Assembly: GCA_016215105.1 (NCBI GenBank) | Contig: JACRLJ010000137.1 | Span: 1 to 36,099 of the forward strand | Origin: Candidatus Hydrogenedentota bacterium | Lineage (GTDB): Bacteria; Hydrogenedentota; Hydrogenedentia; Hydrogenedentales; SLHB01 | DNA length: 36,099 nucleotides | Direction: 5' to 3' | Shown: in pieces, positions 1 through 36,099 of the stretch | Numbering within the stretch: position 1 is the first letter of the stretch | Layout: each line of letters begins with the position of its first letter | Translations under genes and position numbers: made by a program | The notes under the pieces: generated by a model | Seen by the model: the letters and a program-made list of their open reading frames with translations, nothing else | Told to the model about the DNA's origin: nothing | The model's database searches: none

Positions 1-1025
1 ACAACCCGGCGCTGCACTGCCGGGCAGGACACTGGCTGCTCGATACGTTCGGCCCGTTCAAGCCCGCGGCCGAACTTGTTCGCTACCATCATGTGCCTTG
101 GGACGATGGCCAGGGCGCGCGGCACAACGGCCGGCAGGTTCCCATGGGTAGTCACATCCTCCACCTGGCCGACCGATTGGCCATCCTCATCAGTGAACAG
201 AAGCTGGTTCTGCCGCACGTCCGGAAGATCCGCGAACGCATCGACGCGCTCGATGGCAAACAGTTTCATCCGTCGCTCGTTCAGGCGCTGCACCAGGCGG
301 CCCGCAGGGAAAGCTTTTGGATGGACGCCTCATGCCGCTCGATTCTGACCGTGATGCGCAGCCGCGTCGTGATGGACGACATCCTCCTGGAAGACGCGGA
401 ACTGCTCCAGCTCGCGGAGTTCTTTCGCCGTCTCATCGACTTTCGCAGTCCCTTTACCGCTTGTCACAGCAGCGGCGTGGCCGCCGCCGCGGAGACCCTG
501 GCCAAGCTGTCCGGCTTTTCCCCGGAAGACACCGTCCGGATGCGCGTCGCAAGCTATCTGCACGACCTTGGCAAACTGGCGATTCCGCGCGAGGTCCTCG
601 AAAAACCTGCCCCCTTGTCGGCGGATGAATTTGCAATCATGGAAGGCCACGTCTACTACACGTATCGAATACTCGAATCCATCGCGGACCTGCGCACGAT
701 ACGCGAGTGGAGCGCGTTCCATCAGGAACGGCTCGATGGCAGCGGCTATCCCTTTCATCTCAAGAGCGACGACTTGTCCACCGGCGCCCGCATTCTCGCC
801 GTAGCCGATGTTTTCACTGCGCTCACGGAGGACCGCCCGTACCGCGAGGGCATGACCCCGCCCGACGCCATCAAGGTGCTTGAAGAGATGTCCGGACGAC
901 GCGAGCTCGATCCGGATATTGTTCAGCTTCTCGGAAAGAATCTAGATGGCATCAACAGCGAGCGGGTCGTGGCGCAGACCAATTCGCACCGCGAATACGA
1001 GCGGTTCATGGCGGCCCTCAATTAA
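1..1025 (+). CDS. Tandem HD-GYP domain protein (5' end outside window)
   Basis: The frame is open from base 3 with no stop, so the true start lies upstream; a GTG at 93 falls inside the first domain and is not a credible start. The C-terminal half is an HD-GYP domain: a metal-site helix with CHSSGVA, the HD pair in YLHDLGKLAIP, a later HQERLDGSGYP (the GYP signature) and ILAVADVFTAL. The visible N-terminal piece (RYHHVPWDDG, then ILHLADRLAIL) looks like the tail of a second HD-GYP-like domain in which the GYP motif is not conserved. HD-GYP enzymes hydrolyse cyclic di-GMP to pGpG or GMP; activity here is inferred from the family. It is read in the same direction as the acyl-CoA dehydrogenase but separated from it by that gene's own promoter and operator, so it is probably a separate unit. 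Confidence 0.85.
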   Translation, partial: NPALHCRAGHWLLDTFGPFKPAAELVRYHHVPWDDGQGARHNGRQVPMGSHILHLADRLAILISEQKLVLPHVRKIRERIDALDGKQFHPSLVQALHQAARRESFWMDASCRSILTVMRSRVVMDDILLEDAELLQLAEFFRRLIDFRSPFTACHSSGVAAAAETLAKLSGFSPEDTVRMRVASYLHDLGKLAIPREVLEKPAPLSADEFAIMEGHVYYTYRILESIADLRTIREWSAFHQERLDGSGYPFHLKSDDLSTGARILAVADVFTALTEDRPYREGMTPPDAIKVLEEMSGRRELDPDIVQLLGKNLDGINSERVVAQTNSHREYERFMAALN

Positions 1026-1088
1026 CTGCGTCCCGTCTGGCGCCCTCGTATTCGGCTCGACTCCCGGCAAACGCGCCGGAAATACCTC

Positions 1089-1119
1089 TTGCATCTACCA
1101 TCCGATCTCAGGCTATAAT
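1089..1119 (+). promoter_or_regulatory. Sigma70-like promoter of the acyl-CoA dehydrogenase gene
   Basis: A perfect TATAAT lies at 1114-1119. The best upstream partner is TTGCAT at 1089-1094, with a slightly long 19-bp spacer. Transcription would begin near 1126, giving a leader of about 50 nt with a GAGGG ribosome site at 1166-1170, 8 nt before the ATG at 1179. The -10 is convincing and the -35 less so. Confidence 0.55.
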
Positions 1120-1125
1120 CCCCTA

Positions 1126-1141
1126 CCTACCGTACGGTAGG
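1126..1141. promoter_or_regulatory. 16-bp perfect palindrome, probable repressor operator
   Basis: CCTACCGTACGGTAGG is its own reverse complement over all 16 bases. It begins 6 bp after the TATAAT, so it covers the expected transcription start, a classic repressor position. Palindromes with a CCGTACGG-like core upstream of fatty-acid oxidation genes are typical targets of TetR-family regulators; that assignment is inference, and no regulator gene is in the window. Confidence 0.6.
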
Positions 1142-1178
1142 CAGATGAGAAACCAGGTCACATGCGAGGGTTAATTCC

Positions 1179-3095
1179 ATGGAAAACGACAACAAGGCTA
1201 AACAGAAGGCGATGGACCTGGCCGAGGATGCGCGCCAGACCGAGTGGAAATTCCCGAGTTTCACCGCGGAATTATTCCGCGGCGCGTTTCGCTGGGATCT
1301 GATGCATCCCTATCCGGTGCAAGATCCGGAGGACAAGAAGATCGGCGACGAATATCTCGACAAGTTGCGCGGTGTCCTCAAGAATCACTGCGACCCGATC
1401 AAGATTGACAAGACCGGAGTCTACCCCAAGGAAACGCTTCGGGCATTGGCGGAAGCCGGCGCGTTTGGGATGAAGATCCCCAAGGAGTACGGCGGGCTTG
1501 GTCTCTCTCAAACCAACTACAGCCGCGCGCTGTCGCTCATCGGAAGCTACTGCCAGAGCACAGTAACCTGGGTCTCCGCTCACCAGAGTATCGGCGTTCC
1601 GCAGCCGTTGAAGATGTACGGCACAAAGGAACAGAAGCAGAAGTACCTGCCGCGTCTGGCTAAAGGCGATATTTCGGCGTTCGCTCTAACCGAGCCCGAT
1701 GTCGGTTCAGACCCTGCCAAGATGTCCACGACCGCGACCCCGTCCGAGGACGGTTCGTATTACCTTTTGAACGGCGATAAGTTGTGGTGTACGAACGGAC
1801 CCGACGCGGACGTGCTAGTCGTGATGGCGAAGACGCCGCCAGTAGTCGTGAACGGCAAGGAACGGACTCAGATTACGGCGTTTATCGTGGAAAAGGAAAT
1901 GCCGGGTTTCGAAATCGTTCAACGGTGTTCCTTCATGGGCCTCAAAGGCTTGTCCAACGGGCTTCTGCGTTTCACCAACGTGCGTGTTCCGAAAGAGAAC
2001 GTCATCGGAAAGCCGGGCGAGGGTCTGCGCATCGCCCTTGCCACCCTCAATACCGGCCGCCTTGGCATTCCCGCCGCGTCCACGGCCTGCGGCAAGCTCA
2101 GCCTCCAGTACGCGGAGAAGTGGGTGAATGAACGCGTGCAGTGGGGCGTGCCCATTGGAAAGCACCAAGCCATCGCGAAGAAAATCGCCAATATGGCCGC
2201 CGATACCTTTGCCATGGACGCGATCGTTTGGATCGCCTGTGCGTTTGCCGACAAGGAAAACGCCGACATCCGGCTCGAGGCCGCTATTGCGAAGTATTTC
2301 TGCACGGAGACGGCGTGGCGCCTGTTGGACGACTACCTGCAGGTAAGTGGCGGCCGCGGGTACGAAACCGCCGAATCACTTGCGATCCGGGGTGACGACC
2401 CGGTCCCGGTCGAACGCATGCTACGCGACTCGCGCGTGGCGCGCATTTTCGAGGGATCGAGTGAGATCATGCACCTCATCATCGCCCGCGAGGCCCTTGA
2501 TACTCACTTCAAATTGGTAATGCCGATCATGATGCCTCCGAAGGGCGCGAAAGAAAGCAAGTTCTCGCTCATCAAGAAGGCGGCCGCATTCTATCTGACC
2601 TGGTATCCCAAGCAGTGGCTGCCTTCGGGACAAAGCTTCAACGTCAAACACCTTTCCACCACCAACCAGGACCACCTTGCGTACGTAGATCGCACCTGCC
2701 GCAAGATGGCCAGAACCATCTTCCACCAGATGGCCAAACTCCAGAAGAAAATGGAGTACGAACAAATCCTCCTGGGAAACTTCGTCGATATCGGTGTCGA
2801 TCTGTTCGCGATGAGCGCCTGTCTGGCCTACGCCGAGAGTTTTCTCGCCAAAGACTCCGCGAATCAAGGTCCTCAAGAACTCGCGGATCTGTTCTGCAAG
2901 AACGCGCGGGTCCGGATCGGCGAAAACTTCCGGCGCGTCAAGGACAACCATAACAAGACGTTCAATAAGGTGGCCAAATCGCTTATGGAAGGCAAATACC
3001 GCTGGCTGCTTACCGACATCTATCAGGATTTTCCCGAGGGCTATGCCCCGGGTGATTATGTCCCCGCGGACCACGAAAACGCAGCAGTGAAGTAG
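1179..3095 (+). CDS. Acyl-CoA dehydrogenase, long form with C-terminal helical extension
   Basis: A 638-residue FAD-dependent acyl-CoA dehydrogenase, which introduces the trans-2,3 double bond in acyl-CoA in fatty-acid beta-oxidation. Visible: the FAD/substrate signature FALTEPDVGSD near residues 166-176, the Arg-rich middle domain, a QVSGGRGYE segment near 389, and RIFEGSSEI near 421-429 with the expected catalytic glutamate at about 424. About 200 residues follow the core, longer than ordinary short/medium-chain enzymes (about 380-400) and like the very-long-chain/ACAD9-type architecture with an extra helical domain. There is no signal peptide. The start is set by GAGGG 8 nt upstream. It appears monocistronic: its own promoter and palindromic operator lie upstream and a strong hairpin follows. 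Exact chain-length preference cannot be read from sequence. Confidence 0.93.
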   Translation: MENDNKAKQKAMDLAEDARQTEWKFPSFTAELFRGAFRWDLMHPYPVQDPEDKKIGDEYLDKLRGVLKNHCDPIKIDKTGVYPKETLRALAEAGAFGMKIPKEYGGLGLSQTNYSRALSLIGSYCQSTVTWVSAHQSIGVPQPLKMYGTKEQKQKYLPRLAKGDISAFALTEPDVGSDPAKMSTTATPSEDGSYYLLNGDKLWCTNGPDADVLVVMAKTPPVVVNGKERTQITAFIVEKEMPGFEIVQRCSFMGLKGLSNGLLRFTNVRVPKENVIGKPGEGLRIALATLNTGRLGIPAASTACGKLSLQYAEKWVNERVQWGVPIGKHQAIAKKIANMAADTFAMDAIVWIACAFADKENADIRLEAAIAKYFCTETAWRLLDDYLQVSGGRGYETAESLAIRGDDPVPVERMLRDSRVARIFEGSSEIMHLIIAREALDTHFKLVMPIMMPPKGAKESKFSLIKKAAAFYLTWYPKQWLPSGQSFNVKHLSTTNQDHLAYVDRTCRKMARTIFHQMAKLQKKMEYEQILLGNFVDIGVDLFAMSACLAYAESFLAKDSANQGPQELADLFCKNARVRIGENFRRVKDNHNKTFNKVAKSLMEGKYRWLLTDIYQDFPEGYAPGDYVPADHENAAVK

Positions 3096-3142
3096 ATCGG
3101 CATAGCGCCGGCGCCTGCAGCAGATATCCTCGTTCCATATCG

Positions 3143-3176
3143 GCATCGCCACACACCATCCGGTGTGTGGCGATGC
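3143..3176. terminator. Strong hairpin between convergent genes (likely bidirectional terminator)
   Basis: A perfect 15-bp stem (GCATCGCCACACACC paired with GGTGTGTGGCGATGC) with a 4-nt ATCC loop, followed on the plus strand by TGTTTG. It sits between the ends of the acyl-CoA dehydrogenase (+) and the aldo/keto reductase (-). The T-run is short, so intrinsic termination efficiency is uncertain. Confidence 0.65.
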
Positions 3177-3223
3177 TGTTTGACGTATACCTGAGGCTCT
3201 ATACCTTTCCGCGCGCCGATGGC

Positions 3224-4228
3224 TCAACGGATGCGGCTGTTGGCGTCGTTCTCCCACATGTCCGCGTTGGCGCCGAAGTGGCGCCGCAGCGGTTCCGTAA
3301 TGAGATTGAGTTGTTCAATGGTTTCGACGCCAAGGCTGAGTGAGATTGCCCGAAGGTTTCGTTCCAACTGGACCGGATTGCGCGCGCCAACAATCGCCGA
3401 CGCAACTCCCGGTTGGGCGAGCACCCAGGCAAGGGCGACGGTGGCCAGTGGTTCGTCGATATTCTCGGCCACTTGGCCGAGGCGAGTCAGGGTCTCGAGC
3501 AGCAAGGGTTCGGCGCCGGGCTCCCCGTGGCGAGTACCTTCGCGGGACGCGGAAAAATGCCGGGTTCTCCGCCGGTTAACGGGAATTTCCTCGACGCTCT
3601 TCCATCGCCCGCTGAGGATACCTTGCATTAGGGGCATGTAGGCAAGGATAGCGATGTTGCGCATGCGGCAGGCGGGGACAATGTCGTATTCGACCGCGCG
3701 AAAAAGCAGATTGTAACCCACTTGATTCGACGTGCAATATCCCGTCGCCGTCCATGCTTCGAGATCCGTGGGACCAAAATTGGACACGCCAATGTGGCGG
3801 ATCTTTCCTTCCTCCTCGAGACGCCGAAGTTCGTCGTATACGTCATCAAAAGGGACATCCCTACAGGGCCAATGAATCTGGTATAGGTCAATCCTGTCCA
3901 TGCCGAGGCGTTGCAGGCTCGCTTCGCAGGCGGCGCGTAGCTTGCCGGGGGCGCATTGGTCGGGCCAAACCTTGGTGGCGATGAGCACTCTATCGCCGTG
4001 GTCGGCCAGCGCGCGGCCGAGAATGCGTTCGGACTCGCCTGCGCCATACATCGGAGCGGTGTCAAAGAAGTTGATGCCCGCGTCAAGGGCCGCGTGAACC
4101 GCTGCGACCCCGTCGGCTTCGGCGTCGGGTCCCCAATACGCCGGGTCGCCGAGCTGCCATGCGCCGAACGTGAGGACGGAAACGTTGAGGCTGCTTCCGC
4201 CGAGTTTGTGGTAGTACATCGTATCCAT
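3224..4228 (-). CDS. Aldo/keto reductase
   Basis: A 334-residue NAD(P)H-dependent aldo/keto reductase of the (beta/alpha)8 fold. The catalytic tetrad is complete: Asp56 in NFFDTAPMYG, Tyr61, Lys86 in IATKVWP and His119 in LYQIHWP. Other family hallmarks are the GVSNFG segment after the IRHIG strand and a C-terminal VGARNPVQLERNL cofactor-binding segment. The start at 4228 is supported by AGGGA 6 nt upstream; a second ATG three codons in is possible. It is transcribed divergently from the beta-helix gene and convergently with the acyl-CoA dehydrogenase. The substrate is not predictable; many environmental relatives are general aldehyde or sugar reductases, often near glycan-processing genes. 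Confidence 0.92.
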   Translation of the reverse strand: MDTMYYHKLGGSSLNVSVLTFGAWQLGDPAYWGPDAEADGVAAVHAALDAGINFFDTAPMYGAGESERILGRALADHGDRVLIATKVWPDQCAPGKLRAACEASLQRLGMDRIDLYQIHWPCRDVPFDDVYDELRRLEEEGKIRHIGVSNFGPTDLEAWTATGYCTSNQVGYNLLFRAVEYDIVPACRMRNIAILAYMPLMQGILSGRWKSVEEIPVNRRRTRHFSASREGTRHGEPGAEPLLLETLTRLGQVAENIDEPLATVALAWVLAQPGVASAIVGARNPVQLERNLRAISLSLGVETIEQLNLITEPLRRHFGANADMWENDANSRIR

Positions 4229-4410
4229 AGGTGGTCCCTGAGCTTGCTTCTATAGACGAATTGGCCTTAGTGTGTCAGAAAGCAGTTGTTCAGGTCCAGC
4301 GGCTGACACGGCGTTGTCCGGCCCTGGAGGGCTGGCGGGATGCACAAAACCGCGGAGTGACCACCAATTACGGAATCCGGGAACGCGACCTAGCGGAAAG
4401 GGAAAAAGGT

Positions 4411-6501
4411 ATGCGCACGGCTGTATCAGTACTCATAGCAGTTGGAGGGATACTCGCCGCCACGGCAGGTTTTGGGGAAAGCGCTACGGGACCGGCCCCG
4501 CTGCGGACTTTGTATGTGGCGCCGAATGGGAACGACACGTGGTCCGGCGGCAAAGCGGAACCCGGCGCTCCCGACGGGCCACTGGCGACCTTGATCGGAG
4601 CGCGCGACGCGGTACGCAGAGCCAAAGCCGCCGGTGAAGCTGGTCCCATTCGAGTTGTCGTGCGTGACGGAGTTTACCCAATCACGGAGCCGATCGTGTT
4701 TGGTCCGGAGGATTCTGGATCGTTGAAGGCGCCCATTGGCTACGAGGCGGAGGCCGGGGCTAAGCCCGTAATCAGTGGCGGACGCATCGTCGCCGGTTGG
4801 AAGCAGGAGGGCAAGTTCTGGACGGCCGACCTTCCGGACGTTAAGGCCGGGAAATGGAGCTTCAGCGCGCTCTGGGTAAACGGCAAGCGGCGCACACCGG
4901 CGCGCTCCCCCAACGAGGGGTTCTTCATGACGGCCGCCAAGGCGCCCGCAGTCAAGGACACCGCGACCGGCAAGGAAACCCCCAGCACGACCTCGTTCGA
5001 GTACGCGCCGGGCGACCTGAAGAAATGGGAGGATCTGGACGGCGCGCTGGTGGTCGTGTTGCATTCGTGGGAGACGTCGTTTCATCACGTGGCGTCACTG
5101 GATGATGACAAGCATATCGTGACGTTTACCGGCCCTGCGGTATGGCCTTTCATGCAGTGGGAACCGAAGCAACGCTACTTCGTGCAGAATACTTTCGAGG
5201 GGCTCGACCAGCCGGGAGAGTGGTATCTAAATCAGAAGCAGGGAAAACTCTACTACATACCGGCGGAAGGCGAGGACATGGCCCACGCGGAGGTGATTGC
5301 CCCCGTGGCTCAGCAATTAGTACTGCTGCAGGGGAGCCCGGCCGAAGGGAAATTCGTCGAGCATCTGAATTTCAAGGGACTTCGATTCGCGTATTCGGAA
5401 TTTGCGATCCCGGCCAAAGGATATAGCGACCCGCAGGCGGCGGTGGGCACGACTGCCGCGTTCCAGGCGACCGGCGCGCGCCGTTGCCTCGTCGAGAACT
5501 GCGAGGTCGCGCATGTAGGCGCATACGGCCTATGGCTGCGCGCGGGGTGTCAGGACAATCGTGTTGCGCACAACGAAATGCGCGACTTGGGCGCCGGCGG
5601 CGTCCGCATTGGCGAACCGGCCAGTCCGAAGACGCCCAACGAAGCCGCGGACCGCAACGTGGTCGATAACAACTTCCTCCACGACGGCGGACACACTTTT
5701 CTATCCGGGGTGGGCGTGTTCATCGCGCGCTGTTCCTGGAACACGGTTTCGCACAATGAGATTAGCGATTTCGGGTACACGGGAGTTTCGGTGGGATGGT
5801 CCTGGGGATACGATCCGAGTTCCGCGAACCACAATCTCATCGAGTACAACCATATCCATCACATCGGCGCGGGCGGTATGAGCGACATGGGGGGAATCTA
5901 CACGCTCGGGGTGGCGCCAGGAACAGTGCTGAGGTACAACCTAATTCACGACATCTCGTCAGTGCTGTACGGCGGCTGGGGGATCTACCCTGACGAAGGG
6001 AGCTCGAATCTGCTCATCGAGAACAATGTGGTGTACAACACCAATACGGGCGGGTTCCACCAGCATTATGGGCGGGACAACTGGGTTCGCAACAATATTT
6101 TTGCGTTCTCGCGCGAAGGCCAAGTCATTCGCAGCCGCGAAGAGGAACATATCTCGTTCTATTTCGAGAGGAACATCGTGTACTTCAACAATGGAAAGCT
6201 CCTGGGGAGCAACTGGAAGAACGGCAATTTCTGGATCGATGGGAACTGTTACTGGGATACCTCGAATCCCGCGATCACTTTCTCCGGTGCGAGCCTTGAC
6301 GAATGGCGCGCCAGGGGAAAAGACGTGCGCTCGATCATCGCCGATCCCAAGTTCGAGAATGCGGAGCAACAGGACTTTCGTCTGAAGGCGGACTCGCCGG
6401 CTATCGCGCTGGGATTTGTCCCGATCGACATCAGCGGAGCAGGGTTGTATGGCGACAAGGCGTGGGTAGAAACGCCGTGGAAAACGCCGCGCCCCAAGTG
6501 A
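4411..6501 (+). CDS. Secreted right-handed parallel beta-helix protein
   Basis: The ATG at 4411 is chosen because it opens a clear signal peptide (MRTAVSVLIAVGGILAATAG, cleavage near residues 20-25) and follows AAAGGG 8 nt upstream; the frame is open back to 4231 but the extra codons do not look like protein. The mature protein begins with a DUF1565-like segment (LYVAPNGNDTWSGG, later DGPLATLIGARDAVRRA), then many short beta-helix rungs rich in N-x-V/I-x-x-N-x-I patterns (about residues 310-620, e.g. NNFLHDGG, YNHIHHIG, IENNVVYN). The same layout occurs in pectate-lyase-like and GH141-like carbohydrate-active proteins, so a role in polysaccharide or glycoside cleavage outside the cytoplasm is likely but unproven. 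The final C-terminal part (DPKFENAEQQDFRLKADSPA) is a common ending of this family. Confidence 0.85.
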   Translation: MRTAVSVLIAVGGILAATAGFGESATGPAPLRTLYVAPNGNDTWSGGKAEPGAPDGPLATLIGARDAVRRAKAAGEAGPIRVVVRDGVYPITEPIVFGPEDSGSLKAPIGYEAEAGAKPVISGGRIVAGWKQEGKFWTADLPDVKAGKWSFSALWVNGKRRTPARSPNEGFFMTAAKAPAVKDTATGKETPSTTSFEYAPGDLKKWEDLDGALVVVLHSWETSFHHVASLDDDKHIVTFTGPAVWPFMQWEPKQRYFVQNTFEGLDQPGEWYLNQKQGKLYYIPAEGEDMAHAEVIAPVAQQLVLLQGSPAEGKFVEHLNFKGLRFAYSEFAIPAKGYSDPQAAVGTTAAFQATGARRCLVENCEVAHVGAYGLWLRAGCQDNRVAHNEMRDLGAGGVRIGEPASPKTPNEAADRNVVDNNFLHDGGHTFLSGVGVFIARCSWNTVSHNEISDFGYTGVSVGWSWGYDPSSANHNLIEYNHIHHIGAGGMSDMGGIYTLGVAPGTVLRYNLIHDISSVLYGGWGIYPDEGSSNLLIENNVVYNTNTGGFHQHYGRDNWVRNNIFAFSREGQVIRSREEEHISFYFERNIVYFNNGKLLGSNWKNGNFWIDGNCYWDTSNPAITFSGASLDEWRARGKDVRSIIADPKFENAEQQDFRLKADSPAIALGFVPIDISGAGLYGDKAWVETPWKTPRPK

Positions 6502-6520
6502 ACGGTGAGGATAACCTTGC

Positions 6521-6561
6521 TGTCCGAGATCTCCACGATCTACGCGTGGAGATCTCGGACA
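6521..6561. terminator. 17-bp perfect hairpin between convergent genes
   Basis: TGTCCGAGATCTCCACG pairs perfectly with CGTGGAGATCTCGGACA around a 7-nt loop (6538-6544). It lies in the 76-bp gap between the beta-helix gene (+) and the MCP operon (-), where a bidirectional terminator is expected. Neither side has a T-run, so it may act as an RNA 3'-end stabiliser or a factor-assisted terminator. Confidence 0.6.
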
Positions 6562-6577
6562 CGCCCAAGCCTCAAGT

Positions 6578-8614
6578 TCAGAACCCGGCCATATCATCGT
6601 CGTCCAGCGGTATCACATCCTGCGGCTTCACGACGCGCTGGCCAGTCTCCGTGTGCGCTAGCGCGGTGCTCCTATGCGCCGTCGAGGCCGTCTTGGCCAA
6701 CGCGCGGCGGCTGGATGACGGGGGCCGCTTGAGCCCGTCCGCCTTTGGCGTGCGGGAACCGCTCGATGCGGCGCCGCCGACCATGGCGACAAGTTCTTGC
6801 ACCATACGATCCATTTCAACCGCCTGCGCGCTAAGCTCCTCGGAGGCAGATGCGGATTCCTCGGAACTGGCGGCGTTGGCTTGGGTCACCTGGTCCATCT
6901 GCGCCACCGCGGTGCTGACCTGCTCGATTCCCTGCGCCTGCTCGTTGCTGGCGGAGGCGATTTCCGCTACCAAGGCGTTTACTTTTCGCGCGGCCTCGGC
7001 TATTTCCTTGAGTGACTCGCCGACTTCACGGCTAATCTGGACACCATTGTTCGCGTTGTTCACCGATTCTTCGATCATCGCGGAAGTGTTTTTTGCAGCC
7101 TCGGCCGAACGCTGGGCCAGGTTGCGGACTTCTTCGGCCACCACGGCAAACCCTTTGCCTGCATCACCGGCGCGCGCGGCTTCGACAGCGGCGTTCAGAG
7201 CCAGCAGGTTAGTCTGAAACGCGATCTCGTCAATGGTCTTGATGATCTTGGCCGTGGAGTCGGACGACTTCTTGATATCATCGATAGCGGCGCTCATCTT
7301 GGTCATTGCTTCGAAGCCCTTCTCCGCGCTCGCGTTGGCGGTTCCCGCGAGGTTCTTCGCTTGATTGGCGTTCTCCGCGTTCTGTTTTGTCATGGACGTC
7401 ATTTCTTCCAGCGAGGCGGAGGTCTCCTCGAGACTGGAGGCCTGTTGGCTCGCGCCTCCCGCCATGGCCTGGCTCGATTGCGCCACTTGGTTGGCGGCCG
7501 TAGCGGTTTGTTCCGCCCCGGATGTCAATCCCGCAATTAGCCGGCGGAGCGGACCGGTGATCGAGCGCGTGATGAAAAACGCCATCATGATACCGGCGAG
7601 CACACCGATACTCAGCCCAATGATCATGGTTGTGGACGCCGTGGAAAGGGATTTTGCTGCATCGTCCGCCGCCTGTTGCGTTTCCCTCGTCCCGAGTTCG
7701 GAGGTGTCCTTTGCCGCTTTGACCACTGTGTCAGCGGATTCGCTGCACTTCTTGTTGAGTTCCTCACGAGCAAACCAGTTGGTGAGGAAGCGTTCCATGC
7801 ACCCGAGGTATTCCTTACCGGCCACGCGGCATTCCTCGATTCTCTTCAAGTCCTCCTCCTGGGTGGTCATGGACTTTAACTCATCCAGCTTCTTGTTGAC
7901 TTGATCGAACAGTTTCTCGGCTTCTTGGAACAGTTTGGGGTCGCGCGTGGCGATTGCGTGCCATGTGCCGATGCGAACGCCGTTGCCCAAGTCAATGATG
8001 TCATTACAGATCACAGTCTTCCTGACACGTTCCTTGAGTTTGTCTTCGGTGATTGCGTTTTGAGCCGCCGTGCCCGCGACCGCCTGTGACTTCATCGCCT
8101 CGCCAATGTCTCTATCCAGCTTTTTCGCTTGGGCAGCGAGGTACTCGTCACATATCTTCATGTACTTATCCGCCGCAATAAGGGAGGCGGCCTTTTCCTT
8201 CTCCATCGCTTCGGTGGCAGCGACGGTGTCATTCAAGAGCTTCTCGTATTCGAGGGTATCGGTTTCGGCCACTTCGGCGTTCTTACTCAACTCTTCGAGA
8301 TTGAACTTTGCTCCATGCTCCTTGGCCTCCTTGAGGTACCCCTTGACCTCCCCAAGACCCTTTCTCCCTGCCTCGAGAAAGGAATCCTCCTCCGTGAACG
8401 TGTAGCCTCGTACCTCCAAGACAGTCTTCAACGCCGAGCGCTCGACGTTGGTCGCGACCGCGACCTCGGGTACCTTCTGCATGGAAAGAGCCAATGCGGT
8501 CGTCTTTACACCAAGCATGCTGAAGGTCGCCATCCCGCCCAATGCAACGGCGATCAGAATCAGTACGCTAAATCCCAAGGAAATCTTCGTTCCAAGCTTC
8601 ATGTTCTTGAACAT
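6578..8614 (-). CDS. Methyl-accepting chemotaxis protein with large helical sensor domain
   Basis: A 678-residue transmembrane chemoreceptor. TM1 is at about 11-32, an all-helical extracytoplasmic region at about 40-328, TM2 at about 329-348, then a HAMP-like linker ([16 protein letters not shown]) and the MCP signalling domain with the conserved tip [21 protein letters not shown]. The roughly 290-residue sensor is much longer than a simple four-helix bundle and resembles a helical bimodular (HBM-type) domain; ligand unknown. The ATG at 8614 is chosen because GGGAGGG ends 7 nt before it; ATGs at 8632 and 8620 are too close to or inside that site. The C-terminus ends [14 protein letters not shown], nearly the same as the neighbouring receptor, a probable docking tail for adaptation enzymes. 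It is the last gene of the cheW-MCP-cheW-MCP operon. Confidence 0.93.
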
Positions 8615-8674
8615 AGTCATACCCTCCCACATACAAGCAATTCCCGTAATTCATCCAGGCCTCTCCGAATGCGG

Positions 8675-9187
8675 TCAGGCCGTCTTCTCGAGTTGCTCAA
8701 TTTCCCCCGCGCCGAGGACCTTGGCGATGTCCACCAGGATCTTGACGCTGCCTTTGGTCTTGGCCATGCCGAGGATGTACTCGGTGTCAACATCCCCACC
8801 GAATTCAGGGGCGGCCTCGATTTCGGCGGCGGGAATGTCCAATACTTCGGACACCTCGTCCACGGTGAACCCGGTGGTCACAGCCCCGGCGCTGCCGGCT
8901 AACTGGACGACAATGATGCAGGTCTTCTCCGTGTCGTCCTTGCCCTCCATGCTGAACTTGAGCCGGAGATCCACCACCGGGATTACCTTGCCGCGCAGAT
9001 TGATCACGCCCCGCACGAACTCCGGCGTTCGAGGCACGTGCGTCACTGCGAGCATGCCAATGATTTCCTGCACATGGAGGATTTCGATTCCGTATTCTTC
9101 TGCTCCCAATCGAAACGTGAGGTACTTGCCCGCTCGGTCGGTCGTGGCCGCCAGACGGCGATCCATAGTCTGCGTGGAATTCGTCAT
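8675..9187 (-). CDS. cheW: CheW coupling protein (paralog paired with downstream MCP)
   Basis: A 170-residue CheW-like protein linking receptors to the CheA kinase. It has the SH3-like CheW core: KYLTFRLGAEEYGI, ILHVQEIIGM, then GVINLRGKVIPVVDLRLKF containing the conserved arginine used for receptor/CheA contact, and a C-terminal KILVDIAKVL. AAGGAG lies about 9 nt upstream of the ATG. It is very similar along its length to the other CheW of this operon (12080-12592), including the unusual N-terminal STQT-D-R leader, so the two arose by duplication together with their MCP partners. It lies 46 nt downstream of the carbonic anhydrase-MCP gene and 60 nt upstream of the second MCP. Confidence 0.95.
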   Translation of the reverse strand: MTNSTQTMDRRLAATTDRAGKYLTFRLGAEEYGIEILHVQEIIGMLAVTHVPRTPEFVRGVINLRGKVIPVVDLRLKFSMEGKDDTEKTCIIVVQLAGSAGAVTTGFTVDEVSEVLDIPAAEIEAAPEFGGDVDTEYILGMAKTKGSVKILVDIAKVLGAGEIEQLEKTA

Positions 9188-9232
9188 AGGTTTCTCGCTC
9201 CTTACTGATTCTCTGTAGGGTGATCCCAGGCC

Positions 9233-12022
9233 TCAGAACCCTTTCATATCGTCATCGTCCAAGGGTATTACGTCCTGCGGGTTTACGACACGGTGACCCT
9301 TGTCTGCGTGCGTCAGGGCAGAAGTCTTGTGCCCGATTGCAGCCGGCTTTGCCGATGCGCCGCCTCGGGCGGGGTGGCGCCGCTGGAGGCCACGTACCGG
9401 CGCGGCGTGCGAACCCGCCAAAGCGGCCCCGCCGACCATGGCCGCAAGTTCCTGCACCATCCGGTTCATTTCTTCGGCTTGGCCGCTGAGTTCTTCGGAG
9501 GCGGAGGCCGACTCCTCGGAACTGGCGGCGTTGGACTGGGTCACCTGATCCATTTGCGCCACAGCGGTGTTTATTTGTTCGATGCCCTGGGCTTGCTCGG
9601 TGCTGGCGGAGGCGATTTCGGCGATGAGCGCGTTCACCTTGCGAGCGGCGTCGGCGATCTCGTTGAGCGATTCACCCACCTCGCGGCTGATTTGCACGCC
9701 GTTCTCGGCGTTCTTCACCGACCCTTCGATCATGGCGGCGGTGTTCTTGGCTGCCTCGGCGGAACGCTGTGCGAGGTTGCGGACTTCCTCGGCGACCACG
9801 GCGAAGCCCTTGCCGGCGTCGCCGGCGCGCGCGGCCTCGACGGCGGCGTTCAGGGCGGGCAGGTTGGTTTGGAAGGCGATTTCGTCAATGGTCTTGATAA
9901 TCTTGGCGGTGGCGTCGGAGGACTTCTTGATGTCGTCAATGGCGGAGCTCATCTTGGCCATGGCCTGGGCGCCCTTGTCCGCGCTGGCATTGGCGGTCTC
10001 GGCTAGATTCTTGGCCTGAGCGGCATTGTCCGCGTTCTGCTTTGTCATCGACGTCATTTCTTCGAGTGACGCGGACGTTTCTTCCAGGCTTGACGCCTGT
10101 TCGCTCGCCCCCGAGGCCATGCTCTGGCTCGATTGCGACACTTGCCCCGCGGCGGCCGCAGTCTGTTCCGAACCCTGCCGAAGTCCCTCAATGACTCGAG
10201 TGAGCGGCCCGACAATGGATCGGGTCATCAGTACCGCAATTAAGAGACCGAGGATCGCGGAGACGACCGATACGATCATGAGTATGGCCGCCGTTCGTTG
10301 CTCAATCGCCTCACTTCGCTTCGCGGCGTCGTCGGTGCGCCTCTCCAATTCCTTGAGCAGATCCTCGAGTTCCACATCCAGCTTCTCTCCGGCTTCGTCG
10401 AGATGTTCCGCCAGGAAACGCGCCTGTTCATGCTTGTTCTCGTCAATCAGCGCGAACACGGCCTCGGCGATCTTGTCCAGGGACTGCCGGTGGGCGTCGA
10501 TAGCTCCGAACGCGGTCAGAACATGGGTTATTTCCTTCGCGTCTTCCTCGGTGGGGGCGGGTCTACTCTTGATCAGGGCGATGCCGTCCTCCACTTCCTT
10601 ATCAATCTTTTTCACGGATTCGTGGAACTGATCGACGCGTTTCTTGTATTGCTCTTTGGCCTCGGTCCCCGACTCTTCGCCGAAGCGTATTGCTTGTTCA
10701 AGGGTAGTAAACTGCGTGAGCACGCCGGTTTCGAGAGTGGAAATGGTGTCCGTCATCGGGATCAATTCCTCGGAAACCTTCTCCAACTCCAAACCGATAG
10801 TATTGGTGGCTATCACGGAATAAGCGCAGACAATCGCCAACACAATGACGATCGTGGCAAAGCCCGCGATCAGCTTCGCGCCCAGGGTCTTGGCCACGTG
10901 CGGCTGTCCGTGTTCGTCCTTCGTGCGCGCATAGGCGCCGATGAGAACTACGGAGACCAGGATCGTTATGGCAAGGATCAGGTACGTCAGCAAGTTTCCC
11001 CATCCCTCGCTCGTCACTTGTTTCTCAAACGTTTCCGCAGCCAATTCCTCAGCCTTGATCTTCTGAACGAGTGCGGCGGCCGCGGCCTTGTCCGCGGTGG
11101 CCTCGGCATGGGTCTCGCCTCCCCCTGCCGCGCCCTCATGCGCCGCGCTTGCCGCAGTCGTGGCGACCGATTCGGCGCCATGCGCAGGGGCCGCGTGCGC
11201 CACGGTTGGAGCGCCCGCTTCGGCTCCGTGCCCGCCTTCGGCCATGGCGTTCATGGCCCGCGAGGGATTCCCTTCGGCTTTGGCGAGAAGCTCCGCAGTC
11301 TTGGGTTCGGGCAGCCAGTTAATCTTGCCAGTTCCGACATCGTAGATGGCGCCGATCACCTTGACCTTCCCGCTCTTGGCCAATTCGCGAGCCGCGGGAC
11401 TCTTAAGATAGAGATCTTCGATTCCCTGCCAGACGTTTTCCTCAATGGCGAAGGGAATGAGCGCATCCCCCTCGACGCTGGGGTTGTTCGTGGTGGCGCG
11501 TTGTACCGCAGGTTGGATGTTGTCCACCAGGGGCGGAATATTCCGCTCGAGCGCATGCCCGGTACCGTGAAGAGCGTGAGCCACAGCGGTAACGGCGCCA
11601 CATTGGGTATGACCCAGCACCACCAGGACCGGGGTGTTGACGTGGGCGAGTCCGTACTCGATCGAGCCGATTTCATCCGTGTCGCAGACGTTTCCCGCCA
11701 CCCGTACGACGAAGATGTCCATGACGCCCGCATCGAACAGGCGCTCGATCGGCACGCGGGAATCCGAGCACCCGATGACCGTGGCGTACGCGTAGTCGGC
11801 TTGATTCTCGCGTCCGGCCTGGCCGACCCGTGCGCCGTCAGAGTGAGGGTTTGCCGCCTGACCGGAGACAAACCGCTGGTTGCCCTCCTTGAGCATTTTT
11901 ATGGCCTCGTCCGGAGTCGGTTTGGCGGGCGCCGCCGCCGCCGTCCAGGTGATGAAGCCGCTCAGACTCGCCACGCACACAGCGATAACGAGTCTTCTTA
12001 CTAACGCTGCCGTCGTGCTCAT
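9233..12022 (-). CDS. Beta-carbonic anhydrase fused to a methyl-accepting chemotaxis protein
   Basis: A 929-residue fusion. Residues 8-30 are a signal peptide or anchor; 35-240 are a beta-class carbonic anhydrase with the zinc ligands Cys85, His138 and Cys141 and the Asp87-Arg89 dyad (motifs GCSDSRVP and LGHTQCGAV); 250-325 is an Ala/Gly-rich linker with five histidines; TM2 is at about 346-364, a short cytoplasmic loop follows, TM3 is at 385-404, a helical extracytoplasmic domain at 405-577, TM4 at 578-599, then HAMP and the MCP signalling domain, ending [14 protein letters not shown]. The enzyme would face the periplasm and interconvert CO2 and bicarbonate; coupling to chemotaxis is inferred. 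The ATG at 12022 is set by GGAGGG 7 nt upstream and gives a clean signal sequence. Pro722 replaces the leucine found in the paralog at the signalling tip ([14 protein letters not shown]). Confidence 0.93.
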
Positions 12023-12079
12023 GCTGATTCCCTCCCAGATACGGTCCCCAGGGTTAATCACGCCTGTTCCGAACGCGGG

Positions 12080-12592
12080 TCAGGCCGTCTTTTCGAGTTG
12101 AGCAATCTCCTCGGCGCCGAGGACCTTGGCGATGTCCACCAAGATCTTGACGGTGCCTTTCGACTTTGCCATGCCGAGGATGTAATCCGTATCGAGGCCC
12201 TGGCCGAAATTCGGAGCATCCTCGATATCGCTGGCGGGGATGTCCAATACTTCGCAGACCTCGTCAACGATGAACCCGGTGGTCACAGCGCCGGCGCTTC
12301 CGTTCAGTTGGACGACGATGATGCAGGTTTTTTCCGTGTCGCTCTTGGCGCCCATGTCAAACTTGAGACGGAGGTCGACCACCGGGATGACCTTGCCTCG
12401 GAGATTGATCACGCCCCTCACGAACTGAGGCGTTCGCGGCACGTGCGTCACCGCAAGCATGCCGATGATTTCTTGGACGTGAAGAATTTCGACCCCGTAT
12501 TCCTCGTCCCCCAGTCGAAACGTAAGGTACTTGCCCGCCCGGTTGGTCATAGCGGCCGGATGACGATCCAGAGTCTGCGTGGAACTCGCCAT
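12080..12592 (-). CDS. cheW: CheW coupling protein, first gene of the receptor operon
   Basis: A 170-residue CheW with the same core as its paralog at 8675-9187: KYLTFRLGDEEYGV, ILHVQEIIGM, GVINLRGKVIPVVDLRLKF and KILVDIAKVLG. It would link receptors, perhaps specifically the carbonic anhydrase-MCP encoded next, to CheA. AAGGAG lies about 11 nt before the ATG. It is the promoter-proximal gene: a perfect-consensus sigma70 promoter lies about 140 bp upstream, and the carbonic anhydrase-MCP begins 57 nt after its stop. The intergenic spacers around both cheW copies also look alike, supporting duplication of a whole cheW-MCP unit. Confidence 0.95.
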   Translation of the reverse strand: MASSTQTLDRHPAAMTNRAGKYLTFRLGDEEYGVEILHVQEIIGMLAVTHVPRTPQFVRGVINLRGKVIPVVDLRLKFDMGAKSDTEKTCIIVVQLNGSAGAVTTGFIVDEVCEVLDIPASDIEDAPNFGQGLDTDYILGMAKSKGTVKILVDIAKVLGAEEIAQLEKTA

Positions 12593-12732
12593 TGTACTTC
12601 CGCTCCTTGTTGGTACGTTGGAGTGTGATCCAATGCCCCGTGAAGCCCTAATCTACGCGTCTAGGTGTTTAGTGGATGGGTATAGTCTTTGTGTCCTCTT
12701 GGCGACGTTTACGGCTATTTCATGTCTTGCAT

Positions 12733-12761
12733 ATTATACGGTATAATCGGGTTTATGTCAA
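12733..12761 (-). promoter_or_regulatory. Perfect-consensus sigma70 promoter of the cheW-MCP operon
   Basis: On the minus strand, TTGACA (12761-12756), a 17-bp spacer, then TATAAT (12738-12733): both hexamers match consensus with the optimal spacing. Transcription would start near 12726, leaving a leader of about 135 nt before cheW. The -10 lies in one arm of an inverted repeat, ATTATAC-G-GTATAAT (12733-12747), which could be an operator. Confidence 0.8.
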
Positions 12762-12901
12762 GTAGGAAATTGGCTAAAACCCATAATGCGCACTTTCCAG
12801 AACGGGTCGTGCCGTCTGGAATAGACTTGCGGGGAAGAGGCGCGGCCTTGGTGCTGGCTGGGCCTGGGGTTTACAGGCTCTATCACGTGACGAGAATGTA
12901 C

Positions 12902-12937
12902 TCGGACAGGTCGGACAGGGTGGACAGATCAGACGGA
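12902..12937. repeat. Short degenerate tandem repeat, unit TCGGACAGG
   Basis: Two exact adjacent copies of TCGGACAGG (12902-12919) are followed by diverged copies (TGGACAGAT, then TCAGACGG). It is intergenic, about 30 bp beyond the corA stop. Function unknown; similar short GGACAG runs can be slippage-prone spacer DNA. Confidence 0.6.
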
Positions 12938-12973
12938 CCACGTTGCCCTTTGGCGCAAGGGGGTAGTGCTTCG

Positions 12974-14131
12974 CTATGGGTTGTCTTTGTTTTCGTTGCT
13001 GTGACGCCGGGGATCCTCAGGGGGCCGAGTCCAGGAGGTGAGAATCCAGCCCAGCCGCCAAAAGTAGTAAAGCATCGCGGCGGCGATGGCGGTATTGAAC
13101 AGCCAGAAGAAGGGATAGCCCCAATACCAAGTCAATTCGGGCATATTCCATGGCGAGATGTCGGTGTGAAAGTTCATACCGTAGACACCGGCGATGAACG
13201 TCAGCGGGATGAAGATGGTGGAAATGATGGTCAGCACCTTCATGATCTCGTTGAGCCGGTTTCCCGTACTCGAAAGGTAGATGTCCATCAGTCCCGAGGC
13301 GATTTCACGGTGGTTCTCGAGGAAGTCGATGATTTGCACCGTATGATCATAACAGTCGCGCAGATAGACGCGCGTGTCGTCGCTAATGAGCGGTGTGGCG
13401 TCGCGGAGCATGCCGTTGACGGCTTCGCGCAGCGGCCAAATAGCCCGTCGAATCGCCAGCGTATTCCGCTTGAGCACGTGTACTCTGGCGACACTCTGCT
13501 TGGTGGGCTTGAGAAGGATTTCATCCTCCAAGACTTCCAGTTCCTCTCCAAAGGCCTCCAGCGGGGGGAAGTAAGCGTCGACCACGGCGTCCAGGATGGC
13601 GTACGCCAGGTAGTCGGAGCCGCAGGCGCGCACTCGGCCCAGGCCTTTGCGTATGCGATCGCGAATGAAGTCCAGGCAATCGCCAGGCGTCTCTTGAAAG
13701 GTCAGGACAAACCGGTGCCCGAGAAATATGCTGAGCTGCTCGGTATCGAATCGGTTACCTGGCTGCAGCATGCGTGCCACGATGAAGATGTTATTATCGT
13801 AGTGTTCGACTTTTGGACGCTGGTGGACGCCCGTGACGTCTTCCAGGGCCAGTCCGTGGAGATCGAAGATGGCTCCGATACGATGGATGACCTCCGCGTC
13901 GCCCAAGCCGTCCACATTGACCCAGGTGACGGGCCAGGTCTCCAGGAATTGTTCTAGACACCCCAAGTCGGTCACTTCCTGTTCGGTGTACGCCGTTGGT
14001 CCAAACCCGAACACGCGAATGAGTGGCCGCGCTGCGTTGGGATCCACGGTAATCGCGCCCGGAACCGTACCCGGCTTGGCGCGGTATTCCCGTTTGGTCC
14101 TTCCGCGGTGGCGTCTATGCGAACCGTGCAT
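12974..14131 (-). CDS. corA: CorA-family divalent metal transporter
   Basis: A 385-residue CorA-type Mg2+/Co2+ channel. It has a long N-terminal cytoplasmic domain (alpha/beta part with VTWVNVDGLGD, then long helices), and near the C-terminus TM1 ending in the diagnostic YGMNF (GMN) motif, the loop and TM2 (FFWLFNTAIAAAMLYYFW), then a basic tail. The frame is open upstream to 14323, but the ATG at 14131 is preferred: GGAAGGAG precedes it by about 6 nt and the sequence upstream is not protein-like. Residues 1-25 are rich in Arg/His, which is common among bacterial relatives. It has its own promoter at 14193-14221, divergent from sixA. Confidence 0.93.
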   Translation of the reverse strand: MHGSHRRHRGRTKREYRAKPGTVPGAITVDPNAARPLIRVFGFGPTAYTEQEVTDLGCLEQFLETWPVTWVNVDGLGDAEVIHRIGAIFDLHGLALEDVTGVHQRPKVEHYDNNIFIVARMLQPGNRFDTEQLSIFLGHRFVLTFQETPGDCLDFIRDRIRKGLGRVRACGSDYLAYAILDAVVDAYFPPLEAFGEELEVLEDEILLKPTKQSVARVHVLKRNTLAIRRAIWPLREAVNGMLRDATPLISDDTRVYLRDCYDHTVQIIDFLENHREIASGLMDIYLSSTGNRLNEIMKVLTIISTIFIPLTFIAGVYGMNFHTDISPWNMPELTWYWGYPFFWLFNTAIAAAMLYYFWRLGWILTSWTRPPEDPRRHSNENKDNP

Positions 14132-14192
14132 GGCGGACTCCTTCCCAGCTTCTTGATATTCGGACTCGCGGTCAGAGAGCGAATGACGTGGA

Positions 14193-14221
14193 AATATACG
14201 GCGATTGCCTCCGTAACTCAA
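14193..14221 (-). promoter_or_regulatory. Sigma70-like promoter for corA
   Basis: On the minus strand, TTGAGT (14221-14216), a 17-bp spacer and TATATT (14198-14193), predicting a start near 14186 and a leader of about 55 nt before the corA ATG. Confidence 0.5.
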
Positions 14222-14289
14222 CCTTCCCGCGGGTTCGAGGGCGCCGTGCGGCCACATCGGCGGGTATGGTGACCTTGGGGGGCCAAGCA

Positions 14290-14790
14290 GTGAAACTGTA
14301 TCTGATTCAACATGCTGAGGCATTCGGCGAGGAAATCGATCCCGAACGCGCCCTGACTCCTGCGGGACGCCGCGCGACGGAAGTCATGGGGAAATGGGTG
14401 GCTCGACTGGCTCCTGACGTTCCGGTGGTATGGCACAGCGGGAAGCTGCGCGCATTACAGACCGCGGAGGGTCTGATGCCGCATCTAGCGCCGACGGGTT
14501 GTGTCGAGGAGCATGCCGGGCTGAAACCGAAGGATGACGTCGCGTTGATCGTCGAGGAGATACATCGGCGGGCGGCGGACGTAGCGATAGTGGGGCATCT
14601 TCCGCATCTATCAAGATTGGCGTCCTATCTCCTGACGGGGAACGAGGAACCTTCCATTGTTGCCTTCCAGATGGCTGGTATTGCGTGTCTCGAGCAACGC
14701 GGCGCAAATCCCTGGACGCTTAGTTGGATGGTGACTCCGGACCTCGTGGGGAGTGTGCGGCCCATTCCGAGGATGCGGCACGACGGATGA
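14290..14790 (+). CDS. sixA: SixA-type phosphohistidine phosphatase
   Basis: A 166-residue histidine phosphatase of the short SixA branch. The N-terminus MKLYLIQHAEA holds the phosphate-accepting His8; the usual RHG is QHA here, a variant also seen in SixA-like proteins. A second histidine lies in AIVGHLPHLSRL, and LTPAGRRA and SGKLRALQTAE match the family. SixA removes phosphate from histidine on HPt domains or phosphotransferase proteins; with a double-HPt CheA encoded nearby, a link is possible but speculative. The GTG at 14290 is chosen because the family begins MKLYLIRHAE and a GGGG run lies 7 nt upstream; an in-frame ATG at 14266 would add 8 residues. Confidence 0.85.
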   Translation: MKLYLIQHAEAFGEEIDPERALTPAGRRATEVMGKWVARLAPDVPVVWHSGKLRALQTAEGLMPHLAPTGCVEEHAGLKPKDDVALIVEEIHRRAADVAIVGHLPHLSRLASYLLTGNEEPSIVAFQMAGIACLEQRGANPWTLSWMVTPDLVGSVRPIPRMRHDG

Positions 14791-15254
14791 GTCTGGGTAA
14801 GCTCACGCAATTCTAACGCCTCCATTGTAAAGTGCTTTCATGCGATACGATTCCGGTCTTGCGCCGAGCAATCTGCGGTCCGGGGTCTTACTCCGAGATG
14901 CGCATACGAGCAGGTATGTTCGCGGGAGCGGCAGAAAGCGATCTCGCTGAACCCAGGGAGAGTCTGCAGGATCACAGGGCGCAAACCGAGAATGAAAAAG
15001 GGAGTTACGGGCATGGGTCAGTCCAAGGTCATCGACCTTGCGAGCGTCGCTTGCGCCGGACGTCCCGCCGGGTTTTCTCTCCAGCAACTTGGACAATTGG
15101 AGTATCGGCTTCGCTGGTACGCGCTGAACTCCCCTGTCGAGCCAGGCTCCCCGGCGGAAGAGATGAATCCGAGTGCGTCCGACCCGATATCCGCGGCATC
15201 GTAGCGTAGCTTCGTAGCGGGCACAATTCTGAGCAGATAGGTCCCGAGCAGACG
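14791..15254. other. Gene-poor region between convergent sixA and cheB
   Basis: A 464-bp stretch with no convincing conserved gene. It contains one small plus-strand frame with a good ribosome site (15013-15204, listed separately). No clear intrinsic terminator follows cheB and no RNA gene was recognised. Confidence 0.5.
15013..15204 (+). CDS. Possible small protein, unknown function
   Basis: A 63-codon frame starting MGQSKVIDLASV, preceded by GGAG with an ideal 8-nt spacer (15001-15004). The middle (FSLQQLGQLEYRLRWYALN) could form an amphipathic helix and the end is polar and Ser/Pro-rich. There is no signal peptide, membrane segment or family I recognise. It lies between the ends of sixA and cheB, convergent with cheB. 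No promoter was identified, so it may be chance. Confidence 0.3.
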   Translation: MGQSKVIDLASVACAGRPAGFSLQQLGQLEYRLRWYALNSPVEPGSPAEEMNPSASDPISAAS

Positions 15255-16785
<1,531 letters not shown>

Positions 16786-16789
<4 letters not shown>

Positions 16790-17169
16790 GATGCACCGCC
16801 CGTAATATCATCCACGACCTTGCGCACCATCTCCGGTGTGAAGGGCTTTCGGATGTAGGCCCGGACTCCCTTGGATTTCAACTCTTCCATACGAGTGGCG
16901 CTCCCTTCGGTGGACACCACGATAACGGGAATACAACTCAAGGTTGCGTCGGCGTTGAGCTTTTCGATCATTTCCACGCCCCCCATGATGGGCATGTTAA
17001 TGTCGGAAAAGATGAGATCCACCCATTGTTCCGCCAAGATGTCCAGCGCCTCTTTTCCATTCGCGGCCTGGTACAGGCAATTGACCGACACGCCGGCTAC
17101 TTCGAGCGTTTTCGCGATGACGGCGCGTACGGTTATCGAGTCATCCACGACTAAAATGTTCAGGCTCAT
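16786..17169 (-). CDS. cheY: CheY-like response regulator (first copy)
   Basis: A 127-residue single receiver domain. Asp9/Asp10 form the acidic pocket (LVVDDS), Asp56 is the phospho-acceptor (IFSDINMP), Ser87 is the switch position (VIVVSTEG) and Lys108 is invariant (IRKPF). It would receive phosphate from CheA and act on the output machinery or serve as a phosphate sink. AGGAAGG lies upstream of the ATG within the end of the HDOD gene. It overlaps the HDOD gene and cheX by 4 bp each, so HDOD-cheY-cheX-cheB are translationally coupled. Its pairing with a CheX suggests a dedicated regulator/phosphatase set, distinct from the cheY-cheX pair at 19966-20822. Confidence 0.95.
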
Positions 17170-18032
17170 TGTACTTTCCTTCCTGAGACCAAGGCGAATA
17201 CGTTTCGCAGTTCCTCCAATTCGACCAGCATGTGACTCACGACTTCTTCATTGACACGCGTGGTGATGTGGAGCCGGGTAACGCTTTCCTTCGACGGGCG
17301 ATAGTTGAGGCCGTCCTTGCCGGCGCCGATACCGCTCAGCGTGGCGAGGCTATCTGCGATGTGAATCAAGTCCAAGGCCAGAGTCTCGCCCTGATGCTGG
17401 TCGGGTTGGTGGTGCCAGCGGACAACGTCGACCACTGGCGCCGGTAGATTCCACTGCTCAAGAATAACCGCGCCAACTTCAGCGTGATTGATGCCGAGCA
17501 CTTGTTCTTCGGCGGTCTCGAACGAGACCTGATGCTCGAACGCCAGCGCAATAATGGGTTTGGCGTCGATTTCAATGAATGTTCCAAGGATGACTTTGCC
17601 AAGGTCATGCAGCAGGGCCGCCGTGAAGGTATACGGCGGTGGCCTCAGCCCAAGCGCTTGGGCGAGTTTCTCGGCGCCCAGCGCCACGGCGATAGAATGA
17701 TCCAACAGGTCGCCGGCCGAAAGATCGTAGCCTTTGAGCGGGGCGCCCGCCATAGGCGCGACCGACGCCGCCAAGGCGAGTTGGAAAACGCGATTGAGGC
17801 CCAGCCGGACAATGGCGTCCCTCACGGAGCCGATGCTGCGAGGGCCGGCGAAATAGGCCGAGTTTGACATGCGCAGGACGTTGGAGGTGAGCCCAGGATC
17901 ATGTTCGATCGCGCGCACCACGGAGCCAATTTCGACGTCGGGGTCTTCCAGCATGCGCACGATTTCCGTCGTGGCGACCGGAAGCCCCGGTACGGCGCGA
18001 ACCTGCGTGAGGATAGTCTCGCGAGTATTCAC
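17166..18032 (-). CDS. HDOD domain protein
   Basis: A 288-residue HDOD protein: an HD-related output domain that mostly fills residues 12-210 (VPGLPVATTEIVRML, LTSNVLRMSNSAYF, DAIVRLGLNRVFQLAL). An HD pair is retained (LLHDLGK, His142-Asp143), while other metal-binding positions typical of true phosphohydrolases are not obvious. HDOD proteins are usually regulatory scaffolds in signalling and motility; no reaction can be assigned. The start is GTG at 18032, overlapping the stop of cheD by 4 bp; the stop overlaps cheY by 4 bp. Its position inside a chemotaxis operon is known from other phyla and suggests a role in coupling the Che output to other signals. Confidence 0.9.
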   Translation of the reverse strand: MNTRETILTQVRAVPGLPVATTEIVRMLEDPDVEIGSVVRAIEHDPGLTSNVLRMSNSAYFAGPRSIGSVRDAIVRLGLNRVFQLALAASVAPMAGAPLKGYDLSAGDLLDHSIAVALGAEKLAQALGLRPPPYTFTAALLHDLGKVILGTFIEIDAKPIIALAFEHQVSFETAEEQVLGINHAEVGAVILEQWNLPAPVVDVVRWHHQPDQHQGETLALDLIHIADSLATLSGIGAGKDGLNYRPSKESVTRLHITTRVNEEVVSHMLVELEELRNVFALVSGRKVQ

Positions 18033-18505
18033 AGCTCGACCTCCTGTCCCCCCGACTTTATGGTGGTTCTACCGGTGTCCATATAGAGACTTAGCGTTCG
18101 GGCAATGGTGCCTCCGACCGATTCGGAGGCAATCAGGATGTTGTTTTTCCAGAGTATCTTGCGTAACACAGTATAGTTGCGCTCGCCAATCTTGAAAAGG
18201 CCCTTGTCGTCGAGCAGACCGGACGCGCCAGCCACCTTGGCGATGAGACGTTTGCGCTCGGCGCCCATGTCGAATACGGCTTGCAGCAAGCGGGTGGCGC
18301 CCGTGTCCACAAACATCTCGGGTTTGGCTTGAGCTTTTGCGGGGTCCGTCTTTGAGAGCGGCAGCATGCAGTGGATGAGCCCGCCTACCATGGAGACCGG
18401 GTCGTATAGGGCAAGGCCGACGCAAGACCCGAGCGAATAGGTGATCAGGATGTCCGACGCCTGGTTGGAGACTTTCATATCGGAAATGCCGACGACATGC
18501 TGCAC
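18029..18505 (-). CDS. cheD: CheD chemoreceptor glutamine deamidase (catalytic residues intact)
   Basis: A 158-residue CheD. The catalytic set matches the characterised family: Thr22, Cys28 (YSLGSCVGLALYD) and His45 (LIHCMLP). It converts receptor glutamines to glutamates and can bind CheC/CheX-type phosphatases. The start is GTG at 18505 with AAAGGAG 7 nt upstream, and the stop overlaps the HDOD gene by 4 bp. The operon has a second CheD (19434-19922) in which the cysteine is lost, so this copy is probably the working deamidase. Confidence 0.94.
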   Translation of the reverse strand: MQHVVGISDMKVSNQASDILITYSLGSCVGLALYDPVSMVGGLIHCMLPLSKTDPAKAQAKPEMFVDTGATRLLQAVFDMGAERKRLIAKVAGASGLLDDKGLFKIGERNYTVLRKILWKNNILIASESVGGTIARTLSLYMDTGRTTIKSGGQEVEL

Positions 18506-18601
18506 GGCTAGGCTCCTTTCGCAACGGGAGGGTCCGGCGGCGGCGATAGGTTCTTGTTAATGCTGCGCCTCATCAGGCTAATGACGCCTTTCTCATTCGA
18601 G

Positions 18602-19408
18602 TCAACCGCGTTTGGTGTAGATTGCCGGTCGAACGGTTTGGAAATCGCTCACGATACCGGTGAGGCTTTCCGCGTGACCGACGAACAGGTATCCGCCGGG
18701 CTTGAGCAGCCGGTAAACTTCATTGAGTAGCCGAGTGCGGACCTCGTTGTCGAAGTAGATCATGACATTGCGGCAGAACACACAGTCCAGCGGGCCGCGC
18801 ATGGGAAACGGCGGAGTCGAAAGATTCAGCCGCCGGAACGTTAGCAGATTCCTCAGGGAATTCTTGGCCGAGTATACGGTGCGATCTCCGTGCCGGATGG
18901 CGTCGAAATAGCGGTCGAGCATGGGCCGCGGTATGCCGGCAACCTTTTCCTGGTCATAGTTTCCGGCGACACAGTGTTCGAGCACCCGCGTCGAGATATC
19001 CGTTGCCAGGATCTTGAAGTCCAGATTGCGTCGGTTGCCGGAATCGAGCAGAGTCATGGCGATGGTGTAGGGCTCCTCTCCGGTGGAACTCGCCGCGGAC
19101 CAGATACGGAACCGGTTTTGGCCTTGCGATTTCCATCCGGTGATGAGCGACCGCAGGAAGTCGAAATGAGCGGACTCCCGGAAGAAACTGGTGACATTGG
19201 TCGAGATGGCGTCGAGCAGTTGGACGATTTCTTCTCCCTTCGTGTCTTCCGTGACCACGCTCAGATAGTCTTTGAATTCCGAAATGCCGAGCGCGCGCAT
19301 GCGTTTCCCGACTCGGGCGGAAACCAACGCCTCCTTGTTTTCACCAAGGGTGATTCCGCTGCGTTCGTATACGAGCGATCTAAATGCGTCAAAGACCCTA
19401 CGATCCAC
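18602..19408 (-). CDS. cheR: CheR chemoreceptor methyltransferase
   Basis: 268 residues: an N-terminal helical domain (FDAFRSLVYERSGITL, later NVTSFFRE at 71-78) followed by the SAM-binding methyltransferase fold (IWSAASSTGEEPYT at 102-115, ATDIST at 135-140, FCRNVMIYFD near 215). It methylates MCP glutamates using S-adenosylmethionine. The start is GTG at 19408 with GGAG 10 nt upstream, 25 nt after the cheD2 stop. A 96-nt gap separates it from cheD1 downstream, the largest break in this half of the operon. The acidic tail shared by both MCPs in the window may be its docking site. Confidence 0.96.
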   Translation of the reverse strand: MDRRVFDAFRSLVYERSGITLGENKEALVSARVGKRMRALGISEFKDYLSVVTEDTKGEEIVQLLDAISTNVTSFFRESAHFDFLRSLITGWKSQGQNRFRIWSAASSTGEEPYTIAMTLLDSGNRRNLDFKILATDISTRVLEHCVAGNYDQEKVAGIPRPMLDRYFDAIRHGDRTVYSAKNSLRNLLTFRRLNLSTPPFPMRGPLDCVFCRNVMIYFDNEVRTRLLNEVYRLLKPGGYLFVGHAESLTGIVSDFQTVRPAIYTKRG

Positions 19409-19433
19409 TATCTGCTCTCCGTGACCAAATCAA

Positions 19434-19922
19434 TCACAACCGATGCCAATCCGTGTCCCGGATCTTATGCACCTTGAGCACCGCCAGTTGGCCGGTGCCG
19501 ATGTCAAAAAGTATCTTTCTTCCCAAGTGTCCTCCGATGTCTTCGGAGAGTATCGCGATTCCTTTTCGGGAAAGGACTTCGCGGGCCACCCGCGCATTGT
19601 CGTCGCCGATGTGAGGCGGCGGCTCGTTTTCGGGGAATCCGCCGCCGACGATCTGGGCAACAACGTCGTTACGGCGGCATCCGGAATCGTCCATGATCTG
19701 GACGAGCGCGGCGGTGGCGACGTTTCCGTACCGGGGCGTTGCTTTCGACGGTTCCAGGATGATTGGGGCCACAAAGTGGCTTACACCTCCATACTTTAGG
19801 GCTCTATCCCACAGGCAGACAGCGACACCACTCCCCACTACCGTGCGCACGGCGGCGGCGCGCTGGCTGAAGTAGATATACCCTGGATCCAGGTAGTATT
19901 GGTTTCCGTCAGTCAAATTCAT
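19434..19922 (-). CDS. cheD: CheD paralog with catalytic cysteine replaced by glycine
   Basis: A 162-residue CheD-fold protein. The threonine (Thr27) and histidine (His49 in GGVSHFVAP) of the active site remain, but the motif that should read GSC is GSG (Gly32, codon GGT; TGT would be cysteine). A cysteine at position 36 is in the following strand and is unlikely to substitute. Deamidase activity is therefore probably lost; the protein may still bind CheX/CheC phosphatases or receptors. The ATG at 19922 lacks a clear ribosome site and follows cheY2 by 43 nt. The reading frame is intact and typical for the operon, so it looks like a maintained, altered paralog and not a decayed gene. Confidence 0.88.
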   Translation of the reverse strand: MNLTDGNQYYLDPGYIYFSQRAAAVRTVVGSGVAVCLWDRALKYGGVSHFVAPIILEPSKATPRYGNVATAALVQIMDDSGCRRNDVVAQIVGGGFPENEPPPHIGDDNARVAREVLSRKGIAILSEDIGGHLGRKILFDIGTGQLAVLKVHKIRDTDWHRL

Positions 19923-19965
19923 GCAATTTGCCGTGAGACAACCGAGTGACTTCTTGTTCGAGGAT

Positions 19966-20337
19966 CTACTGGCCGCTTACTTTGGACAAAACGTCCTGAA
20001 TCTTGGTGACAATCGTTGCGGGTTCAAACGGCTTGATGATGTAGTTGTTGGCCCCGGCCTTCAGCGCGTCAATCACGCGCGTCTTCTCCGCTTCCGTGGT
20101 CACCATGATGATTGGGACAGTCTTGCCTTTGGCCCGAATCTCGCGTACCGCGTCAATTCCAAGCATGTTGGGCATGTTCCAGTCCATGAGGACGAGTCCA
20201 AATTCGTCGTTCATAACCGCTTCGACGGCTTCTTTGCCGTCGGCGGCTTGGGCGACGTCGGTGATGTTCGCTCGTGCGAGCGCGCCAATCAGTACTTTGC
20301 GCATCACAGCGGAATCGTCCACCACGAGAGCCTTCAT
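19966..20337 (-). CDS. cheY: CheY-like response regulator (second copy)
   Basis: A 123-residue single receiver domain: Asp7/Asp8 (LVVDDS), phospho-acceptor Asp52 (LVLMDWNMP), Thr80 (IIMVTTEA) and Lys102 (IIKPFEP). The sequence is closer to standard CheY than the first copy. The start overlaps the cheX2 stop by 4 bp (ATGA, 20334-20337). It likely forms a kinase-output pair with that CheX. Which of the two CheY proteins controls the motor or another output cannot be told from sequence. Confidence 0.95.
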   Translation of the reverse strand: MKALVVDDSAVMRKVLIGALARANITDVAQAADGKEAVEAVMNDEFGLVLMDWNMPNMLGIDAVREIRAKGKTVPIIMVTTEAEKTRVIDALKAGANNYIIKPFEPATIVTKIQDVLSKVSGQ

Positions 20338-20822
20338 ACGGTAACTCCTTTCACTCTGTTGAGTTCAAATGTGACGCGCAAATTGAATGTTCCGAGATCG
20401 CTGGTGAACGGCACATCGAGCCAAGTCGCTTTCGAAGGATGGTTGACACTGAAATCGCTCCCGCGAATCACGGTGGGCAGACTCAGTTCAATGGGCGTGG
20501 ATACGAAACTGGCGAACTTTGCCTTGGATGAACCGGCCACCATATTCACCAATTCGGCTAGACCATCGTACACCGTTTCGTCAACGATGTGAAGTTCCGT
20601 TCCAAGCATGCGCCCTACCATAGCCAGAGCAGTTTGGGTGGGAAAGGAAAGCGCCACCATGCCTCGGGCCTCTCCGCTCAAACCAATGATAGCGACGATG
20701 TCGCGCGTGTTAAGTCCACCGTTTGCCAATCCAACTCCACATCGCGTGGCTTTGGACGAAAGCATCGTGTCGAAAAGGTCACAAACACTCTGTATGAACG
20801 GATTTATATACTCGACTTTCAC
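20334..20822 (-). CDS. cheX: CheX CheY-P phosphatase (second copy)
   Basis: A 162-residue CheX. With the GTG at 20822 as start it begins MKVEYINPFIQSV, the usual CheX opening; GGGAG lies 11 nt upstream. An earlier GTG at 20840 would add six residues and has no ribosome site. The catalytic pattern is complete: Asp86, Glu90, Asn93 (DGLAELVNMVAGSSK) and a proline 22 residues later in SLPTVIRG. CheX dephosphorylates CheY-P. It ends with a 4-bp overlap with cheY2. A GC-rich hairpin (20842-20858) lies just upstream, between it and the DUF342 gene. Confidence 0.92.
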   Translation of the reverse strand: MKVEYINPFIQSVCDLFDTMLSSKATRCGVGLANGGLNTRDIVAIIGLSGEARGMVALSFPTQTALAMVGRMLGTELHIVDETVYDGLAELVNMVAGSSKAKFASFVSTPIELSLPTVIRGSDFSVNHPSKATWLDVPFTSDLGTFNLRVTFELNRVKGVTV

Positions 20823-20841
20823 TCGTAGGTCTACTCCCACT

Positions 20842-20858
20842 GGCCGCGCGGCGCGGCC
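20842..20858. other. Small GC-rich hairpin upstream of cheX2
   Basis: GGCCGCG-CGG-CGCGGCC: a perfect 7-bp GC stem with a 3-nt loop in the short gap between the DUF342 gene and cheX2. It could attenuate, process or pause the operon transcript; there is no T-run. Confidence 0.35.
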
Positions 20859-20887
20859 ACGATTGGCTTAATTCATCATTCCGGCGC

Positions 20888-22276
20888 CTAATCAGCCGAA
20901 GAGAGTTTGACGGCCCCGTGGTCCGCCGTCGCCTGCATCGGCCCCAACAGGCTGTCTTCGACTGTCATCGTTGCGGCGCCGATGGTAAGAACACAATTTG
21001 GAAAGACTTTTTCATTGATGCGTATGCTTGGCTTGACTCTGGCGGCGAACTTGCGCTGAAGCTCCTCGATTTCGTTGCTCAAGCCACTTATAGTCTTCTC
21101 GATCTCGAGCCCCTTTTCAATCAGTTGCTCGACGGCGTGCCGCTTGTGTTCAGGCAATCCGTCTTGACGGCTGATCAGCGGATCGATCGCGTGATGGATC
21201 TGGCCGAGACGCTCCTCGAGTTCAGCTACTCGTTGCTCCCGAATTGCTATCTCGTGGGCGGTGTGGGTGTCACCGGTCGCCGTCAAATGGGTAGGCATGA
21301 GGCTTTCGCTGCCGGCCTGCCCGAGCACGATTTCGTCGACGGCGGTCGTCTGTCCGCCAACGATACGGCCTCGAGGAGTAATGACCGAGCCGTGACTGAC
21401 CACCTCGGAATGCACAATCTCCCGATCCACCTCGATGTTCCCGCCGGCTTCGATCCGCGCTTCGAGCACGTAGTGGGCGTGGATGGTCCCGGCGGCCCGA
21501 ACATGATTGTCGGGCCCGTTCGTTATTCCACCGTGAACAATCAAATCACCACCGGATTCGACATTCGCTCCTTCTATCACCCCATGTACCTCGATGTCAC
21601 CGGTCGCGGTTACGTGCGAACCGCTGCAAATGTCTTCTTTGATCAATAGCGCCCCGGGGTGATCGATGTCACCGGTTTCCAGGCCGACGCTCCCCGTGAT
21701 GCTGTACACGTCGTCGACCGATAGCGTATTGTCACGCCAGCGGATGCGTCCGTTGGCGGTGGCGTAAAAGATCGAGTCGTTCGTGTCAAGACGGACATTC
21801 TTACCGGCGGCAATCCGCGGCGCCTTTCCTTTGGCGGCAAGGAGTCTGCGTCCGTGCACATCCACGCCTTCCACCCCGTCGATAGGGGAGACGAGGCGCG
21901 CCAAGGGCTGTCCTTCGTGAACGCCGAGCTGGGCCAAAGGGTGTCGATAGTCGATTGCGCCCGTACGCTCGTCGATGGCGAACCCTTCTGCGAAGAACTC
22001 ACCCAACCATTCGATTCTTCCGTGTACGGGCTGGGTGGCCTGACGTCCTTCGCATAGTACGAGGCCGGTTAGAGGCTTACCAGAGGCCATGGCGATGCGG
22101 ATACGCATCTCCACAATGTCGTGTGCGGGCCGGTTGACAATCGCGAGGCGTTCCATCTCCTGCAGTATGAATTCTACTGCGGCGTACAGCCCTTCGCTGG
22201 AAACGGAACCGTCAACAATCACGGCCATATGATCGGCGGTGACCCGTACTGTTAGTTCGGATAGCGCGTTCGTCAT
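20888..22276 (-). CDS. DUF342 / FapA-like (flagellar assembly protein A family) polymer-like protein
   Basis: A 462-residue DUF342 protein. After an N-terminal alpha/beta part there is a beta-helix-like segment (about 165-320) of short repeats such as ATGDIEVHG, ESGGDLIVHG, AAGTIHAHY and EAGGNIEVD, then a coiled coil (about 345-410, EQRVAELEERLGQI to SNEIEELQRKF) and a small C-terminal beta domain. The family occurs near flagellar and chemotaxis genes; FapA in Vibrio affects flagellar assembly through polar signalling proteins. The exact role here is unknown. It is encoded between cheW and cheX on the same strand, with a weak GGAATGAG ribosome site upstream of the ATG. Confidence 0.85.
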   Translation of the reverse strand: MTNALSELTVRVTADHMAVIVDGSVSSEGLYAAVEFILQEMERLAIVNRPAHDIVEMRIRIAMASGKPLTGLVLCEGRQATQPVHGRIEWLGEFFAEGFAIDERTGAIDYRHPLAQLGVHEGQPLARLVSPIDGVEGVDVHGRRLLAAKGKAPRIAAGKNVRLDTNDSIFYATANGRIRWRDNTLSVDDVYSITGSVGLETGDIDHPGALLIKEDICSGSHVTATGDIEVHGVIEGANVESGGDLIVHGGITNGPDNHVRAAGTIHAHYVLEARIEAGGNIEVDREIVHSEVVSHGSVITPRGRIVGGQTTAVDEIVLGQAGSESLMPTHLTATGDTHTAHEIAIREQRVAELEERLGQIHHAIDPLISRQDGLPEHKRHAVEQLIEKGLEIEKTISGLSNEIEELQRKFAARVKPSIRINEKVFPNCVLTIGAATMTVEDSLLGPMQATADHGAVKLSSAD

Positions 22277-22368
22277 GACTCATTCCATGCGGCGCCGAGG
22301 CGCCCGGGGACACGGACCGTAATGGTGTCCCGAGGATTCCATGTCTGATTGGCGCGTGGCATTGGCCG

Positions 22369-22890
22369 CTACTGCGCCAATTGGCTTGCCAGGGCCAATT
22401 CGCCGCTGCCCAGAATCTTATCGGCGTTGAGGAGCATGATAACCTTCTGGCCCACTTTGCCCATCGCCATGATGAAATCCGTGTCAAGGCTTGAGCCAAA
22501 TGCCGGTGGCGCCTCGATCTGATCGGCGTTGATGTTCAGAACTTCCGATACTTGATCCACGATCAATCCGGTGGTCAACACGGACCCTGCATGGGCGATC
22601 TGCACCACGATAATGCAGGTGCGCTCCGTATCTTGTTCGGCGCTCATTCCGAATTTCAGCCGCAAGTCAATGACCGGAATGACTTTTCCGCGCAGGTTGA
22701 TGACTCCCCGGACATAGTCGGGAGTCTTGGGAACGCGCGTGACGTTCATCATACCGATGATTTCTTGCACCTTTAGGATACCGAGGCCATAGACTTCGTT
22801 ATCCAATTCAAACGTCAGATACTTTCCCGCCAATGTGTCCAGCGCGGCGCTGGCGGCGGTATTCCTGGCTTCGGTTGCTAGGTCCTGCAT
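22369..22890 (-). CDS. cheW: CheW coupling protein of the cheA operon
   Basis: A 173-residue CheW with the same core as the receptor-operon copies (KYLTFELDNEVYGL, ILKVQEIIGM, GVINLRGKVIPVIDLRLKF) but more diverged, especially in the N-terminal leader and the C-terminal VIMLLNADKIL. The ATG at 22890 is chosen: GGAGG lies 9 nt upstream, whereas the open frame begins with a TTG two codons earlier. It is the second gene of the operon, 68 nt after the cheA stop, and is probably the stoichiometric partner of this CheA. Confidence 0.95.
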   Translation of the reverse strand: MQDLATEARNTAASAALDTLAGKYLTFELDNEVYGLGILKVQEIIGMMNVTRVPKTPDYVRGVINLRGKVIPVIDLRLKFGMSAEQDTERTCIIVVQIAHAGSVLTTGLIVDQVSEVLNINADQIEAPPAFGSSLDTDFIMAMGKVGQKVIMLLNADKILGSGELALASQLAQ

Positions 22891-22958
22891 ATGCAATGTC
22901 CTCCACGGGCCCCAGGAGCCCTCTTCGGTTCAGCCGAAACTACTGGCGTCACGTGCGG

Positions 22959-25817
22959 TCAGTTGTTCCCTGCCACCGTTTCCGAAACTTCCGCATTCGC
23001 GAGTCGTACCAGACCACCCACATCGAGGATCAGTCCCACGGAACCATCGGGCATTACGGCGCCGCCGGAGACACCCGGGATTCCTCGCATCAGCTCTCCG
23101 AGCGGCTTGATTACAATTTGTTGTTGTCCCAATAGTTCATCGAGCACGATTCCGACCTGGTGACCTTCGTCCTCGACGACGACCACAACAGCTTCCGTGG
23201 GATCTGACATCGCGTCCGCGATATCGTAAAGCCGATTCAGCCGGAACAGAGGGATGAGTTTCTCCTGGAGGCGCAGCATTTCGCCGCGCTTCACGACCGT
23301 TGTGATATCGCCCGCCGCCGGCCGGATCGACCGGATAATGGAGAGCGTGGGTATAATGTAACGTTCTCTTCCGGCGCGGACAACCATGCCGTCAATGATC
23401 GCGAGGGTAAGTGGCAGGCGGATGCTGAAGCGGCTGCCTTGGCCGGGATGAGACGTAATCTCGATTTGGCCGCGAAGCGATTCGATATTCCGTTTCACGA
23501 CGTCCATTCCGACGCCGCGCCCGGATACGTCCGTGATCTTCTTAGCGGTCGAGAATCCAGGCTCGAAGACCAAGTTGTAGATCTCCCGATCAGTCAGTTG
23601 GTCGGCGTCCCGAATGAGGCCGCGTTCGATTCCCTTGGCGACGATGGCGTCCCGGTTGAGGCCGCGTCCGTCATCTTCGATCTCGATGTAGATGGCGCCA
23701 CCCTTGTGGAACGCGCGCAATTCAACGCGCCCCGTTGCAGGCTTGCCCGCCGCGACGCGTTCGTCGGTGGTGGATTCCAGGCCATGATCGACAGAGTTGC
23801 GAACCATGTGTACGAGCGGATCGCTGATCTTGTCTACGACGGTCTTGTCCAGTTCCGTGTCTTCGCCGGTCATGACAAACTCGACCTGCTTGCCCGATTT
23901 CTTCGCCAAGTCGCGCACGAGGCGGGCCATCTTCTGGAATGTGGTCCGCACCGGTACCATGCGCAGCGACGTTCCCATCTCCTGCAATTCGCGGGTAATC
24001 TTGTCGAGTTGACCAAGCTGCCGCGAAAGCTGCGGGGTAATGCCGTCCTGCAGTTCCTCCGATTGACATACCATGGATTCGGCGATAACCAGTTCCCCGA
24101 TCGTATCCAATAGCCGGTCGAGGCGGTCCGCGTCCACTTTGACGGATTCTTTGACCTGCACCGCCTGGCCGGCTTGCGCCGGGGCTGCGCTTTGGCTGCG
24201 CAGAGCAAGCGCCACGTCGCGCGCTGCGGCTTGTCCGCTACGAACCAGGAGTTCGCCAAGTCTTGGGCTTTCCGGATTCTCCTGCGCTTCGAGGGCCTCT
24301 CCCACGTCCGAGGGGCTTACGCTGCCCATCGCAACCAATACTTCGCCGACCTTGTGAGGAGGGCCGGGTTGTTGACTGACCTCTACTGCGGCTTGCACCT
24401 GACTGCGCGAAACGCGGCTTTCTTCTACCAGAATATCACCGATTCTCTTTTTCGGAGCCGGATGGCGCTGGGCCTCCAACGCTTCCGATACGGAATCCTT
24501 GGACGCGGCGCCGGTCTCGACGAGGATTTCACCAAGACGCTTTCCGGGGTGGGGCGCGACGGCGGGTGTTCTCGAAGCAACGGAAGACAGATCGCCGGAC
24601 GCTGCGGCCTGGATTGCGGCAACAAGTGCAGGCAGCGAGGGCTCGCCTTGGAGATCATTCCCCGAGCCAAGCGCGTCGGCCACGTGACCGATGAGGCGTT
24701 TGAGGGCGTCCACGGCGTCAAATGTAACGTCTACCACGGGGCCAACAAGATCCAGTTCCCCTTTGCGCACCTTGTCCAGCAAGTTCTCGGCTTCGTGCGC
24801 GCACGATTTGATGTCATCCAGCGCCAGGAATCCCGCAACGCCCTTTATCGTATGGAACGCGCGGAAGACCGCGTTAATGGCTTCTTCGTTCTTGGGATCG
24901 GTCTCGAGGGTTAGTAGATTGACGTCGGCCGCTTCGAGATGCTCTCGGGCCTCCGCGACGAAATCGCCCATAAGGCCCAAGTCCCCTTCCAGGGGCTTCG
25001 ACGCTGGAAGCTGTTCCGGGGCCGGAGGCGATTGCCGGAGCGCCTCGGGTTGGGCTCCGGCCTGCAGCCGCTCAATAACCGTCTCCACGGGCCCGGGACT
25101 GGCCTCCATACCCGAGTACGACGCGAAGGAGTGGGCGAGCCAATCCTTAAGCGCCAGGAGCGCATCCACCGGTGGGGTGGCCCCGGAACTTACGGCATCC
25201 TCGGCGATATGGCATGAGCGCTCAACATCGCCAAGTCCGAGCATGGCGGATTCGCCTTTGACCGAGTGCAAGACACGGCGTAACGCATCGATGTTTGTCG
25301 CGTCGTCCGGCCGTTTTTCGATCGTGAGCGCCAGTTCCTCAAATTCTTCCAGTACGCTCCCTTGACGCGACAGAAAGTCCGCGAAAATCGCGGTGTCAAT
25401 GTGGGCGGGCAACGTGGTCGGATGGGTAATTCTTCCGGTAGGCTGACCGCCGGGACTTTGCGGCGCCTCCGCGGACGCGCCGGTCTCCGGGGCACCGATG
25501 CCCAGTCCGCCGGGGAAGGTCACCTCAGCGGCGTCACGGCCGTCGCGAATCAGGCCCTGAAGCGCGGCGACTACCTCGGAAACGGTTTCAAGGGAACGCT
25601 TTGGATCTTTGCTCTCCTCGAGAATCACCGTTTCGATAATACCCGCGGTGCTCTTGGCGGCCCTGGCGACGACTTCCTGCCCGGTTTCCTGTCCCCAGTC
25701 GCCAATCGCGGTGAAGCCGGTGTGGAGATCGGCTAAGGCGGTCATATCGTTCGGTTCGCAGAAAACCAAGGATTCCGCGATTCGTTCCAGTGTTTGGGCG
25801 ATAGTATTCTCGGACAT
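22959..25817 (-). CDS. cheA: CheA histidine kinase with two HPt domains and four MshEN-like repeats
   Basis: 952 residues. An N-terminal helical segment (1-95) is followed by HPt1 (about 140-250; phospho-acceptor His184 in VLHSVKGE), HPt2 (about 280-385; His322 in AFHTIKGV), then four repeats of about 31 residues (427-542) starting RLGEILVETG, RIGDILVEES, KVGEVLVAMG and RLGELLVRSG and ending in EALEAQ-like helices. Dimerisation (P3, about 555-620), the ATPase (P4: HMVRNSVDHGLE at 670-681, DDGRGL, GRGVGMDVV) and the CheW-like P5 (805-945) follow. The repeats occupy the usual P2 position and match half-sites of MshEN/T2SSE-N domains, which bind c-di-GMP elsewhere. The ATG follows GGTGAG. It is the first gene of the 12-gene operon. 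Confidence 0.96.
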   Translation of the reverse strand: MSENTIAQTLERIAESLVFCEPNDMTALADLHTGFTAIGDWGQETGQEVVARAAKSTAGIIETVILEESKDPKRSLETVSEVVAALQGLIRDGRDAAEVTFPGGLGIGAPETGASAEAPQSPGGQPTGRITHPTTLPAHIDTAIFADFLSRQGSVLEEFEELALTIEKRPDDATNIDALRRVLHSVKGESAMLGLGDVERSCHIAEDAVSSGATPPVDALLALKDWLAHSFASYSGMEASPGPVETVIERLQAGAQPEALRQSPPAPEQLPASKPLEGDLGLMGDFVAEAREHLEAADVNLLTLETDPKNEEAINAVFRAFHTIKGVAGFLALDDIKSCAHEAENLLDKVRKGELDLVGPVVDVTFDAVDALKRLIGHVADALGSGNDLQGEPSLPALVAAIQAAASGDLSSVASRTPAVAPHPGKRLGEILVETGAASKDSVSEALEAQRHPAPKKRIGDILVEESRVSRSQVQAAVEVSQQPGPPHKVGEVLVAMGSVSPSDVGEALEAQENPESPRLGELLVRSGQAAARDVALALRSQSAAPAQAGQAVQVKESVKVDADRLDRLLDTIGELVIAESMVCQSEELQDGITPQLSRQLGQLDKITRELQEMGTSLRMVPVRTTFQKMARLVRDLAKKSGKQVEFVMTGEDTELDKTVVDKISDPLVHMVRNSVDHGLESTTDERVAAGKPATGRVELRAFHKGGAIYIEIEDDGRGLNRDAIVAKGIERGLIRDADQLTDREIYNLVFEPGFSTAKKITDVSGRGVGMDVVKRNIESLRGQIEITSHPGQGSRFSIRLPLTLAIIDGMVVRAGRERYIIPTLSIIRSIRPAAGDITTVVKRGEMLRLQEKLIPLFRLNRLYDIADAMSDPTEAVVVVVEDEGHQVGIVLDELLGQQQIVIKPLGELMRGIPGVSGGAVMPDGSVGLILDVGGLVRLANAEVSETVAGNN

Positions 25818-25942
25818 GACGGCTCACCCCAGATCTACTGTTTACGTTCCCGGAGTCCGGGACGATCCCTAGTTCTATGATACACGAATCCTCGAATTCG
25901 TGAATACCCGTCCCGGTCCAATCAGCCTACGATCCTACTTAT

Positions 25943-25971
25943 AGCTTAACACCAGTAGCTAAAAATGTCAA
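25943..25971 (-). promoter_or_regulatory. Candidate promoter of the cheA operon
   Basis: On the minus strand, a perfect TTGACA (25971-25966) is followed 17 bp later by TAAGCT, with a better -10-like TATAAG a few bases on (25943-25938), in an AT-rich patch. The leader to cheA (about 115 nt) contains two small perfect hairpins: 25883-25902 (7-bp stem) and 25848-25862 (6-bp stem). The -10 is weak, so the exact start is uncertain. Confidence 0.4.
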
Positions 25972-26119
25972 ATAATAATATAGCTAGAGTGTAGGTTCTT
26001 GTTTACGGAGGATTCGGGAATTATTATGATGTAATCCGGCGCGAATCCGAGGTATGCCTACTTTCTAAGGATCGCCGGATTTGCGGAGTGAAGCTGCGGG
26101 CTGGCAAGACGGAGTCCGT

Positions 26120-26153
26120 TAGGAATCCGGCCGGAAAGTCGCCTTCTTGACGC
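26120..26153 (-). repeat. Left copy of 34-bp inverted repeat around the arginine decarboxylase gene
   Basis: The reverse complement of this segment matches 27143-27176 at 31 of 34 positions. Both contain GCGTCAAGAAG and GGCCGGATTCCTA. The pair brackets the pyruvoyl arginine decarboxylase gene. Confidence 0.7.
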
Positions 26154-26159
26154 GGCACG

Positions 26160-26234
26160 GCCAGAAAGCATCTGCAAGCTGCTCAATGCCAGCGCTGGCT
26201 CGTGCGGAGTTTTGCTATGTGGAGGCTTTCTGGC
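26160..26234 (-). mobile_element. 75-bp miniature element with 10-bp terminal inverted repeats (copy A)
   Basis: Its ends are GCCAGAAAGC and GCTTTCTGGC, perfect reverse complements, and the centre holds CCAGCGCTGG, also palindromic. The reverse complement aligns without gaps to 30752-30826 with 68 of 75 positions identical, all differences being transitions. It is intergenic here. It encodes nothing, so movement, if any, would need an outside transposase. Confidence 0.75.
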
Positions 26235-26343
26235 GCGCCCCCAGCGGGAAGTTACGGAGTCCGTGCAAGGTAAAGTGCTCGAGTTCGGGGCGAGACACCG
26301 TCCTCCGAACCCGACAGGGATGATCGAGGAAGAGTGGGCAGGA

Positions 26344-26889
26344 TCAGTCGACGACGAAAACGACCGCCGTCAAGACGGTTGTCCACAGGCCATGGCGATT
26401 GCCCTCGGCGGACTGGAACACGTTCCGTGTCTTGAAGATGTTTCCGCTGGCCTTGTAGATTTGCTTGCGCTCGTCCCAAGCTTTATCGGGATCGAATTCG
26501 ATACCGAGCGTGGTCGCGAGCATGGTAGCAGCCAAGTCCTCGGCGTACTCGCCGGAGGCTTCGCCCTTTTCCCCGTAGGAGTGGTGCTCGGAAATGTAGC
26601 CGTAGGTCTTCTTCTCATTGGGCAGCGCCAAACCGATGGCGGCCGAGATTAGACGGTTGGGCTCATTGGTTTCCTGCCGTGACATGACACAGAAAACGAT
26701 CTGACCCGGATTGAGTTGGGCAAGACCTTCGCGGACGGTGATCAACTTACAGTGGGGCGGGAAAATACTCGAAACGTATACGAGGTTGAACTTTTCGATT
26801 CCTGCATTGCGAAGCGCGCTCTCGAAAGAGGCCAGTTTGTCTTTGTGAACTCCGACACCCTTAACGAAAAACGCCTGCGTTGGAACCAT
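26344..26889 (-). CDS. pdaD: Pyruvoyl-dependent arginine decarboxylase
   Basis: A 181-residue PvlArgDC, which decarboxylates arginine to agmatine, an entry to polyamine synthesis. The proenzyme self-cleaves at a Ser-Ser bond; the site is intact as Ser40-Ser41 in YVSSIFPP, and Ser41 would become the pyruvoyl cofactor. Other family segments are visible: [21 protein letters not shown] and [14 protein letters not shown]. The ATG at 26889 is chosen because relatives begin MVPT-x-x-FF-x-KGVG and GAAGGG lies 4 nt upstream; an ATG at 26901 adds four residues. A good promoter lies at 27028-27056. The gene sits inside a pair of 34-bp inverted repeats. Confidence 0.93.
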
Positions 26890-27027
26890 TTTTCCCTTCA
26901 TTTCTCATATACACTCCCAGAGTAGTACCACCACCAAGCGTTGCCATTCCGCCCACACGCGCATTGTGCATCGTGCATCGAGATCGCATGGCCTCTTATC
27001 GCCACGCATCTACGATACGGCGCGCGT

Positions 27028-27056
27028 AGTATAGTGAAAGGGGGGGACGGTATCAA
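27028..27056 (-). promoter_or_regulatory. Sigma70 promoter of the arginine decarboxylase gene
   Basis: On the minus strand, TTGATA (27056-27051), a 17-bp spacer and TATACT (27033-27028), each one mismatch from consensus. Transcription would start near 27021, giving a leader of about 130 nt. The promoter lies within the inverted-repeat-bounded segment. Confidence 0.65.
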
Positions 27057-27142
27057 GAGTTTTCTTGCATCCCGGCCGGCGCGCAGCTTCTCAGAAGCGA
27101 AACGAGAGGGCGAGTGTCCTCATTCGCCGGTTCTGGTGCGCT

Positions 27143-27176
27143 GCGTCAAGAAGCTGACTTTCTGGCCGGATTCCTA
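27143..27176 (+). repeat. Right copy of 34-bp inverted repeat, overlapping the dapL stop
   Basis: It pairs with 26120-26153 (31 of 34 in inverted orientation). Its last three bases (27174-27176) are the TAG stop of dapL on the minus strand. Its last part, CTTTCTGGCCGGATTCCT, also recurs at the outer edge of the second 75-bp element (30818-30835). Confidence 0.7.
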
Positions 27177-28324
27177 AATCTTGAGATTTGACTTGATACT
27201 CGCCACGGCCCGCTGGATATCCTCGGCGTGTCCAAACGCGCTCAGACGGAAATACCCCTCGCCCGCAGGACCAAAGCCGGAACCCGGCGTCCCAACCACG
27301 TGCGCTTCGCTCAAGAGCTTGTCGAAGAAATCCCACGAGGGCAGGCCGTTCGGCGTCTTCATCCAGAGGTAGGGCGCATTCACGCCGCCGAACACCTTGA
27401 TTCCAATGCTTTCGAGACCTTCGCGGATCACACGCGCGTTGTTCATGTAGTACGCGATGATCTCGCGGCACTCCTTCTGCCCTCGTTCGGACAAGATCGC
27501 CACGCCGCCGTCCTGAACGATATTCGACGCCCCGTTGAACATCGTCGTCTGCCGGCGCAGCCATAGGCGGTTGAGCTTGCCCGGCTCGCCGTCCTCGCAC
27601 ACCAAATCTTTCGGCACAACGGCCCAGCCGAGCCGCACACCTGTGAATCCGGCCTCCTTCGAGAAGCTATTGATCTCGAGCGCGCATGACTTCGCGCCCT
27701 CCACCTCGAAAATCGTGCGCGGCAGTTCCGGGTCGGCGATAAACGAAGCATACGCCGCGTCGTAAATGATTACGGCCTTATGCTTGAGCGCGTAGTCCAC
27801 GAACAGCTTCAGTTGTTCTCGTGTCGCGACAGCCCCGGTTGGGTTGTTCGGGCTGCACAAATAGATCAGGTCCACCTTGCCCTTGGGCAACTCAGGGAAG
27901 AAGCCGTTCGCCTCCGTGCATGGCATGTACACTAATCCCGCGTACTGGCTCCCCTTCACCGCGCCCGTTCGTCCCGCGATGACGTTGCTGTCCACGTAAA
28001 CCGGATACGCAGGGTCCTGTACAATTCATCGGGATCGAGCGATACGCCGTACTCGGTGTAGCGCTTCGCCAACGCCTCGCGCAGGTCCGTGTTGCCCTGT
28101 TCATCGCCATAGCCCGTGTAGGTCTTTACGTCGGCCAGTTTATCCACGCCGCGATGCAATCCCGCGATTAACGCCGGCGTCAACGGCTCCGTCGTATTGC
28201 CAATTCCCAGCCGCATGACCTGCGCGCCCGGATGGGCCGCGAGAAACGCCCGCGTGCGCTTCGCAATCTCTGGAAACAAATAACCAGCCTGTAACTTGTC
28301 GTAATTTGTGTTAATCCGCGCCAT
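27174..28324 (-). pseudogene. dapL: LL-diaminopimelate aminotransferase, disrupted by internal deletion and frameshift
   Basis: The family makes LL-diaminopimelate from tetrahydrodipicolinate (PLP-dependent; lysine and peptidoglycan). The first part (28324 down to about 28022) starts MARINTNYDKLQAGYLFPEI and runs to SLDPDEL; the second part, in another frame, resumes at [13 protein letters not shown] and continues to the stop at 27174, including NNPTGAVAT and the PLP-lysine region [13 protein letters not shown]. Between them, at 28017-28022, some 25 residues normal for the family (the segment holding the SDGAK-type cofactor-binding motif) are missing and the frame is shifted: only five bases separate the two parts where about 78 would be expected. 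The gene as given cannot make a working enzyme. It may be a true pseudogene or an assembly error; DapL is often essential, which favours checking the reads. Confidence 0.85.
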
Positions 28325-28461
28325 GACAGCAAAGTCTCTCCGTGGTAAAAGAATGCCCAATGTGATTCACGTCTCAGGGGGAACTTGCGCAATACTACCC
28401 GATTCCATGCGCACGCCGCACCTTCGCGCATACGCGCCGGGAAGAATTTAGTGTTGGACCG

Positions 28462-30861
28462 CTACTTCGGGGCACCTTTCACTGATGCGCTTGTGCCTCC
28501 AAATGCCGTCAACGCTGGCAGGAAGTCAAGACGGGGACGTGTGCCGTCGAAAGAGCCGTCGGTCTGCCACAATTGGCGGCCATGCACGCGGTCGTCCGCG
28601 GTGAAGAAGAGTTCGGTCCGTCCCGGCGTCAGCTCCCGCAACGATGCGCCTTCGAAGGGAACGGAGACGATGTCCCGGATTTGGCGAGTATTCTTCCCTA
28701 TTCCGTTGGTGGACCACAGTTCTTCGCCGTGGACACCGTCGTTGGCGCGGAAGAAGACGAGGTCCTTCCACACGCGCAGATCGCGCGGCGACGAGGATGC
28801 CGGCCCCGGATTGATGTCGTGGATAATGCGTGGGCCGGTGGCGTCGGCCCACCAGAGTTCTTCGCCCTCGACCCCGTCGTTGGCTACAAACACCAAACCG
28901 TCGCGGAACGGTGTGAATTCTCGCGGGCCGGAACTTTCGATTCCCGCCTCGATATCACGGACCATGAACGTGCCGGCCTCGGAGCCGTCGCTACGCCACA
29001 GTTCCGTGCCGTGGACGCCGTCGTCGGCCCGAAAATAGAGCATGGAGCCAACGACGGTGAGTTCCTCAGGAGATGAACTGGCAGGTCCTGGAAAGATGTC
29101 GCGGACGAGGCGGCCGTCCTCTGCCAGAACTGAGTCACTCGTTGCCCAGAGTTCCGCTCCGTGTTGGAGGTCGTTCATGACGAAGTAGAGCAGGTCCCCG
29201 GCGGGCGTCAAGTGCGTTGGCGAGGAGGACGGGTTCACAAACGGTTCGCGAAAGATGTCTTTGACCATGGTCGTGCCGGCTTCGGTTCCGTCGCTTCGCC
29301 AGAGTTCACGGCCATGCGCCGCGTCGGCGGCGCCAAAAAGCAGGATACCGTTATAGTTCACGAGATGGTACGGCTCCGAACTGGTGGGGCCGGAATTAAT
29401 GTCTTTCACCATATACGTGCCGGCTTCGGTTCCGTCGCTTCGCCAAAGCTCTTCACCATGTACTCCGTCCGGCGCCGAGAAGAACAGGGTCCCATTGACA
29501 TCGCACAGTTGATACGGTCTGCTGTCGTGAAGTCCCGGCCATATATCTTTGACGAGGCGCGTTCCTTGAGGAGCGCCATCCGATACCCACAGTTCGATAC
29601 CCGAGACACCGTCAGACGCCACGAAAAAGACGCGTCCACCGGAGTCCCAAAAAGCTCCGGGCCTGGAACCGGCTGGTCCGGGACAAATGTCCTTGAAGAG
29701 CATAGTGCCCACAGGAGTTCCGTCGGTGCGCCAAAGTTCTTCCCCGTGATCGCGATCCGTCGCCTGGAAATACAGCATGCCGTCGAACTCATGAAAGTAA
29801 CCTGGATAAGATTTTGCGGGTCCGGGGTTTATATCCACGAGCAAGCGTGTCCCTGCTTCCGTGCCGTCGGATACCCAGAGCTCCTGACCATGGTCCTGGT
29901 CAAACGACGAGAAGTATACGCGTCCGCGAAAGGTATACAGCGATCCCGACTCCTGGTCCGCGGCGCGGATGAAGTTGGTACCTGCGTCTGTTCCATCGGT
30001 CTTCCAAAGACCTGCGTCCCCTTTTCCTTCGCCGTCGACAATGCGCCAGAACGCCAGAAAGTATAGCTCGGCGCCAGACAGCGCTACCCGCTCACTGTTC
30101 TGGAATCCTGGCGACGGGGAATCCGCGCCAGGCCACAGGTCCCTTATCAGCCGCGTACCGTTCTCCGTCCCGTCACTCCGCCAGAGTTCGCGGCCATACT
30201 TCGCCGAGTACGCGGTCAGATAAACGAAGCTCGGTGTAGCGCGCATCAGAATAGGGTCCGGCCCCTTCTCGTTGATTGGCCTTGGCTCGAGGTTCTTGGG
30301 GATCACCACACGTACTGCGCCTTTCGCGTCAACTTCCGCGGCGTTGAGTTCACGCAGATCGCCGTAGCTGGTAAGCGCCAAGGCGTTGAATAGCAGGCGA
30401 TTCCCGCAGCCAACGAAATTGCGCGGGTCCGACGACTTCGGTCCGGGGACAACGTCGGACGCCAGTGTCGTTCCTTGCACGGTACCGTTCGTAACCCACA
30501 GTTCCCGTCCGTGATTTCCGTCGTCCGCCGAGAAGTACACTCGATTGTCGAACACAAAGAGATACTGGGGGGCCGACGAAGGTGGAACGAACGTCTTTGT
30601 GTTCGGGCTCTTCGCCACTTCTGTATCTGCCGCGGCGTACGCCCAAACGGAAGCAAACGCGATTAGCGGCACAACCACAGCAGTGCGAAGGCGCGCGACT
30701 CGGCGTCCGGCGCCGGTGTCACGAAACGCGACGCCGCGCTCTAAAGGCGCGGCCGGAAAGCCTCCGCATAGCAAAACTCCGCACGAGCCAGCGCTGGTAT
30801 TGAACAACTTACAGACGCTTTCTGGCCGGATTCCTGGCTCGATCCTGGAGTGGAGCGTCAT
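28462..30861 (-). CDS. ELWxxDGT-repeat protein, probably exported
   Basis: 799 residues with the ATG at 30861, which overlaps the kinase stop by 4 bp (ATGA). About 13 repeats of the ELWxxDGT type fill residues 120-790 (e.g. GRELWRSDGTENGT, GQELWVSDGTEAGT, GEELWRTDGTPVGT), each followed by DI-x-PG and S-x-P, a pattern thought to form a beta-propeller-like array; the last copies are degenerate. A hydrophobic segment (TAVVVPLIAFASVWAYAAA, about 64-82) looks like a signal peptide but lies unusually far from the start. The extra N-terminal stretch includes a 75-bp repeat element read in frame (30752-30826). Either the element enlarged the N-terminus or the true start is a non-ATG codon further in. 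Some repeats are nearly identical at DNA level. Function unknown; coupling to the kinase suggests a shared envelope role. Confidence 0.85.
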   Translation of the reverse strand: MTLHSRIEPGIRPESVCKLFNTSAGSCGVLLCGGFPAAPLERGVAFRDTGAGRRVARLRTAVVVPLIAFASVWAYAAADTEVAKSPNTKTFVPPSSAPQYLFVFDNRVYFSADDGNHGRELWVTNGTVQGTTLASDVVPGPKSSDPRNFVGCGNRLLFNALALTSYGDLRELNAAEVDAKGAVRVVIPKNLEPRPINEKGPDPILMRATPSFVYLTAYSAKYGRELWRSDGTENGTRLIRDLWPGADSPSPGFQNSERVALSGAELYFLAFWRIVDGEGKGDAGLWKTDGTDAGTNFIRAADQESGSLYTFRGRVYFSSFDQDHGQELWVSDGTEAGTRLLVDINPGPAKSYPGYFHEFDGMLYFQATDRDHGEELWRTDGTPVGTMLFKDICPGPAGSRPGAFWDSGGRVFFVASDGVSGIELWVSDGAPQGTRLVKDIWPGLHDSRPYQLCDVNGTLFFSAPDGVHGEELWRSDGTEAGTYMVKDINSGPTSSEPYHLVNYNGILLFGAADAAHGRELWRSDGTEAGTTMVKDIFREPFVNPSSSPTHLTPAGDLLYFVMNDLQHGAELWATSDSVLAEDGRLVRDIFPGPASSSPEELTVVGSMLYFRADDGVHGTELWRSDGSEAGTFMVRDIEAGIESSGPREFTPFRDGLVFVANDGVEGEELWWADATGPRIIHDINPGPASSSPRDLRVWKDLVFFRANDGVHGEELWSTNGIGKNTRQIRDIVSVPFEGASLRELTPGRTELFFTADDRVHGRQLWQTDGSFDGTRPRLDFLPALTAFGGTSASVKGAPK
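30752..30826 (+). mobile_element. 75-bp miniature element (copy B) read in frame inside the ELWxxDGT gene
   Basis: GCCGGAAAGC and GCTTTCTGGC form its ends (one mismatch), with the same central CCAGCGCTGG. It is in the opposite orientation to copy A, with 68 of 75 identical. Its length is 25 codons, and in the minus-strand gene it has no stop (PESVCKLFNTSAGSCGV and following). Confidence 0.75.
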
Positions 30862-33155
30862 GAAACGCCTTTCGTCTGTTCCGTGGTCTGCGGGCCAGAG
30901 CTTTCTTTTGCGGGCGCGAGTGGGGTCGCAGGCGCCGCGACGGCAATTTTCACGCCGTGGACCACTTCGGAGACGCCTGGGAATCCCCATCGGACGAGGA
31001 GGTCGTGTTTGCCATCACGTTGAGCCCGCGTTACTTCACAGTTGAGGCGCCATGGATCCGTCGTCGGTCCGCCACGGAGTTTAGCCATTCCGGCAAAGGG
31101 AATAAGTATCTCCGCGTGCCACGTTCCATCTTCGATGCTGTCGGCGATTTGCCAGTCAGAATCCCAATGCAGTTCGATACCTCGAACGACGATGCGGCCT
31201 GCGAGTGAGCCGCTCGATGACTTGCGAGCAATCACGTACGGCGACTGGTCAATGGGCGCGGCGATACCGGGCATCACCGCGAGTTCGACGCTGAGTGGCG
31301 CGTTCGATTGGAGTGGCGCCGATAGACCCAATAAGAGCCCGTCGTCAAAGCACCTGGCCAGCATCATCGCGGAGCGGTCGTAGGGCACTCCCTTGCATTC
31401 CGCGGCTTTGGCGTCACTGCTCGAAGTGAGCCCCGTCCAGAATGTTTCGGTCAATTTCCCGTCCACCTTAAGCTCGTGCGCGTCGTCCTTGACGAAAGCC
31501 GCCACGAGAGACGCGCCGGTTATGCTGGGGAATAAGGTTTCGGCTCGTTTGGCCCATGTGTACCGCCGAGGCAACAACTCGTGGTAGAGCAGCGGCTGGA
31601 CGAGCGCGGCTTGTTCCATGCGGTACACGAATGCGGTGTCGGAAGACAGATCGCGGCGTCGAGTTGCGCTCAACGTTCCCGACCGGGTTGAACTGTCGCT
31701 CCCGTCTCTGAACGTGAGCGAGGCCGTGAGTTGTTCGTTAGGAACGCTCCACAGGCCGGTCCCGATTATGCCACCCTGGTGGAACACGGTGGCGGCATCG
31801 TCGCGGAATTCCGCCCAGTTGCCCTCCAACGCAAGTTGTTGGTCTTTCCCCTGGGGCATGCGGAGCACCCACAGCGACCGGTCGGTGGCCGCGTAGATAG
31901 TGGAATCGCGTCCAGGCCGCGGGGCCTCGATCATCCACGTGAGTTCGGTCTTCTCGGCGGAATCTTGGAGTCCCTCGGCAGTGTCGAGGAGGACGGCGTC
32001 GAAGACCCAGTATTCAGGACCGGCCTTCGATTTGAAGCATTGGAGAAGAACGTCTTTTGAAGGCGCAGCCGACTGCTGGACTTGGTCTTGGAACAGGGGG
32101 GCCGGGGTGGCGTTGTGGCGCGACAACAAGTGCGAACGGTACAAAGGCGGGAACAAATACACTAGTGCAAGTACGAACCCGGCGGCAATGAGAGTCAGTC
32201 CGGCGCGTTTCAGTGTGGCGCGCCGTTTTCGACGCGTGGAGAGCGAAGCGATGGCGGACTTTGGCACACGCAAGGTTGGGAGTTCGGTGACTTCTCCGGC
32301 GGACGGAAACTCCGGAACCGAGCGAAGCGTGCTGAGCGCTTCGGCCGCGCAGACGGGGCGTTCACCGGGATCCCGCCGGAGCAAGGATTGGACCAAATCC
32401 GCAAGTTCCCGGGAAATTGCAGGGGTTACTTCGTCGAGACGCGGAACTGGACGCGAATCAATTTGGCGGATAAAAGCGAAGGGGTTCTTCGCCTCGTAGG
32501 CGGGCTTTCCCGCCAAGGCCTCATACATCACCATCCCCACCGCGTAGAGATCCCAGGCCGGCGTAGGTGTTGCGCCTTCCCACAGTTCGGGTGGAGCGTA
32601 GCGCGGAGTGCCAAGGCAGAAGCCAGAAGAGGATGTTCTGGAAATGGCGGCTTCCATATGGGCCGCGTACGCCGTGGCAATACCGAAATCGCCTAGCTTT
32701 GCCCTTGCGTCGCGGTTTACCAGGATGTTGCTGGGCTTGATGTCGCGGTGGATTACGTGGGCGTCGTGACACACACAAAGCCCTGTCAATATGTCTGCGG
32801 CGATACAGGTTACGCGCGGCACGCTCAATGCCTGCGCCGCGAGGTAGTGCTGGAGGTCGAACCCATCGACATATTCCATGTCGATGAGAAGATGGCCTTC
32901 CAGCGAGTCAAAGCTGTTTACGTGGATGATGTTGGGATGAAGCATTCTGGCGATGGAGCGCGCTTCTACGCGGAACCGGTCAACGAAGTCCTGGTCGGAA
33001 TTCAACCACGGGTTCAGGAGTTTAAGCGCGATGTCCCGTTGGAGTTGGGTGTCTTCCGCGAGATACACCACGCCCATACCCCCGCGACCCAGTTCGCGCA
33101 CAATTCTGTACTTCCCCAGTGAATCTCCCGAGCTGAACTCGTCAAAGCCGTGCAT
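30858..33155 (-). CDS. Transmembrane Ser/Thr protein kinase with CBM9-like outer domain
   Basis: 765 residues. A Hanks-type kinase domain (about 16-280) is complete: glycine loop GRGGMGVVY, Lys45 (IALKLL), Glu64, catalytic HRDIKPSN with Asp138, DFG with Asp156, and the APPE segment. A basic stretch (TRRKRRATLKR) leads into one TM helix (about 317-336). The outer part (about 345-765) ends in a domain resembling family 9 carbohydrate-binding modules (VDGKLTETFW, later WHAEILIPFAGM), so it may sense glycans or envelope material. It phosphorylates Ser/Thr in the cytosol; targets unknown. The stop overlaps the ELWxxDGT gene start by 4 bp. A candidate promoter lies at 33236-33264. The ribosome site (GAGG, about 13 nt upstream) is weak. 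Confidence 0.92.
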   Translation of the reverse strand: MHGFDEFSSGDSLGKYRIVRELGRGGMGVVYLAEDTQLQRDIALKLLNPWLNSDQDFVDRFRVEARSIARMLHPNIIHVNSFDSLEGHLLIDMEYVDGFDLQHYLAAQALSVPRVTCIAADILTGLCVCHDAHVIHRDIKPSNILVNRDARAKLGDFGIATAYAAHMEAAISRTSSSGFCLGTPRYAPPELWEGATPTPAWDLYAVGMVMYEALAGKPAYEAKNPFAFIRQIDSRPVPRLDEVTPAISRELADLVQSLLRRDPGERPVCAAEALSTLRSVPEFPSAGEVTELPTLRVPKSAIASLSTRRKRRATLKRAGLTLIAAGFVLALVYLFPPLYRSHLLSRHNATPAPLFQDQVQQSAAPSKDVLLQCFKSKAGPEYWVFDAVLLDTAEGLQDSAEKTELTWMIEAPRPGRDSTIYAATDRSLWVLRMPQGKDQQLALEGNWAEFRDDAATVFHQGGIIGTGLWSVPNEQLTASLTFRDGSDSSTRSGTLSATRRRDLSSDTAFVYRMEQAALVQPLLYHELLPRRYTWAKRAETLFPSITGASLVAAFVKDDAHELKVDGKLTETFWTGLTSSSDAKAAECKGVPYDRSAMMLARCFDDGLLLGLSAPLQSNAPLSVELAVMPGIAAPIDQSPYVIARKSSSGSLAGRIVVRGIELHWDSDWQIADSIEDGTWHAEILIPFAGMAKLRGGPTTDPWRLNCEVTRAQRDGKHDLLVRWGFPGVSEVVHGVKIAVAAPATPLAPAKESSGPQTTEQTKGVS

Positions 33156-33235
33156 GCGAGATTTCGTTCCTCACCGAACCAGCAAATTAAAACACCAACG
33201 GCGCAGGAGCTGCGAAGCAACCCCTCGTGGATGCG

Positions 33236-33264
33236 AAGATAGCACATCGGCGATTTTCGCACAA
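33236..33264 (-). promoter_or_regulatory. Candidate promoter of the kinase gene
   Basis: On the minus strand, TTGTGC (33264-33259), a 17-bp spacer and TATCTT (33241-33236). Both elements are imperfect, but the spacing is optimal and the position suits the kinase/ELWxxDGT pair. Confidence 0.3.
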
Positions 33265-33306
33265 TGCCCCAGACGGTTTAGGGCTCGGCGCGTCTAGAAT
33301 CAGACG

Positions 33307-34395
33307 TTACCGCGGCCTACGTTCATCCAGGGACGGAAGGGTCGGAAATGCGCCGTGCGGTTCGGTTTGATACCAGTAGGCGGTGGTGGCGATGTCGTCC
33401 GTAAGGGGCTGGAAACGATGGTTGGGCCACCAGCCTAAAGCCTGGACCGTTACGCGGAGATCACGATCAAATCGGATGGGATCGGGGATATGCCAGCGGT
33501 ACATGCCGTATTGCGGTACCGCGTTTGGCTCTTGGTGGACCAAGGGCAATCCCATAAACGGCGTGGAGTAGGTCTGCTCACGCTCGCCAGATTCGGCGAA
33601 GCACCACGCCCCGCCCACATAGTCCTCGGTCCCTGTGCCGCAGATGGTGGGATACTCGTCGTCACCGTCAATGAAGAACTTTACCTCGCCTTCGCCCCAC
33701 CAGCCGTTGGACATTTGGACCCAGGCGAGGTAGGTTCCGGCGTAGTGGCCGCGTCCGGTGACGCTATCGAGGATGACGTGCTCGGGAAGTTCGCGCTGCG
33801 TCAGCGTGCGCCGCCACTGGGCGTGCAGGTAGCCCGCGTGTTCGGGCACGCCTTCGAGGGAGTAAGTAATCTGATAGAAGAAGAGGCGCAGGTCCTCGGT
33901 GTTTTGGTTTTCGATTGTGATGCGCGCGGCTCTGCGGAACGGCATAGGCCAATAGCAGTTGAAACCACCGACCGGATTGACCACGATGGGCGCGGAGTTG
34001 ACCCGCGTGCGTTTGCCATGGCCACAGGCAAAGAAATCACCGAGCGGTACTTCAATGGAGGGCGTATCTTCGCCGTCCCAGTAGAAACGAAGAATACAGG
34101 TCCGATACGCCTCGACGCGGGTCGTCATCCAGATATGCTGAATCACGCCAGGGCCGGTGATATCGGCGAGCGTTGTGACTGAACCCGCCGCAAGTGAGAT
34201 GTAAGGCCGGGCCTTCCACCCCTTGCCGAGGTCACGGGCCGGGCTGGGTTTTCCGGAGGCGTCCGGCTCGGGTTCGGCGCGGGCCCCGCCCCCTTTTTCA
34301 CCGGTGGGGTTTTCGGCGGAAATGGAACGTGTTTTTCCGGAACCGATCAGGGCGATACTGCTGAGACTCAGATTAAACCAGGGAGCTTGATCCAT
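33307..34395 (-). CDS. DUF2961 / GH172-like glycoside hydrolase
   Basis: A 362-residue DUF2961 protein. The family was reclassified as GH172, with characterised members acting on alpha-D-fructofuranosides or alpha-D-arabinofuranosides. The conserved acidic region is present: WWGEGEVKFFIDGD (Glu235/Glu237) and GTGTEDYVGGAW (Glu257), corresponding to the two catalytic glutamates of the family. Other family segments are ITGPGVIQHIWM, VPLGDFFACGHG and FNCYWPMPFRR. No signal peptide is visible, so it seems cytoplasmic as annotated. AGGAGG lies 13 nt before the ATG, longer than usual. It lies 121 bp downstream of the HEAT/discoidin gene on the same strand, perhaps in one unit. The substrate is not predictable. 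Confidence 0.9.
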   Translation of the reverse strand: MDQAPWFNLSLSSIALIGSGKTRSISAENPTGEKGGGARAEPEPDASGKPSPARDLGKGWKARPYISLAAGSVTTLADITGPGVIQHIWMTTRVEAYRTCILRFYWDGEDTPSIEVPLGDFFACGHGKRTRVNSAPIVVNPVGGFNCYWPMPFRRAARITIENQNTEDLRLFFYQITYSLEGVPEHAGYLHAQWRRTLTQRELPEHVILDSVTGRGHYAGTYLAWVQMSNGWWGEGEVKFFIDGDDEYPTICGTGTEDYVGGAWCFAESGEREQTYSTPFMGLPLVHQEPNAVPQYGMYRWHIPDPIRFDRDLRVTVQALGWWPNHRFQPLTDDIATTAYWYQTEPHGAFPTLPSLDERRPR

Positions 34396-34516
34396 ATCTG
34401 CGGCAATTCCTCCTGTAAACGCAGTTCATTCCTGTCTGCATTGGCGATTGAAAACCGACTACGCGCTGGAGCTGTCCGCGCTTGGCGCGCGTACTCAAGC
34501 GGTTCTCAATGTCTGC

Positions 34517-36099
34517 CTACTGGCTGTCAACTCTGATTTCGTGAATGGACCACCAGAGTCCTGCCTCTGTTCCGGCTTGGACTATTCGAATGTAACGGCC
34601 GTCTTTCGATGCAAATCTGATCTCGGTGATGGGACCATTGCCGTTTCCTTTTGCTACGGGTTTTCCCAAATCGGTCGAGTCTTTCGAGACGTAAACTTCG
34701 TAGCCGCGCGGATAGTCGCCTGCGGAAGGTGTCGAGTCGAGGGTAATCTTGGATACGCTTCGCTCCCAACCCAAGTCCAATTGAAACCATTGTCCCGGCT
34801 TCTGCGGGGCGCCGGAAGACCATCGCGTATCCACCTTCCCATCGATTGCGAGTTTCGCTTCTGCGTCGTTGTCCGAGGCGGAAGCTGTGATCGTGGTCTT
34901 GGCGAGTTTACCCAACGCAGCTTGGGCCTCGGCGGAATATTGAGGGTCGTTCAGGAATGGCTTGACTACAGTCTTGACGCGTTCCGTATGCACGTTGGCC
35001 AGGCCCGCCAGCGCGGTCTTCTTCTCGGCCGGACTTGGCGCGAATCTGAGCGCGGTCTCATACAACTGCAGTGTCTGTTCTTCGGAACGCTTGCTCGGCA
35101 GGGTCAGCACGTGCAGGAAGCCGCGCACGGCAATGAGGCGTTCTGACTCTCCGCCCTTTTGAGCGAGGCGCTGGAGATCCGGCAGCACTGCGTCGTTGGA
35201 CCATCCAGCCAGCGCGCGAAGGGCGGCTTCGCTGACCTCGGCGTTGGAGTCGTTGGCGGCGGACCGGATCGCGGGCAGGGCGCCGTCATCGCCGATGCGG
35301 CCCAACACGCGCAGGAGTGACGCCTGCGCCTTCGCGTCGCTCTTTACGGCAGGTAGTTTGGTCAAGACTGCCGAGGCCCGGGTGTTTTCAGTCGTGATCT
35401 TCTGCGCGACATTGACCACCGCCGTTTCGGCTTCTGCGCGCGCCTTCTCTCCCTGCACATTGACGAGCCGGTCAGTCAAGGCCGGCAATTGGTCCGGCTT
35501 GCTCAGGGCGCCCAACGCGGTGAATGCCTCGGCACGGACGGATTCATCGGGGTCACTGGTGGCCATGAGCAAGACACGATCAGAGTCCGCCGCGTTGCGC
35601 GCAGCCAGAGCCCGAATCAGTTGCGTCTTGACAGAGGTCTCGGAGGTCGGGAAGAAGTACCCAATCGCAGAATCCACGTCCGCGCCGCGCAAGGTGTACA
35701 GACTGACGCGTGCGGCATCGGCCTCGGTGGCGTCTGCGCTGGCTGCTGACATGGCGAGTAGCGACACGCTGGATGGCTTACCCAAAGGTCCAAGCGCGTG
35801 CAGCGCCGCCAGACGAACCGCGGGGTCTGGGCTGGCGGCAAGCGTAGTCACGGACGGTAGCGCGGCCGCGTATCCGCGATCCGCGAAAACGCCAATCAAC
35901 AGGGCTTGCGCGCCTTGGGGAAGCGACGTCAGTTGCGCGAGCAAGGCTTGGGGAGTTTTGTCTCCCTTGGCGGCTCGCGCGGCCTCGGTCGCGGCGTTTT
36001 GCCATTTAACATCAGCGCTCTTGAACGCGTCGAGGATGAGCGGTGCGGCAGTATCGCCGTGAGCGACCGCCAGACCCAGAAACGCCGCGACGCTCACCG
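34517..36099 (-). CDS. HEAT-repeat protein with C-terminal F5/8 type C domain (5' end outside window)
   Basis: At least 526 residues; the frame is open to the window edge, so the N-terminus is missing and the GTG at 36097 is not a reliable start. About residues 1-390 are HEAT-like helical repeats (e.g. DPAVRLAALHALGPLG, DPDESVRAEAFTALGALS, NAEVSEAALRALAGWS). The C-terminus (about 395-526) is a discoidin/F5/8 type C jelly-roll domain: LAIDGKVDTRWSSG, WFQLDLG, YEVYVSKDS, GRYIRIVQ and IHEIRVDS, a fold that binds carbohydrates or membranes. The combination is common in exported proteins of Planctomycetes-like bacteria. It probably acts outside the cytoplasm, but any signal peptide is beyond the window. 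Confidence 0.87.
   Translation of the reverse strand, partial: VSVAAFLGLAVAHGDTAAPLILDAFKSADVKWQNAATEAARAAKGDKTPQALLAQLTSLPQGAQALLIGVFADRGYAAALPSVTTLAASPDPAVRLAALHALGPLGKPSSVSLLAMSAASADATEADAARVSLYTLRGADVDSAIGYFFPTSETSVKTQLIRALAARNAADSDRVLLMATSDPDESVRAEAFTALGALSKPDQLPALTDRLVNVQGEKARAEAETAVVNVAQKITTENTRASAVLTKLPAVKSDAKAQASLLRVLGRIGDDGALPAIRSAANDSNAEVSEAALRALAGWSNDAVLPDLQRLAQKGGESERLIAVRGFLHVLTLPSKRSEEQTLQLYETALRFAPSPAEKKTALAGLANVHTERVKTVVKPFLNDPQYSAEAQAALGKLAKTTITASASDNDAEAKLAIDGKVDTRWSSGAPQKPGQWFQLDLGWERSVSKITLDSTPSAGDYPRGYEVYVSKDSTDLGKPVAKGNGNGPITEIRFASKDGRYIRIVQAGTEAGLWWSIHEIRVDSQ

Follow-up and report, generated by a model that had tools for sequence, protein, structure and literature searches.

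Chemoreceptors carrying their own putative extracytoplasmic beta-carbonic anhydrase recur across bacterial phyla and are candidate sensors of CO2, bicarbonate or pH

Results

A carbonic anhydrase and a chemoreceptor in one reading frame

The window, by which we mean the whole 36,099-nucleotide stretch of Candidatus Hydrogenedentota DNA that was analysed, carries on its minus strand a gene that joins a beta-carbonic anhydrase (CA) to an MCP chemoreceptor. The gene, hereafter CA-MCP, and its parts are as follows.

complement(9233..12022), minus strand: whole CA-MCP gene, ATG at 12022, 929 codons
11921..12022, minus strand: signal peptide, about aa 1-34 (hydropathy peak at aa 4-31, then AAAAPA)
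11258..11920, minus strand: beta-carbonic anhydrase domain, aa 35-255 (Pfam; model match to Rv3588c)
11321-11785, minus strand: Pfam core of Pro_CA, aa 80-234 (E 3.8e-36)
11756..11770, minus strand: Cys85, Asp87 and Arg89, zinc ligand and Asp-Arg dyad (CSDSR, invariant in alignment A2)
11600..11611, minus strand: zinc ligands His138 and Cys141 (HTQC, both invariant in alignment A2)
11009..11257, minus strand: Ala/Gly/His-containing linker, aa 256-338 (pLDDT <50 at aa 253-308)
10928..11002, minus strand: TM2, about aa 341-365 (hydropathy; homologous to the receptor at locus L081)
10814..10888, minus strand: TM3, about aa 379-403, after a short cytoplasmic loop (hydropathy)
10292..10813, minus strand: second periplasmic domain, a four-helix bundle, about aa 404-577 (structure model)
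10223..10291, minus strand: TM4, about aa 578-600 (hydropathy)
9539..10009, minus strand: MCP signalling domain, aa 672-828 (Pfam MCPsignal, E 2.2e-46)
9857..9859, minus strand: proline codon CCC, aa 722, at the MCP hairpin tip (Leu in the genome's eight other MCPs)

Translation gives a frame of 929 codons free of internal stops, and the coordinates and the intact frame reported in the initial annotation are right, as is its assignment of a signal sequence, a beta-carbonic anhydrase and an MCP to one protein, with Pfam matches to both Pro_CA and MCPsignal. The Pro_CA match scores 125.1 bits against a cut-off of 25.7 and the MCPsignal match 158.3 bits against 34.6, both so far above their cut-offs that chance matches are ruled out; the hairpin tip of the signalling domain is conserved apart from one leucine-to-proline change. 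Hydropathy peaks at aa 4-31 (the signal peptide), 340-368, 376-412 and 573-611 give the order signal peptide, CA, linker, TM2, short loop, TM3, four-helix sensor, TM4 and MCP signalling domain. TM2 and TM3 thus form one short cytoplasmic hairpin, and TM3 and TM4 flank the second periplasmic domain, which is modelled as four helices.

Overall the structure model reaches moderate quality (mean pLDDT 62.7, built from eight sequences), and part of the active-site region is of low confidence (pLDDT <50 at aa 86-113). No PDB fold match for the helical sensor appeared among the matches listed, all of which are carbonic anhydrases, and the sensor scores 18.5 bits against 4HB_MCP_1 (E 0.0016), under the cut-off of 27, and so is not assigned to 4HB_MCP by Pfam. 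No Pfam match to HAMP, a domain that many but not all MCPs have, was found in this receptor or in those at L031 and L032. With its unique tip proline and without a Pfam HAMP match, the window's own receptor could be impaired, judging from its sequence.

Chemotaxis genes surround the receptor

The remaining chemosensory features of the window lie on the same strand.

12080..12592, minus strand: CheW directly upstream of CA-MCP (Pfam CheW, E 2.1e-38; gap 57 bp)
12733..12761, minus strand: sigma-70-like promoter TTGACA-N17-TATAAT upstream of that CheW (12/12 consensus matches)
8675..9187, minus strand: second CheW, downstream of CA-MCP (Pfam, E 2.8e-37)
6578..8632, minus strand: second MCP, without a CA domain (Pfam MCPsignal, E 8.5e-47)
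15255..25817, minus strand: nearby chemosensory gene cluster (Pfam for CheA, both CheX and HDOD; the others named from translations)
15255-16322, minus strand: CheB
16319-16789, minus strand: CheX-like
16786-17169, minus strand: CheY
17166-18032, minus strand: HDOD
18029-18505, minus strand: CheD
18602-19408, minus strand: CheR
19434-19922, minus strand: CheD
20334-20840, minus strand: CheX
22369-22896, minus strand: CheW
22959-25817, minus strand: CheA

The receptor thus has its own CheW under a consensus promoter, as had been proposed, and CheW genes adjoin it while a CheA gene lies in the window. Over 300 nt the two cheW genes share 81% DNA identity and the two MCP signalling regions 78%, values that suggest a tandem duplication of a CheW/MCP pair. 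The window's genome encodes nine MCPs and has a FliG match, so the organism is probably flagellated.

Chemotaxis genes also neighbour CA-MCPs in other genomes. The gene orders are CheA-CheW-CA-MCP-CheR at L073, MCP-CheR-CheB-CA-MCP at L067, CA-MCP-CheR-CheD at L063 and CA-MCP-CheR at L081; CheW lies downstream of CA-MCP at L066 and adjoins it at L032 (read from sequence), CA-MCP, CheW and MCP occur together at L142, and MCP, CA-MCP and CheA occur together at L135. Elsewhere, for example at L103, L109 and L117, the neighbours are unrelated.

Other features of these loci deserve mention. A CorA-like Mg2+ transporter gene lies upstream of the receptor operon (window 12974-14323, minus strand). 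The Hydrogenedentota MCPs ending at window positions 9233 and 6578, at 7368 in L031 and at 10406 and 7435 in L032 share a common tail that contains (I/L)-P-L-D-(D/E) and ends in Phe; it may serve for docking, by analogy with CheR/CheB pentapeptides. Upstream of CA-MCP in four Zixiibacteriota loci (L059 488-2017, L066 78-1637, L063 1376-2821 and L081 1287-2822) lies a family of exported proteins that we read as porin-like; its pairs are 66-91% identical, it gave no convincing Pfam match, and some members have a His-rich stretch.

Fused receptors occur in at least six phyla

The taxonomic spread of the Pro_CA plus MCPsignal architecture was looked up in genomes, which yielded at least 21 further receptors. 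With the window included, at least 22 receptors carry CA and MCP in one frame (the window, L031, L032, L046, L056, L058, L059, L063, L066, L067, L068, L073, L080, L081, L103, L109, L117, L123, L135, L141, L142 and L143), and two more (L120 and L147) end at contig ends; these counts are minima, as some of the long frames among the matches listed were taken up. The carriers belong to at least six named phyla: Hydrogenedentota, Sumerlaeota, Thermodesulfobacteriota, Zixiibacteriota, Planctomycetota and Calditrichota. A scan of 84,980 species genomes with three CA domains returned 80 loci, many of them free CAs and many CA-MCPs. Among 68 genomes of Hydrogenedentota, two besides the window's own (G021 and G007) have CA and MCP in one frame, and 7 of 132 Zixiibacteriota genomes have a CA-MCP, the two contig-cut ones counted. 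One Desulfobacula genome holds two such receptors (L058 and L135), and six proteins carry two tandem CA domains, both with complete motifs (L056, L080, L103, L142 and the contig-cut L120 and L147).

Some candidates were set aside. The long PF00484 frames of L144 and L145 (Planctomycetota) were rejected as CA-MCPs because the CA match follows a long unrelated open frame, as was L149, where the CA sits behind a long open frame; L146 and L150 gave no catalytic-motif match with the motif script. L038 and L148 encode two-CA proteins of 508 and 512 aa without a receptor part. The 538-aa CA frame of L083 (Planctomycetota) starts like the L073 CA-MCP and turns unrelated in a repetitive linker, possibly through a frameshift.

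Searches of the open-access literature brought up no paper that describes a chemoreceptor with a CA, in agreement with the initial annotation, which knew of no described receptor of this kind; annotation databases may list such architectures uncommented. In one paper a beta-carbonic anhydrase gene appears merely as a regulated target (PMC7691447).

This recurrence bears on whether the fusion could be an assembly chimera or a pseudogene, a reading to which we give almost no credence. The window's sequence is one assembly alone and has one odd Leu-to-Pro change, but the 21 other fused receptors come from independent assemblies, and the L081 receptor (Zixiibacteriota) is 49% identical to the window's through TM2, the loop and TM3 and 66% identical in the CA, which rules out a chance join. 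The frame is also intact and preceded by a promoter, and GC3 is even along the gene (0.71-0.77). Independent homologues and homology through the junction thus exclude an assembly chimera as the source of the architecture.

The carbonic anhydrase domains retain their catalytic residues

Cys85, Asp87, Arg89, His138 and Cys141 are all present in the window's CA with exactly the numbering first given, and the motifs C-x-D-x-R and H-x2-C are kept in 30 of 30 fused CA domains. The fused domains were extracted by catalytic motif from proteins found by tblastn or profile, a procedure by which a degenerate second tandem copy could be missed; degeneracy by sequence is ruled out for all 30. The nearest solved structure is M. 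tuberculosis Rv3588c (2A5V/1YM3; 2A5V E 3.7e-42 in a profile search), which the model of the window's CA also matches. Free periplasmic homologues reach 75% identity to fused CA domains.

Conservation is concentrated in the enzyme. Among the N-terminal-type receptors aligned in A2, identity to the window is 52-74% in the CA and 18-41% in the sensor, and dN/dS of the fused CAs is 0.13 for L063/L081 and 0.09 for L067/L068, the two pairs with usable dS (the others are saturated). Three positions ahead of the first zinc Cys, nearly all fused CAs have Val or Ile and none has Trp; a Trp there belongs to the H. influenzae-type allosteric bicarbonate site, so that feature is absent here. In the N-terminal type, His makes up 3.9-13.8% of the linkers between CA and TM2, compared with 1.9-4.1% of the whole proteins (6.0% of the window's linker against 2.0% of the next part of the protein); this richness in His might, speculatively, serve zinc supply or a pH response.

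In the window's genome the CA-MCP carries the sole beta-CA found, and no alpha-CA match was obtained there. The CA-MCP is likewise the sole beta-CA match in six other genomes, while several genomes have extra free CAs.

Two layouts, and joining that probably happened more than once

In the commoner layout the CA stands in front of a complete MCP. In the second, found in G007 and G021, it lies inside the periplasmic domain of a different MCP, between the third and fourth predicted helices, where the model places both connections at low confidence (aa 176-199 and 416-435); the insertion loop would sit, according to the model, at the membrane-distal end. The CA-bearing MCP of G007 (L032, 7614-10406) adjoins an insert-free tandem paralogue (5378-7435), with a CheW before both. 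The sensor of the window's second MCP is of this kind too and likewise lacks an insert. Acquisition of a CA by a duplicated MCP is therefore the probable course of events.

In a quick tree built from 133 CA domains, the label switches between fused and free 13 times, with at least three changes forced by well-supported branches, numbers that are provisional. CAs of the insertion type are separated there from the window's CA, which is nearest to fused and free CAs of Desulfobacterales. A single origin of the joining is not supported by this tree, and the sequences indicate that CA was joined to MCP more than once.

Discussion

The initial annotation saw one receptor; the architecture is widespread, has two layouts and appears to have been joined repeatedly. 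Sequence comparison establishes the architecture itself, the intact catalytic residues, the recurrence in six phyla and the chemotaxis genes beside many of the loci. We lean slightly towards regarding the window protein as a member of a widespread class of transmembrane chemoreceptors, undescribed in the open-access literature, in which an extracytoplasmic beta-CA would be active and the sensor would read bicarbonate or protons. The sensing of CO2, bicarbonate or pH put forward in the initial annotation agrees with how the receptor is built and with how strongly its CA is conserved, and we consider it fairly probable, from these sequence features, that the class responds to one of these signals.

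The mechanism we propose is that of a tethered enzyme, and we advance this particular mechanism tentatively, with some doubt. The CA, predicted from its sequence to be exported and active in the periplasm, would work next to the receptor array, turning CO2 into HCO3- and H+ and back. The neighbouring helical sensor would then read the bicarbonate or proton level so produced, or else a state of the CA that follows this level, and its signal would modulate CheA through the MCP domain. Uncatalysed hydration of CO2 takes tens of seconds and chemotaxis compares concentrations over seconds, so the CO2/HCO3-/pH balance, if left uncatalysed, would not keep up with a swimming cell. The enzyme may keep the periplasmic CO2/HCO3-/H+ balance fast enough to be read while swimming, and speed is a plausible reason for its presence. 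Several points count against the proposal. CA-MCP sensors come in two or more length classes and are highly divergent, and accordingly show no common bicarbonate pocket; the tip proline and the missing Pfam HAMP match of the window's receptor, and the low model confidence in part of its active-site region, also weigh against it; and small molecules cross a periplasm by diffusion in milliseconds, so a fusion is not needed for local supply and a separate periplasmic CA would serve.

The main rival to a tethered enzyme is a direct read-out of the CA's state, in which the CA is itself the sensory domain and passes a conformation or oligomeric state that depends on zinc, CO2, bicarbonate or pH to the receptor helices, with catalysis incidental. 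We regard this as unlikely. Beta-carbonic anhydrases switch between states, and of the extracytoplasmic parts of these receptors the CA alone is strongly conserved. Rv3588c, moreover, is listed as a tetramer (2A5V) and in another entry (1YM3). The N-terminal class, as modelled, nevertheless favours a tethered enzyme over a rigid mechanical link, because its linker is partly predicted to be disordered (about 55 residues) and the CA stands outside the TM3-sensor-TM4 unit, before a separate TM hairpin. The Trp of the H. influenzae-type site is also missing. Direct mechanical coupling is conceivable in the insertion class, where the CA sits between sensor helices 3 and 4 and movement could be transmitted, and this rival stays open there, but even in that class's model both connections are of low confidence.

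Two further readings are less favoured. The CA might be a housekeeping periplasmic enzyme attached for anchoring or co-expression, with the MCP sensing something unrelated, as would suit the seven genomes, the window's included, where the CA-MCP is the sole beta-CA found (in the window's without an alpha-CA match), the close free periplasmic homologues and the variable sensors. It is harder to reconcile with MCPs, of all proteins, having been the partner repeatedly, in some cases with the CA placed within a sensor, and with the genome that has two CA-MCPs, the tandem-CA receptors and the extra free CAs of several genomes, and we find it quite unlikely. Alternatively, the substrate of the CA-fold domain might be a different one, for example COS or CS2, and the receptor would then follow sulfur gases. 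The profile matches do include a carbonyl sulfide hydrolase with the beta-CA fold (3VQJ, E 4.7e-6), and several carriers are Desulfobacterales, but the match to true CAs is much stronger (2A5V, E 3.7e-42), the Asp-Arg dyad is kept in domains of full length, and Planctomycetota and Hydrogenedentota are among the carriers; we hold this reading to be highly improbable.

The repeated joining points to a real functional link between CA and MCP. It may be that CO2 receptors arose repeatedly in bacteria through fusion of an active CA with a chemoreceptor, with catalysis turning a gas that is hard to detect into an ion signal that equilibrates fast, or with the enzyme's state being the signal; we judge this to be evenly balanced. 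To our knowledge, receptor-level sensing of CO2 or inorganic carbon in bacteria is poorly known, and an enzyme built into a receptor is a concrete, testable candidate for it that would widen chemoreceptor sensing beyond ligand binding to include catalysis. The family contains natural controls: tandem paralogues with and without a CA insert, receptors with one CA and with two, and free CAs up to 75% identical.

Set against known systems, CA-MCPs share the TM-sensor-TM arrangement and the MCP signalling domain with MCPs that have helical sensors (4HB_MCP and HBM); the G021 receptor exceeds the HBM cut-off (PF16591, 32.9 against 29.8 bits) and the L063 sensor that of 4HB_MCP_1 (27.7 against 27). 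Whereas 4HB_MCP and HBM sensors bind ligands, CA-MCPs add a complete enzyme domain before or inside the sensor, with its catalytic residues intact. Free periplasmic beta-CAs, in Desulfobacterales and others, and M. tuberculosis Rv3588c have a similar CA domain with no receptor attached. SulP transporters fused to beta-CA likewise join the enzyme to a membrane protein, one for which the product of the CA would be of use; these fusions serve transport, whereas CA-MCPs would signal. In fungi, Can2 works with adenylyl cyclase, so that CA chemistry feeds CO2/bicarbonate signalling with a eukaryotic cyclase output. Can2, a beta-CA titled 'CO2-sensing' in its PDB entry (2W3N/2W3Q), is a separate protein and offers a functional analogy only. 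Among chemoreceptors, bicarbonate and acid, along with arginine, are reported signals of H. pylori TlpA (PMC8406319), which has a dCache sensor without an enzyme domain, unlike the CA-MCPs.

Follow-up and report, generated by a model that had tools for sequence, protein, structure and literature searches.

The ELWxxDGT locus

The window, a stretch of 36,099 nucleotides from the Candidatus Hydrogenedentota contig JACRLJ010000137.1, carries a gene for an ELWxxDGT repeat protein directly downstream of a protein kinase gene, and copies of a palindromic repeat lie both between its genes and within the 5' part of the ELWxxDGT gene (Table 1).

Table 1 Features of the window discussed in the text.
Feature	Position	Strand	Basis or remark
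Copy A, nearly full-length element (125 bp)	26120–26244	+	Between two genes
Left-end-only element copy	27131–27176	-	Terminal TAG (27174–27176) is the aminotransferase stop
LL-diaminopimelate aminotransferase-like gene (3' part)	27174–27995	-	Ends on the element's TAG
ELWxxDGT repeat protein gene, 799 aa, carries B	28462–30861	-	NCBIfam TIGR04534, E 3.2e-214
Hydrophobic core AVVVPLIAFASV of presumed signal peptide	30646–30681	-	Codons 61–72
Element B, 96-bp short form	30741–30836	-	Inverted-pair comparison, family alignment
ATG start of ELWxxDGT gene	30859–30861	-	Overlaps kinase stop (30858–30860) as ATGA
Serine/threonine protein kinase gene	30858–33155	-	Pfam PF00069
AAAGG, Shine-Dalgarno-like	30868–30872	-	6 nt before the ELWxxDGT ATG

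The initial annotation had placed a stop-free palindromic repeat of 75 bp, or exactly 25 codons, between the kinase-coupled ATG and the signal-like segment of the ELWxxDGT gene. Its placement is correct: B runs across codons 9–41 and the hydrophobic core begins at codon 61. The repeat is likewise real and free of stops in the ELWxxDGT frame, but it is longer than described. The inverted pair found in the window (26158–26234 versus 30752–30828; 77 nt, 91% complementary) delimits only the 75–77 bp that B has in common with copy A, while the whole of B extends from CAG at its left end (30834–30836) to TAG at its right end (30741–30743) and comprises 32 codons. Because both ends share one TAG, the net addition is 93 bp. 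The flanks of B differ from CTAG (CCAG on the left, TTAG on the right), and its ancestral empty site would be expected to read GAG-CNAG-AGCGCGGC, in frame.

TIGR04534 matches the ELWxxDGT product in 13 stretches, and the kinase-ELWxxDGT gene order is widespread in element-free relatives; the kinase lies directly upstream, with stop and start often overlapping, across the order. Among 15 relatives, the distance from the kinase stop to the hydrophobic core is 7–112 nt with a median of 49 (L050 and L060 were left out, the wrong segment having been taken as the core). In the window this distance is 176 nt, or 83 nt without the net 93-nt addition of B, and the element would account for a core lying about 60 residues from the start. 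The 60 codons concerned would encode, for example, IRPESVCK and LFNTSAGSCGVLLCGGFPAAPLER. Comparison with element-free relatives showed that ELWxxDGT homologues begin just ahead of the hydrophobic core, and in one of them (L036) the ATG lies at -4 to the kinase stop, the same overlap as in the window. Given these distances and this overlap, the ancestral gene very probably began at the present ATG, with B inserted in frame between ATG and core.

A usable in-frame start downstream of position 30752 was not found between the element and the core. Four other in-frame starts exist: two TTG codons within B (19 and 30) and two GTG codons within the hydrophobic core (62 and 64). Since homologue spacing fits and no start intervenes, B is likely to be translated as part of the ELWxxDGT leader, as the initial annotation had suggested from its open frame.

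A dispersed family of palindromic elements

B is one member of a dispersed palindromic repeat whose full form is 126 bp; pairing of the first 100 matches listed for each end pattern gave 44 pairs, and 38 of these were exactly 126 bp. A search of the whole genome (6.68 Mb, 171 contigs) that allowed up to 3 mismatches located 187 left ends and 153 right ends; the same patterns reversed gave 0 at this threshold. The copy number in the host genome is well over 150. We used 137 stretches around copies (712 kb) as a detailed set. A profile search of these identified at least 153 non-overlapping copies, of which 101 are complete, 33 retain just the left end and 19 just the right part. Because it was built from the first 100 matches listed per end, this census is a minimum count and favours well-kept ends.

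Family alignment indicates that the ends are conserved and that the middle occurs in two types, distinguished chiefly by the loop and by bases 6–8, with both palindrome arms being the same in the two types. Read inward from either end, the element begins TAG-(N)-CGGCCAGAAAG and thus consists of two inverted, TAG-ended palindromic seeds. The 96-bp form to which B belongs occurs at further loci and looks like a deletion between two CGGCCAGAAAG direct repeats. A 43-bp form with a truncated right end accounts for some of the left-only copies; two mini copies of about 43 bp (L195, 2790–2824; L196, 2488–2519) adjoin similar sequences that we take to resemble the YADD motif of reverse transcriptases. 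Among the copies listed, 183 of 606 element frames (30%) are open. The element was not found in plasmids, phages, viral contigs or other genomes, in collections that may omit the host's own genome. Nor was it found in any of 59 relatives (0/59), all of which lie outside the host genus, so no relative carries the sequence as ordinary coding DNA.

Genomic placement and use of stop codons

Genes around the copies were called with a purpose-made codon-based caller. Among the 153 copies listed, 40 overlap a gene and 9 fall at stretch ends; of the intergenic ones, 66 separate tandem, 23 divergent and 11 convergent genes. Four are inside genes as called, two of these calls being short and doubtful. 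Most copies are therefore extragenic, and the genome-wide search proposed with the initial annotation places in-gene copies in the minority. Most gene overlaps are exactly 3–4 nt long, with the terminal TAG of the element serving as the stop codon of the gene. Left ends serve in this way in 27 of 134 copies and right ends in 12 of 120; overall, 37 of 153 copies do so (all among copies listed). Stop codons make up 38 of 247 empty CTAG sites outside gene interiors, compared with 37 of 149 insertions among the copies listed (p = 0.024). Most of this placement can be explained by an NTAG target, usually CTAG, together with the loss of insertions that do harm.

One such case lies within the window, where a left-end-only copy ends the aminotransferase gene. 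All homologues examined (80/80) stop within -3 to +1 residues of the element's TAG, indicating that the element joined a natural stop and that the gene was not cut short. The nearest named match of the aminotransferase is from Candidatus Hydrogenedentota (74% identity). The gene itself is split over two overlapping frames (27174–27995 and 27956–28324, minus strand), which suggests a frameshift, whether by mutation or assembly error. At two other loci (L110, 2501–2626; L146, 8024–8149), the stops of a convergent gene pair are the two ends of a single element, and these pairs look as if the genes once had an overlapping CTAG stop in common.

The many copies between tandem genes would also suit a role for the element as an RNA hairpin, acting in mRNA stability, termination or translation control between the kinase and ELWxxDGT genes, with the open frame of B being accidental. 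The predicted fold is a long hairpin of -60.8 kcal/mol on the plus strand, and this strand gives the more stable fold in 50 of 54 copies. However, base-pair changes across copies show no excess of covariation over shuffles, for which reason we claim no selection at the RNA level. Orientation relative to genes is not constant, with in-frame copies occurring both ways, and no Rfam family fits, the single match being sub-threshold, to a viral microRNA family, and taken as chance. We consider this role an unlikely explanation of the locus.

Recurrence ahead of signal-peptide cores

Among the copies listed, 23 open reading frames hold a whole element, and these were read codon by codon. A second screen, in which the frame could be open or closed, considered 91 gene/element pairs with the element on the 5' side of the gene (among copies listed). 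In 29 of the 91, a hydrophobic 12-mer lies within 45 codons past the element, and ten of these 29 have no usable start with a basic residue after it. L091 (a low-scoring call of 186 aa with a stop between) and L116 and L177 (no signal-like core) were dropped. This left seven insertions between a start and a signal core, chosen by hand and after the fact: B in the ELWxxDGT gene, L075 (GH42), L087 (Amidase_3), L148 (beta-helix), L153 (heparinase-like), L065 (NHL repeats) and L092. The six hosts with a named family are exported-type proteins.

Six of the seven are stop-free from the upstream start, and the probability of at least six in seven is 0.004 given 30% open frames (183/606). The seventh, L092, has an antisense element around 2502–2625 that is in an open phase yet carries a stop inside the element, which counts against the frame always being kept; ATG codons further along the element, before the signal core, could restart translation there. 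The upstream starts also vary in quality, with a distant Shine-Dalgarno-like sequence (about 15 nt) before the L087 ATG and only a TTG, no ATG, in L065.

Homologues from a search of 60 genomes were informative for three of the other hosts (GH42, heparinase-like and amidase): similarity begins just past the element, and the homologues start there. Alignments to L302, L306 and L316 extended further left and were treated as over-extension. The GH42 gene is the clearest case, with AGGAG, a 7-nt spacer and ATG followed by MRS[element]VFVSLLVLTGGAVAGES, in which the element occupies 41 codons. Element-free relatives read MRRS-VLIAIMILTGPLGVEAE (L311) and MRIR-IALCTAIILCAAAFAASAE (L315), so that MRS[41 codons]VFVSLLVLTGG pairs with a relative's MRRS-VLIAIMILTG. 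In the heparinase-like gene, AAGGAG precedes an ATG followed by MHTSVR[antisense element]SDLYGLLILQVLFLQPFLAQAQ, while the amidase gene reads MSRTG[element]VWLLIGIALTCCAQPVYA behind a weaker ribosome-binding site. From the element-free homologues, the upstream ribosome-binding sites and the absence of later starts, we argue that at least some N-terminal copies are translated.

In-frame copies also occur away from signals, at the N-terminus of an N-formylglutamate amidohydrolase (L107) and near a C-terminus (L175). L187, the sole candidate of a codon-score test for spanning open reading frames, was rejected, as its own start comes after the element. Altogether, the element seems to have landed in frame past the start codon in about six exported-protein genes other than that of the window.

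The element might instead supply the start codon and act as a portable signal-peptide n-region, in which case it would be translated only in part. TTG codons 19 and 30 of B could serve in this way, with part of B still being read; antisense copies hold an ATG followed by the basic stretch MLSGRAASKSRLSGRIP, an in-frame ATG lies within the antisense copy of L148, and L092 offers element ATG codons beyond its in-frame stop. The internal starts, however, lack a good Shine-Dalgarno sequence (TTG 30 has GGAG only 2 nt upstream), and the antisense ATG is absent from L153, which has ACG instead. Initiation within the element is thus an improbable account of B. Less probable again is a mis-annotated start, with the element as an untranslated kinase-ELWxxDGT leader and translation beginning downstream: although most copies are extragenic, several element-holding frames have their own start past the element and GTG codons 62 and 64 are present, a start at either GTG would leave zero basic residues ahead of the core, unlike in the homologues, the ATG at 30861 has both its Shine-Dalgarno-like sequence and the kinase overlap of L036, and the GH42 and heparinase-like genes keep a strong Shine-Dalgarno-ATG upstream of the element.

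Movement of the element

Several junctions show how much DNA an insertion adds. Tandem copies at L083 and L195 have one TAG in common, and at a paralogous empty site (L331 versus L143) the junction aligns without a gap, with GAG in place of the single TAG. A full copy therefore adds a net 123 bp (41 codons). Joined flanks of 100 junctions were also searched for empty sites, yielding 3 spanning matches, two of them to one paralogue pair and one an element-to-element artefact; none came from a relative. Just before the left TAG, position 0 is variable (77% C), in contrast to the constant right end; a four-base duplication is therefore unlikely. The left tetramer is mainly CTAG, with GTAG in the minority, and the left and right tetramers often differ. 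A TAG duplication and an insertion next to NTAG both fit these data.

Candidate mobilizing enzymes were examined by their surroundings. None of the 13 Y1 transposase genes, all of whose surroundings were scanned, is flanked by a pair of element ends (0/13), and no DDE_Tnp_1 gene is flanked by element ends (0/5). One left-only copy lies about 1.1 kb from an IS200-like gene, and two of the Y1 genes are RAYT-like, with scores below the family cut-off. In L331, two similar RAYT-like tyrosine transposase genes (325–924 and 2654–3259, minus strand) lie beside genes paralogous to the one that comes after the element in L143.

Proposed explanation

We propose that B is an in-frame copy of a mobile palindrome, translated from the kinase-coupled ATG into the n-region of a signal peptide, and give this reading a probability of about 0.77. 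The element would be dispersed and non-autonomous, would insert at an NTAG site, usually CTAG, and in its full form would add 123 bp. Insertions would be tolerated because they add whole codons and, in either orientation, normally have one phase free of stops. Three settings would then allow them to persist: intergenic DNA; the TAG stop of a gene, where the element end would regenerate the stop codon; and, in frame, a dispensable stretch, such as that from the start codon to the hydrophobic core of an export signal. The copy in the ELWxxDGT gene, a deletion form, would have landed in this last type of region. Translation from the kinase-coupled ATG would run through it to give an n-region of about 60 residues; cleavage of the signal peptide would also take away the inserted residues, with no change to the mature protein.

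As a tentative extension, signal-peptide n-regions may be a preferred refuge for the element, which would persist within coding DNA because it is cleaved off together with the leader, and antisense copies may even donate a start and a basic n-region.

Comparison with known systems

Rickettsia provides the best-known in-frame palindromic elements, and the initial annotation drew the analogy between these and B. It holds for the mode of working, with at least five other genes appearing to behave alike, but not for the distribution, the present family being mostly extragenic. Rickettsia palindromic elements are described as short palindromes that lie between and inside genes and are read in frame without destroying the gene (PMC10969869). 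The present element resembles them as a palindrome of 96 or 126 bp with 187 left ends in one genome, and in its six stop-free, in-frame N-terminal cases, three of them with homologue support, in which the proteins are presumably intact. It differs in its host, Candidatus Hydrogenedentota, which belongs to another phylum; in that most copies are extragenic or at stop codons; and in that in-gene copies cluster before signal-peptide cores and not inside metabolic enzymes. Two element peptides gave no match up to E 1 against NCBIfam, which presumably includes RPE models.

The second parallel is with REP sequences. Termini of GTAG-tagged REP dimers often give neighbouring genes a TAG stop, and some copies are intragenic (PMC3733652, PMC3116915). 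The element shares with REP dimers and REPINs an inverted pair of TAG-ended seeds around a hairpin, a high copy number and a mostly extragenic placement. Unlike GTAG REP dimers, its tetranucleotide is mainly CTAG and its unit is 126 bp, and, unlike the case of RAYT-associated REPINs, none of the 13 Y1 genes lies between a pair of its ends. N-terminal REP copies in other genomes have largely been put down to wrong start calls (PMC3733652), a caution against which the GH42, heparinase-like and amidase cases would speak, judging from their homologues.

ERIC/RU elements of enterobacteria are palindromic repeats of about 127 bp with open frames, and an ERIC-type repeat has been described as part of one predicted signal peptide, that of pestis YPO1552 (PMC2759123). 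In that instance, a lone putative gene, ERIC itself provides the signal, whereas the present element precedes a pre-existing core, recognizable in homologues, in about six genes. Terminal inverted repeats, a short non-coding unit of fixed length, deletion derivatives and tandem copies with one common TAG are all features shared with MITEs that have short target duplications; no parent element was found near the 5 DDE_Tnp_1 or 13 Y1 genes. Literature searches on in-frame palindrome or MITE insertions before signal peptides and on Hydrogenedentes repeats, covering mostly titles and abstract openings, listed no paper with the present pattern.

The element thus seems to work like Rickettsia palindromic elements and TAG-ended REP dimers, a likeness in mode of working from which membership of either family does not follow. 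What is new is its recurrence before signal cores and its exact use of natural stops, far from Rickettsia. Translated N-terminal palindromes would thereby extend to an uncultured lineage unrelated to Rickettsia, and loss of the insert together with the signal peptide offers a testable hypothesis for the tolerance of mobile DNA in some protein regions.
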